A stretch of 64,000 bases of DNA from the NCBI GenBank assembly GCA_021234155.1, contig JAJEKV010000144.1, positions 1,116,001 through 1,180,000 on the forward strand, written 5' to 3'. The translations under genes and the position numbers were made by a program. The notes beneath the pieces were generated by a model. The model saw only the letters and a program-made list of their open reading frames with translations. It had not been told where the DNA came from and did not search any database. Position 1 is the first letter of the stretch. Every line of letters begins with the position of its first letter. Positions 1 through 64,000 of this stretch are shown here, in pieces. The stretch comes from Isoetes taiwanensis (Eukaryota > Streptophyta > Lycopodiopsida > Isoetales > Isoetaceae).

Positions 1-94
1 AGCCAAAAGGGGAAGCATAGGTAACCCCTTAAATCTTCCTCTGTCGGGCATCCTTTGCCGCATTCTTCCTCTGTCAGATCCCCAACAGCGGCCT

Positions 95-367
95 TCAGCA
101 TTGAGTCCTTCGGAATGTAATTCTGGAAAGCAGATTGGTCCGGAAATAGATGAGCAGATTGGAAATGGAAATCTGTAACCAATCTGTTTCCAAGGCTTCC
201 CCATTTTCAATCTGCTTCAGGGCCGATTCTAAGGCTTCTCCATTTCCAATCTGTTTCTCCATCTCTTCTTGCGTTGGGCTCCATCTCGCAGAACAGAGCG
301 GAGTGCATAATAGTAGAATCAAGGCTGCGATTGCTCCGAACATATAACAGCTCTTGGGTGTTACCAT
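95..367 (-). CDS. Possible small secreted protein, 90 aa
   Basis: The open frame extends upstream to 499, but the methionine at 365-367 is the more convincing start because a classical signal peptide follows: a short polar start (MVTPKSC), then a hydrophobic core (residues about 9-21, GAIAALILLLC) and a small-residue cleavage site near CSA/RW. The mature part is short, polar and contains two imperfect copies of a 13-residue unit (KQI-NGEALE), encoded by a ~39-bp direct repeat around 185-265. No family is recognised and no cysteine framework is visible after the signal. It could be a small secreted peptide or chance; no promoter or splice evidence supports it. The antisense frame at 150-347 is a shadow. 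Confidence 0.3.
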   Translation of the reverse strand: MVTPKSCYMFGAIAALILLLCTPLCSARWSPTQEEMEKQIGNGEALESALKQIENGEALETDWLQISISNLLIYFRTNLLSRITFRRTQC

Positions 368-570
368 GGCCAGATCCTGCAAATTTTGCAGATTGTAGAA
401 TGCAATGATGAGCAGATGAGCAGTGCAAGGCCGCTCATGTAAGCGCCCAGAATGCGCGTCGGCCGGCCAGTGATGCGTGCATGTCTGAAAAAATTCCAAA
501 TATCATGTGATAAATTTATAGGCTTTTATTTGATAAATTTGAAACAAGCCACCGAAATCCATGTTGTGCA

Positions 571-626
571 AGATGAAGATATGCCAAAGAGATGGCAAAG
601 ATGAAGATATGCCAAAGAGATGGCAA
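571..626. repeat. 28-bp tandem duplication
   Basis: Two adjacent identical 28-bp units (571-598 and 599-626) beginning agatgaagatatgcc. No coding role is visible. Confidence 0.85.
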
Positions 627-731
627 GGAGGATCCTGTTGCCATGCACTAGCCTAAAGTTTTGAAGCGAAGATTTAATGGAGTTTTGAACCATGGTGGAT
701 TCAGTTTTTTGGCCGAAGCTTCAGAAAAGGA

Positions 732-767
732 TGCTTCATTCTCGACTCGCGAGTCGAGAATGAAGCA
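732..767. repeat. Perfect 36-bp palindrome
   Basis: The 18-bp half TGCTTCATTCTCGACTCG is followed immediately by its exact reverse complement with no spacer. A degraded relative lies about 80 bp downstream (811-845), where CTCGACT and AGTCGAG pair around a 4-base loop. Both are preceded by the same aaaaggatgctt word, so this is a tandemly duplicated palindromic unit. It could be a cruciform-forming site, the centre of a foldback transposon or a protein-binding site. Confidence 0.85.
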
Positions 768-883
768 AATCAAGCGCATGTTTAGGGAAGTATAAAAGGA
801 TGCTTAGGGTGAGCTTCATTCTCGACTACCGAGTCGAGAGTGGAGGCAGTTGTATTGTATGTTTGGTGTTGTATTTAGTCATT

Positions 884-1378
884 AGATTAATTTAATTTAT
901 TATTTAATTAATTATTTAGTTAGTTTAATTAATTATTAATTATACATTAATAATTAATACTTTTGGGGGGGGGGGGATCTTGCCCCACTTTGCCCCTCCC
1001 TCTCCTCCTTTGCCCCTTTGCTCTTCTCTTTCCCCGGCGCCCCCCTCCTTCCCCCCTCCTCTCTCCCCCCGCCCCTTCCCTTCCCCTTCTTCCAACTTAT
1101 CCCTTGCCTCTCCTACCTCTCCCCTGCCTCCTCCCTCTCCCTTGCTCCTTTGCCTCCCTCCCTCAATCCCTCCCTTCCATCTCCCCTTCCTTCCTACCAT
1201 TCTTTCTCCACCGTCTCCTCTTCTTTTCTCGGATTGTTCTTTGTAAATGTTATTGTTGCTCTATTAAGAAAAAATTCTATTCAAGCATTCATTTCAAAAA
1301 AAATAATTTAGTATGAGTCCCATTTTCAGTCCGAGTCTCAAAATTCAAGATTTGTCCCACTTTAATTAAATACGACTT
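884..1378. repeat. Low-complexity A/T, poly-G and polypyrimidine stretch
   Basis: From 884 to 960 the sequence is almost pure A/T built from taatta words. A run of 13 G lies at about 964-976, then C/T-rich sequence continues to about 1215. The remainder up to the LTR holds nothing recognisable. Open frames here (940-1316, both strands) are proline/serine or arginine/glycine-rich shadows of the composition bias. Confidence 0.8.
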
Positions 1379-2878
1379 TTATATTGACCTTCTAAATGGC
1401 CTTCTTGGGGAGCGTGCCTTATTGAAAAAATGGTAAAACCTACCTACATCTACCCCCAATCTATCTACCCTCTCATCCTTTGCCAAGTGGCGTCCCCCCT
1501 GGCATGCCAAGTCGAAACACGAGCCGAGCTTGGCGTGGAAGGAGACCACGTAATCAGAAAACGAGGCAATGGATCTATATTTATACCTTGGCTTTTTTTC
1601 CCATCCCGGCCTGTGGGATATTTCTTCGCAAGAAAAATCAAGAACCCTAAGATTTGCAGGCCAAGAAACGGATTTTTAGTAGCTAGAAACTACCTAATCA
1701 TGACTATATCCTCCCGATTTAACCTGAGTGATCCCAAGAACCCCAAATCTGTGCTAAACGACGGATAATCTGTTGGATCTTGCAAGAATTGGAACAGAAC
1801 AGAGCATTTTCAAAAGGGGGGCAAATCAACTAAGGAAATTTCAAGGGCTCTTGCGCATTTGGGAGATTGTTGATACGAAATACATGTCAGTGCGATCTTC
1901 TGCTTGTGAATTCGACCTTCCTTGCTGCATCAATTTACTCGATTGAGCAGTAAAGCTGACCAAATATTCTGTCCAATCCCGGAAGTATTATTGACTCCTG
2001 AATTGTGAGTTATTTGAAGTTATGTGAGACTCTTGTTATGATTGTCAAGTGAATGAAAATCCGACTTTGGTATAATTCTCTTTTCTCAACTTCCTTTTCA
2101 AGGAAACTTATGCATATCTGCTAAATATCGTTCTAGTTTTTAATTCCATTGAATATTAGAAAAATCCTGCTTAGGCTTCATAGGAATAGTCATCCTGCAT
2201 CCAAAGAAAACTTAAAAATATAAACATTAGTCAAAGCTAAGTTCTAGTTATCTGATAAGAGTCAAAACCTATCTTTTCGCTACAAATCCCTCTAACAAAA
2301 GGTCCAGTCCATCTATTATTATCAAGACCCCAGTAATTCTCTTTTATTTTGTCTCAGGAAAAACAAAACATCGAGATAAATATCTCTGTCATCAAAAAAC
2401 ACAGTCTGTCAGTGGCAAATTACTCTCTGTTCATCCAGCATTCTAAATAAACCCCAAGAAGGTGTTGCACGTTACCTACAAGAGCAATTTGATCAGTCAC
2501 AGTTGTCCCAGATCAAAAATAATATTTCACAAAACATCTGAGAATTTCTGCTCTCTGCCGAGGGTATTGACCAGTTTTTGACTAGGTCAGGCATATATTT
2601 TTCAAGTATCTAGAACAGTCTGACTTCAAAAAAGGTCTTGCACTTTTTTAATACTATTTGTTGGGATCACACTCATACATTTTTCAAGATAAAACCTCCA
2701 ATTATTTGCACTTGGTATTGAAAAGAGGAAACATGGTTTTTTCTTGAAATGGGAAAGCTATACTAACAGGCTTGTGGTGAGAAGTTTTTGCAAAATTTAG
2801 GTTCAGAGTGGTTGCCTGAAGCAACCTGGAGGTCCTAAACCATTCTAGTTGAGGGTTTTGCCAGGATTACCCTCAACA
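1379..2878 (+). repeat. 5' LTR of the left retrotransposon
   Basis: Matches 13361-14842 from ttatattgacc to ccctcaaca. A TATA-like tatatttata sits at 1576-1585, a plausible U3 promoter. The last 33 bp form a hairpin (GTTGAGGG paired with CCCTCAAC). The termini are not the usual TG...CA pair at the left end: the shared block begins six bases before the first TG. The frame at 1430-1768 lies wholly within the LTR and is not regarded as a gene. Confidence 0.88.
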
Positions 2879-2881
2879 TCT

Positions 2882-2900
2882 TGGAGGCTCCTACCGAGAT
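2882..2900 (+). other. Primer binding site
   Basis: Three bases after the LTR the sequence TGGAGGCTCCTACCGAGAT begins. Its reverse complement ends in CCA, as a tRNA 3' end does, and resembles the acceptor/T-arm end of plant tRNA-Gln with two differences from the version I remember. Identification of the tRNA is inference. Confidence 0.65.
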
Positions 2901-2912
2901 CCAACCTGGTTC

Positions 2913-4377
2913 TTGGGAACTATGGCTCCTAGACGAAATGCTGAAACATCCGACCATGCTGAGGTGCAAGACAATACAGAAACACAAGCTACACCTCAAG
3001 GTGTGTCTGTACATCTGAATAAGTCAGTAAATCTCAATGCTAGTATGCCTGCTCAATACTTTGAACTCAATGTCCCCATTCCTGTTCCTACATTTGATTC
3101 TAGCATGAGTGCTAACAACTTTCTTAAGATCTTTGATGAATATTATCAAGAATATGGACACAAGAAAGGGACTAAGTTTGCTGAATTCAAGAAGTGCTTC
3201 AAAAATGATGAAGTAAGGGCTTGGTTGGAGTATGTGATAAGTGATGGTATCAACACATGGGATGAAATTGTCAAAAGGTTCTTATCTAGATTTGGTAAGG
3301 TTTATGACCCTCAAGATCTCATTTTTGAATTACAAACCTTTCATATTAGAAATGGTGAGACTGTTCACCAATATGTGGAAAGATTTCATGTGTACTTAAC
3401 AAAATGCCAAACTAATCAAGTACCTAACCATACCTTACACCTTGTTGCATCTTTCATAAGGGGTTTGACTGGTAGACCAAGAGTACACAGGAATATGCTA
3501 AAGATTTACAAACAGGAGGGATTTGCAACCATCCACAAAGCTTTTAACCTTTTAACAAGGCCATTGAGATTGCTGATGTGCTTTCCTATTTACCAGATGA
3601 TACTCACACCACTAATGATCCTTTCTTCCCAGATTTTGAACAAGAATATATGGGTCTTTGATGCTATACCAAGATATCTTTGTACAAAAAGATAAGAAGA
3701 AACCCAAAGCGGTGAAGAATCGACAAGATCATTTTGCTACTACCAAGGCAGAGATTGATAAAGTTCTTTGAGGCTTTTACTCGAGGTCACCAAGCAACTT
3801 CAAGAATTGAAAGCATCTAGACCTGAAAGAAAAAATTATCCCCCTTGTGCACATTGTATGAGAGAAACTCATTCTTCTGATGTTTGTTGGTACAGGATAT
3901 GCCTCAAGTGCACCATTATGGAAAAGAGTGTCCTATTTGTGCCTTTTGCAAAGCTACAAGACATTATGAAGACAGATGTAGTGTAAAAGAGTATTTTGCA
4001 AGACAAGAGAAAGCCAAAACTGCTGAACCTACTGCTACTGTCAAATACTTGTCTGAAACTAGCTATCCTATCAGATTTATGCAGAATTTGAAGAGCGGGG
4101 AAGAAATAATGTTTATTGCATCTGAGGGGAATGAAAGATGGGGATATCTCAAGAAGAAATAGAAGCTAGTCTTGCTAAAGGTAAACTAAGTGAAAACAAG
4201 CAACCTGCACAAGATGGTAAGCAGCTTGTACCTTCTGTGCCTTGTCAGAAATTCCTGAAAAAAGATAGAGATGGTGATGATTTTGAAGTACTTATGAGAA
4301 ATTCAAAAGTTAGTGTAGATCTGCTCACATTATTAAGGACTAGTAATGGTACCTCACCTTTCTTTGGCATAAATTAG
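2913..4377 (+). pseudogene. gag: gag polyprotein, frameshifted
   Basis: The first 260-aa frame (2913-3695) starts with ATG shortly after the primer site. It contains a Retrotrans_gag-type capsid region: W-EYV...TWDEIVKRFLSRF, then the Q-F-I-NGETVHQYVERFHVY motif and FIRGL. The frame is lost near 3540-3600. Two zinc knuckles of the CX2CX4HX4C type follow in different frames: CAHC...H...C at about 3846-3887 and CAFC...H...C at about 3936-3980, so at least two frameshifts separate capsid and nucleocapsid. A further frame (4138-4377) continues the linker towards pol and ends just before the polypyrimidine tract. Gag normally packages element RNA in cytoplasmic particles; this copy cannot make an intact protein. 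Confidence 0.85.
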
Positions 4378-4384
4378 AACCTTT

Positions 4385-6133
4385 AATTTCTTTTTTTTTT
4401 ATTCTCCCTTTTTTCTAACCCCTTCTCCCTCCTTTGCCTTCCTTCCCCTTCCCTTTTTTTCTTTCTCTTTTTCTTATCACTTTTTTTCCCTTCCTTTTTA
4501 TCTTTCCCCGCTCTTCCCATTTTTCCACTACTCTCTTTCCCTTTCCTTTTCCCCTTCCTCTTCCTTTTCCTTTTCCTTTTTCTTTCCTGTTTCTCATGCA
4601 TTTTTTTTAGTTCTCTTTTGCTTACCTTTTCATGTGCCCTTTTCTTTTTCCCCACCCTCTTCCTCTTGATCACGTGCCCTTTTCCCCATCTCTTTTCCCA
4701 TTTTTCTTCTCTTTTCCTCATGCTCTTTTTGCTTTCCCTTCTCTTTTTCCGCTTCCTTTTTCCTTTCAACTTTCCATTCCCTTTCATACTTTCCCCACCC
4801 TTTTGCTTTGAGATGTTCCTTTTTCCCTTTCCTTTCTCTTTCCCTTCCTTTACATTTTCCCTTTCCGTTCCTTTTCGATTTCATATGCCTCTTTCCATTC
4901 CCTTTTCTCAACCTTTTTTATGTACCCTTTTTCCTTCTTTCCCCATCCTCTTCCCCTTTTTCCCCTTTCCACTTTCTCCTTTCTTGTTTCTTTTTTTTTT
5001 TCCCTTTCCCATACTCTTTTTCCCTTTTTTTTTCTATTTCCTCACCCCTTTCCCTCTTCCCTTTTTTTTCTCGTGGCCCTTTTCTCCTTCATCTTTTCCT
5101 CTTTTCCTATTCCTTGCTCCCTACCCTTTGTCTATTCTACTTTCCCCACCTTTCTCCTCATTTTTCCATCCTTTCCCTCTTCCTTTTTCTCGATGCTCTT
5201 TTTGCTTTTTTTTTTCTTTCTTCACCCTTTCTCTTTTCCTTTTTTTTTCACTTTCCTTTTTTCTTTTTTTTTTTTTCTCGTTCCCTTTTCCCATGTTCTC
5301 TTTTTCCCTTTCCCCCCTCTTTCCTTTTTACTTTTCTTTTTCCCATAGACTTTGCAACCTTTTCTTATTTTCCCTTACCTTTTTCTCCTTTTCTCACCTT
5401 TACTTCTTACCCTTCTCGCGGTGCTCTTTTTCCGTTCCCTTTCCCCCTCGCCTATTCTATTCCTTTTTCTATTTTCTTTTATCTTACCATTTTCCTTTTC
5501 TCCTTCTCTTTCCTTTTTCCACTTACCTTTCTTTTATTCCTTTTCCCTTTCATCGTTTTTCCTTTTCCCTTCCCCCTCTTCCTTTTCCTTTTTCCCTTTT
5601 CCCTTTCATCGCTTTTTCCTTTTCCTTCCCTCTTCCCTTTTCCCCTTTCATCGTTTTTCCTTTTCCCTTCCCCTCTTCCTTTTCCCTTTTCCTTTTTTTT
5701 TCCTTTCATCGTTTTTTCCTTTTCCCTTCCCCTTTTCCTTTTACCTTTTATCGTTTTTCCTTTTCCCTTCCCCTTTTCCTTTTCCCTTTTCCCTTTTCCC
5801 TTTCATCATTTTTCCTTTTCCCTTCCCCTTTTCCGTTTCCCTTTTCCCTTTCATCGTTTTTCCTTTTCCAGTCCCCTTTTCCTTTTCCCTTTTCCGTTTT
5901 CCCTTTTCCCTTTCATCTTTTTCCTTTTTTCCCCTTTTCCTTTTCCTTTTCCTTTTCCTTTCATCCTTTTCCCTTTCCCTTTTCCCTTCAAGATCGTTTT
6001 TTCCTTTTCCTTCCCTTTTAGTTTCCTTTTTTCCCTTTCATCGCTTTTTCCTTTTCCCTTCCCCCCCTTTTCCCTTTTCCCTTTTCCCTTTTCCCTTTTC
6101 CCTTTTCCTTTTCCTTTTTCCTTTTCCCTTTCA
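4385..6133. repeat. 1.75-kb polypyrimidine tract (plus strand)
   Basis: Almost every base on the plus strand is C or T. The second half is a minisatellite built from ccctttt/ccttttc words punctuated by tttcatcg about every 45-60 bp (near 5549, 5605, 5647, 5705, 5801, 5849 and 6037, with variants between). Long frames on both strands (for example 4618-6021 and 4808-6139 plus, 4383-4787 minus) only reflect Phe/Pro/Ser or Lys/Arg/Gly/Glu low-complexity translation and are not genes. The tract sits exactly between gag and pol. Purine/pyrimidine mirror runs of this kind can form triplex DNA (established knowledge). Confidence 0.95.
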
Positions 6134-6283
6134 TATTGAAGCCATAGTCAAGATGAAATTTTAGTTGAAGACACGCACACATCATCTCCACCATTGGTCA
6201 ATCAAATCCTCGACCGTCCGATTTAGGGTGCGGTCCATTACACAACATTATAATATAAGATTGCACCCACTTATAGAAAGAAG

Positions 6284-8764
6284 ATGCTTAACTTGACTCA
6301 AGATGAACATGTTTGTCTCACACAAGAGGAACAAATTGCGTTTACAAATCACATTGAGGAGCAAATGCTAGTACAAGATGAACATGATCCTGGTGCTTTC
6401 ACATGTGCAGCCAACATTGGGAAGAGAGCTTTGTCTAAGGTATTGTTGGATGGGGGATCACCTCTAAATGTTATGCCACATCATGTGATGAAACAATGTG
6501 GCTTAGAGGTAGACAAGAAAGCTCCTATGGTACTGAAATCTTTCTCTAACTCAAGAATTAATCCCATAGGGATTGTAAGTAAAGTACCAATAGATATTGA
6601 AGGAATTGTTGTGGCTGCTAATTTTGTTGTGGTTGCATTTGAAGGAATGGATGAAAAAGCAGACATTTATGATTTACTTCTAGGAAGGAGATGGCTGTCA
6701 ACAGTAGATGCCAGACCTGTTTGGTCAAAAGGGGAATGTACCATAACTGATGGAAGAAAAACAGTTGTTATCTACAACAAGCTTGGGGAGTTTGATTCTT
6801 TTAACTTCATTGAAGAGGATGTGTTGATATCCAATCAACCTGGGGTATATGAAGTTATCATGACCAATATGGGGGTAGACACAAGTCCAATTAAGGTATG
6901 CAATGTACACCAGGAAATAAACTTTGCTTATTTATGGTTTGATGGTGGTGTCTCTAAGAAATTGAGTATAGCTTCTTCTGCTGCCATTCTTAAGGATAGG
7001 TCAAGCAAACTAATGGCAAAAGTTGGCAGAATTCATCAAAATGCTACTTCTAACATGGCTGAATATAAAGCTTTGATAGCAGGACTACAAGAGGCTAAGC
7101 ATTTAGGTGTTACTGACATCATTGTATTTGGAGACTCTCAACTTGTATGCAGGCAGATCTTGGGAGAATATCAAACAAAAAATGAAGAGATGATTATGCT
7201 TAGGGATCAAGCACTAGGGGAACTATCAACATTTGCATCCTGGGAGCTACTTCATGTCACAAGAAAGTTCAATGAAGAGGCTGATACCTTGTGTAAGAGT
7301 GTTTTGCTCGAACATTTGGCAGAAGGTGCTATCAAGGAGGAAGAATTGGAGGAAGAAGAACTCAAACAGCTACATCCTATATTGGTAATCAATGCTAGTA
7401 GTGAAAAACAGGTTAGAGAAATCAAGATAGAAAAGAATGGACAAGAAAGAACTCTTTATGTTGGTGATATGTTTGAGGAAAAAAATGAATGCATGGTAAT
7501 AGATTTCTTCAAAGAATGGAAAGATGTTTTTGCATGGGATTATAATGAGCTGATTGGTGTTGATAAAAACATTTGTGAATTTGAAATAAAGATCAAGGAA
7601 GGTGTCAGCCCTGTGATGCAAAAACTAAGAAGGATTAATGTGGCTTTGCTAGACTTAATTAGAGAGGAGTTACTCAAAATGAAAGATGCAGGTGTGATCA
7701 CTGAAATTTCAAATCCAGAATGGTTATCATGCATTGTGCCTGTTGAAAAAAAGAACAAAACTATCAGAATTTGTATTGATTATAGAGATTTGAACAAGGC
7801 CACTGTTAAGTACTTGCTACCCTCTGCCTTTTTGGAAGAAGTTTTACATCTTTGTTCAAGGTGGAAGGAGACATACTCTTTTTTGGATGGCTTTTCAGGA
7901 TTCAATCAAATTTCTGTTAAGTTAGAAGATCAACCAAAAACAGCTTTCATCACTCCATGGGGAACTTTTGCTATGAAGAGAATGCCTTTTGGTTTGATGA
8001 ATGCTCCAGCAACTTTTCAAATAACAATGGATACTATATTCAAGGATATGCCTCCTGCTTTTAGAGTTTTTCTTGATGATCTCTGTTTGGGATCAGCCTT
8101 GAGAGATCATTTCAATTATCTAACTAAGATATGTGGCATGTGCAGGAAGGGAGGAGTGAGTTTAAACCCTAAGAAATGCGTATTTCTATGCTCCAAGGGA
8201 GGATTGTTAGGGCATGAGATTTCCTCTAAAGGGATTCAAGTGACTGAGAGCATAGTGGAAGCATTAAAAAAGCTTGCATCACCCAAAACTGTTAGGGAAG
8301 TAAAAAGTTTCTTAGGTATGGTAAGCTTTTTAAGAATGTATGTTCCTCACTTCTCTAATACTGTAGCTCCTATATCAGATCTCACCAAGGTAGGCAAATA
8401 TACCAAGCATGAGAGTAAGTTAATCATGGTAGAATGGACTCAGACTTGCCAACTTGCCTTTGACAGTATTATACAAGCCATCTCCAATTCTGCACTTTTA
8501 AAACCTCCTGATGCAACTAAACCTTTTGAAGCTTATATCAGTATAACAAAAAGAGCTGTAGGGTTAGTTTTATTGCAAGAGAAAGGGGTGGTAACTTTTG
8601 CTAGCAAGATTTGGTCTAATACTGAAATGAGGTACCCAAGGCTCGAGAAAAGTGCAGCAGCTCTTATGTTTTTTATTGATAGACAAGGACATCTTATCCA
8701 AAACAGTCATACTCAAGTGTACATGAAGCAAAATCCTTTGTCCTTGTTGTTCTCAAAGAAATAG
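6284..8764 (+). CDS. pol: pol: protease, added RNase H, RT, degenerate native RNase H
   Basis: This is an 826-aa open frame. Residues ~50-140 are a retropepsin-like protease with LLDGGS (D56) in place of the usual DTG/DSG. Residues ~213-345 form a complete RNase H fold of the cellular type with D220 (FDGG), E260 (MAEYKAL), D284 (FGDSQ) and D334 (EEADTL), the full D-E-D-D set. Residues ~460-690 are a Ty3 reverse transcriptase: CIDYRDLNKAT, MPFGLMNAPATFQ and the active-site FLDD (D598, D599). The native RNase H after it (~745-826) lacks the expected TDAS and TDH aspartates (AYISIT and YMKQNPL instead). A stop at 8762-8764 separates it from integrase. In published Tat elements as I remember them, the added RNase H follows the native one; here it precedes RT. 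Confidence 0.88.
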   Translation: MLNLTQDEHVCLTQEEQIAFTNHIEEQMLVQDEHDPGAFTCAANIGKRALSKVLLDGGSPLNVMPHHVMKQCGLEVDKKAPMVLKSFSNSRINPIGIVSKVPIDIEGIVVAANFVVVAFEGMDEKADIYDLLLGRRWLSTVDARPVWSKGECTITDGRKTVVIYNKLGEFDSFNFIEEDVLISNQPGVYEVIMTNMGVDTSPIKVCNVHQEINFAYLWFDGGVSKKLSIASSAAILKDRSSKLMAKVGRIHQNATSNMAEYKALIAGLQEAKHLGVTDIIVFGDSQLVCRQILGEYQTKNEEMIMLRDQALGELSTFASWELLHVTRKFNEEADTLCKSVLLEHLAEGAIKEEELEEEELKQLHPILVINASSEKQVREIKIEKNGQERTLYVGDMFEEKNECMVIDFFKEWKDVFAWDYNELIGVDKNICEFEIKIKEGVSPVMQKLRRINVALLDLIREELLKMKDAGVITEISNPEWLSCIVPVEKKNKTIRICIDYRDLNKATVKYLLPSAFLEEVLHLCSRWKETYSFLDGFSGFNQISVKLEDQPKTAFITPWGTFAMKRMPFGLMNAPATFQITMDTIFKDMPPAFRVFLDDLCLGSALRDHFNYLTKICGMCRKGGVSLNPKKCVFLCSKGGLLGHEISSKGIQVTESIVEALKKLASPKTVREVKSFLGMVSFLRMYVPHFSNTVAPISDLTKVGKYTKHESKLIMVEWTQTCQLAFDSIIQAISNSALLKPPDATKPFEAYISITKRAVGLVLLQEKGVVTFASKIWSNTEMRYPRLEKSAAALMFFIDRQGHLIQNSHTQVYMKQNPLSLLFSKK

Positions 8765-8840
8765 CCTAAGGCTAAGATATGCAGATGGGCTTGTAAGATT
8801 CAAGAATATGATATTGTTGTTAAAGTGATTAATTTGGTAA

Positions 8841-10473
8841 ATGATCCCAGTACATACTAATATTTTGTTTGAGCAGGAAGATGAAGAAGGTTTGACTCAT
8901 GAGGTTCAAGATGATGCAAATGCTAATGTAAACCTTGTGCAGGAGGCAGATTGGCAAGCGAATATAAGAAGATATTTGGAATCAAATGAGATGCCAGAAG
9001 AACTCAACTCCAATCAAAAAAGAAGGTTCAAGGAGAAATGCAATAAGTTCAAGCTAATAGATAATGTGTTATGCAGGTATGACAAAGAGGGTATCATTTT
9101 GAGGTGTGTTGATAAAGAAGAAGCTAAGTTAGTGGTAGAAGTGTGTCATGAAGGAGTATGTGGTGGACATTTTGCTGCAGATACTACAGCAAAAAAAATC
9201 TTGAGGGCTGGTTATTATTGGCCAACTCTCTTCAAGGACTGCTATGAGACAATCAAATGCTGCCATAAATGCCAAATTTTTGGTAGAAGAATTCTTCAAC
9301 CAGCTGCCTTAACTGCCATAACTTCTCCAGGACCCTTCCAAGTCTGGGGACTTGATTTTATAGGACCTGTAGATCCACCTTCTTCTGCACAGCACCAGTA
9401 TATTCTTGTAGCTACTGATTATTTTACAAAATGGGCTGAAGCTATTCCCCTGAGACAAGCAAATGCTTATACTACTGCTAGGTTCATACATGAAAATATC
9501 TGTGCCATATTTGGTATCCCTTTCAAACTTATATCTGATAGAGGCAGCCAGTTCCTGAATGATGTTATAGCCACACTGCTAGCCTGGGGGATTCACTTAT
9601 AACAAAGGGGATATGCCATCTGCGTTCAGGGGGTAGCAAAAAACCCCCTAGTATACTGACTTATGAAAGCTATTTTAACCCCTTTAAGTATATGGTTTAC
9701 CCCAAATAGTGGTTAAAAAACCCCTAGTATGGTACGTATGCCTACGTAAAATGGTAAAAAAAACCCCTCAAGTATAACTCACATGGTTTGTACGCCCAAA
9801 ACATGTGAATCCCCCGGGACTGCTAGCAACTCTCAAAGTAAGACATTCTAAGAGTTCATCTTACTATCCTCAAGGTAATGGTCAGGCAGAATCCACTAAT
9901 AAAGTGCTCAAAACTATCCTCAAAAAGACTATTAGTGTCTCAAAAAAGGATTGGCATTTGAAGTTGAATGATGCTCTGTGGGCTTACAGAACTACAACTA
10001 AAACCTCAACCAAACATACACCTTTTAGTCTAGTTTATGGAGTAGAATCTATCATTCCAGTAGAGCTTGAGCTTCCATCCTTGAGAATGGCTTTGAAATT
10101 AAATTTGGAAATAGGGGAAGCACTTGAAGAAAGGTGTGTATGACTTATGCAACTAGAAGAGCATAGATATGAAGCTGAAAATGCTATACTATTAAAAAAG
10201 GCTAAAGATCTAGCAGCCTTCAAAGCAGCACACAAATTGCAAGGTACCTTGAAAGATGGAGAGCTAGTTCTAAAATGGAATAAGGCAAAGGAAGACTGTG
10301 CAAGCAAATTTGAAGAGCTGTGGGAAGGACCTTTTGAAGTTACAGGACCAGCAGGCCAAGATTCATATTGGCTGAAGTCTATACCAGAAGGGAGAATCTT
10401 ACCAAATCCTATCAACATTTTACATCTTAAGAGGTACTGGCAGCAGCATGTTGCCCTTAGTCTATTTGAATAA
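8841..10473 (+). pseudogene. Integrase, split by a MITE and one stop
   Basis: The N-terminal part (8841-9598) has the HHCC zinc-binding module (CHEG-CGGHFA ... CCHKCQ) and the first two catalytic acidic residues in GLDFIGP and SDRGSQF. The frame is broken at 9584 by a 235-bp insertion and resumes at 9828 in the same phase once one target-site copy and the insert are ignored. It then shows the third catalytic residue in GQAESTNK and a C-terminal part with LWAYRTT and TPF-LVYG. A stop at 10141-10143 interrupts it, and 10147-10473 carries the terminal domain (FEELWEGPFEV ... LHLKRYW). No chromodomain is seen. Integrase normally inserts element cDNA into chromosomes; this copy is inactive. Confidence 0.88.
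9584..9818. mobile_element. 235-bp MITE with 9-bp TSD (Mutator-like)
   Basis: The insert begins CTGGGGGATTCAC and ends GTGAATCCCCCGGG, an inverted pair with one mismatch over 13 bp. It is flanked by the perfect direct repeat ACTGCTAGC (9575-9583 and 9819-9827). A 9-bp duplication is characteristic of Mutator-like elements. The insert has several aaaaacccc(c)tagtat words and no coding capacity. The first part resembles 31915-31992. Confidence 0.85.
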
Positions 10474-10496
10474 ACCTTGTTGTTTAGATGTTAGAG

Positions 10497-10708
10497 TAGG
10501 CAGTGTGTTAGATAAAAGTGTTTTTTTTTTGCAAATGCAATAGGTATTACTCTTAAAGTTCTGATTTATCTTAAGTTAGTTCATTTATAGCAATTGATAA
10601 ATAGAATAGGCAGTGTGTTAGATAAAAGTGTTCCTTGCAAATGCAATAGGTATTATTCCTTAAGTGTTGATTTATCTTAAGTTAGTTCATTTATAGCAAT
10701 TGATAAAT
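10497..10708. repeat. ~105-bp tandem duplication after pol
   Basis: The block beginning taggcagtgtgttagataaa occurs at about 10497 and again at about 10605, ending with the shared word agcaattgataaat. The copies differ by a poly-T run and a few bases. It is non-coding. Confidence 0.85.
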
Positions 10709-11001
10709 TAACGTCCTTGGTTCTAATGTGAAGTTGCAGAAAATGCTTATTTCAGGGCTACAAGTCCATGAGGCTCAGGTTTGTTTCTTCCTAATATTAT
10801 ACTTTACCATGCAGGATCACCCTCTTGATTTCACCTTACACATTTATTCATTTCCCAGCCATTCACCTTGATGAGCATGCTGTCTTCACTTCCACCACCA
10901 GACAGCATTTTATGCTAACCTTAATTGATTTTGTATAACAGGTACACCCTCTGCTCTTCATTCATAAACCTTCCATTCTGTTCAAGAGTAGTCCACCATT
11001 C

Positions 11002-12090
11002 TTTTTTTTTTTTTTTGAAGGAAAGAAGTTTCTGTATTAATCAGATAGGAAGAATTACAATACAGAGATCCCTCTATGGATCAGATATAAGTTAAGTACA
11101 AAGGATCCCATCTGGATCTGAATCATGTCTGTAGCTAAAGAACACATGAGCCTCTCTCAACCTCTTCTTCTGTCTTAAACAGAGTACTATGGGAGCCAAG
11201 TACCCATTTTCCACAGCTGCAAACAAATCTTGAATGCTCTAAAAACCTCTTGCAAAACTAGAAATGAGGATGGAAAGAGATGAAGAGTAACTTGAACAGT
11301 CTCCCGCTCTGTTCAGGGAATCCCATACTTCAAACTATGATCAAATTATACAATTTTATTACCGTATGTGAGATCAAAAGGAGATGCTGCATTGTCGGGA
11401 TGCGCCAGTCAGCCGACCTGTAACTGGCTAGACACACAGCCCAGCCACCAGAACTCTCCCTAAAATCCTGGCTCATGATATCTGGTCTTGATATGGAAGC
11501 ATCAGCCTGGGCACAATAGATCCCTAGCTCGGCAATCTCAAATAACCCAACATTCTGTTATAAAACTGTAATCTGAGATCAAGAATTTACTCAACTTCTT
11601 CCAAGAAAACACCTCCAGATCTTTCCGCTAGAAAGAAAGAGCAAGAGGAAGGGGAAAAAGCCAAGAACTCAGAGGATCCGTTGTTTGATGAGGCAGCCCA
11701 GAAATCATACAACTCAATTGCTCTCCTCACATTTCTGCTTAAAATCTGAATCTTTCGGTGCTTTTTACTCAAACAAGAGAACTTACTTGACAGAAAGAAC
11801 CGGAAGTAAATGGCAAACTGGCATGAAATGAAAGAACCGCCTTGAAGCAATTCTGATTGAAGAATCCGACCCACCTTTGAATAAACGAAATCCAAAGAGA
11901 AAATTGTGCAAAACCCCTCTAGCAGCAAATCAGAAGGGACTCTGATCTTCAGGAGGATTGGAGCAGTGCCGGAAGGAAGAGGGAGAAGGGCGGCCTTCCC
12001 TCTCTGCCGCCGCCCTAGTTCCAGGCGCCAAGAAACGCGCCAGCGGCCAACATGGTCCAAAATGCTATCAGGCATCAATATTTTACTATC
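11002..12090 (-). mobile_element. Poly(A) retroposon (LINE-like or retrocopy), minus strand
   Basis: The insert opens on the plus strand with a 15-base T run (a poly(A) tail on the minus strand). It is bounded by perfect 14-bp direct repeats, GTAGTCCACCATTC, at 10988-11001 and 12091-12104. This is the signature of target-primed reverse transcription. The sense strand has a GC-rich 5' half with a 171-aa frame (12102-11587) that I do not recognise and an A/T-rich 3' half. It could be a truncated LINE, a SINE or a retrocopied mRNA. Confidence 0.8.
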
Positions 12091-12104
12091 GTAGTCCACC
12101 ATTC

Positions 12105-13349
12105 ATACTTCATCATTCTTCTACTCTGCCCTGAGTATACATTCATATCCCAGAAAAAGCTGCCACCATATCACCACATGGCAGCTAAATGTTTGAACTG
12201 ATTCTTGTACTGTCATTGCAGGTTCACCCTCTTGTTCATTCATTATCATCTGACACACTCAAGGCTTGCTTTCATATAAACTTGCTTTCCAAACATCTTC
12301 TCCCATAGTTGCCATTCATTCCATCCATCATGGCAACATTCTGCATGCTGCAAGAATGAATTAATGTCTTGAGAAGCTGGAGAACCAGCCTGCCTCTTTC
12401 TTTTTTTTTTTTAGCATGATGCTGCCACTCATGGCAGCATGGAAGAGCCATTGGCATTTCCAAATACATGGTTCAATAAGCACACAAGGAGTATTTGAAG
12501 TTGCAACTTTGAAGACCATTTGAAAAGCTACAAAAGACACACGGACTTGAAGAACCAAAGAAGGACATTCACTTGAGAAACATAAAAGGAGTATTTTGGC
12601 TAAGTGGGAGGTCACAAGGCAAGTTACTAAAATTTGAAGCCCCATTGAAGATTGCAAGGTCACAACTTGGTATGATATCTTGATTTGAGCATTGAAGTTT
12701 GATATTCTTAAGGTTCTTGAAGAATTGCCTAGCCATTCTCTTTCATTCTATGTCTTGAGTCATTCTCTCCATTCCATGTCTAGCCTTCTTTTTTCCACAT
12801 TTCCATCTCCTCTCATTACATACTATGGTGTTGGTAACATTTCTTTCCCTAGTCAAATGAAACACACACTCCATGCTCCATCCACCTACTCACCAAAGTC
12901 AAGCATTAGGGAGCCCCATGAATTCACTTCAAAAAAAAACACCTAGAGTTATATCTACTAGGTCTTACAAAAGAAGGACAAAAAAAAAGCAAGATGTGTC
13001 CAACTATGCAAGAAGTGAACTCCCTAGTAGCATCCCATGTCAAAAAATTGCAAAAGATACAACATCCACTTCATCATTCATAATTCCACTTCACCACTCA
13101 CATCACACGTGTCACCCATATCATCCATACTTCATGCCACCTCACCAAAAAAAAATCATCATTTTTTGACTAGGGAAAAGATGGTTACCAACCCTTAAGT
13201 GCCACATCTTCACCATTTTTTGCCACCTCACCAAGTCCCATGCCTAGTCACTTCATTTTTTACCAAAAAATCAAAGTGTTCCATTTGAAAATTTGATGAT
13301 ACTATCTGGTAGCCCTCATGAAAACATGCCACCTGGCACAAACATTCTT
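12105..13349. other. 3' non-coding part of the left retrotransposon
   Basis: No conserved domain is seen between the retroposon target site and the purine run before the 3' LTR. Caggt-caccctct words recur at about 10812, 10939 and 12219, remnants of an older repeat. Short frames (for example 12692-12946 and 12873-13169) show no family features. Confidence 0.6.
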
Positions 13350-13360
13350 GAAAAAAGAGC
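13350..13360 (+). other. Polypurine tract
   Basis: The run gaaaaaagagc lies directly against the start of the 3' LTR, where plus-strand DNA synthesis of LTR elements is primed. Confidence 0.55.
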
Positions 13361-14842
13361 TTATATTGACCTTCTAAATGGCCTTCTTGGGGAGCGTGCC
13401 TTATTGAAAAAATGGTAAAACCTACCTACATCTACCCCCATCTATCTACCCTCTCATCCTCTGCCAAGTGGCGTCCCCCCTGGCATGCCAAGTCGAAACA
13501 CGAGCCGAGCTTGGCGTGGGAGGAGACCACGTAATCAGAAAACGAGGCAATGGATCTATATTTATACCTTGGCTTTTTTTTCCATCCCGGCCTGTGGGAT
13601 ATTTCTTCGCAAGAAAAATCAAGAACCCTAAGATTTGCAGGCCAAGAAACGGATTTTTAGTAGCTGGAAACTACCTAATCATGACTATATCCTCCCGATT
13701 TAACCTGAGTGATCCCAAGAACCCCAAATCTGTGCTAAACGACGGAAATCTGTTGGATCTTGCAAGAATTGGAACAGAACAGAGCATTTTCAAAAGGGGG
13801 GCAAATCGACTAAGGAAATTTCAAGGGCTTTTGCGCATTTGGGAGATTGTTGATACGAAATACATGTCAGTGCGATCTTCTGCTTGTGAATTCGACCTTC
13901 CTTGCTGCATCAATTTACTCGATTGAGCAGTAAAGCTGACCAAATATTCTGTCCGATCCCGGAAGTATTATTGACTCCTGAATTGTGAGTTATTTGAAGT
14001 TATGTGAGACTCCTGTTATGATTGTCAAGTGAATGAAAATCCGACTTTGGTATAATTCTCTTTTCTCAACTTCCTTTTCAAGGAAACTTATGCATATCTG
14101 CTAAATATCCTTCTAGTTTTTAATTCCATTGAATATTAGAAAAATCCTGCTTAGGCTTCAAAGGAATAGTCATCCTTTAAAAATATAAACATTAGTCAAA
14201 GCTAAGTTCTAGTTATCTGATAAGAGTCAAAACCTATCTTTTCGCTATAAATCCCTCTAACAAAAGGTCCAGTCCATCTATTATTATCAAGACCCCAGTA
14301 ATTCTCTTTTATTTTGTCTCAGGAAAAGCAAAACATCTAGATAAATATCTCTGTCATCAAAAAACACAGTCTGTCAGTGGCAAATTACTCTCTGTTCATC
14401 CAGCATTCTAAATAAACCCCAAGAAGATGTTGCACGTTACCTACAAGAGCAATTTGATCAGTCACAGTTGTCCCAGATCAAAAATAATATTTCACAAAAC
14501 ATCTGAGAATTTCTGCTCTCTGCCGAGGGTATTGACCAGTTTTTGACTAGGTCAGGCATATATTTTTCAAGTATCTAGAACAGTCTGACTTCAAAAAAGG
14601 TCTTGCACTTTTTTAATACTATTTGTTGGGATCACATTCATACATTTTTCAAGATAAAACCTCCAATTATTTGCACTTGGTATTGAAAAGAGGAAACAAG
14701 GTTTTTTCTTGAAATGGGAAAGCTGTATAACAGGCTTGTGGTGAGAAGTTTTTGCAAAATTTAGGTTCAGAGTGGTTGCCTGAAGCAACCTGGAGGTCCT
14801 AAACCATTCTAGTTGAGGGTTTTGCCAGGATTACCCTCAACA
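13361..14842 (+). repeat. 3' LTR of the left retrotransposon
   Basis: Second copy of 1379-2878, shorter by about 18 bp, chiefly through a 15-bp deletion near 14175. The TATA-like word is at 13557-13566. The 152-aa frame at 13468-13926 is open only because a 1-bp difference removes the stop present in the other LTR; I do not call it a gene. Confidence 0.88.
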
Positions 14843-15222
14843 CACGCACCAAAGATTTCTTCAGGCAATTCTCATAAAGTCATGGTATCAAGTATTCTAT
14901 TGTTATTGTTTGAAGTAGCAATTTTGATTGATTGTGAAAACATGACTTTGAAGTACAATTTAAGCCCTTTTATCCTCCGGCCATCTGGGGCAACCCTCCG
15001 TGCGCAGCACCTTGTTTTTTTTCATTCGTTATTACATTCTGACGTTTCTTTTTACTTCTATTTCTCTTTCTTCCCGCCCGCCAGCTTCTTCCTGTGATCG
15101 ATTTGGCGCCGGAGGGAGACGTCGCCTACCTTGCTGGCGTGCTGCCAACAAGTAACCTCTCTTCTGCCTGCTTGCTTGCTTGCTAACTTTACTGACTTTG
15201 GGTTATGATTACGTTTTTCTAG
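14843..15222. other. Unannotated flank and possible 5' UTR
   Basis: Sequence outside the LTR with a T-rich run, a GC-rich block (15090-15150) and cttgc repeats. The word ggcaaccctccgtgcgca (about 14988) recurs in inverted form near 32790-32815. An exon with donor caa|gtaacc near 15151 and an acceptor tttctag at 15215-15222 is possible but unproven. Confidence 0.4.
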
Positions 15223-17748
15223 TGGTCTCAAATGAGAACTCGAAGAAGAGAGGGCAAAGAATCAGACGAAATGAGGACACTCATAATGATACAACAGGTG
15301 TGGCAGGAATCATTGGAGGGATGACGGAAAAGGAGTTGCTTCTAGTTAGAGCTTTACTTGACAAACAAATTGCACATCTTGCTACCCCATCAACAAGTAA
15401 AAAGCAAGGTTCTAGCTCCTTCGAAACTGTGGGAAGGTCAAGGTATTAGCCATCAACCTGTGTAACTATCATTTTAATTATTTTACTGTAGATTCTTTAA
15501 ATGCTTTCTTTGATTCTTTAAATTATTTCGACTTTCCAATGGTGGTATAGTGCTAGCCTTCTCATGATTGTAATTTGATCCATTATATGCTGCATTTCCA
15601 CTCCAAGTTCCTGCAGCTGAAAGAACCCTTGAATTCCACTCATTTTGATTGCGTCCCTCTCCTTCAGGACCCAGCATTCTTCCTGCAGGAAGCCTCTCCG
15701 TGACTGTTGTATCTCATGAAGTCATGTTCTGCAAAAGTACAAAAAATGCAAAAAGCATGGCAGAACTTGGAGCAGAGAGGTTATTTGATTCTGAACCAAT
15801 CGAATATTTCTTTGTATCTTGTTTTTGCAGAGGTTCTACAATGTATCATAGTCTGCCAGGCTCATTTTATTGCCCATATTTTCAGCACATTTTCTGCATT
15901 TCAGAGCTTATCAAGTGTGACAATCACATTTCTACTATTTAAGCCAGGCCATTTCTCAAAGCCTGCCATGCATCCTAATGTGCTCAGATTATTTAACTTG
16001 AGCTTTTGGCATCTTCCACTTCCCGTTTACCGTTTTAATTTAGTGCATGTTCAAATGCTTAATATTCTTACTACTCAGTAGCAAGTCCAGACTGTCTTCA
16101 CGCCTCCAATATTCCTTTAATCTGGATATTCAGCTCTGATCCAGAGGGGATCAATTCCACCAAGCATTATGTGCTTCATATAATTCTCTTACTTCCTATT
16201 TTTAAGGTACTTAGAATAATTACGCTTCCTTTCCCCAATCTAGTCTAATCTGCCAGATCCCCAGCATATAATGCCATATAATGTACAAATCAGTTTTTAC
16301 AGTAGATTCCATGCTATATCAGAGTCTGCCAAGCACATTTAGTTGCTCATATTTTCCATCATCAGATCTTACCAAGTGTGACAGTCATACAGTCATAATG
16401 GCAATCATAATGTACTGCTCTGATTATTCTATTTGAGTTTTTAGCATAATCTACTTCCTATTTATCACATTAATTCAGGCCCAATGCTTATTATTCCTAT
16501 TACTCATTAGCAGACAGACCGTCACCATGTGTCCAAGATGCATTTACTCTAGAACATTAATAAATTTTTAATTCCCTGCACTTCAGAGTTTACCAAATGT
16601 GACGGTCATACTATTAGAATAATTCAACCACGTTTCTACTATTTGAGCCAGCCTGCAGTGCATCTAACATAATGATCAGATTATTTGGCTTGGGTTTTTA
16701 GCATGTTCTACCTCCCATTTATTATATTAATTTAATGCATGTCCAATGCTTAATATTCCATAATTTGATCCATGGTGCGTGTACGCTTTGAGCAGATTCT
16801 CCTGCATGGTGCAGGTAATATTTGAGCATATTAAGAGCTTTATAATGTAATTCATGTATCTTTGCTTGCTTGCAGCGAGAAATCCATTAATGCCCCTGAA
16901 GAAATTGATGAGGATGAGGAAGATGATGAGGTTCCAGAAGAGGAGGAGGACGATGAAGTGCCGGAAGATTATGATGTTGTATTTTCTCGTCTCACTATGA
17001 AGACTGGGGTATGCATTCTTTGTTTCATTGAGTTTAAGTTCTAACTATGATATCTATCTAATATATGCTGGTTTTTCTATTTTGCTCATTTCACTATGCA
17101 TAGGTTACTGTAGTGCAAGGAGGTGACCTGCGGGTCAAGGATGGGATACGGCCCTTGGTCATGCTGTAAAATACTTTTGCACAGAAATTGATAAGGATTG
17201 GAAGCAAGTGAAAGCATCCAGCAAGAGAAGGTAATTGCATCATATGGAAAGCAAGTTTGGTAAAGGCGTGATGGCTCATAGACTTTTGTACAAAGCAGGG
17301 CGCAAATTTAACCACTGGAAGTAAGTATCTTTTTGTGATGTAAATGCTATGTTATTTCAGAATTGTTTAATCAGTATTGCAATTGTTGTAGGAATTGGTT
17401 GGCAAAAAATAAGTTTGCAACTGCCCCTGCACATGTTAAACCTAAAGTTTGGGATAGATTTCGAGAAACCTATGGTAAAAATAATGGCCAACAAGTAAAA
17501 GCGTCTCATTCAAGAGTGAAGGAACCAAAAGTAAGAGTCGGACGGCGCGGATATGATGGCATCAATGCTGACTATGTAAGAATACAAGTAATGTTTTGAA
17601 AATTTCTTTGACTAATTTTTTTTGGACCTTGTAGTATCGAGATTGGGGTTGTTATCCTTCGGCAACAACTTTTCATAAAATAGTGGAGAAAGGGCCATAC
17701 AAGATCTATCGGGATGCTTTAATTGCCCAAGGAAGAGTTCCTGGAAAC
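15223..17748 (+). pseudogene. Transposase_24-like gene, five exons, lightly broken
   Basis: Five blocks join with agreeing phases at GT-AG sites: 15223-15442, 16876-17008, 17104-17320, 17392-17575 and 17635-17748. Exon 2 encodes an acidic Glu/Asp stretch. Exons 3-5 carry a charged region with FNHWKNWLAKNKF, HVKPKVWDRFRETYG, a basic spacer and WGCYPSATTFHKIVEKGPYK, resembling plant proteins annotated as Transposase_24 (Ptta/En/Spm). Exon 3 has one frameshift near 17155 and an in-frame stop at 17232-17234, so it is either a young pseudogene or contains sequence errors. No further exon is found before the retroposon at 18120, so the 3' end is unknown. The role is inferred to be mobile-element or domesticated DNA binding. 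Confidence 0.6.
15840..16770. repeat. Three degenerate repeats inside intron 1
   Basis: Related blocks of about 200-260 bp start near 15840, 16300 and 16575. Shared words are agtctgcca, ttaccaa(g/a)tgtgac, tttctactattt(a/g)agcca and caatgctta(t/a)tatt. They are non-coding, old tandem copies. Confidence 0.55.
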
Positions 17749-18117
17749 GTAAGTACTAATCTTGCTTTATGAGCATTTTTTCTTCTTTTTTTATGAGCTT
17801 TACCAAATTCCCAGAAAAGGTGGGAAGCATTTCTTCTATGAATGATGAAAATGGGTAAAATTTTTATCTTTAATTGGTTCTAGTTCTACTGTCCTTGCCG
17901 AGCTATGCTAGACTGGTTTTTACTTAAACATGTCAAACTTGTAGTTGAGACGTAGATGAATGGACACTAGAAAACGTGTTTGTTAACTGATAGAAAGCTC
18001 CTCAACGACCAGAATTGTCCAACACAGACTTCTACAATAGATTAGATCAATGATTACGTTTAATTGAACTAAATCTGTATCTATAAGTGCTAACCTGCTG
18101 AGGCCTGTTTTACATAT

Positions 18118-18119
<2 letters not shown>

Positions 18120-18152
<33 letters not shown>

Positions 18153-18415
18153 AAGTCAAGATATTTAAATTTTATTAATGAGTAAAACAGGGTACATGAC
18201 CTTATTTAGGCTCCACAATAGGCCAAATATGCAACATCTAAACACTGGTCACCAGATAGAAAGAAGTCCGCCCAACATTCCAAAAATCGGAGTCTACAAA
18301 CTGATATAGACCTTCCCTACCTGAACAAAGATTGAAGTCAAAGTGTAATCTGCAACTGCGACCATTTGAAGCTCACCACCGGAAAATACAAGCAATTGAA
18401 AGAGCATTGGAAAGA
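18120..18415 (-). mobile_element. 296-bp poly(A) retroposon, minus strand
   Basis: A run of about 30 T (poly(A) on the minus strand) starts the insert. Perfect 13-bp direct repeats GTTTTACATATGT flank it at 18107-18119 and 18416-18428. The body has no coding capacity and is either a SINE or a 5'-truncated LINE. Confidence 0.82.
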
Positions 18416-18662
18416 GTTTTACATATGTATTTTGGGCGTAGATAATCTTGTAACATGGAGAGTTCAGAGTGCATGGCCTTTGCTTGGTGCTGGTCTAGTT
18501 TTCCAATAATTCTACCATAAAAGTCCATAAAGTTTCCCCAATCTTATCAAGGATTGGTTGTATTTTTCAAGGACACCTCCATTTAGCACAGAATTCAGCT
18601 ATGATGGAGTAAGCAAGGATGTCATTTGATTCAAAAGACTGCATTGCTGCTTTTTATCCCTG

Positions 18663-18700
18663 TTTTTGGGTTGCCCCTAAGGGGGCAAACCCTTGTTTAT
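18663..18700. repeat. Hairpin element end, copy 1
   Basis: TTTTTGGGTTGCCCC is followed by its near-complement GGGGGCAAACCC, making a stem-loop. The same arrangement, with similar flanking gtgg-tttgtggcatat, occurs at 25706-25740, and in inverted orientation at 34549-34577. It is probably the end of one dispersed repeat family. The remaining sequence between 17749 and 18828 shows nothing else recognisable. Confidence 0.6.
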
Positions 18701-18828
18701 GTGGGTTTGTGGCATATTATAGGTATATGCCAGTATATGCTTGAAATATGCCTATGACTGCTAAAAACCCCTTATTGGCTGTAAATGCTAGGTCGTTTTC
18801 GTTGTTGGGCAGCCACTCTTGAAACTGG

Positions 18829-20199
18829 CTAACCGGGTTCTGTTCGATGTTGTAGGAGTAGCACACTAGGATTAACTGATGAGGCAGCTGATGAAGCTAT
18901 CTCTGGAGGAACATTTGTAGCCAATGGCGCTGCAACCAGCAGACTCATGTTCATCCAAGAACCAATCTCATGGTCAAACACTGCAATGGCTAGGTCACGA
19001 TTCACTAGGATGACCTGCTCAAGGTTAGGAGCTAACTTCTTATGGCCGGCTGTGGTCGAAAGTGCCATAAGTGCCCAAACAGCCACCTCTGCTTCGGGTA
19101 CAATTGCCTTAGCAAAGAAGAGAATCTGTCTGCTTGTAAAAGCCGACAAGAAGAATCGGGTAATATGGCATTTCAACCCCTGAACCATCAGATGGGTTGA
19201 AGAGGCCAACTCGGACTCCAAGTTTTGGGGCAGCTCCTCTTCCATGGCAAAATCCTTCTCCTCCTGAGCATACTGACTCTCATCACATAAATCCTCCATG
19301 GTTGGGTCGTCTTCAATCTTGACGACGACGTCGTTGATGTTGGGCACATGTGGCCCCGTAGCCTGGAAAACCGATTCAGGAATTGAAGATGGGGTACCCC
19401 GAATCATTAACTGGCGTAAGGATAAGAGTGTGCTGATAGGCTCAACATCAAGAGGCTGATAGTTGAGCAGATGATATATCTCCGGCACATAAATGGGGCG
19501 AGAGTAGTCAATGAAGTCATGCTGGCTCTGACAATACTCGGCCAGCTCATAGAGAAGATGAGCGGTCTTCTGCTTACCCTTATTGGCGATATGCTGATAC
19601 GCCCATTGAATGTCGCTCAACAGCAAATAATCTTGATCCCCAACCTTGATGGTAGAAAGCGAACTTAAGCCGACGAGAGCTTGGCCCTTACTACGAGGTA
19701 GAGGCCTCTCTTTAGCTAATTCCTTCCATCTTACAAAGTCGGCATAGCTTATCTGCTCATCCTCCTCAGGATCTAGAGGAAGTGGGGACTTGGCTTGCTC
19801 TAAAGCGGTGTCAGTGCCGTCAACATACCTGTCCATAATAAGAGCAAGGGCAAACTGGGCCTCAAAGTACAGCCCATTAGAGCCACAATCAATAATGGGG
19901 GCGTGCTTAGCACGTCGGATAATGCCCTTAAGAATATCATAACTGTGGCGATCATCTCCAAACATGTGCTCTAAGCTATCCCTGTGAAGATAGGGTTGAG
20001 GCGGCTCCCCAAAAAACTCCGCCTCGGACAGGATTTCCTCATCATAGAACTCTAGGAAGGTTGCATAGTCAGGGTGTGCGCGCATGTTGTCGATGAGGTC
20101 GACCGTACACTGCAACATGGGGTCCAAGAGAGGGTAGGAAACCTGAGGATCCCATTGCTCGCCTCCCATGTACCATGCTAGTCGGCCAGCGTAGTCCAT
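18829..20199 (-). CDS. Unrecognised 456-aa protein beside the H3-like gene
   Basis: The frame is open from 20292, but the methionine at 20197-20199 (MDYAGRLAWYMGG) is preferred. The stretch before it is pyrimidine-rich, reads like a plant 5' leader (agggtttcatc...), and includes a possible acceptor ctgcag just before the start. A/T-rich TATA-like sequence lies at about 20320-20345. The protein is acidic, without a signal peptide or clear membrane segment, and contains segments RHSYDILKGIIRRAKHAP, SDIQWAYQHIA and VPEIYHLLNYQPLD. I recognise no domain. It follows the H3-like gene on the same strand, 279 bp away. It could be a captured host gene, an extra ORF of a retroelement, or a host gene. 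Confidence 0.55.
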   Translation of the reverse strand: MDYAGRLAWYMGGEQWDPQVSYPLLDPMLQCTVDLIDNMRAHPDYATFLEFYDEEILSEAEFFGEPPQPYLHRDSLEHMFGDDRHSYDILKGIIRRAKHAPIIDCGSNGLYFEAQFALALIMDRYVDGTDTALEQAKSPLPLDPEEDEQISYADFVRWKELAKERPLPRSKGQALVGLSSLSTIKVGDQDYLLLSDIQWAYQHIANKGKQKTAHLLYELAEYCQSQHDFIDYSRPIYVPEIYHLLNYQPLDVEPISTLLSLRQLMIRGTPSSIPESVFQATGPHVPNINDVVVKIEDDPTMEDLCDESQYAQEEKDFAMEEELPQNLESELASSTHLMVQGLKCHITRFFLSAFTSRQILFFAKAIVPEAEVAVWALMALSTTAGHKKLAPNLEQVILVNRDLAIAVFDHEIGSWMNMSLLVAAPLATNVPPEIASSAASSVNPSVLLLQHRTEPG

Positions 20200-20478
20200 T
20201 ACTGCAGACGGAAGATGGGAGGAAGAAGAAAACAGAAGGAGTAAGAAATGATGAAACCCTAAAGTGAATGTCACTTTTAATTTGCTGGGCACGGCGTTCG
20301 AGGCGCCAGCTCATTATTATCATTATATTATATTTCATTCATTTATTTATTTATTATTGTTATTTATTTTTCCTTAAAAAAAAAGAGAATCACAGTTAAA
20401 ATAAAGAGTCAAAACAGTATTTGTATTGATATATATACATATCGATTTACATAGATACAAAATTGCTGTGTTACATAA

Positions 20479-21117
20479 TCATGGCCATTCCCCACGGATC
20501 CGGCGTGCCAACTGAAGGTCTTTTGTCATGATCGTTACTCGCTTGGCATGGATTGCACATAGGTTTGCATCGCCAAAGAGGGCCACCAAATAGGCCTCGG
20601 CCGCCTCCTGGAGTGCTAGAATGGCATGAGTCTGGAACCGAAGATCCGTCTTGAATTCTTGGGCAATCTCTCGGACCAAGCGCTGGAAAGGAAGTTTCTG
20701 TAGCAAAAACTCGGTGGATTTCTGGTACTTCCTTATTTCCCTAAGTGCCACGGTACCAGGCTTGTAACGATGCCTCCTCCTAAGCTGGGGTGCAGCTCCG
20801 GGAATAGTTTTCCCCGCTGTCTTTGGATGTCGGGCCTTTCGGATAATCTCGTCTCGCCGATTGCCCCCTGCAGCCTTAGCGATACTACCCCGAGCCCTAA
20901 GCTGATCCTTGTACTGAGCACCCGACTTACTGGGCGTCCTCTTCATCCTTCGGCGAGGAACACGAACTTCTGAAGGTGGCTGCTCTTGCCGGTGCCTTTC
21001 TTCCTCTTCTTTCCTCAGCCGCTCCTTTACGGCCTCTATTACCTCGTTCGCCTTCTGATCTGCTTCATCCTGCATTCTCTTCAGGGCTTGCTCCCGTTCT
21101 ACTTGCTGTCGTCCCAT
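20479..21117 (-). CDS. Histone H3-like variant with long coiled-coil tail, 212 aa
   Basis: Residues 118-211 are a complete H3 fold: aN ([15 protein letters not shown]), a1 ([12 protein letters not shown]), loop 1 (KTDLR), a2 through NLCAIHAK, loop 2 (RVTIM) and a3 ([11 protein letters not shown]). By eye it is about four-fifths identical to canonical H3. Loop 1 has no insertion, which argues against a CENH3 centromeric variant. The ~117-residue N-terminus replaces the usual tail. It starts with a charged heptad-like helix (about 5-45, rich in Glu/Arg/Lys), then a basic Pro/Ser region, and lacks the canonical ARTKQTARKS start. The ATG lies at the exact point where the Ty3 LTR homology stops (21118), so transcription from that LTR is likely. 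It is open throughout, with no intron or stop, and may be functional. Confidence 0.85.
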
Positions 21118-22603
21118 GCCTTCAATGGGACTCCTACATCGCGGAAGCGTGAATACATGTTAGCACACATCATAAATCATATATAAATAACCACCACGAA
21201 GGGTGGCACATCCATCCAAATACCACGGCAAAGAATATGCATCTAATCCTAAGGAAAACACCCCAAACCCATGGTTCTACCCCGGCTCAGACTCCAGTGA
21301 GGATCGACTGACGGCTAGGTCTCAAGAGATCAGCAGACCGAATCTTGACATGGCGTTGGCTGGCATAGAACATCGGCTAGGGTTATCCACTCCATCCGCC
21401 CCTCCTGTGCACACTTTCCAGATAAGTCGAATCATGCTATGGCTTCGCTATAGCCTTCCGGAGACGCAGGCTCGAGGTATCACCCTGCTGAGCCTACTCC
21501 AGGGTTCATGACGCCCCGGTCCAATGAGGCAGGTCAGGGAAGTGTCCCCTTCCAAGATCACAGTGGTTCCATGGGTGAGCTAGAGAATACGTGCCGCATC
21601 AGCGACCCCCGCATTCATACCCGACTTACTCACCCTAAATCTACTCAAAGTGCAAGGTGCTCCATACGGATCACACCTCTACACCCAGGGAGTGTCAGAC
21701 CCATACCCGGCCCTCTACGTGACTGGCTATGAGGCCTAGCCCTTTGTAGGAGTCTCGTGAGCCTTTTATGTTAGGTGCAAGACCCCACCCCCACTTCACC
21801 ACTTGTGTCCCTTCTGCGGTGCTAAGCCGGACCATAGCATCGACGACCCGATGGTCTCTTGTACACAGACCGCAACTAATAGGATAATACAGGGCTCTAT
21901 CTAGGAGCATACTACAATAAATGGGCTCAGAGGTCTCTACCCCAGTAATTCCCCATTTCAAGAGTAATACTATGCAAAGAGCTAACAATCCATCCTTTCA
22001 GAGCAAAACCAGAATCAGAATATAAAGAGAACGTACCTTTGCATTCAAGGGTTAGTTCCTACGAGTAAAGCACAGAGAGAACAGAAGAAGTAAACACTAC
22101 AAGTGCCCAACAGGGGCGCTACCCTAGAATGCACAGGCTATCCTAGCCACCCACCTGAGTTCCTGCTAGACCCGTTATCGTTTGGGGCTTCCATCTTCCT
22201 GGTCTTGGTGTTCTGCAGTGCTTGGTATGGTGGCGCTCAGTTGGACAGGGTAGGCGCTCAGCTCCTGCTCCTTTTTGGACGAATTTTGGGAGTTCATGAG
22301 GGATATGAATCAGGTTGACAGCCTAATTTGGAAGTCCCCATGCTGGCCAATCGATTTAGGCCAGGTGGCGCCTTCCCAAAGCATTAATTAACCTAATTAA
22401 TCCATTTGAACCTTAATTCCCTAAGTTATAGGTTATTATCTTTAATGATTAAATTAGCAATTTAATCCCTTTTAGGACAACCCCCTAGGTTACAGTACCC
22501 CCTGGCCATGGTGGCGTACCTTTAATGGGTGACGTGTCGGTATATTTATACGTATACCATGTAGATACGTTACGCATACCGTATAAATACGTGGAACGTC
22601 ACA
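21118..22603 (-). repeat. Ty3 LTR (copy A), 3' end replaced by the H3-like gene
   Basis: Read on the minus strand it begins TGTGACGTTCCACG at 22603 and matches LTR C (53278-54877). However, it stops about 155 bp before the true LTR end, at gaaggc, after which the H3-like ATG begins. A possible 5'-UTR intron is visible on the minus strand: donor gcaaag|gtacgt near 22035, acceptor cgatgtag| near 21135. It is the left arm of the inverted duplication. Small frames here (21203-21732, 21695-21988, 22103-22318) are LTR translations, not genes. Confidence 0.8.
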
Positions 22604-22741
22604 ATAGTCCTCACTGGAAGGTCGTGGTGTATAGAGATCGTTAGAGCCATACCCTTGACTGAAGGCGTAGACCCAACCAAGGGAGACAAGAGGCGAGAAC
22701 TTTGCCTCCTTGTCAAATCAGGTACAGGTGAAGAAGGAGCC

Positions 22742-23090
22742 TCAGCCGTGGTCACAGAACTCAGGATCTGTGGTCAAGGTGTGCTCTATATGTTTCCCAA
22801 ACTCACTGGTGAGTGTGGAAATCGCATTACAATGGGTTCGGGTCACCAAGGGATGGCGTGATAAAGCATCCGCAACCACATTGTGCTTGCCAGGCTTATA
22901 CATAATCTCAAAATCATACTCCTCGAGAAATTCCATCCATCTTCTCTGACGGAGGTTGAGATTCGGTTGGGTGGATAAATAACAGAGACTCTGATGATCT
23001 GTATCCAACTGGAATCTTCTACCGAGAAGGTAGTGTCTCCATATCCGCAGAGCACGGATGCGTCTGGCATTCTCGAGTTTGTTGGGGCGT
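22742..23090 (-). pseudogene. pol fragment (RNase H end to integrase start)
   Basis: The minus-strand frame encodes the tail of Ty3 RNase H ([36 protein letters not shown]), nearly identical to 47130-47370. At 22742 it jumps to a short 3' leader and the LTR, so integrase has been deleted. The same deletion junction is present in the inverted copy at about 53141. Confidence 0.85.
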
Positions 23091-24589
23091 TGCTTGGTTG
23101 TTAGGGATGCGGAGATGGAGTTAGTGCAAGTAATTTGTTGATTATGACGTTACCATTTGAATTGCAGTTTTTTTCTGAGAACTCCAGGGTATGGGAATCA
23201 GGGAAGGCTCCGGACAGAGCAGGGTTTATCATCCGCCCTCGATTTTGTGAAGGGTAGAGCTTGGGGGACCGATCTGAAAGCAAAGAACGATGGAAAAATG
23301 GTGAGCGTTATTGTATTGGTTGAGTGGTTTGATTGTACGAAATTGTGTCATGGTCACATCTTATGAGTAGAGGCATGGACGAAAGTTATGGAACCCTGTG
23401 CAGACATCGGCCGAATCTGCGGCCATTGCCACTACCAAAACCCTTCTCTGACGAAACGGCCCCTTGGGTCCCAAGGTCAAATTTCTTTGCCTAGCTTGAT
23501 TCGAACGAAGGTCCCAAAACTCAACCAAAGGCTTCCTATCAACGAACACAGGTACGGTCTTGGCTTAATTGGTAATCCAACGAGTCTTTCTAATCGCTCA
23601 GTTCATTTACAAGGCAGTCACTGGGTCAGTCACTGGGCTTCCTTCCCTTTCTTCATTGAATTCCTTTGCCTGCTTTTCTATGTTTTATGTTTCAATTTCT
23701 CAAGGAACCCACTTGCTGGCCTTTCTTCCCTTTCTGCATCGAATCTAAGCTATGCCAGGTCTTGGGTTTGGGTTCCTTCGCCAGCTTCCCTATGTTGTGT
23801 GCTTCTTTGTCTATGAATGAACTATGGACTAGTAATGGGTAGGTACAGATATCGTTTTTTATTTTATTTTTTACCATGTCTTTTGCTCTTTCCATGAGCT
23901 TGTTTTTGCATTGTATTCATATCCTTATAAACTTTTATAATGTGACTTTTTGGAGGACAACCTAGAGTCGTATGTAGCAATGCTATCCGTTTGTATAAAT
24001 TCCCTAAAATTGAAAATAGAAGTAAAAGTCAAAACATCAAATTCAAACTCAACAAATATTTTTATAGGATGGAGGATCTCGTGAGTTACTTACATGCCAA
24101 ATTTGAACTCAAAATTGATCTCTTTCTGAAAGTTGTTGTTTTTATATCACTACTTTCTGGGAACCAGTACTGGTTCTCAGAAGGCAAAGGACAGTTTTGA
24201 CCCTGTCATGTTTGAATTGCTCTATCTTCCTTCACAGACTTCGAACTGAGATGTGGTTTTTTGTGCCTTGCTCTATATCTCGTATAGAAAAATAACATTA
24301 TAACCAAAAAAATCAAAAAGATCTTTTTGTTAAGACAGTTTTACTTTGTGTGAACATAACGCTTTTGGTACCTGACCCCCTTGGGTTTACTAGAGCATAA
24401 CTCACAAGAATGGGAGCTGATACATTTTTGTGTATTTTTCATGTGAAGCACGACTGGCATATATGAACTCCTGGAAAGGGTTTGGCTAGCTTTTGTATTC
24501 TTAGTTTTATATGATTTTTCTTGTGAACCTTCAAAATGCCCTTTAATGGTCCATCATGAGACAGATCTAGTGTTAAGATTAGAAATTGT

Positions 24590-24780
24590 AAAAAGTTAGC
24601 TCCCAAATGGATAGGACTTTTTGAGATCGTTGAAAAAATAGGTATTCAATCCTATAAAACTCGACCTTCTTGTGCATCTTAAAGTCCACAAGGTCGTTCA
24701 TGTAAGCTTTTTGCAAAAACATACAAACCGAGGAGATGCAACCCAGAGTAATCATAGCACAACCTATTTTAGCCTATCTG
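24590..24780 (+). pseudogene. Relic of a chromovirus integrase C-terminus
   Basis: In shifting frames the plus strand reads LAPKWIGLFEIVEKIG and HLKVHKVVHVSFLQKH, matching the KLAPRWAGPF ... HLKVHKVFHVSLLKRH part of the integrases at 48390-48535 and 62640-62800. It is short and broken. It lies at the outer end of the inverted duplication; the mirrored copy is at 51123-51310. Confidence 0.7.
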
Positions 24781-24844
24781 TTTGTTGTGCAATCACCATA
24801 GAATTCCATCCGTTCGTATTTTTTTGCCAGTGGATTCAAATACA

Positions 24845-25090
24845 TACTCATCTCGGTGGTAGCCTAGTGGTCAAGTCATTGGTCCTTGGCAGTTCTCAGC
24901 AAGGCTCACAAGCCACTAGCCATCGCAGGATAGTACTAAGTAAGAAAATAAAGCGCATAGTACTAAGTAAGAAAATAAAGAGCACGAATAAATAAAGAGA
25001 AAGTATAAACTCGTCGAGCTGGTAATTGGGTGATCAAGTCATTGGTTATGGGCTACCCCACCCAAGCTCAAAACCCAATGGCTATTATAT
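24845..25090 (+). repeat. Two degenerate tRNA-like SINE units
   Basis: Two related units share tcaagtcattgg. Unit 1 (about 24850-24910) has an A-box-like tagcctagtgg. Unit 2 (about 25018-25085) has gctcaaaaccc, resembling a B box. A 26-bp tandem repeat (agtactaagtaagaaaataaag) separates them at about 24932-24983. Confidence 0.45.
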
Positions 25091-26265
25091 GATGATTGGA
25101 AAATCAAAAGAAAGAGATTAAATTTGAGATTGAGAAGATTTGGAATTCCATGGTCATTAAGCATTGCATTCTATCTAAAAAGCCCAAGGATGCAGGACTA
25201 TAACATGGTTTTGTATCCCACATGTTCTCATATAGAAACTATACCAATTCACTCCTCGTAGTTGTTGGAAGTAGGATGTAAGCTAAAAGATTATAGAGGT
25301 TAAACGATGTTTTCTAATGCAGTATCTTTAAGGAATATCGGGTACTCTTATAGTACTTGCGTAGAGCCAGACAATGGATCCCTTTCCTGCTATTCGAATT
25401 GTTGGTGAACAATCCTGGTACAATTGCTCGTTCTCAAAATAAGGAATTCATGGAAGCTCTGGGCGCTGGATACAAGGCCAAAGAATGCAACTTCAAATCT
25501 TGCGTATTCTTTGACACATAGATGTGCGATAAGTCATCTTGTAATGTTCCCCAATCGTGCAATAAAGGGGAGCTGATGAAGAGAAATATTTGTATGTCGC
25601 CTTGCATAGATTACTTATATACTCAAATAATTCTATTTCCTGTTATAATAACTCCCCCGCTATAAGATTTTAAAAGTAGTATTGCAACCTATATGAGATG
25701 TCTTTTTGGGTTGCCCAAAAGGCAAACCCTAGGGCTAGAGGGTGTGGTTGTGGCATATGTCACAAATATTCTTATTTAATGGGTGATATATGTTTTGAAG
25801 GTCGAGATTTACATTGGAGCTAAGACAACGGGAATTCTGCCATTTCCAGTATTTTTTCTATTTACAATGTTAGTGAAGCCAGAGCTATCTTCTTCTGTTA
25901 GTGAATCCTTGCTCATGATGGAAGTGGTCATTGGAAAACTTGAAATGGATGTGCCACATAGAGGAGGAGAACCATCCTTTCAAGCTATGTCGGCGCACCA
26001 TAAAACAAGGATTTTGTGCCTTCCGTGCTTTCCCTCATTTGCAGATCAAGGAATAGTAAACCGAAATGTTTTCAATCATTCTATACCTTGATTGTTGAGG
26101 AGTTTAATCCTATTTATTTATTATAATTGCTGGTATGTGTAGTTGCAAGAGAGATTTGGTGAAAGGTGCAACACTATTAGGTTTTAAGATCTAAGTATGT
26201 GGAAATAAAGGATGGTTGCACATGTTTTAGTTTTCAATTCTACATATATCTATTCCCCCATTCAT
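25091..26265. other. No gene recognised; hairpin element end, copy 2
   Basis: The stem-loop TTTTTGGGTTGCCC/GGCAAACCC lies at about 25706-25735. The frame at 25783-26091 (102 aa) has no recognisable domain. Nothing else is supported. Confidence 0.5.
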
Positions 26266-26640
26266 AAGGGCGTGGGTGTCGTGGAGCAGCTCCGGGCGCG
26301 ATCCCGAGTGGGACGGCACCCAGTGCAGATCTTGGTGGTAGTAGCAAGTATTCAAATGAGAGCTTTGACGACTGAAGTGGAGAAAGGTTCCATGTGAACA
26401 GTAATTGGACATGGGTTCGCCGATCCTAAGAGATGGGGCAATCCTGTGTGAATTGCGCCATCGATCGAAAGGGAATCAGGTCAATAGTCCCGAACCAAGA
26501 CGTGGCAGTGGACGGTAACGTTTCCGAATCCGGAGACGTCGGCGAGGGCCCCGGGAAGAGTTCTCCTTCTTTTTAACAGTCCGATGACCCCGAAATCAGG
26601 GCTTTGTGGCCGGCAAAGCTCCAACCTTGTTTCATAGTGT
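26266..26640 (+). rRNA. 25S rRNA fragment (partial, non-functional)
   Basis: The sequence contains words diagnostic of the large-subunit rRNA: gggcgcgatcccgagtggga, aggttccatgtgaacagtaa, cgatcctaagagatgggg, and tccggagacgtcggcg followed by agggccccgggaagagtt and ttttttaacag-like text. About 375 bp of one internal region is present. Neither the rRNA ends nor 18S or 5.8S sequence are nearby, so it is a dispersed rDNA fragment. The overlapping frame 26212-26397 is a shadow. The far 3' end (after about 26580) departs from the version I remember. Confidence 0.8.
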
Positions 26641-27554
26641 AAAAGCAATTTTTTTATTTTATTTTCTCATAGTTAAAGAGCTGTTTTTTTATTCTGGACA
26701 ATAGATGGTAAAATATGTAAAACGTGGAAAATCGCCCCAAAATCTTAGTGCAAAGAAAATGTGCTTGAAGTTGTGTATCCAAGAATGACCTTCCAAATAC
26801 TGGTAAATGGTAAATGGTCTGCAGACAAAGAGAAGACATCGTGGGAAAGGAACCTGGTATTATAAGGAAACAGTAACCTAGGCCTGTGGTAACAAACCTA
26901 AATTATATAATAATTAATAATATAATAGTTGCAGAAGGGAAATGCTCGTAAACATTCTAGCACATACACGTAACTCTGTAAGCGCATTCTTAAGTCTGAT
27001 GCTTTGATCTGTAGGTTTTGGAATCTTCAATTCCATTCACCAGGCTACTTGACACGCAATGACAATGACATGCAGTGTTCGCGTCACAGGCCTCTGCACC
27101 ACAGCATGCTGCCATGTTAGCGTCTAAGGCCTCATCCTACCGCAGGAATGTAGTGATATAGATGATTCATTTGATCACGTATAGTGTGCTACACAGCTCT
27201 GAATCAACATTCCAACTGTTAGGATTACTGTTAGGATTACGATTGCACGGCTGTTCCATTAAAGCTTGGAAACCCAACAGGCTCATCGCCTGAAACATCC
27301 AGGAATTGAGCTTTGAATGACAATAGAGATTTCTTTTTTCAAGACTCTAGTTATGAACCGTACTGACTTTAAAATTTTCAAACCATAATCTATAACAACT
27401 GTACACAGGAAACGGCTTTTTGAATCGAGCATATGTACATGAACATTGATATGTTACTATAAAATTACTAAACAGATGCTAATTTGACAGGAGAAAGGAT
27501 GGACGCCTAACCATATTTTGATGATCTTATGCTTGAGGAACAGTCTAGCGCCCC
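26641..27554. other. 3' flank of the YccV-domain gene; nothing recognised
   Basis: A/T-rich sequence with no coding or repeat signal that I can support. It presumably includes the 3' UTR of the minus-strand gene ending at 27555. Confidence 0.5.
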
Positions 27555-30500
27555 TCACAGACTTGGTTTAGAGTCTGGAAATAAATACTTTGTTAGCTTC
27601 TCCAAAATTGTTTGCCTTGTTTGAGGTTGTGTATCTGGTGGTAAATTTTCAAAGTTGTCCTCCTTTTGACTACCTTCTTGGCCACCCTCCTGCCCACTCT
27701 CTTTGCATTTGATTAGCATGACCTTAGATCCATTAACACTAAAAGGATCGTCGTCTTCATCCTCATCATCTTCCTCATCCTCAGAAAGATACACATCTGG
27801 ATACAAGTACCTTAAAAGAAATGGGAAAAAAGAAAATAATTTACTATGACATGATTTTTGAACAAGAAAGCAGCATTCGGAAGACAACAGGTACCTTAGG
27901 TGAGTCACAGGAATGTAGCGACGAAGCTGTCTACTATAGCTGAAAATGATGACCCAAATCTTAATTTAGAAGGTCCAAGGCACAGCATTTAGCAAGTCCA
28001 ATGAGACGTACCGAGTAAAATATTTGGATATATTATGATTGGCCACTCTTCCCCCGACTAGAATTTCAATACTATCTTGTGGTACATACCTGAATTAAGC
28101 ACAATGTTAACACAAAAAACAATCATTTTTTAATCAAATTCAGAAGCTTTGCTGGTCATTATGTATCAGGCATAAAACATAACAGAGCCACAAGCCACAA
28201 AATTTCAACTGCCAGGCTATCTCCACTCTAAGTCAAGAAAAAATTTAAGGACAAGATATGACAACATTTCCCACCTAGCTGGTTGACCATTTGAGAAATC
28301 TAAGCATTGAATTGTAAAAAGCAAAGCAAACGCAAAGAAACTGACGCTACTTTCCCTCCTTTCCTTATCCTCTCCTGGCATTCAAATTGCAGCAGCAGCA
28401 GGCATTTCTGTGTGGCTGATCCCTCCAGCATTCTCAATTTAATACCAGAGTGATCCACTGCGGCAAATCATGAGGTGTATCTGCTCTTTCCTTCCTTTTT
28501 GAAGAAAACCCATTTCCTCATTTCTTGTAACGTTTTTGCCATTAATGGAGAAAAAAGCCAATTTCATCTGTAAAGATCATCCCCCAATTTGAAATCCATA
28601 CCAGGTTGTTGCTGGAGCAGGCTATATTCAGCATTTGTTAGAGATCCTATATTGTGCCCTTAAATATTTTGTGCCACACATTACCTGATAAGTTGGTAAG
28701 AAAGACAACTTTTTGAATGTATGGTAGTTCCAGCAGTTTAGCTTCATGATGTTTATCAGAAATCCATTAAATGGATTTGGCTTGCATGTCAAGAATCTCT
28801 GGACATTTAACACGGTTAAAATACTTGCATTTCCTGTAATCTTTCTAAATGCCTCTCATCTAGTGAACGGTAAAATGCTCCTTAACCACAGCTTTGAGTT
28901 GTACTACAGGCATTTTTCTGGACAAATTTAACTTCATGTTTTAAGGCCATTGATGATAAGCTAGTGATAACACATAAAGAGAATCCCATGGTATAAGAAG
29001 GTAAAAGAGAACCTTGCTACGACAGAAGCCCTCCTATGAATTCAAGGCACTCAAAGCATGTCTGGTTATTACTGATCCGTTAAAACCATGTCTTAACAAA
29101 AATGTACGTATACATAGCAAGATAAATAGAACTGACTTTGAACTGACGTGACGACTTCCGCCCCCTTCATCAGGTAATACATAGTACCCAGGTTGCATGG
29201 CCCCTGCTACAGAACGGGTAAATTAGTATACAAACTGGGAAAGTGATAGAAGAGTAATAATTTTTCCAAAATGGTAAAAACAGTCCTCAACGTTGTGACC
29301 TCAAAGGAGATGGTGGTAGACAAGACAATATTTCTTCCTAGCACCTAGACCAACCAGCGCTTTGCTAATCAGCTTGCACTGACATATAGACTGGTGAGGA
29401 ATGACTATAAACCTTTGCCATTTTATAAGGTGATAAATGAAGTCAGAAATTTGAGATCATACAACAGAATTATCAATAATTACAAATATCAAAGCCTGTT
29501 ATATGAAGGTGCAAATATTTTCAAATTTCTCAAAATGCATGCAGTTGTTTTGAGGTAGGGTTTGCCAGCATGACAGATAATATGATAAATGAAGTCACAA
29601 ATCACTTAAGATCATAAAGCAGAATTATCAAATGATTGTCGCCTGCAGGGAGATGCCAACAGTTATCAAAGCCTGTTATATGAAGGTGCGAATATTCATT
29701 TGATTCTTCCAAAAGATTTCTCAAAATGCATGCAGTTGTTTTGAGGTAGGGTTTGCCACCATGACAGATCTGCAGTACCATCCTCAATTTGCATCATAAA
29801 GTCTCCTCAAGCACCATAGCACCATTTACTACACTAATGATAAAAGATGTAACCGTTAGGACCTGATGGAAGATCAGAAAGAGACTTCTGAAAAGTATTC
29901 TTAGGCACAATAAAATTTGGATCCCAACCATAAATGACGCCTCTGCAATATCCACAAAAAAAAAAATCTGATATCAGAGCCTTTCTATGAGAATAACCCG
30001 TACTATAATTAGGTCACCAGATCAAGTAACTATACCTGTATCCAAGCTTACGATGCCGAACGACATGACCGACAGAATACTGAACTCCATTTCGATCTTC
30101 TTGCAATGATCTCCTGATACAGTGTGCTACGTGTTAAATGCACATACATGTTAATAAACTGCATTGTTAGCCATCTCAATGCAACTTTCATTATTAGATC
30201 AATACATCAGCCTAGTTATGTGCCATAAAGCCTACTATCAACCTCTCCGTCCCAAATTTGGAACCTCTGTGACTTTGCAAACACGAACATCAACTATCTA
30301 ATAGCTATGTCAAAGCTCACACTTGATATTTATGCAACATCATTTTCCAGAAAATTGGAGAACTTTATGCAACGGTACTAGAAATCGCTGTCTCAATCAA
30401 GCCTATTTGCAAACATTCCATCCCTTGCTTGCAGCAGTTTATCAAGCTATAAAATAGCATTAAAATACCGTCTCTGCACGGATGCTAAGATATTTAATAG

Positions 30501-30923
30501 TCTTAGCGCTTCAAACCCACGATCCAAAGCATCTTCTGCCAAATTAGAATCGACTGAAAAAGCTCCGTTCCTATCAAATGCCCACCTTAACATCAAGGAA
30601 GCTCCTGAGCAACATGATGCAGACAGCATCAGCCAAATTTAAATGTTTTTCAAGCAAAAATCGAGAAGCATTCATGTTAAACGCAGAGTTAGAATATAAG
30701 ATTCTAGAATCCCGCCGTTACCTTCAAATGTACCGAGTTCGTAAGAAGGAAGATGCTCAGTATCTTCAAGTCCGATAAGCTCCTTAACACGAACTTCCGG
30801 TATAAGGACCAATGCCGGAACCACAGTTTCTCGTCTTAACTTGGTCAAGATAGACTTGTAGAGAATCCTTGCTACTCTGTTGCTTCTCCTCAGAATTGCC
30901 ATCCCTTTTTCCGGCTGCTTCAA
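27555..30923 (-). CDS. YccV/HspQ-like domain protein, eight exons, 317 aa
   Basis: Eight exons on the minus strand, all GT-AG with agreeing phase: 30923-30722, 30604-30469, 30113-30036, 29942-29854, 29206-29137, 28089-28012, 27939-27895 and 27810-27555. They total 954 coding bases including the stop. Residues about 125-240 form a hemimethylated-DNA-binding (YccV/HspQ) fold: YSVGHVVRHRKLGYRG, VIYGWDP, YYVLPDEGG, YVPQDSIEIL and HNISKYFTRY. The C-terminus has an acidic run and ends LTKYLFPDSKPSL. The N-terminal ~120 residues (MKQPEKGMAILRRSN...) are basic then helical and unassigned; I see no clear UVR motif. In plants, YccV domains occur in Clp-protease adaptors and related proteins (family knowledge), so a proteolysis-related role is inference. 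This is the best-supported host gene here. Confidence 0.85.
29431..29771. repeat. Tandem duplication in intron 4 of the YccV gene
   Basis: A block from tgataaatgaagtca to gtagggtttgcca occurs at 29431-29582 and 29583-29771. Copy 2 carries two short insertions (around 29636 and 29697). It is non-coding. Confidence 0.85.
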
Positions 30924-30944
30924 TCTGCCCTAATCTATTTATAT

Positions 30945-31412
30945 ATTTATACATTTTGTTTGGAACAGGCCGGGAGAGAGTTGTTTTTGGCCATTCTGTA
31001 ATCTAGGACTGCAATTGTGTTGGGATTTCGGTACATTTTGTTCCCCTTTATCACCCTCACCTCCATCAACAATTTCATTAGCATCTCCCTCGCCTCCATC
31101 AACAATTTCATTAGCATCTCCCTCACCTCCATCAACAATTGCATTAGCATCTACATCACCTCCATTGAATCCGTTGAAGTCATTCCCTCCTATTTCATTG
31201 ATGTCATTGCCTCCATTTTCACCAATGGCCAAATGATCTTGTCCTAAAACTCCATCCACCTCGATGTCTACATCCTAAATAAACACAATATTCAAGTTTA
31301 AAAAACTTGTATGAATATATAAGCCATAAGAGCATATACTAACCTTCCTTTTCTTTTTGCGCTCCTTGTTCTTCCTCGCCCCCTTCTTTCCTAAATGGTC
31401 CAACGCCTTAAA
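30945..31412 (-). CDS. Fragment of an acidic repeat protein (two possible exons)
   Basis: On the minus strand a lysine/arginine-rich exon (about 31411-31343, HLGKKGARKNKERKKKRK) with acceptor tttaag and donor gttagt is followed by an exon from about 31275. The second exon encodes DVDIEVDGVLGQDHL and three copies of a 9-11-residue unit, GDANEIVDGGE, from a 27-bp minisatellite, and stops at 30939-30941. It lies upstream of the YccV gene on the same strand with its stop within about 20 bp of that gene's ATG, which makes two independent genes awkward. It could be a transposon gene remnant. No known domain is seen. Confidence 0.35.
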
Positions 31413-31914
31413 CTACAAACAAAACATGTCAAAAAACATTTGAAAAATATTGTGTAAAAGCTAATATCACTTACCCAATATGGACACCGACACAATTGAT
31501 GTAGAAAAAGGATGTCGAGAGCAAGAGATGGGGAGGAATGCTCTGACGGAAGAACAATGAGACACGATCATGTTTCCTCACCTCCCAGCAAATTGTCATC
31601 CTATCTTCGTGTTGCCATGTCGATTACACCATGGTTGCTATGTGAGCAATTTGAAAATAATGAAACAACAGCCTTCGCATTTCGAAGCAGCTTTACTTTG
31701 CTTGCAACTTCCATGTATTTCATGCTATTAAATTCTTAGCAATTTTCTTCAATTTAAAATACCGAGTTCTCCCTTCATACCCTGAACAAAATTGACATGC
31801 AAAACAGTTCACAGTTCCTAAGTTCTTTTGCAACCCCTCCCCCGCTTCTTATTTCTCCATTTGGATTCTTCATACATTGTTTTGTATGTTTATCAAGTAT
31901 TCTATTGTCTTGAA

Positions 31915-32030
31915 GCCCGGGGGGTTCACCTCTATGTTAGGGGCATATGGCACGTGCGTGCATCAGGTTAGGAGAAACCCCTATGTATACAGCTCGCCGT
32001 CCATAGAAACCCCTATGTATACAGTCATGT
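31915..32030. mobile_element. Degraded relative of the 9584 MITE
   Basis: The order ccggggggttcac, aggggcatatgg, tgcgtgcatcagg and aaacccctatgtatac follows that of the MITE at 9584-9818. A 29-bp internal duplication (gaaacccctatgtatacag twice, about 31973 and 32007) is present. The right inverted terminus is not found, so it is partial. Confidence 0.45.
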
Positions 32031-35000
32031 GTTGTCGAAGCGAGATACCCGATTCCATACTTTTACACCGAGTCTAAGCACAATTTACTCTACCCTTAAC
32101 CTTATTTTTACGCCTTCATGTAGCCTACCCTCTACCTTACATTTACATCCAAACTACAAATGTTGCAAGCTTCACAAGTTTTGTTGATTTCCAATGCTAA
32201 AGCCATTGTAGACTCCCTCTTACCTCTTCACCCAACAATAAAAGGCTATAAGGTTACTAGGGTTTTCAAAATCATGCAAATTTTTAGGATGTAGAGATCA
32301 TGTTTATCAGCTGCCTTGTTGGGGCTTTCAATTTTAAGGTTGTAGAAATGTCTTGTTGGGGTTCAAAATAGTGCAAAATTTAAGGCTGTAAGAATGATGT
32401 TTATCGGCTGCCTTGTGAATGCAGAGGGAGAAGGAAGATGTAAAAGAGCTAGTTGATGCCCTGGTTGAAGTAGGTTGAACAAGCAAGTCTGGCAACTGCA
32501 GTGCACGCTAATGCAAAAGCACCCCTTTCTTTTTGTACATCAAATTATTTTCATGGAGAGACGCTACATGCTCCAACTCAGCCTTTCAACAAGGGGAATG
32601 TGAAATGCCATCATAATCATGATTCATACTTTTTTTTCTGGGCAAACAAGAAAAGCACACATTGTACCAGCAAAATCTCCTATAATTTAGTATATGTATA
32701 CATGATGTTTTTAAAAATCAGATAAAAAAACATTAAAAAACAGGGATAAACAGCATTAAAAAACAGGGATAAAAAGCAGCATTAAACAAGGTGTTGCGCA
32801 CGGAGGGTTGCCCTTCATGGCCGTAGAGTGAAGTGACTTAAGTTGTAGTTGTAGACAATAGAGTGTTTGAATCGAAATTGCTATTTTAAGACATTGACAT
32901 TTTGTGAACGTGTTGGTACGCATTTGCATTACTAAGTTCTGCTTAGGTGTTGAGGTGTTGTTGGAGTAGGATGTAGTTGGACATATGGACTTTGGGATTT
33001 GAGCGCAAGGTATTGGTGTTTGGTGCTTGGTATGGAAGTAGGATGGCAGAAGCATAAAGAGAAGTGTAATAAAGGAGAGAATGGATGTACATGTTTTGTG
33101 AAGTGGTTTAAATCGTAGTTGAAAGTTATGTTTTGACATTTTATTGAAATTGGTACTTTTAGACAATAGAGTACTTGAAACCATGAGTTTATTAATAGGA
33201 TGATATACATTGGAGTACTTGATAGTTGATAACATACGAAACAATTTATGAAGAATCAAAATAGAGGAACAAGAGAAGAATTTTTTTTGTCAGATCCTTC
33301 TCCGTGAGTTGTAATACAAGTACTCTTTTTGTGGTACGACTTTTGATGTACGTGAGACAAAGTATACTCAATGCCTCATTAATGCCTAAGTAGGACTACA
33401 ACTTGTTGTAATATACATTTTCCAATACAATGTTTTTGTTGTTTGGTGGGACTTAAGTTGTTGTGGTAGGTGTTTATTCCAAGAGACAAGTAACAATGGG
33501 CAAGAGCACAAATTGAATGGCAGGAGCAATGTTTGTTTGTGCCATAATTTGCAGATCCTACAATAATATACTGTAAAAATGTAGAGACAGTATGCCTAGA
33601 CAAGGTATTGACGTATGACTGCTATATGCGTATCTTCTTAGCATGCGGTTATTGAAGTTGTTTCTCCTGGTAAGTAGATAATGCATTCCTGAAACAAATG
33701 CTTTATAGCTCAATCAAAGTTATCCATACAACATGGCAAATCACTATTTTATCTTTTTAACCCGTGGTCTGTTGAAGATGGAAGTTGGAAAGCAAATTCA
33801 TCTCCATCTTCAAATGCAAGATTGGCTCCTTGTCCAAGGGAAGGAGATACAACATGCACAACATCTAAGACGCAAGAATGTTGACTGCTTGCTTGTTAAG
33901 AAAAGGAACACATTCTGCATCACTACAAAACTTTTATACCCTTGAAGAAGCACAGGCACATCAAGTATTCTCCTTTTAAAGATCAACTCTGGTTCCGTAG
34001 CCTAGTAGACAATTGAATTAGATTTCATTAGGTAATTGAACCAAATAAATTAGTTGGGAATAAGAACCCTGAATTATTTGATTTGCAAGTTCCTAGTTCT
34101 TGAAGGCATTTAGCAATCTCTGCTTGGCCTCTTGAGATTCCTTAGCAGCAGTTCCACCATGTCCATCTCTGATGCTGAGTCATCAGTATTTCATGAACTC
34201 CATTAACCAAGAACATGGTAGATGAGGAAACGACACCCAAGAAGGAGAACTAAAACGCTTATAGACACAGAGACTGTCAGAAACCGAACGTAGAACAGAG
34301 GTTTGCAGGTTCGCAAGTTTTTATCCCAAAACTCCTCTCCAATCGATCACCCCAACAACTCATGCAATTTGAGACTTTCCACACATATTCGGGCGAGCTC
34401 GATGTGGAAATAAACTACTAGTACAACATCTTTTTTCTTTTCTACGATCTCTAGCCCTCCACTTGGGATATTCTCTTCCTATTCCTTTCTACACCCTAAT
34501 CTATGCCATTCGTCACACATATTACAAGCATATTCCAAATTCACCTAGGGTTTGCCCTTTGGGCAACCCAAAAACCAACACTGATATTAGGTTCTTGAAT
34601 TGAATAGTTTTGTCTCAGGCCATTGACGACGTTTAAGACATCGAGCAGAATGCTTGTTTATGATGTCAGAGTAATCGGGCATTCCGCTATACCTAATTTC
34701 TGAGCAAGGTGTAGAGTGGAGCCTGGAAATGAGACTCATTATGGGTTTTCTTGCCAAAGCTTACATAACTGTGCTAGAGGCTAACCTTTATCCAGTCTGG
34801 GACTAATCACAGCTCAAGAACAATGGTTTCCGACCCTTTTTGCTTGGTCTAGCTCGATCTTTTTATCGAATTTCTTACTTTCTTCGCCAGCTGAGGGTTT
34901 TAATCTAGATGATTTTTGAATTAGATTGATCCACATAGGGAGCCATAAGCACGTCACGGTAAATTTTAGGGGCCAGCAGAGTACGAGCCTTTCAACAAAG

Positions 35001-36530
35001 CTGGCTATAGCCATTCACTATAACCTCCGGTTTGCATAATTCGAGATCGACTTAATCCAAAAAAAGGCGTAAGGAATACAAAAACCACGTGGAAAAAAGG
35101 TATGCTAAAATATACTATGCAACAATTTGCATCTTTTACAACGGGATAAATGCTAGCAGTTTATCTACAACAACCAGGAACTAGGTAAGCTCACCACAAT
35201 CAAGCTGCTAAGGATCGTGCCTTGTTCTAATAACCGGATCTTGAACCCGATAACAAAGTAATAAGAAAGATGCCCTCTTAAATTGATAACGGATGAGGAG
35301 TGAGCATACAAGAACAAAAAGCCTAAGAAGCTCGCAGAACTTAGTTTTCAGTGCATTTGTATTTCTTTGCCATAATTACTGAGTTATTAGAACTTTAAGT
35401 ATATGAACCAAACTACCTACTATAGAACTAACTGAATCAAACTGCACATATGATCACCACAATTGATCAAAAACCAAATTAGCACATATCTATCTATATT
35501 TAATGAAACAAAGATTCATTGAATTGTTTGCTCAAGCATGATATAGATTCTAAGGACCTGTTCTGCCATGTCTTTCTCTGCGCCTTGTGTTAAAAGGGGC
35601 AAGGCAATGATATGAAAGCCGAGGAGGCCGGAAGGCTTAAAAATCTTTTAAAAATCCTTAGACTTGTGATTTTGTTTATTCAAATATATGATATTCTTGA
35701 ACTTATTTATCCTTGTATATGAAATTCTTATATTTCAACATCGTACTTGAACTTAATAGTTTCTAGTAGCCATAAATTTCGATCCATATTCATTCACTTC
35801 GTAAAAAGCCATGTCTGCAAGACAAAACCAGAGAATACATTAAAATTTACTAAATTTAAGATCTGAACTTTCAATCTAACACTAAGTTGAAGGTAACAAA
35901 GATGGAAATGCAGTTATCGCTCAAAACCGACATCTGAAAAACAATGGCCAACTTACCTGCAATACATCTCCAACTTGAGTGTCAAACAGAGGGGCCTTGT
36001 CGATAATGAAGAAACAATCTTTCTCCAACTTGAGTCCACAAAGATCTCTTTGTTGCTCTGTGTGGATGCGTTTATAGAGTAAGCTCATGGCAGTCCATGC
36101 TTCTAGAGCGGCTTAAAGAGGATGCTAAGGGCTCAGATTGAAGCCTAGGGCATGCTGCATCCATCAAAACCTATGATAATCCCATCGCCGTTAGAAAATT
36201 TGTGCAAAAGCTCCATGAAGCACGGCCAAATCCTAAGATTTTACAACTTCCAAAACAAAATGTGTCTATTGTGGGTTTAAGACTCAAGCATGTACTATGT
36301 ATGCTGCTTAAATACATGGCACAAATATTTATTCTAAAGGATATCACTCTGCACACGGACAGACACAATAATATTCCAAGCAGTCTCTTTTTGCAGCTGG
36401 GAAGCATAGCCAATACCAACTGCGTATTTAATCACATATGTACATTGTTAACCACTTCACCTGAAGTTACAGCATAACCTGCATTTTTTCTCTCCAATCC
36501 ACAAAATGTACTAAATAAAATATATTAAAG
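32031..36530. other. Long stretch without a recognised gene; two repeat ends
   Basis: The only recognisable signals are two. At about 32745-32815, agggataaacagcattaaa words and the inverted copy of ggcaaccctccgtgcgca occur. At 34549-34577 the hairpin tagggtttgccctttgggc/aacccaaaaa occurs in inverted orientation relative to 18663 and 25706. A ~60-bp block at about 35655-35720 recurs in LTR B (about 50808-50870). Frames at 32756-33259, 33733-33945 and 36171-36477 have no family features. Confidence 0.45.
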
Positions 36531-36536
36531 ACTTAC

Positions 36537-36760
36537 ATTTTGACAGCTCCAGTTGGGGTTTCCTTCGTATTAAGATAATAACCAAACAAGCTCCTCCAGA
36601 TTGCATATTTAGCCATGGCAGGAACCATCAAGATAACAATGAAGCCAGCCACGCTCATCAAAAGGTTAGCCAAGGTTAATTGTCGAAGACCATGATCCAC
36701 GCACAAGATGTTGAAGGGTCGACCTCTTAGTTTTCGATTCCATTGGGTCATTGTATGCAC
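36537..36760 (-). CDS. Possible exon of a membrane protein
   Basis: A minus-strand frame contains one strong hydrophobic helix (LANLLMSVAGFIVILMV, then PAMAKYAIW). It ends at a consensus donor AAAAT|GTAAGT at 36537/36536. The continuation and the start are not identified, and no family is recognised. It could be a decayed exon. Confidence 0.25.
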
Positions 36761-38320
36761 TTTTATGTAATTTTGATTGGCATTACCTTTAGTGAGCCAT
36801 CACGTAATCTATGTACTCTTTTCTTATATATATATTCAGGGTATTTCTTTGTATCTTCTTGTACTATTGGAAAGCATTGAATTGTCTTTTCTCTTCAATG
36901 TCCAATTCTCTTCCTTAAAGTGGGAGTGTAGAAGAATTGTTCCATGTATATATATTTACTCCTGTCGTCTTGCAGAAGAGACACTCGAGGAGTACGAAGA
37001 GAGGATCACCGACCAGATAAGAAGGGATGATCAAGGGCCTCCCGAACAAGATTACGGCCAAAGATATGGGGAGTACCCAGAACGAGAATATGACTATGAC
37101 ATGGATGAACCCGAGGAGCCGGAAGAGCCTTATAATCCAGACAAGGGTATGGAGGTAGTTAACCAGGGAATAAATTACTAATCGCATATTTCTTATTAGC
37201 CAGAATGACTTTAGCTAAACTTGCACGATATTAATCCCAAAACTTTCTTTGGTTTAGCTAAACTGTACACATTTTTCCTCTCATACTTTCTAGCGTTTAG
37301 CTAAACTAACCCAAACATCATCCCAAGAATTTCTATGGTGTGACCAACTGAAAATATTAAGCCAAATTACTATAATACTAGTTATGGTGCCCGGCGTTGC
37401 CGGGCTTTAGCAAATGTGCATTGTAGAATGGTTTTGCATTAGTAGGCTTTAGAATAGTGCCATAAGGATGTCATGAGTGAATTGGCATTTGTAAACTTTA
37501 AGCTCCACAACAACAGGTGTGCACGGATTTGGGAGTCGATGGAATTCCAATTTTGAATCTCGCAAGGATCTACTCCTTTTTCAAGTAGTTTTGGGCCATT
37601 GACAATTCAATTAGAAGTTGAAGTTTGAACATAAGGCGTGTTTTTATTGAAAGGGACGATAATGTACTTATGTTGTTTGTGTAGAGTTTTCATATTATGG
37701 GAAGTTATTGGTGGATTAGTTATCTATTGTTTAAGTTTGGTTTTTCTTTGTCGTTTTATGAGAGACCACATAACCCAATCGAATTTTATAGGTGGGCAAT
37801 TGCACTATTGAATATTAAATAAACTTATAATTTTATCAGTGCTTGTATTGCCTATTTTGGGTTTGCATATGGAAAAATCATATTCGAGCTATATTGCATT
37901 TGAAGATATGGATCCAGTTCTGAATATGCACATGATCTTCAGAAGAGAGGATTTTCTGATATAAAAGCAATAGTAAGTGTTTCCAATAATTGCATCACCA
38001 ATTCAAGTTCTCAAGTGATGAATAGAAAGTCTTTAACACTATGCTTGTAAAACATATGAACATTTGTCAAATTTCATTTCGAATAAAGAGCTGGCTGTAT
38101 TTTCTGAATAGTGCCCCACATCTCAGAGACAAACAGTTGTGAGCCCATAAGCCATCAATTGCCTGCTTTCCGCTTATTTTCAGGCTAAAAGGGAAACCCT
38201 TTTTGCATGGCCCTGCGGAACTATCATGCCAAATAAACACCAATAACCACATACAACCAGAAAAATAGTTGCATGTTGTCAATAGTCCAAAGTATGTCAG
38301 AGGGTCAAGATGTTAATCAG

Positions 38321-38372
38321 TGCATTTCTTGAAGGTAAAAGTTATATGCATTTCTTGAAGGTAAAAGTTATA
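38321..38372. repeat. 26-bp tandem repeat
   Basis: Two identical adjacent units (tgcatttcttgaaggtaaaa...) at 38321-38346 and 38347-38372. Confidence 0.9.
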
Positions 38373-39047
38373 TGCCAGAGAAAAAGTTCAGGACAACAGA
38401 ATAGACATTCAGAATGAAAAAGATTATCTGCGCATCTGCACAATTGATAAGCATTAAAACTATGCTTGGATGAAATATGGAACATTCACCATGGAAGCTC
38501 AAAAGATTGTGAAGAGCCGGTGTAAAATTTGGAGGAGAAATGCCTTGCTGATGGGAACACCAAATCATTAAAAGTAGCTATCAAGTTGGAACAAATTTGG
38601 TATGCATACACATGGAAATGGGAAAACAGATGGATTGAAGATATGGTTAGGATTCAACTTATGGTTATACTTGAAAGGCATGGCTATAGATGACAATCAT
38701 GATTTTAACTTGTGCAAGCAATCAAAGGTGTGTGTAATAGTTGTATTGTGCCTTTAAGAAAGGAATAGCATGTTTCGCATTCCCTACTCGTGCGTAGGTT
38801 GTTATCTGCCTTTAGGAAAGGAAGCCACTTTCCTGTCAATAGATGGAAATTCTAGTTGTAATGCCTTTAAGAAAGGAATATATGTGGTAGCACTTTTTGC
38901 ACTTCCCTTTAACAATAAATGGGACTTCTGCAAGATGCAAAAACCACGTAGCATAATTCCATGGGGCATACAGGCTTCACATAGATACCTCAATAGCACT
39001 TTTTGCACTTCCCTTTAACAGTAGATGGGAATTCTAGAAGATGCAAG

Positions 39048-39354
39048 CCCTTCGGGGCATGGTCTAGTGGCAGGACCTTAAACTGCCACACCCGAGGTCA
39101 CGGGTTCAAACCTGGCCAATATCGGTCTAGTAATGGGGACCTTAAAATCCATTGCCCCGAGGTCACGGGTTCAAGTATGACCAACCGGTCCTGTGGTAGA
39201 GACCTTATACCTGCCATATGTACTCGATAATCACATGCAAAGCAGCTCCTAGCATAAGGTATCGTGGCTAGGTAGTGGGTTGGCTTACATGTGATATGTA
39301 GAATGTGATGTATGTGATGGTAAATAGACTGACGTCCTTCAATAAAAAAAAAAA
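39048..39354 (+). mobile_element. tRNA-derived SINE with repeated tRNA-like heads
   Basis: It is present only in copy 1 of the duplication. It has an A box (tggtctagtgg, 39060-39070), a B box (gggttcaaacc, 39102-39112), a second partial head (cggtctagtaat ... gaggtcacgggttcaa, to about 39175) and a third start (ccggtcctgtggtagagacc). The tail is aataaaaaaaaaaa at 39340-39354. Compared with copy 2, five target bases (gacca) are missing at the 3' side, so no clean TSD is seen. Confidence 0.75.
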
Positions 39355-39996
39355 CGTAAAATATTTATTCACACAGTGTACCTGCAGAAAAAATATTAAA
39401 CCTTGGTGGAATGATGAGGGAAAACTCAAACCGTTGTGTGAAGCTGGGATGATGACAACTATAATTTTGTTTCAAGAACTTGAAGAGACAAATAATGAAC
39501 TTCTTGTACCAGCCATACCTGATGTATCAGCCATAACATGGAGCAGCATTGGCCTGAAAGAAATCAAAATATTTTGCTTGCCCAAGGCCGTATCAATGCA
39601 CATAATATTACATTCCATATGGACATTCATCAAGCCAGTAGTATCATGATACTATCTGCAAAAGACATAGCCTCAATAGCTCTTGATTCCAAATAAAGCA
39701 TATAAGTGAAATAAACAGCTGCCAAATCATCGCCAAAATTGCAAGACAGACTATGCTACCTCTTATTGGACCCTAACTATAACATCTGTGCGCACAATAC
39801 AAAGCAGGCTTGTGATGGATGGATTTACCAAACATACCTATTTATTTAAAATATGAAATGATGATCATAGGAAGCCCAAAAGAGACTGAAAGCCAATACG
39901 CTTACCATTGAATTTACCATCTCATATTTGCACATATGCATATGTATTGGATAAAAGTACATAGTTTGCTGCACTATCAGGATCTAGTTCAAGAAC

Positions 39997-40398
39997 CTAG
40001 TCTGCAGCGTGCTTTCCCCATTCAATATTAGAATGTGTTCTGCATGAACTGAGCAAAATAGCCCATGACATAGAATCATGTGACAATGGCATGTTGTTAA
40101 TCAAACACATGGCAACATATAATTCTCCAGCTCTGCCGAGGTGGTCAAGTATGGCCTTGTAATGATCCAAGGTTAGCATAATGCAGTAGACTTGAATCAT
40201 GGATACAAAGTGTTGACAACCTCCATGTTGTGCATACATTGAGATAACAGAATCCCATGATATCACATCCCTAGCCAAAATTCTGTCAAACACAGCCAAC
40301 ACTGCATCCAAATCTCCACATTTTCCATACAAACTCATGAGGGCAGTACTGCAAATGAGGTGAGGTTTGAGTATAACATTTAGCATGAAGGCGTACAT
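39997..40398 (-). pseudogene. PPR protein fragment, copy 1
   Basis: The frame encodes PLS-type PPR units: ALMSLYGKCGDLDAVLAVFDRI, ARDVISWDSVISMYAQHG, a shortened region, HYKAILDHLGRAGEL and SWAILLSSCRTHSNIEWG. The last is the conserved end before an E domain. The middle unit is deleted (AQHGGCQHFVSM fused) and no start or C-terminal editing domain follows. Intact PPR proteins bind organellar RNA; this is a captured fragment. Confidence 0.75.
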
Positions 40399-41725
40399 CT
40401 GTTTGCCCTCATAGCTGTTTGTTCAGCACATGCATCAAGAATAGAAAGATGCAGATAACAACAAAGATGGGAAAGCAAAAGTCCAATACCTGAGAAAGAA
40501 TAGACGACGAAGGTTTGGCCACATCGATCTATGTTTTCTTCTCAAAAATATCGGTGGAGCTGGCAAGGACATGAAACTGCTACATCCAATGCCCTGCAAA
40601 ACTCAGAGTATCAGTAAAGCATTAGCATTTTCCACCTGAAATATGGTTGAACTCTGGAAAATCACATATATTATGAGCTATAGATCTCTTCTCAAATCCT
40701 ATATTGGAATCTTGCAGCCAAATTCTTTCAAAGTAGATTTTTCGCATAACCCTGATCTAAATGGCAAAGTTATTAAAGAGAAACAAAGGAAGAAACTTAC
40801 GTCTGAAGTCCATAATAGATGTCCAGCTATGTCTGCACCTGAGATAAATGCACAAAGTTGTAAGAAATGCAACAGATCAAAATCAGAAGCAGCAAAGCGA
40901 AGAGTCTCATTTCCAAGAACAGTACAAAAGATATTATTGCCAAGATTGAATGGGACTTCTGCAAGATGCAAAAATCACGTAGCATAATTCCATGGGGCAT
41001 ACAGGCTTCACATAGATACCTCAATAGCACTTTTTGCACTTCCCTTTAACAGTAGATGGGAATTCTAGAAGATGCAAGGACCACGTAAAATATTTCTTCA
41101 CACAGTGTACCTGCAGAAAAAATATTAAACCTTGGTGGAATGATGAGGGAAAACTCAAACCGTTGTGTGAAGCTGGGATGATGACAACTATAATTTCGTT
41201 TCAAGAACTTGAAGAGACAAATAATGAACTTTTTGTACCAGCCATACCTGATGTATCAGCCATAACATGGAGCAGCATTGGCCTGAAAGAAATCAAAATA
41301 TTTTGCTTGCCCAAGGCCGTATCAATGCACATAATATTACATTCCATATGGACATTCATCAAGCCAGTAGTATCATGATACTATCTGCAACAGACATAGC
41401 CTCAATAGCTCTTGATTCCAAATAAAGCATATAAGTGAAATAAACAGCTGCCAAATCATCGCCAAAATTGCAAGACAGACTATGCTACCTCTTATTGGAC
41501 CCTAACTATAACATCTGGGCGCACAATACAAAGCAGCCTTGTGATGGATGGATTTACCAAACATACCTATTTATTTAAAATATGAAATGATGATCATAGG
41601 AAGACCAAAAGAGACTGAAAGCCAATACCCTTACCATTGAATTTACCATCTCATATTTGCACATATGCATATGTATTGGATAAAAGTACATAGTTTGATG
41701 CATTATCAGGATCTAGTTCAAGAAC

Positions 41726-42091
41726 CTAGTCTGCAGCGTGCTTTCCCCATTCAATATTAGAATGTCTTCTGCATGAACTGAGCAAAATAGCCCATGACAT
41801 AGAATCAAGTGACAATGGCATGTTGTTAATCAAACACATGGCAACATCTAATTCTCCAGCTCTGCCGAGGTGGTCAAGTATGGCCTTGTAATGATCCAAG
41901 GTTAGCATAATGCAATAGACTTGAGTCATGGATACAAAGTGTTGACAACCTCCATGTTGTGCATACATTGAGATAACAGAATCCCATGATATCACATCCC
42001 TAGCCAAAATTCTGTCAAACACAGCCAACGCTGCATCCAAATCTCCACATTTTCCATACAAACTCATGAAGGTGAGGTTTGAGTATAACAT
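41726..42091 (-). pseudogene. PPR protein fragment, copy 2
   Basis: Tandem duplicate of the fragment at 39997-40398, with the same internal deletion and a further short deletion at the N-terminal side (near 42068). It retains ALAVFDRILARDVISWDSV and HLGRAGELDVAMCLINNMP. The shared internal deletion shows that the fragment was already broken before duplication. Confidence 0.75.
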
Positions 42092-43791
42092 TTAGCATGA
42101 AGGTGTACATCTGTTTGCCCTCATAGCTGTTTGTTCAGCACATGCATCAAGGATAGAAAGATGCAGATAACAACAAAGATGGGAAAGCAGAAGTCCAATA
42201 CCTGAGAAAGAATAGACAACGAAGGTTTGGCCACATCGATCTATGTTTTCTTCTCAAAAATATCGGTGGAGCTGCCAAGGACATGAAACTGCTACATCCA
42301 ATGCCCTGCAAAACTCAGAGTATCAGTAAAGCATTAGCATTTTCCACCTGAAATATGGTTGAACTCTGGAAAAGCACATATATTATGAGCTATAGACCTC
42401 TTCTCAAATCCTATATTGGAATCTTGCAGCCAAATTCTTTCAAAGTAGATTTTTCGCATATCCCTGATCTAAATGGCAAAGTTATTAAAGAGAAACAAAG
42501 GAAGAAACTTACGTCTGAAGTCCATAATCGATGTCCAGCTATGTCTGCACCTGAGATAAATGCGCAAAGTTGTAAGAAACGCAACAGATCAAAATCAGAA
42601 GCAGCAAAGCGAAGGAGTCTCATTTCCAAGAACACTACAAAAGATATTATTGCCAAGATTGAATGCAAGAAGACCTTTGGGTCCTTTGCAGTTGCTAAGC
42701 ACAGCCTCTACATACATCTAGTGAATACTTGCATCTATTAACCAAGAGGGTTTTGGTGCATTTCAAGCCATAGCAGACTTAGAAATTCTGACATTTACCA
42801 ACTATATGCCTCTAAATGCTTGATATGTTTGCTCCCAGCATAGACATGCATGATTATTACGGCCGATGCGAATTCGTATCTTCTCATCTACCCATTTCAA
42901 GAAGAAACCTAAATTACCAACAAATCTAACGGCATGCCGCCTTGACAGCTGTTGAAAGGGATGCTAAAAGTTCGGCATGGATACGGCAAACCCAAAATTG
43001 AGGATTTGCCACAAACCCGATTTTTAGGATACCGTTAATTTTTCCGGCCGCCAAAACCTTCAAAAATCAAGTTAAAAGAAAAATCTAAAAAGTTTTTGGG
43101 GTGTCGGAAAAACCAAATTTAAACAATAGATTTTTCAATATATTTCATCATTTTCTTTGTGAAAACATTCTAAAATAATGCTAACTAGCAAAGTCTAGAA
43201 CTCAAATTAATTCATAATGCTAGAAACTAAACTACTAATCTTATATTTCATATAAACTAGAACGATGTTAGCTAAACTAGCCCGAAATTCATTCTAAAAG
43301 TTTCTATGGCTTAGCTAAACAATACAAAATTTCACTCTCTTACTTTCTAGCGTTTGGCTAAAGAGCTCCAGGGTTGGTGCAGTCCCGAAAAAAGTTAAGC
43401 TAAAATTATTTTTTTTTTTCCAATTTTTTCCATTTACTTTAGCCAAATTTTTTTGAAAATGTGCTAAAAAATCGCCAAATAGCTAAGTTTAGCCCTTAAA
43501 TTATTCCATGTAGTTAACATCCTCAGAGAACGGGCCTTTGACGACCTGAAACAGACCCTTCGCCGCACATGGAACTATTGGAGTATGTCCAGGCACGAAG
43601 CTTTTGAGGATGCCAACGACCACCTCTGGCAAATCTTCTATGCATTAAGGAGGCTTTTCAATCTCCTTATTATTAGCCCCACATGGGACTACCAGCCTGT
43701 CATCGTCCAGGCCTGGGCACGTTACAAGCTCGTCAGAGCTGTACGTGAAAGCGTTCGCTATTCCATCATGTACCCCTTCGCGAACCCCTAG

Positions 43792-44015
43792 GTCCGGACG
43801 CCCTCAGTTTTGTCTTGTTATGTTTCAGTGTGACTAAGAAAGTGGCCCATGTATAAAATCCACTTGTGTATTATATGACTTTAAGTTGATAACTATCGTC
43901 AGTGTGAAGTTCTTCTATGTAACAGTTGTTTTGACTTATAATCAAAATCTTTTCTCTTGTCTTCTCTTATTCACTCTTACTTCAATACTACCCCAAAATG
44001 ATCTGATTGTGAGAC
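43792..44015. other. Spacer before the chromovirus gag
   Basis: A/T-rich, no LTR, primer site or domain visible. A possible acceptor caatatag lies at about 44055, just inside the following frame. Confidence 0.4.
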
Positions 44016-45194
44016 TTGATGTTGTTGAAATTCTGCTTATATCTTCTTATGCTCAATATAGACGGTGCACGCAACGCCGCCTGGCAGACACCCTCGAATG
44101 CCAGTAGGTTAACCCCTGAGCAGGAACTCATGTTGATGAAGAGGCAACTAGTTGAGTTGCAGACTTATGTGATGAATATCAACCCACCGCAGCATGCCCA
44201 GGAGGATGGACCAGAGTTACCTCCGTTACCGCCAAGTCCCCCACCACAACAACCTTCTGCACCTGATTCCAGTCCTGCACCCGTACCGAGGAGGCACCGT
44301 TCCAAACGGCATCGAAGTTCCTCTAGGGACAGTGCAACATCCTCCCAGCCAGCTTCTTCTGAGTCTTCTGAGTCGTCGGTGTCATCCGGTGGCCATGTAC
44401 ATCGCCGGGACAAGGAGTACCGTAAAACGGTTGATACAGCCATAAACAGTATCTGGAAAAATAGGAAATTGGCCCAATTTGATGGTAAATCTAGAGGTGG
44501 GCTGAATGCGGAGTCCTGGCTCGACGAGATGAAGGAGTTTGGGAAATCCTATGGAATGACAGAAAAGGACACAGGGAAGGTTGCCACCACAAACCTTACA
44601 GGAGCTGCCCGTATTTGGTGGAAGGGCTATGCTAGAGCCAAGCACCTGGATAGGAGCAGGTGCAAGTTCAAAAAGTTTGCCAAGGCTTTTAAGTCGCATT
44701 ACGTGCCTCGTGCGCACAAATGCCAACAAATCCAGACCTTCTACAGGTTAGAGCAGAAGGGGATGTCAGTTCAGGCCTACACTGATGAATTCATGCGCCT
44801 GAGGCTGTACGTACCAGGGATGAATGAAAAGAGGGCGGTGGAGGGCTACATTGAAGGGTTGGCCCCATCCATTAAACGAATGGTTAAGGCCATAGACCCA
44901 AAATCAGTTGCAGAAGCTGAGGCTAAGGCGTTAAGCCTCAAGGAGGACACACCAAGGAACCAGTATCCGCGTCCTGGTCCTTACTCGCAGCCACGCCTGT
45001 CCACACCTTACAAACCCCGTTCCCCAAGTCCGGGGCCCTCTTAACAGAACTCCTACAACCGCCAGGAGAAGAAAGTCACCTTCAGTACGCCCGATAAACA
45101 GAATAATGTTGGCAAGGAAGTTCGGAACCTTTTACAGTCTATTCCTAAAGAGGCCCGAGAACAGCTCCGCCGAGATAAGGCATGCTACAGGTGT
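44016..45194 (+). pseudogene. gag: Chromovirus gag with in-frame stop
   Basis: The frame has a proline/serine-rich N-terminus with RRHRSKRHRSSSRDS. The Retrotrans_gag domain includes WLDEMKEFGKSYGM, ARIWWKGYARAKH, FAKAFKSHYVPR, YRLEQKGMSVQAYTDEFM and YIEGLAPSIKRMV. A TAA at 45042-45044 interrupts it, but the same frame continues into the zinc knuckle [14 protein letters not shown] (45184-45225) and then protease. In relatives gag and pol share one frame, so the stop is a nonsense mutation or a readthrough site. It packages RNA in cytoplasmic particles when intact. Confidence 0.85.
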
Positions 45195-48109
45195 ATGCGA
45201 CCCGGCCATTTCATGCAGAATTGTCCTTATGTCACGCAAACTGCCCAGCTGGCTATGGCTGACCTCGATTGGGACGATCTTGAGTCAACACTACCTGCAG
45301 AGGAGGACGCTCCCGAGTATATTCACGGTGCGTCTCATATCCTTGCAGCTATAGAAACCGGCAATGCTGAAAGTCAGCCTTCTGTTATTTCCACCATAGG
45401 CCAAGTAGACAGTAAGCCTTTCATAATTTTGATGGATACGGGTAGTACACATAATTTTGCTTCTCCTAGAATGGCCCAAGTACTGCAGCTTGAAACGTTG
45501 AGATCCCGACCAAAGCCAGTCACGTTAGCCAGTGGCAAGATCAGGCACACTCATGGCCGCCGCATTAACCTTAAGATGCAGTTGCCAGGTGCACCAGTTG
45601 CCTTGGGTGCCGAGTTAATGGACATTGGCAAATATGATCTTATTGTTGGAATGGAATTCTTGGCATCCGCAAAGGCCAATATAGACTGTGAGAAACGAGA
45701 GGTTACCTTCAACGCCGCTAACGGAGCATGCGTGACAATAAAAGGTGATCCATTCAACCCTATTATGCAGTCTATATCTATCGCGCAGTTAGAAAAAGCG
45801 TTACGCAAGGAAAAGCTCCTTTGCGTCATTAGACTTGCCTCTATTGAGTCAGATGCTAAGCAAAAGCAAGTAATTGACACCTTGCCGGAAGGGATTGCTA
45901 ACCTTCTCCGAGAATTTAGCGATCTTTTTCCAGATGAGATTCAAAAGCTTCCTCCTTTTAGAGGGGTAGAATGTGAGATAGCTCTAGAACCAGGTACTAA
46001 GCCTACCAGTAAGGCCCCGTACCATATGAGTCCTCCAGAGTTGGCAGAGCTTAAGAAGCAACTTCAGGAGTTACTAAACCTAGGTTTCATTTGGCCTAGT
46101 GTTTCGCCTTTTGGCGCCCCTATCCTTTTTGTTAAGAAAAAGGATGGCTCCTTGAGGATGTGTATTGATTATAGGCAGCTCAATAAAAAAAGGATGGCTC
46201 CTTGAGGATGTGTATTGATTATAGGCAGCTCAATAAGCATACCATCAAGAATCGGTATGCTTTGCCTAGGGTAGATGATCTAATGGACCAGTTGCAAGGG
46301 GCCAAATATTTCTCAAAGATTGATTTACGCTCCGGATACCATCAGATAAGGATAAAGGAGGAGGACATCCATAAATCTGCTTTTCGCACGAGATATAGCC
46401 ATTATGAGTTTACCGTTATGCCTTTTGGATTAACTAATGCTCCTGCAACTTTCATGCGGTTGATGAATGACGTCTTCCGCCAATACTTGGATGATTTTGT
46501 TGTTATTTTCTTCGACGACATTCTCATCTATAATAAATCTTTGAAGGAGCATGAGCAACATCTTAGGTTGGCCCTACAAAAGCTAAGACGCCATCAGCTC
46601 TTTGCCAAGTTCTCTAAGTGCAAGTTTGCGACTCCCAAGGTGGATTATTTGGGGCATATCATTTCAGCAGAGGGAATTGCTACGGATCCAGCAAAGATAG
46701 AAGCAGTAAGGGATTGGCCTATTCCGGGTAATGTTTCGGAAGTCCGGAGTTTCTTGGGACTAGCGAGATATTATCGGAAGTTTGTGAAGGATTTCACAAC
46801 GATTGCCGCACCTCTTACTGATCTCACAAAGCACGAGAAGGTGAAGGATTGGATGGAACATTGGAAAACAAAAGTCCAGGTAGGTTTCCAGAAGCTTAAG
46901 GATGCTTTAACGTCAGCGCCAGTCCTCACTTTGCCCGATCCTGAAAGGGACAAACTAGTAGCAACGGATGCTAGTAAGATTGCTACCGGTGGAGTCCTAA
47001 TGCAGGAGGGGAGGGTTATTGCCTATGATTCAAAGAAAATGAATGAGACGGAGCAGCGATACCCCACCCATGATCAGGAATTGTTAGCAGTTGTCCGCGC
47101 TCTGCGGATTTGGAGACACTACCTTCTTGGTAGAAGATTTCAGCTGGATACGAATCATCAGAGTCTCCGCTATCTATCCACCCAGCCAAATCTCAATCTC
47201 CGTCAGAGAAGATGGATGGAATTCCTGGAGGAATACGACTTCGAGATTATGTATAAGCCTGGGAAGCACAATGTGGTTGCGGATGCATTGTCACGCCATC
47301 CTTTGATAACCCGAACCCATTGTAATGCAATATCCACACTCACCAGTGAGTTTGGGAAATAAATAGAACTGACCTTGGCCACAGATCCCGAATTCTGTGA
47401 TATTTGGGGTAGTTTGAGTAAAGAAGCACGCACAGACAAAGAACACGAAGCTTTCCGTTCGTATAAGAAAGAGGGCAACTTGTTATATTGCAAAGATAAG
47501 TTGTGTGTACCTGAGACTTCAGGAGTGCGTAAGCTAATTCTCCATGACACACATAACAGCCCTATAGCTGGACATGCAGGTTTTATGAAGACCTACTTTA
47601 AGATCCGCTCCAGTTATTTTTGGCCTTCGATGAAGAAGGATATCGCTAGATATATTAAGCAGTGTCAGGTGTGTCAACAAACCAAGGCTGAGCAATTAAG
47701 AGTTCCAGGAGAGTTGCAACCTTTGGATGTGCCCAACGCAAAGTGGGAGGTGATAACCATGGACTTCATTGTGGGCCTTCCACGTACTCTCCGTGGATAT
47801 GATGCATTGATGGTAGTGGTCGACAAATTGTCGAAAATGGCTCATTTCTTGCCATGTCGTACCACCGACACCGCCCTGCTATTTGCAAAGGAGATTTTCA
47901 GATTGCACGGAATGCCGAGAGTTATTGTATCCGACAGGGATCCCAAATTTGTAAGTGCATTCTGGAAGGATTTCTTCGCCACCATCCAGACCAAGCTTGC
48001 TATGAGTACGGCCTATCATCCTCAAACGGATGGTCAGACAGAACGTACCAATCGCATTATCGAAGATATGCTACGAAGTTATGTGTGGAGTAAAATCACA
48101 ATGGGCTGA
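45195..48109 (+). pseudogene. pol: Chromovirus pol: protease, RT, RNase H, integrase core
   Basis: Protease has [12 protein letters not shown] starts at [20 protein letters not shown] and has [21 protein letters not shown] and active site FFDD. RNase H shows [15 protein letters not shown] and the downstream DTNHQSL. Integrase has the HHCC module (HDTHNSPIAGH ... CQVCQQTK) and catalytic motifs MDFIVGLP, SDRDPKF and GQTERTNR. Three lesions are visible: a 50-bp tandem duplication in RT (46137-46236) that shifts the frame, a TAA at 47360-47362 where the related copies have CAT, and a frameshift near 48090. It is inactive. Confidence 0.88.
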
Positions 48110-48317
48110 CTATATTTATCTGGTAGAGTTTTGCCTATAACAGCATGAAACAAGAGTCTTCCAGGATGTCTCCCTTTGTGATAAATTATGGATATCAATG
48201 TCTTACCCCAGACACATGGCATAACCCTGGATGTTTCTCAACAACTCCTTCTGGAAATGCAAGCTTTGGTTGAAGAAGTCCGTGGTTACTTATTAGCTGC
48301 ACGCAGTCGGCAAAAGA

Positions 48318-49037
48318 GTGTCGCGGATACGAGTCTTCCAGGTGGGCGAATCGGTTTGGCTTAAGATCAAAGTAAAACAAGCCAAGCTTAAGATTGGTAA
48401 CTGCAAGAAGTTGGCACCCAGATGGGCTGGGCCGTTCAACATTACTGAACGTGTTGGAGAACAGGCATATCGCTTGGATTTGCCACCCCGCTTGAAGATC
48501 CACAAGGTCTTTCACGTGAATCTTCTGAAGCAACACACCCCTGATCCTGAGGAGGTTTTGGATACCCCAACCCTCCTAGAAATGACAGAGGAGCAGCTGG
48601 AGATAGTGCCTGAAGCTCTCCTTGATCGAGCTTATAAACAAACCAGAACGACTCAAATGTTGCAATACTTGGTTAAGTGGAAGCACTTACCAGTTGAGGA
48701 TGCTACCTGGGTGATGAAGATAGACCTTGACAAGCACTATCCGGACTTCATGCGGGAATCTCAGGGCCGCACCATCAACGATGCTATCAACCCCGCTCCC
48801 GGCGGTAAGCTTGAATGCTTGATTCGCTGCGAATCATGCAGTAGAGGGGTAGATGCATCGTATCTAATAATAGTTACTGATGATGAGATCACCTTCGTGT
48901 TCTCTAGGGCGTGGTGTATTGTTGATGTTGACATGACCGCGATTTGCTTGGAAAGAATACAGTTGATAGGCTGCATTCATCTCGGCTATAATGGGAACTT
49001 GACCATTCCTTATGCCACAATGAATTGCAAACTATAG
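48318..49037 (+). pseudogene. Integrase C-terminus with chromodomain-like tail
   Basis: This continues the broken integrase in another frame: KLAPRWAGPFNITERVG, HKVFHVNLLKQHTPDPEE, LLEMTEEQLEIVPEALLD and QYLVKWKHLPVEDATWV. The last is a chromodomain-type segment (YLVKWKG--...-TWE in the family). Such tails target chromovirus integration to marked chromatin (family knowledge). Sequence after about 48790 looks unrelated to the family. Confidence 0.75.
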
Positions 49038-49479
49038 ACATGATAAGCTCCCTTGTAGGTAGATTTTCTTTTATTTATAGGGGGTGGTCCCTTCAACCAC
49101 AATCTAATTATATTATTAATATATACTAATATATTGACATGTGCAGGCCAGTGAGCAGTTCGTGACCTGCCCATGTATAGAGGGTTGCTGATGACCCAAC
49201 TTGTTCGAATTTGTTTTGTTTACATATGTGATTTTCGTCGTCTATGATGTTTTTAAATCAGACTTCGGTCCCTGAACCTTCTCTGATGATAAGTTTGTAA
49301 AATGCACTTTGGTGCTTGCACTTTCATATTTTCAACTTCAATGTATTACTGTCCGAAATGCTATAATTTCAACGTATTAATGTTACACTTTTAACGTCAA
49401 TGTATTGCTTTCTAATTCACTTTCTTTAACTAACTGTCTCTGATCAACTAACCCCAATGCTGAGGACATCATTATTTTT

Positions 49480-49492
49480 AAGGAGGGGAGAA
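49480..49492 (+). other. Polypurine tract before LTR B
   Basis: The run aaggaggggagaa directly precedes the LTR start TGTGACG. The preceding 440 bp (49038-49479) hold no gene. Confidence 0.75.
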
Positions 49493-51102
49493 TGTGACGT
49501 TCCACGTATTTATACGGTATACGTAACGTATCTACATGGTATACATATAAATATACCGACACGTCACCCATTAAAGGTACGCCACCAGGGGGTACTGTAA
49601 CCTAGGGGGTTGTCCTAAAAGGGATTAAATTAGCTAATTTAATCCTTAAAGATAATAACCTATAACTTAGGGAATTAAGGTTCAAATGGATTAATTAGGT
49701 TAATTAATGCTTTGGGAAGGCGCCACCTGGCCTAAATCGATTGGCCAGCATGGGGACTTCCAAATTAGGCTGTCAACCTGATTCATATCCCTCATTAACT
49801 CCCAAAATTCGTCCAAAAACGAGCAGGAGCTGAGCGCCTACCCTGCCCAACTGAGCGCCACCATACCAAGCACTGCAGAACACCAAGACCAGGAAGATGG
49901 AAGCCCCAAACGATAACGGGTCTAGCAGGAACTCAGGTGGGTGGCTAGGATAGCCTGTGCATTCTAGGGTAGCGCCCCTGTTGGGCACTTGTAGTGTTTA
50001 CTTCTTCTGTTCTCTCTGTGCTTTACTCGTAGGAACTAACCCTTGAATGCAAAGGTACGTTCTCTTTATATTCGATTACGGTTTTGCTCTCGAAAGGATG
50101 GATTGTTAGCTCTTTGCATAGTATTACTCTTGAAATGGGGAATTACTGAGGGGGGTAGAGACCTCCGAGCCCATTTATTGTAGTATGCTCCTAGATAGAG
50201 CCCTCAGATTATCCTATTAGTTGCGGTGCAGGTACAAGAGACCATCGGGTCGTCGATGCTATGGTGCGGCTTAGCACGGCAGAAGGGACACAGTGGTGAA
50301 GTGGGGGTGGGGTCTTGCACGAACATAAAAGGCTCCCCGAGACTCCTACAGGTGGGCTAGGGCCTCATAGCCCGGGCCACGTGAGAGGGCCGGGTATGGG
50401 TCCGACACTCCCCGGGTGTAGAGGTGTGATCCGTATGGAGCACCTTGCACTTTGAGTAGATTTAGGGTGAGTAAGTCCTGTATAAATCGGGTCGCTGATG
50501 CGGCGCGTATTCTCTAGCTCACCCATGGAACCCTTTGTGATCTTGGAAGGGGACACTTCCCCGACCTGCCTCATTGGACCCGGGAAGGCGTCATGAACCC
50601 GGAGTAGGCTCGTGCAGAGAGGGGTGATACCTCGAGCCATGTCTGCGTCTCCTTGGGAAGGCTATAGCGAGGGGTAGAACCATAGCATGATTCTCGTGGA
50701 CTTATGCAAAGTGTGCACAATGGGAGGGCGGATGGAGTGGATAAAAATTTTTGAAAAAAGCTTTAAAAATGTTCTATGCTTTAGCCTTAAAAGCGCCATG
50801 TCAAGATTCCTTAGATCTGTGATTTTGTTTATTCAAATATATGATCTCTTGAGACTTATTTATCCGTATGGTCGATCCTCACTGGAGTCCGAGTTGCATG
50901 GGGTAGAACCATGGGTTTGGGGTGTTTTCCTTAGGATTAGATGCATATTCTTTGCCGTGGTATTTGGATGGATGTGCCACCCTTCGTGGTGGTTATTTAT
51001 ATATGATTTATGATGTGTGCTAACATGTATTCACGCTTCCGCGATGTAGGAGTCCCATTGAAGGCATGGGACGACAAGTAGAACGGGTAGACAACAAGTA
51101 GA
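49493..51102 (+). repeat. LTR B, ending in an H3-gene stub
   Basis: It starts TGTGACGTTCCACG and follows LTR C for most of its length. Near 50640-50880 it departs: an extra stretch and a ~60-bp block (cttagatctgtgattttg...) match 35655-35720 instead of LTR C. At 51060-51087 it does not continue into the normal LTR end but into the first bases of the H3-like gene (gaaggcATGGGACGACA), then a short duplicated word (acaacaagtagaa) and the junction with the inverted copy at 51103. Frames inside are not genes. Confidence 0.75.
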
Positions 51103-54100
51103 ATGGTGATTGCACAACAAACAGATAGGCTAAAATAGGTTGTGCTATGATTACTCTGGGTTGCATCTCCTCGGTTTGTATGTTTTTGCAAAAAGCTTAC
51201 ATGAACGACCTTGTGGACTTTAAGATGCACAAGAAGGTCGAGTTTTATAGGATTGAATACCTATTTTTTCAACGATCTCAAAAAGTCCTATCCATTTGGG
51301 AGCTAACTTTTTACAATTTCTAATCTTAACACTAGATCTGTCTCATGATGGACCATTAAAGGGCATTTTGAAGGTTCACAAGAAAAATCATATAAAACTA
51401 AGAATACAAAAGCTAGCCAAACCCTTTCCAGGAGTTCATATATGCCAGTCGTGCTTCACATGAAAAATACACAAAAATGTATCAGCTCCCATTCTTGTGA
51501 GTTATGCTCTAGTAAACCCAAGGGGGTCAGGTACCAAAAGCGTTATGTTCACACAAAGTAAAACTGTCTTAACAAAAAGATCTTTTTGATTTTTTTGGTT
51601 ATAATGTTATTTTTCTATACGAGATATAGAGCAAGGCACAAAAAACCACATCTCAGTTCGAAGTCTGTGAAGGAAGATAGAGCAATTCAAACATGACAGG
51701 GTCAAAACTGTCCTTTGCCTTCTGAGAACCAGTACTGGTTCCCAGAAAGTAGTGATATAAAAACAACAACTTTCAGAAAGAGATCAATTTTGAGTTCAAA
51801 TTTGGCATGTAAGTAACTCACGAGATCCTCCATCCTATAAAATTTGATGTTTTGACTTTTACTTCTATTTTCAATTTTAGGGAATTTATACAAACGGATA
51901 GCATTGCTACATACGACTCTAGGTTGTCCTCCAAAAAGTCACATTATAAAAGTTTATAAGGATATGAATACAATGCAAAAACAAGCTCATGGAAAGAGCA
52001 AAAGACATGGTAAAAAATAAAATAAAAAACGATATCTGTACCTACCCATTACTAGTCCATAGTTCATTCATAGACAAAGAAGCACACAACATAGGGAAGC
52101 TGGCGAAGGAACCCAAACCCAAGACCTGGCATAGCTTAGATTCGATGCAGAAAGGGAAGAAAGGCCAGCAAGTGGGTTCCTTGAGAAATTGAAACATAAA
52201 ACATAGAAAAGCAGGCAAAGGAATTCAATGAAGAAAGGGAAGGAAGCCCAGTGACTGACCCAGTGACTGCCTTGTAAATGAACTGAGCGATTAGAAAGAC
52301 TCGTTGGATTACCAATTAAGCCAAGACCGTACCTGTGTTCGTTGATAGGAAGCCTTTGGTTGAGTTTTGGGACCTTCGTTCGAATCAAGCTAGGCAAAGA
52401 AATTTGACCTTGGGACCCAAGGGGCCGTTTTCGATCGAGAAGGGTTTTGGTAGTGGCAATGGCGCAGATTGGCCGATGTGCGCCGCGGGGTTCCATAACT
52501 TTCGTCCATGCCTCTACTCATAAGATGTGACCATGACACAATTTCGTACAATCAAACCACTCAACCAATACAATAACGCTCACCATTTTTCCATCGTTAC
52601 TGCTCGTATCAGCGTCCGGTGCTCTACCCTTCACAAAATCTGAGGGCCGGATGATAAACCCTGCTCTGTCCGGAGCCTTCCCTGATTCCCATACCCTGGA
52701 GTTCTCAGAAAAAAACTGCAATTCAAATGGTAACGTCATAATCAACAAATTACTTGCACTAACTCCATCTCCGCATCCCTAACAACCAAGCAACGCCCCA
52801 ACAAACTCGAGAATGCCAGACGCATCCGTGCTCTGCGGATATGGAGACACTACCTTCTCGGTAGAAGATTCCAGTTGGATACAGATCATCAGAGTCTCTG
52901 TTATTTATCCACCCAACCGAATCTCAACCTCCGTCAGAGAAGATGGATGGAATTTCTCGAGGAGTATGATTTTGAGATTATGTATAAGCCTGGCAAGCAC
53001 AATGTGGTTGCGGATGCTTTATCACGCCATCCCTTGGTGACCCGAACCCATTGTAATGCGATTTCCACACTCACCAGTGAGTTTGGGAAACATATAGAGC
53101 ACACCTTGACCACAGATCCTGAGTTCTGTGACCACGGCTGAGGCTCCTTCTTCACCTGTACCCGATTTGACAAGGAGGCAAAGTTCTCGCCTCTTGTCTC
53201 CCTTGGTTGGGGTCGCCTTCAGTCAAGGGTATGGCTCTAACGATCTCTATACACCACGACCTTCCGGTGAGGACTATTGTGGACGTTCCACGTATTTATA
53301 CGATGACGGCGTAGCGTATCTACATGGTATAACGTATAAATATACCGACACCGTCACCCATTAAAATACGCCACCATGGCATGGGGTATCAGTAACCTAG
53401 GGGTTGTCCTAAAAGGGATTAAATTGCTAATTTAATCATTAAAGATAATAACCTATAACTTAGGGAATTAAGGTTCAAATGGATTAATTAGGTTAATTAA
53501 TGCTTTGGGAAGGCGCCACTGGCCTAAATCGATTGCCAAAGCATGGGGACTTCCAAATTAGGTCTATCAACCTGATTCATATCCCTCATGAACTCCCAAA
53601 ATTCGTCCAAAAGGGGCGAGGAGCCGCGCCTACCCCGTCTAAGCGGCGCCACCATACCAAGCACTGCGAGAACACCAAGACCGGGAAGATGGAAGCCCCA
53701 AGCGATAACAGGGTCTAGCGAGGAACTCAGGTGGGTGGCTAGGATAGCCTGTGAATTTTAGGGTAGCGCCCCTGTTGGGCACTTGTAGTGTTTACTTCTT
53801 CTGTTCTCTCTGTGCTTTACTCGTAGGAGTTCTCTTTATATTCTGATTCTGGTTTTGCTCTGAAAGGATGGATTGTTAGCTCTTTGCATAGTATTACTCT
53901 TGAAATGGGGGAATTACGGGGGGGTAGAGACCTCTGAGCCCATTTATTGTAGTATGCTCCTAGATAGAGCCCTGTATTATCCTATTAGTTGCGGTCTGTG
54001 TACAAGAGACCATCGGGTCGTCGATGCTATGGTCTGGCTTAGCACCAGAGAAGGGACACAGTGGTGAAGTGGGGGTGGGGTCTTGCACGAACATAAAAGG

Positions 54101-54722
54101 CTCCTGAGACTCCTACAGTGGGCTAGGCCTCATAGCCGGTCACGTAGAGGGCCGGGTATGGGTCTGACACTCCCTGGGTGTAGAGGTGTGATCCGTATGG
54201 AGCACCTTGCACTTTGAGTAGATTTAGGGTGAGTAAGTCGGGTATGAATGCGGGGGTCGCTGATGCGGCACGTATTCTCTAGCTCACCCATGGAACCACT
54301 GTGATCTTGGAAGGGGACACTTCCCTGACCTGCCTCATCGGACCGGGGCGTCATGAACCCTGGAGTAGGCGTCTCCGGAAGGCTATATTGAAGCCATAGC
54401 ATGATTCGACTTATCTGCAAAGTGTCCACAGGAGGGGCGGATGGAGTGGATAACCCTACCCGATGTTCTATGCCAGCCAACGCCATGTCAAGATTCGGTC
54501 TGCTGATCTCTTGAGACCTAGCCGTCAGTCGATCCTCACTGGAGTCTGAGCCGGGGTAGAACCATGGGTTTGGGGTGTTTTCCTTAGGATTAGATGCATA
54601 TTCTTTGCCGTGGTATTTGGATGGATGTGCCACCCTTCGTGGTGGTTATTTATATATGATTTATGATGTGTGCTAACATGTATTCACGCTTCCGCGATGT
54701 AGGAGTCCCATTGAAGGCGTGG
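51103..54722. repeat. Right arm of the inverted duplication
   Basis: Reverse complement of 21118-24799: an uncharacterised segment (51103-52800), the pol fragment (52815-53141, plus strand, ending in the same deletion junction) and most of LTR C. It has more small indels than the left arm, for example in the LTR start (cgatgacggcgtagcg), and diverged blocks around 52435-52495 and 52600-52635. Confidence 0.88.
52815..53141 (+). pseudogene. pol fragment (RNase H end to integrase start), inverted copy
   Basis: Same content as 22742-23090: [35 protein letters not shown] and the start of the integrase leader (TSEFGKHIEHTL), then an abrupt switch to the 3' leader at about 53141. This shows that the integrase deletion preceded the duplication. 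Confidence 0.85.
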
Positions 54723-54877
54723 GCCGAATGACACCTCCGTGTCCTTCACTCGGGCATCTTTCCATAGATGGCCCGGTATAGACGGAGGGCCCTGCTCATG
54801 GCGAGATGGTCGTCATGGGAGGGGAAAGTCCCCGTATGTATACGGCTGGGGGTCGTATATATTCAGGGAGCGTCACA
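53278..54877 (+). repeat. LTR C (complete), 1.6 kb
   Basis: Begins TGTGGACGTTCC (one extra G relative to LTR B) and ends GGGAGCGTCACA, so the ends carry the short inverted repeat TGTGACG/CGTCACA. The last ~155 bp (54723-54877) are absent from copies A and B. Frames at 53873-54067 and 54130-54633 lie inside the LTR and are not genes. Confidence 0.82.
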
Positions 54878-54989
54878 ACTATGCTCCTCGAAGTCACCAC
54901 GTTCCATTTCTTCGATGCACTAGCCGCTGCGAGGTAAGCATGGTGAGAGAAATGGCATGTGCTAGAAAGTTAAAACAGCAAACGGTATT

Positions 54990-55409
54990 TAGACTGCACC
55001 ATTTAGTCTAAATGGCGCACCTGCGCCATTTAGTCTAAATGGAGCACCTGCGCCATTTGCTCTATCATATAAAAGCTAAATGGCGCAGCTGCGCCATTTA
55101 GTCTAAATAACGCACCTGCGCCATTTGCTCTATCATATAAAAGCTAAATGGCGCACCCGCGCCATTTAGTCTAAATGGCGCACCTGCGCCATTTGCTCTA
55201 TTATGGGTCCCTTCGAAAAGCAAATGTCGCAGATGCGCCATTTAGACTAAATGGCGCACCTGCGCCATTTGCTCTTCTATGGGTCCGCTTCTACAAGAAT
55301 ATTAACAGACATTATCAAAATGGCGCACCTGCGCCATTTCATAAACTATAGAAGGAAAGGCTGCTACAAGCCCACCCTCTCCTAATGAAATGGCGCGTCC
55401 GCGCCATTT
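54990..55409. repeat. Palindrome array 1 (ten 22-bp units)
   Basis: Ten 22-bp units read AAATGGCGCA(c/g) followed by the reverse complement of that half, with the centre varying: 55010, 55037, 55078, 55105, 55146, 55173, 55222, 55249, 55318 and 55388 (starts). Unit 55078 is a perfect palindrome. Units are joined by tagtct linkers, which pair with neighbours to make further inverted repeats, or by gctctatcatataaaag. The 110 bp between the LTR end and the array hold nothing recognisable. Confidence 0.92.
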
Positions 55410-55559
55410 CAGTTACCTTGCAGTCTACAAATCGATAAGAATAGAAACAACAGATACTAACCTGAGCCTGGCTCCTGGATTTTGATCGAAGATTGCGCCA
55501 TTGCATAAAAGTATAAAAGTACAGGACCATATAAATCCTACTCCACTTTTTTCCGAGCG

Positions 55560-56175
55560 CTCCCGGATCAACAGGCGCAAGGCGCTAGGCGGAAGGCGGA
55601 AGGCGAAAGGCGAAGAAAAGAACAATGAAATTGAAAATGAAAATTGGACGGAAAGAAAAGAAAAGAAAAGTCGGGGGAAAGAAAAGAAAACCGATTTTAC
55701 CCGCCTGCCCGTCTCTTCAAATTTGCGCGCCCGTCCGTCTCTCGAAATTTTGAAAATTTTGATTTTTCCCGTCCGCCAGTCCGTCTCTACAAATTTTAAA
55801 AATTTTGAATTTTCCCGCCCGTCCGTCTCTCCCGCCCGTTCGTCATTATAAATTTTAAGTAGTTTGAGTCATTCACCAAGACGCCCAGGTGTCCCTAGCC
55901 CGCCCGCTCAAATTTGAAATTTGAATTTGCCCGCCCGTATTTTGAATTTGCCCGGCCGCTTGTCTTTCTTTTGCAGCCGCTTAGCCCTTGTCTTCACTCT
56001 TTAGGCGTGCGGCTTCGTTCTTCAGGCGCTCGGCTTCATTCTTCAGGCGCTTGGCTTCATTCTAGTGGCGCTCGTCTTCATTTTTCAGGCGCTTGTCCAG
56101 ATTCTCCAGGCGCTTGTCCAGACTTGTCCAGATTATTCAGGCGCGTGTCCAAATTCTTCAGGCGCATTCTCTGAT
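55560..56175. repeat. GC-rich degenerate tandem repeats
   Basis: Successive blocks are: ggcggaaggcg words (55575-55615), a series of cccgcccgtccgtctct units alternating with aaattttgaaaatttt (55700-55850), and about eight ~22-24-bp units of the type ttcaggcgcttggcttcatt (56005-56165). The 86-aa frame at 55914-56174 only translates this repeat. Confidence 0.8.
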
Positions 56176-56412
56176 ATGGCAGATCCGGAATCGTCAATGA
56201 CCTCCAGGTTAGAGGCTATTCAATTCTAGCATGTTAAATGTTTTAGTATGTTTAATGTAGGATGTAGGATGTTAAATGTTTTAATATGTTTTAGGGTAGA
56301 TCTTCTCTATCTTGTTCAGTATATAAGTTCTCAACAATTGATGTCTTGCTGAATCTTGTAGTAATAGGAATCCATAACTCTAGCTATTAGATATAGCATT
56401 TAGATTGAAGAT

Positions 56413-56597
56413 GCCATTTACCTGTCAATGGGCCATTTTCCTTTAAATGGAGCACTAGCGCCATTTTCCTTGAAATGGAGCAGCTGCGCCATTTCCCTTT
56501 GCGCCATTTAAAGGGAAATGGCGCAGCTGCTCCATTTCAAGGAAAATGGCGCTAGTGCTCCATTTAAAGGAAAATGGCCCATTGACAGGTAAATGGC
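56413..56597. repeat. Perfect 88-bp inverted repeat with 9-bp loop
   Basis: Arms 56413-56500 and 56510-56597 are exact reverse complements, separated by gcgccattt. Each arm itself contains several of the aaatggcgc/gcgccattt half-sites. A transcript across it would fold into one long perfect hairpin. The identity of the arms implies either very recent origin or active correction. Confidence 0.95.
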
Positions 56598-56665
56598 GCA
56601 GCTGCGCCATTTAAAGGTAAATGGCGCGATTGCGCCATTTCGTAAATGGAGCAGCTGCGCCATTT
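56591..56665. repeat. Palindrome array 2 (three units)
   Basis: Three more 22-bp units of the array-1 type start at 56591 (perfect), 56619 and 56644. They directly abut the 88-bp inverted repeat and lie about 100 bp before the transposase-like frame. Confidence 0.92.
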
Positions 56666-56771
56666 GTCTCATGTCGTATAATTTCTTTCACATTTTTGCA
56701 CTATTTTTACTAAGGTTGCATGTCTTTAACAAGTATATATATATGTGTATTGATTCTCACATAAAAGGCCC

Positions 56772-59700
56772 ATGCGTAACCTTGTCGATGGGGATGTGGT
56801 AGTTGCCAGGGGACATGAATTGCATAGAGGCCATCTGCATGGCAGGAACATTCCATGGTGCAATGTGGTCGTGGAGGTCACTGAAGCCATAGTGCCCACC
56901 CATGTGCTTCCCATTCCGTGTGAGGGAGCATATAACATTGCTGAAGCCGTGGGGACATTTATCGAATGGCCTCGAAATCAAGTGAACTACTGTGAAGGAG
57001 CCCCAACTATGTCATCGGGAACGTCTGATACTGAAACCCCCAACTTGCCTAGTAGTCCCTCCACAACATCATCAGACTCAGTGTCGACTGCTCCGCTCCT
57101 TCAAACAGTAAGCAACATAGAGAATATGGTGAACCTTGTCAGTAATAATACTGTGGTTGGTAAGGGTGTCTTGGTGAATAGAACTTGCATCCATGGGAAA
57201 AATGTTGACGCACTCAACGTAGCAGTGCAAGTTACCGAGGTTGTGGTGCCTACCCACATCCTTCCGATTCCATGTGATGGCGCTGACAACATTGAAGAGG
57301 CTGTGGGCACGTTTATCGAATGGCCTCGGCAGGATATAAGATATCATGCCATTGATTTAGCTACTCCATCACTGACCTCGAATGTAGAATCTGTAGAGGC
57401 AGTGTCAGATGCAGATGAAGAAATTGATCCTACAGTGGATCTAGGTACACGTTTTCCTCGCAGGATAGCATCAGATGATGATGAACCACCACCTAGTTTC
57501 TCAAGAACTGATCTCTTGGATAAGCATTGCCACATTCTTCATGCATGTGACCAAGTAAAATATGCAGAGGCCATAATTGTCTTGATGATCCCCAGGATGC
57601 TGTTGACGATGAATTTTTAGGAGACTCAAAGGTGGGGCTCTGTGTGGGAAAGATCCTTCCTGCACTAATTACAGAGGATCTCAAATGTCATGCTTGTGCA
57701 GAAAGGCCAGCAGAAAATGCACTTGTACAATGGGAAAATAGCGATGTGATGCTGCAGGATGGAAGGACTGTCTCACAACATCTGCAAGCTCGAGAAGCTA
57801 AAGAAAATGAGGATATGGAAATAGAATCGTTTGAGGACAACATTCAGGCTCAATTCAAACGAAAAAGGAAGTATACTTACACACATAGGATTCCAAGATA
57901 ACCCAAGGGAAAGAGCAAAGAGGAAAGGCTATGCTCCACAACTTCAATCAATAAGTTCATGAAGTCAAGCTACTGCAAAAATACTTGCAACAAGAAACTT
58001 ACCAAGCATCAAGTATGTGAATTAAGAAAAGAATTTTTATCTCAACCATACAATGCAAGGGTTACGTATTTTTTTGACGTGCTGAGTGTGACTTACACAG
58101 AGAAGAGAGAGGAGGAGGATAGTGCTCAAGGGGATGGAATTCTGTCTGGCTGGGTGGCACATGGCTTTAGGTATCAGTCAGTCAACATTTTACAATTGGA
58201 GAAACAGATTTGAAGCAGGTGGAAAGGTAGCTGAACATGGTAATACTGGCTCTAAGAAGCCTAGATCTTCTACATTGGCCACCGAATGTGTGCTAGACAG
58301 ATTCATTCAGGAGAATGCTGAAAGTATTCCCCATAGGAGCAAAAGAGGTAGAGATGATGTAAGAGAAAATGTACGGAAGCTTCCTTCCATTCTTAATAAG
58401 AAGCTTATACATAAAGAAGTTGGTGCAGTCGTTGAAGAGCTTACAGGAACAACTGTAGCCTTGAACTCTTTCTATAGTATATGGAAAAGAGAATTTCCAG
58501 ATGTTAGCATTGCAAAAAATATAGCCTTCTCTAAATGCAACATCTGCGTCATAATTAAGCAGAAGCTGGAAAAAACAAAAGATACAAGAGAGAGACAAAA
58601 TCTTGCAATTCAACGTCGGTCTCATATGCTAGAGCAACGCTCTTGTAGAAGTCAATATTGGCATTGGAGAGCATTGTTACAGCGGTCTCCTGAAAATCAT
58701 CTATGTATAATACATGATAAGATGGATCAGGTTAAGACTTTAGTGCCTAGAAGTCATCATCTAGCAAAATCTGTATGGAGAGGTGATCACTTGAAGAGCA
58801 GTTTGACAGGAGCTTTGACTCATGGGCATGGTGGTCGTGCCTATGGTCATTTTTCACTTGATTTATGGAAAGATGATTCAAACTTTCACATTGGTTCACT
58901 TTCTAGAATATTGCATAACTTGGAATTGGTGCAAGAGGACAAGATAAGTGACTTATGTGGAAGTAAGCCTGCAGATTGCAAATGGATGCAAGCAGTCAAG
59001 GACATCAATCCTTTGAAGAACAAACTTGCTTCCATGGGAGACGTATTGCCAAATACTTCAACTACAACGAATCCTGAGGTGTTCAACCCTCTTCCCCGAA
59101 ATCTCTATTTGCAACTTGATAATGCAGCAGGGCAAAACAAAAATAGGTATGTCTTTTCATATTTATCTTATTTGACTTGGCTTAAGGTCTTTGATGAGAT
59201 CCAAGTGGGCTTTATGATGGTCGGCCACACCCATGATGATATTGATGCTTTATTTGGAAATTTTTCAACCTTGATGAGTTAAATTCGGATGCTTTGACAC
59301 TACGAGCTACTTTACTTGTTTAGCAAATGCAATGCAAAATCCCCAATTCCATACTTTATTGATGAAGTTCCAAATTGGAAGGATTTTGTGAAGGGATTCA
59401 TCCCTGATAAGGGCCAACGCCTGGTTGGGCATACTGAACCATTGCTCTTCAAATTTAAGATGGCAGGAGATTGGCCTGTTATGCAATACAAAATGCGTCC
59501 TACACATAAAGAGTGGCTTCCAGCAGATTCTCCAGGAGTTAGAATATGGAAAGAGGATGAACATGGTCAGCCAATGATACCAAGTGGTGTGCCACAAAAT
59601 ATTCCTCCTAGACCAACATTGAAAGATCTTCCAAGGTTGAAGGATAGCATCAACAAATACATCTCCCTATGGAAGGACATATGTAAGAATCAAGAAAGTA

Positions 59701-59885
59701 GCTTGTTTGCAAGGCAATACACGGCAAGTGTTGAGTATTGGAGCCAGCTTCTTATCTCTTTGGAGGATGTTGCTCCAGGACGTCCTCAAAATGATGCATT
59801 TTGGCCACGAACAAGACAAGCTCCTCTAGAACAAACAGCATTTGTTCCAGAGGTCGACGTATCTGCCTTGGTCACACGACCTTTA
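56772..59885 (+). pseudogene. DUF8039/DUF7869-like transposase gene, frameshifted
   Basis: The first frame (56772-57620) has two copies of a ~60-residue module ending VVPTH-LPIPC, then NI-EAVGTFIEWPR (residues ~10-75 and ~120-200), resembling plant DUF8039. After frameshifts (near 57575 and 58165) and an in-frame stop (57899-57901), 58122-59282 encodes an HTH-like LGISQSTFYNWRNRF. It also encodes KCNICVIIKQKLEKT, an acidic IIHDKMD, then LQLDNAAGQNKNRYVF and VGFMMVGHTHDDIDALFG, typical of the DUF7869 family, thought to be RNase H-like transposases (recollection). A further shift near 59270 leads to the last frame (59316-59885, VPNWKDFVKGFI). LTR D cuts it at 59886, and the visible stop codon belongs to the LTR. 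Confidence 0.75.
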
Positions 59886-61527
59886 TGTGACGCTCCCTGC
59901 TAAACATACGGCGCCCAGCCGTACACTCGGCAGGAAATTCCCCATCCGGCTCTACAATCGCACGGGCCCTTCGTCTACCCCGCACTCTGAGGTGACCCTT
60001 AGTGCGGGGAGGGAACACGAAGGTGTCTTGCGCGCCCTTCCCCTATGGGCTCCTATAACAGCGGAAGCGATAACACGTCAGAACTAGCATCAAACATATA
60101 CAAATGCTACCTCGAAGGGTAGTGCATCACACATATACCAATGCAAAGATGATAATCACAAACCATAAAACATGAGAGCTCCTACCCCGGCTCAGACTCA
60201 TAAGGAGGATGACTGACTGGATAGGCCTCAAGATAGAGCAGACCGAGTCATGGCAATGGCGAGGGCTGGCATAGAACAATGGCTAGGGTTAACCACTCCA
60301 TCCGCCCCTCCTGTGCATACTTTGCAGATGGGCTAAATCAGGCTCGCATGACTCTAGCCTTCCGGATCACGCAATCCCATGGCATCGCCCATCGGGACTA
60401 CTCGGGTTGCATCTCCCCTGGTGGATGAGGCAGGGAAGGGTTGCATCTCCCCTTCCTGTGGTCTAGAGGTGCCGGGGCTGCTAGAGAATCGCGGGCGACA
60501 CGCGATTCGCACCAGTGAACCCCCAAAACGAGAGCCAAGCCAACACTTGCAGCTCTCGAGAGGCAGGGCAACACCATTGCCCCAGGAGGTGTCGGACCCA
60601 TGCTCGGCCCACACGAAGTGACCGACCATAAGCCTAGCCCACTATGGGATCCCCCGAAGCCCCCACTCGGCAAAGATCCTCCCTCCACATTCCCTCTAGC
60701 CCCGTTATGTGGTGCTGAGTCATATCATAGCCTCAATAGCCGGGTGGGCTCCTATGCACAGGCCGCATCTAATAGGAACTAAGGGATCTACTCTAGGAGC
60801 ATACTACATATGGCCCTAGGTCTCTACCCCCCTTCCCAATACAAGAGGAGCAAACATGGTCAACCAACATCACATAATCATCATATCATGAGAATAATCA
60901 TGAGAAGAACATCTTAACCTAATCATACAAATCTAACTAATGGTTAGGGTTCCTTGATTAGGGTTCAAGATGTTGAATACGGGTTCTAGGATGGCTCTAC
61001 TCTAGATACAAGATACTAGCATATCTGGAATGCTAATTCTAGATAAGCTATCATAACTACTATCCTACATACCTGCTCCTGATGCTCTCCCTCGGATCCA
61101 GGTGTGCCTCCATGGTCTTGACTCACAAGATCTTGCTCCTACTCCAAGAACGAGTCTACCTCATTGGGTCTTTGCACCAGCCTATGCCACAACAAACGAT
61201 GTTCGAAACGGGGTTTCGAATGAGTAGGTGAGTCTCTGGGTGCTAGGGCTGGAAAGAGGCCTAGGGTTAGGGTTTAGGCCTATATAAGTTAGGTCCACTT
61301 AGGATGCCACGTGGCACCAATCGGGTGAGTCCTGTGTGGCGGGTGCCCAATAGGTTAAGGCCACATGGATAATGGTCTAAACCTATGGTTGGCTAAGTTA
61401 TGAGAATAACTTGGCCATGCCCCCTAGTGCCACAATCTATGGTATACAAGGCTATGAAGCTAGACTTATATAGTGACGGATCCAGGAATATACGTATTTA
61501 TGGCGTATATTCCCCTGGACCGTCACA
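59886..61527 (-). repeat. LTR D (3' LTR of a minus-strand chromovirus), 1.64 kb
   Basis: On the minus strand it starts TGTGACGGTCCAGGGG at 61527 and ends GCAGGGAGCGTCACA at 59886, so it shares terminal bases and several internal blocks with LTR C but is a distinct subfamily. It is inserted at the end of the transposase pseudogene. Frames at 60354-60782 are LTR translations. Confidence 0.85.
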
Positions 61528-61528
61528 T

Positions 61529-61541
61529 TCTCCCCCCCTTA
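61529..61541 (-). other. Polypurine tract of element D
   Basis: On the minus strand taagggggggaga lies directly before the LTR start. Confidence 0.75.
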
Positions 61542-62382
61542 GGACAATGCTGTCCTCAGCATTGCGCTAAGGTGACGAACCTACCTTATGCCTGCAAAAC
61601 AACAACATAACACAACCTTTAGTTTACTTTAGCAATCAAGTTTTATTAGTTAAAGGTCAAAATTTAGGCTATATTTGTACTTATACAAAATTATATAGCC
61701 TTAACACCGTTATTTCTTATAATAATTCAAAATACTATTATAAGAGTTATTAGGGTTCATAATCTAAATTATGGCTCCCCCTTCGTAACGCGCTCCTCGT
61801 TGAAGTCCTCCTTCTACTTACCTGCAAAAGGAGCACATTACGTTAGTTTAGTTAATAATTTGTGGTTTTTAGAAAACCACCCCCCTTACCTCCTTGAGCC
61901 GAACTACTGGCTCAAGGTTGTCCTACTACCTTGCCCAAGATCATGGCCCTTTCGGATTTGAGCTTAGGGATCATTTAAGATGCTCCCATCATTGCCCATG
62001 ATCGAGTGCTACCTTGTACACGATCCCCCGGATCGAGTACACCCCAGTGCATCATGCCCTGAGGGTTTCAGCTAGGGAACGTCTCACGATCCCATCATCG
62101 CGCATGATCACTTTAACCTTCACCATGACCCTCCTACGGCCAGGTGTGCGTACCCCGCATCGTGGCATAGAGATCATCCGATCGATGTCCCATCATCGCC
62201 CACCATGCCCCATTCCTCACTCACATGACCCTAATGGTCATGCGCACCTCTTGGTGCGTGTGGCCTAGAGAATGCCCTAAAGGCGTATCCCATCATCGCC
62301 CACACGATCCAAGGTTCTGGCACATGCACCCTACTAACTATAATGCATGCGCCAAGCTTAAGGCTAACTAACAACATACTAG
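61542..62382. repeat. 3' leader of element D with ~100-bp repeats
   Basis: No gene is seen. The word cccatcatcgccca(c/t)gatc and variants occurs at about 61986, 62091, 62189 and 62290, a ~100-bp period, suggesting degenerate tandem copies. Confidence 0.55.
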
Positions 62383-64000
62383 CTAACCACCTGGCAAGTC
62401 GGGGTCGACCAAGTCGGAGACGACTTGCCCATCAAACTCCTTCATAAACTCTGGGTATTGCTTCTCCAAATCTTGCTTCAATACCCATGTCACGTCTTCC
62501 ACTGGCAAGTGCTTCCACTTAACCAAATACTGGAGGAATTGAGACCTCCTAGTCTTCTTGAATGACTTATCAAGAAGTAATTCAGGCACTATTTCTACTT
62601 GCTCCTCCGTCATTTCCAACAAGGTTGGAGTATCCAAAACCTCCTCAGGGTTAGGATTGTGCCTCTTTAATAAACTTACATGGAAGACCTTGTGAACTTT
62701 GAGATGGGCTGGCAGATCCAACTTGTAGGCTTGAGGGCCCACTCTCTCCAAAATCTTGAACGGACCGGCCCATCTAGGGGCAAGCTTCTTACAACTCCCA
62801 ATCCTAAGCTTGGCTTGCTTCACCTTGATCTTCAACCAAACGCTATCGCCTCCATGAAAGGAGACATCTGGGATGACTCCTGCTTGGCACTATTGTAGGC
62901 GAATTCCACCAAGTGGATATACTCATCCCACTTGGACTGCTTGTTCCACACATAACTTCGAAGCATGTCTTCAATGATCCGATTCGTCCTTTCCGTCTGG
63001 CCATCTGTTTGGGGATGATATGCCGTGCTCATGGAGAGCTTTGTCTGGATGGTGCTAAAGAGATCCTGCCAAAAGGCACTCATAAACTTAGAATCTCTAT
63101 CAGATATTATCTCCCGAGGCATGCCATGGAGTCTAAAAATCTCCCTTACAAATAACTTGGCAGTATCTAATGCGGTGTCAGTAGTCTTGCAAGGCACAAA
63201 ATGTGCCATCTTAGATAACTTGTCTACGACAACCATCAATGCATCCTTGCCTCGAAGAGTTCTAGGGAGACCTGTGATGAAATCCATGCTTATGACCTCC
63301 CACTTCGCATTTGGCACCCCCAATAGCTCTAAGGCACCTAGAATCCGAAGTTGCTCCGCCTTGGTCTGCTGACATAACTGGCAATCCCGAATATATGCAG
63401 CTATCTGCCTCTTCATTCCTGGCCAGAAGTAGCTACTTCGAATCTTGAAATAGGTCTTCATGAAGCCAGCATGCCCTGCTATTGGGCTGTTATGTGTGTC
63501 ATGAAGAATTAACTTCCTTACCCCTGATGATTCGGGCACACACAACTTATGCTTGTGATACAACATGCTGCCTTCCTTCTTATAATGCTTGAAGGCTTCC
63601 CGCTCCTTATCTGTTCTGGCTTGCCTGGAGAGACTTTCCCATACCTCCTTGAAGTCCACATCGGTTGGCAAGGACTCTTCAATCCTCTTACCAAACTCAC
63701 TCGAAAGAGTGGAAATCGCATTACAATGCGTCCTTGTCTGAAATGGTCTCCTGGAGAGGGCATCTTCTACAACATTAAGCTTGCCAGGCTTATATATAAT
63801 ATCAAAATCATACTCCTCAAGGAATTCCATCCACCTCCTTTGCCTTAAAGTTGAGGAGTGGTTGGGTGAAAAGATCTTGAAGGCTCGTGATCGTGATCTA
63901 ACCGAAACTTCCTCCCCGCCAAGTAATGCCTCCATATCCTTAATGCCCCGACAATGGCTAGCAGCTCCCGATCATGGGTTGGGTAGCGTGTTTTCCGGCG
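62383..64000 (-). pseudogene. pol: Chromovirus pol of element D (partial, runs off the window)
   Basis: On the minus strand, 64000-63850 encodes the RNase H end ([22 protein letters not shown]). There is then a small frameshift near 63860 and integrase at 63835-62832: HDTHNSPIAGH ... CQLCQQTK, MDFITGLP, SDRDSKF, GQTERTNR. A one-step frame change near 62835 leads to the C-terminus (62835-62383) with KLAPRWAGPFKILERVG, HLKVHKVFHVSLLKRH and QYLVKWKHLPVEDVTWVL, a chromodomain-like tail, ending in a natural stop. RT, protease and gag would lie beyond the right edge. It is closely related to 47130-48760 but in better condition. Confidence 0.88.

Follow-up and report, generated by a model that had tools for sequence, protein, structure and literature searches.

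A histone H3 fold in ORF1 of a Ty3 chromodomain retrotransposon family from Isoetes taiwanensis

A 64,000-nucleotide stretch of the Isoetes taiwanensis genome (in the following called the window) contains an open reading frame with a histone H3 fold that begins at the very point where an LTR breaks off. The question that this locus raises is whether a host histone gene has come under the control of an LTR or whether the histone belongs to the retrotransposon itself. The preliminary description of the locus favored the former and regarded the frame as an intact H3 variant with its own coiled-coil N-terminus and with the LTR as promoter. Comparison with further loci of the genome indicates instead that a Ty3 retrotransposon family with a chromodomain encodes the H3 as the C-terminal module of ORF1, its first long gene, and we put the probability of this reading at about 0.9.

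The H3 frame beside the truncated LTR

The frame (ORF1-delta; 20479..21117, minus strand) spans 226 codons from stop to stop and encodes 212 amino acids starting from an LTR-derived ATG. Residues 97-208 (20494..20829, minus strand) comprise the complete histone H3 fold including the contact residues (Pfam PF00125, 1e-42), as had been claimed before, and H3 chains of the PDB match the protein with up to 180 bits. A protein search with the 212-residue sequence was saturated by H3 proteins (best 120 of 7,984 listed). On the same strand lies ORF2 (18829..20199), the second accessory gene of the element, with 456 amino acids and no significant Pfam match. Its amino acid identity to ORF2 of locus L019 is 44%, and at the nucleotide level the segment 20392-18836 is 87% identical to L046. 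On the other side the frame adjoins LTR A (21109..22603, minus strand). It shares its start, TGTGACGTTCC, with the LTRs of L015, L019, L028 and L045; within the window, LTR B matches it at 89% identity and LTR C at 92%. LTR A lacks its last ~150 bp; LTR C (53282..54877, plus strand) has a complete 3' end and reaches ~150 bp beyond the stop of LTR A, to the ...CGTCACA terminus found in complete elements. The break of LTR homology at the ATG is therefore real.

The closest relative that we fetched is L038, which together with its flanks L045 and L046 shows the order LTR, ORF1 of 451 amino acids, ORF2 and gag. The window matches the LTR of L038 up to position 21113 (base 513 of L038), and the match to ORF1 resumes at 21109 (base 2002), with 3 bases between the alignments. 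At this junction (21109..21113, minus strand) ~1.49 kb are missing with reference to L038, namely the LTR end, the PBS region, the leader and the N-domain. Because the LTR and ORF1 alignments flank this gap, the frame of the window represents a longer gene of which the C-terminal half is left. It corresponds to the C-terminal 209 amino acids of an N-domain/H3 fusion, with 85.6% amino acid identity to ORF1 of L038 over 209 residues and 88% DNA identity in the H3 part over 631 bases. The ATG is LTR sequence; the window reads GGCATGGG where LTR C and the LTRs of L015, L019 and L028 have GGCGTGGG or GGTGTGGG. Judged by these alignments, the window copy arose from the ORF1 gene of the element by deletion. 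The preliminary description was thus confirmed for the H3 frame and the truncated LTR, and its terms "intact" and "own N-terminus" had to be given up: the coiled-coil segment is a remnant of the ~330-residue N-terminal part of ORF1. The contact between LTR and H3 is a deletion scar, and the H3 forms the 3' part of a gene that belongs to the element itself.

The end of LTR B (49493..51087, plus strand) carries the identical LTR/ORF1 junction at 51066-51087 with 13 bp of ORF1, followed by a pol relic. The deleted form is therefore present at least twice, and this speaks against an isolated assembly error; a unique junction, named beforehand as a sign of such an error, was not what we found. An assembly artefact was ruled out by this common junction and by the presence of the gene inside complete elements elsewhere. 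We also dropped the idea of an unrelated young LTR inserted beside an old H3 relic, as L038 has the same LTR-ORF1-ORF2 order and differs by one clean deletion.

LTR A and LTR B both come after pol-derived sequence. The pol relic occurs twice in opposite orientation, at 51103-53250 and as a rearranged 97.7% copy upstream of LTR A (22631..24799, minus strand), each time running into an LTR, and looks like a copied unit. LTR A is 91% identical to the L015 LTR over the 3' 1.1 kb and 82% over a further 236 bases, and 83-86% identical to the LTR of L038. LTR A is thus nearer to L015, unlike the H3 and ORF2 of the window, which are nearer to L038, so that an exchange between element lineages may possibly lie behind the window copy. 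On the minus strand 3' of ORF2 no gag-pol match of the family was found, neither in the remainder of the window nor in the adjoining 10 kb (L029), and the window copy is therefore a fragment.

A body with gag, protease, RT/RNase H, integrase and chromodomain is located on the plus strand (43511..49037), with LTR B as its 3' LTR. Its nucleotide identity of 82-88% to L015, L028 and L031 makes it a member of the H3 element family. Pfam detected gag and protease as well as RT, RNase H, integrase and Chromo, in agreement with a gag-PR-RT-IN order with chromodomain. Two of the three aromatic residues of the HP1 methyl-lysine cage are presumably missing in this chromodomain (48297-49037, YLVKWKHLPVEDATWV); the loss of cage aromatics has been described for group II chromodomains. 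The N-domain, the H3 and ORF2 have no match on the plus strand anywhere in the window, including the part upstream of this body. The spacer that follows ORF2 in L046 was identified at 36697..37163 (plus strand), and the match continues at 43511 past an insertion of ~6.3 kb. This insertion (37163 to 43511), which splits the plus-strand chromovirus, contains two head-to-tail units of ~1.6 kb with 97% identity (39354-42665).

Two other features were noted in the window. A different LTR element on the plus strand (1379-14842) has LTRs at 1379-2878 and 13361-14842 with 97.7% identity, frames for gag, RT/RNase H and integrase by Pfam, and an extended run of pyrimidine-rich sequence (~4390-6140). A possible DNA element (56413-59903) is characterized by a frame with HTH and DUF7869 (58092-59279). 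It also has a direct repeat of 114 nt at 56861-57328 and, at 56413-56597, an inverted repeat of 88 bp that is perfect.

The H3 gene in the element family

The genome (1.658 Gb, 1110 contigs) was searched with the Pfam Histone profile PF00125, and the best 150 of 8,704 loose candidates were scored. All 150 exceed the family cut-off. Fifteen reached 164-165 bits, and the eight of these that were fetched are all canonical H3. The remaining 135, the window copy included, reached 144-155 bits and have open frames of up to 494 amino acids. As a lower bound, at least 134 loci besides the window belong to this score class. From these we chose 32 by hand among the matches ranked by H3 score, 20 with 10 kb each and 12 with ~2 kb each. 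An N-domain is located upstream of the H3 in 30 of the 32 loci, i.e. in all 12 short loci and in 18 of the 20 long ones, where it starts with MPRFKLT...; L016 has no N-domain and L021 shows H3 only. ORF2 comes after the H3 in 17 of the 20 long loci. In 18 of the 20, gag-pol lies downstream in the same orientation, a number that rises to 19 with the next stretch of L019. The linkage of H3 to a retroelement, first proposed for the window, recurs across the genome.

The element has the order 5' LTR, PBS, leader, ORF1, (ORF2), gag-pol and 3' LTR. Three LTR pairs were checked, and perfect 5-bp target-site duplications flank two of them. The pairs L015/L030 and L019/L031 have LTRs of the type TGTGACG...CGTCACA with the duplications CAATC and CCATT, and their K2P distances are 0.029 and 0.034, respectively. 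The LTRs of the third pair, L028/L032, are 79% identical (K2P 0.114). Neither a matching end nor a target-site duplication was found for this pair and a diverged integrase lies behind it, so L028/L032 may not be a single element. Directly 3' of the LTR end L015, L019 and L028 carry TGGTATCAGAGC, and in L015 the 5' LTR is immediately followed by GTGGTATCAGAGCC; we take these sequences to be the complement of tRNA-iMet and thus the primer-binding site. Of the 20 loci of 10 kb, 14 contain the exact 12-base PBS (15 of the 24 loci scanned), and L038 has a variant of it. ORF1 starts 713 nt (L019) and 721 nt (L015) from the start of the PBS. Pfam identified gag, PR and RT in L015, and matching pieces of IN and chromo are located downstream of RT in L015 and L031. 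The family that carries the H3 is a Ty3 LTR retrotransposon with a chromodomain integrase.

The insertion L015 (3822-8097, with L030) is complete with both LTRs and the duplication, and its ORF1 passes directly to gag. ORF2 can therefore be absent in cis and ORF1 can travel alone. Extra ORFs occur in plant LTR elements, such as ORF1 of Ogre/Tat.

ORF1 of this family (~450 amino acids) consists of an N-domain of ~240 residues, a linker, a basic stretch and the complete H3 fold. The linker is Q-rich, except in the lineage of L038, where it is a charged coiled coil. An ORF1 unbroken from the N-domain start is found in only 8 of the 20 loci, with lengths of 417-459 amino acids (446 for L022, which continues past the usual stop). 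In-frame stops were counted in 1 of 20 rows for H3 with tail, 4 of 18 for the N-domain, 7 of 17 for ORF2, 11 of 19 for gag-PR and 5 of 12 for RT. For the N-domain (residues 1-260 of L019 ORF1) no match at E<=0.001 was found among 5.8 billion proteins by a method that requires shared 5-residue words; the window ORF2 likewise had no match at this level among the best 7,998 candidates by shared 5-residue words. Pfam at E<=10 yielded one chance match for five pieces of the N-domain and ORF2, and in the PDB neither protein had a sequence match at E<=1. A profile comparison indicated no relation between ORF1 and ORF2. The AlphaFold models were poor (mean pLDDT 41 for ORF1 and 40 for ORF2), and a fold search with the poor ORF2 model gave no match at E<=0.001.

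Conservation and descent of the element H3

The H3 of the element aligns to the host H3 without gaps over 98 codons. CENH3 has a longer loop 1 than canonical H3, and a CENH3 identity was ruled out because the alignment contains no loop insertion. For the residue analysis the 20 long loci and the window were located by the motif LCAIHAKRV, a requirement by which none of the 21 rows was lost. All 21 copies keep H39, T45, R49, K53, K56, K79, T80, D81, R83, L90, E97 and N108 as well as C110, H113, K115, R116, T118, K122, D123, Q125, L126, R129 and R131. Including the 12 further loci, C110, H113, R116, D123, L126 and R129 are kept in 33 of 33 copies; these are presumably the residues facing H4 and the second H3 in the nucleosome. 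Among the 12 further loci, N108 is replaced by S in L043 and Q125 by A in L044. In comparison with the host H3, T107 is exchanged for A in all 21 copies. The exchanges S87 to F, E105 to S and R134 to F are found in 20 copies, and the window has H, G and W at these positions; R134 is retained in L038, L043 and L044.

The motif ARK[ST], which surrounds K9 and K27, is present in none of the 33 tails, taken as up to 75 residues before RPGT/KPGT and in several copies shortened by frame breaks. A residue-by-residue alignment of the tails is uncertain, and the absence of the motif is independent of it. The suspected lack of the canonical tail lysines is thereby borne out. The motif [KR][HYR]P occurs in 29 of the 33 tails and a TGGK-like motif in 22. 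The element protein resembles canonical and centromeric H3 in its complete fold, but its tail is replaced, ARKS/T is absent and an N-terminal extension of ~330 amino acids has been added.

Selection was estimated by pairwise dN/dS according to Nei-Gojobori; in the tail, N-domain, ORF2, gag-PR and RT sets, rows with fewer than 60 codons were dropped and the window was left out. The median was 0.044 for the H3 fold (20 copies, 190 pairs), 0.088 for H3 with tail (20 copies), 0.155 for the N-domain (18), 0.124 for ORF2 (17), 0.118 for gag-PR (19) and 0.124 for RT (12); these values stem from non-independent pairs and are raised by post-insertion decay. The H3 value is inflated towards conservation because the loci were picked by H3 score; the N-domain and ORF2 were not selected by this score, yet they are linked to H3. 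By these codon comparisons the H3 fold, the N-domain and ORF2 are under purifying selection comparable to that on RT. Between element and host H3 the synonymous sites are saturated (pS 0.88).

A tree was calculated from 33 rows and 97 columns, comprising 24 of the 33 element H3s, two host H3s and seven external sequences, the latter being those of 120 proteins that passed the length filter. All 24 element H3s fall on one side of a branch with 99/96 support that was present in 100% of 200 bootstrap trees; this grouping is a clade only if the root falls on the other side of the branch. Within it, 20 sequences form the main group, the window joins L038 and L043 (100/96), and L044 is separate. The tree topology is consistent with a single capture of an ordinary H3 that then diversified within the element into at least three lineages. 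The N-domains of L038, L043 and L044 are 32-38% identical to that of L019 and their H3s 71-73%, which illustrates a deep family diversity in one genome.

Possible roles of ORF1 and related systems

That a host H3 variant gene lies beside an LTR and uses it as promoter would agree with the open frame, the complete fold and the promoter orientation of the LTR. However, the same gene is found inside LTR elements elsewhere in the genome, and the window frame has its 85.6% counterpart over 209 residues in the second half of L038 ORF1, with the same ORF2 following. An ordinary host variant does not fit these copies inside complete elements, and we consider this explanation close to negligible. Of the earlier interpretation, the retroelement-linked H3 without canonical tail lysines is retained, and the LTR as a borrowed promoter of a host variant is not. 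Passive cargo is another explanation: a captured host H3 could ride along by transduplication and have no function for the element. Many copies in the genome are decayed, and amplification of H3 as cargo by transposable elements is described for fungi in PMC6710886 and PMC3538342. This reading is very improbable in view of dN/dS ratios far below 1 for the H3 fold, the N-domain and ORF2 (0.044, 0.155 and 0.124), similar to RT (0.124), and of the joint retention of N-domain and H3 across three diverged H3 lineages.

Among functions for the element, our first choice is an escape from H3-based silencing, which we propose tentatively on the basis of the sequence features. ORF1, as the first long frame after the PBS, would be translated from the element RNA, and its H3 would pair with host H4 and enter nucleosomes. 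Such nucleosomes would lack the K9/K27 sites and display the N-domain, and chromatin containing them, devoid of H3K9 and H3K27 silencing marks, could allow the element to evade silencing. By its residues the element H3 is probably a nucleosomal H3 that is unable to carry these marks. As a second choice, ORF1 nucleosomes could serve via the N-domain as docking sites for the integrase. The family does possess a chromodomain integrase, in which the presumed loss of two of three cage aromatics would make another chromatin contact useful, but with a poor ORF1 model (mean pLDDT 41) and no fold assigned to the N-domain this steering of integration appears rather unlikely. Still more doubtful, and our third choice, is a packaging or nucleocapsid-like role of the H3 module for the cDNA or RNA of the element. 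The position of ORF1 before gag, as first long frame past the PBS, and the basic stretch before H3 would suit this role; in contrast, the retention of the presumed contact residues to H4 and the second H3 in 33 of 33 copies seems to exceed the demands of DNA binding alone. The broader proposal is that the family encodes its own nucleosomal histone, which has lost the sites of the silencing marks, bears a new effector domain and is incorporated into chromatin of the host or of the element, so that the chromatin of the element escapes the usual silencing or marks itself for the integrase; this is likewise a possibility that we rate well below even odds.

The silencing of retrotransposons by chromatin acts largely via marks on the H3 tail. 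The family described here retains and diversifies an H3 of its own in which the tail sites are gone and the nucleosome contacts are kept. It enables a direct test of the idea that a histone supplied by a mobile element can serve to counteract silencing or to guide integration. If the proposed escape is true, a parasite would have evolved a histone variant that works against the histone code.

H3 genes carried by transposons are already known from fungi. PMC3538342 and PMC6710886 describe hAT transposons with transduplicated H3 (H3L) in Dothideomycetes, with 26 copies in Pyrenophora tritici-repentis, and according to the latter source Pseudocercospora fijiensis contains hundreds of hAT H3 copies inactivated by RIP. 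In both the fungal system and ours a transposable element amplifies an H3-like gene. The fungal H3L belongs to a DNA transposon with terminal inverted repeats, whereas we describe an LTR retrotransposon in a plant genome, with an H3 that has been joined to a new domain, has diversified and is subject to purifying selection. A hAT-borne H3L would be expected between terminal inverted repeats and with a hAT transposase; here the H3 is located between LTRs, together with RT and integrase. For an LTR element with a histone our limited search of the open-licence PMC literature found no example, and a report elsewhere is possible.

Additional domains in plant LTR elements offer a second comparison. 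In PMC9289625, Ty3 elements of Phalaenopsis are described as having acquired an AlkB/2-ODD m6A demethylase ORF, and a screen of 121 angiosperm genomes yielded 15 extra domains, nine of which are named in section 12 of that paper, none of these being a histone. These elements are similar in that a Ty3 LTR element retains an extra domain through subfamily diversification, plausibly acting on host control, and differ in the domain and in the element lineage. A review (PMC7264820), whose main text does not contain the word histone, places most extra ORFs of plant LTR elements between pol and the 3' LTR. Conserved ORFs beyond gag-pol are common to the elements covered by that review and to our family, in which ORF1 is instead placed before gag. 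Automatic annotation may miscount genes of this kind as host H3 or CENH3 variants.
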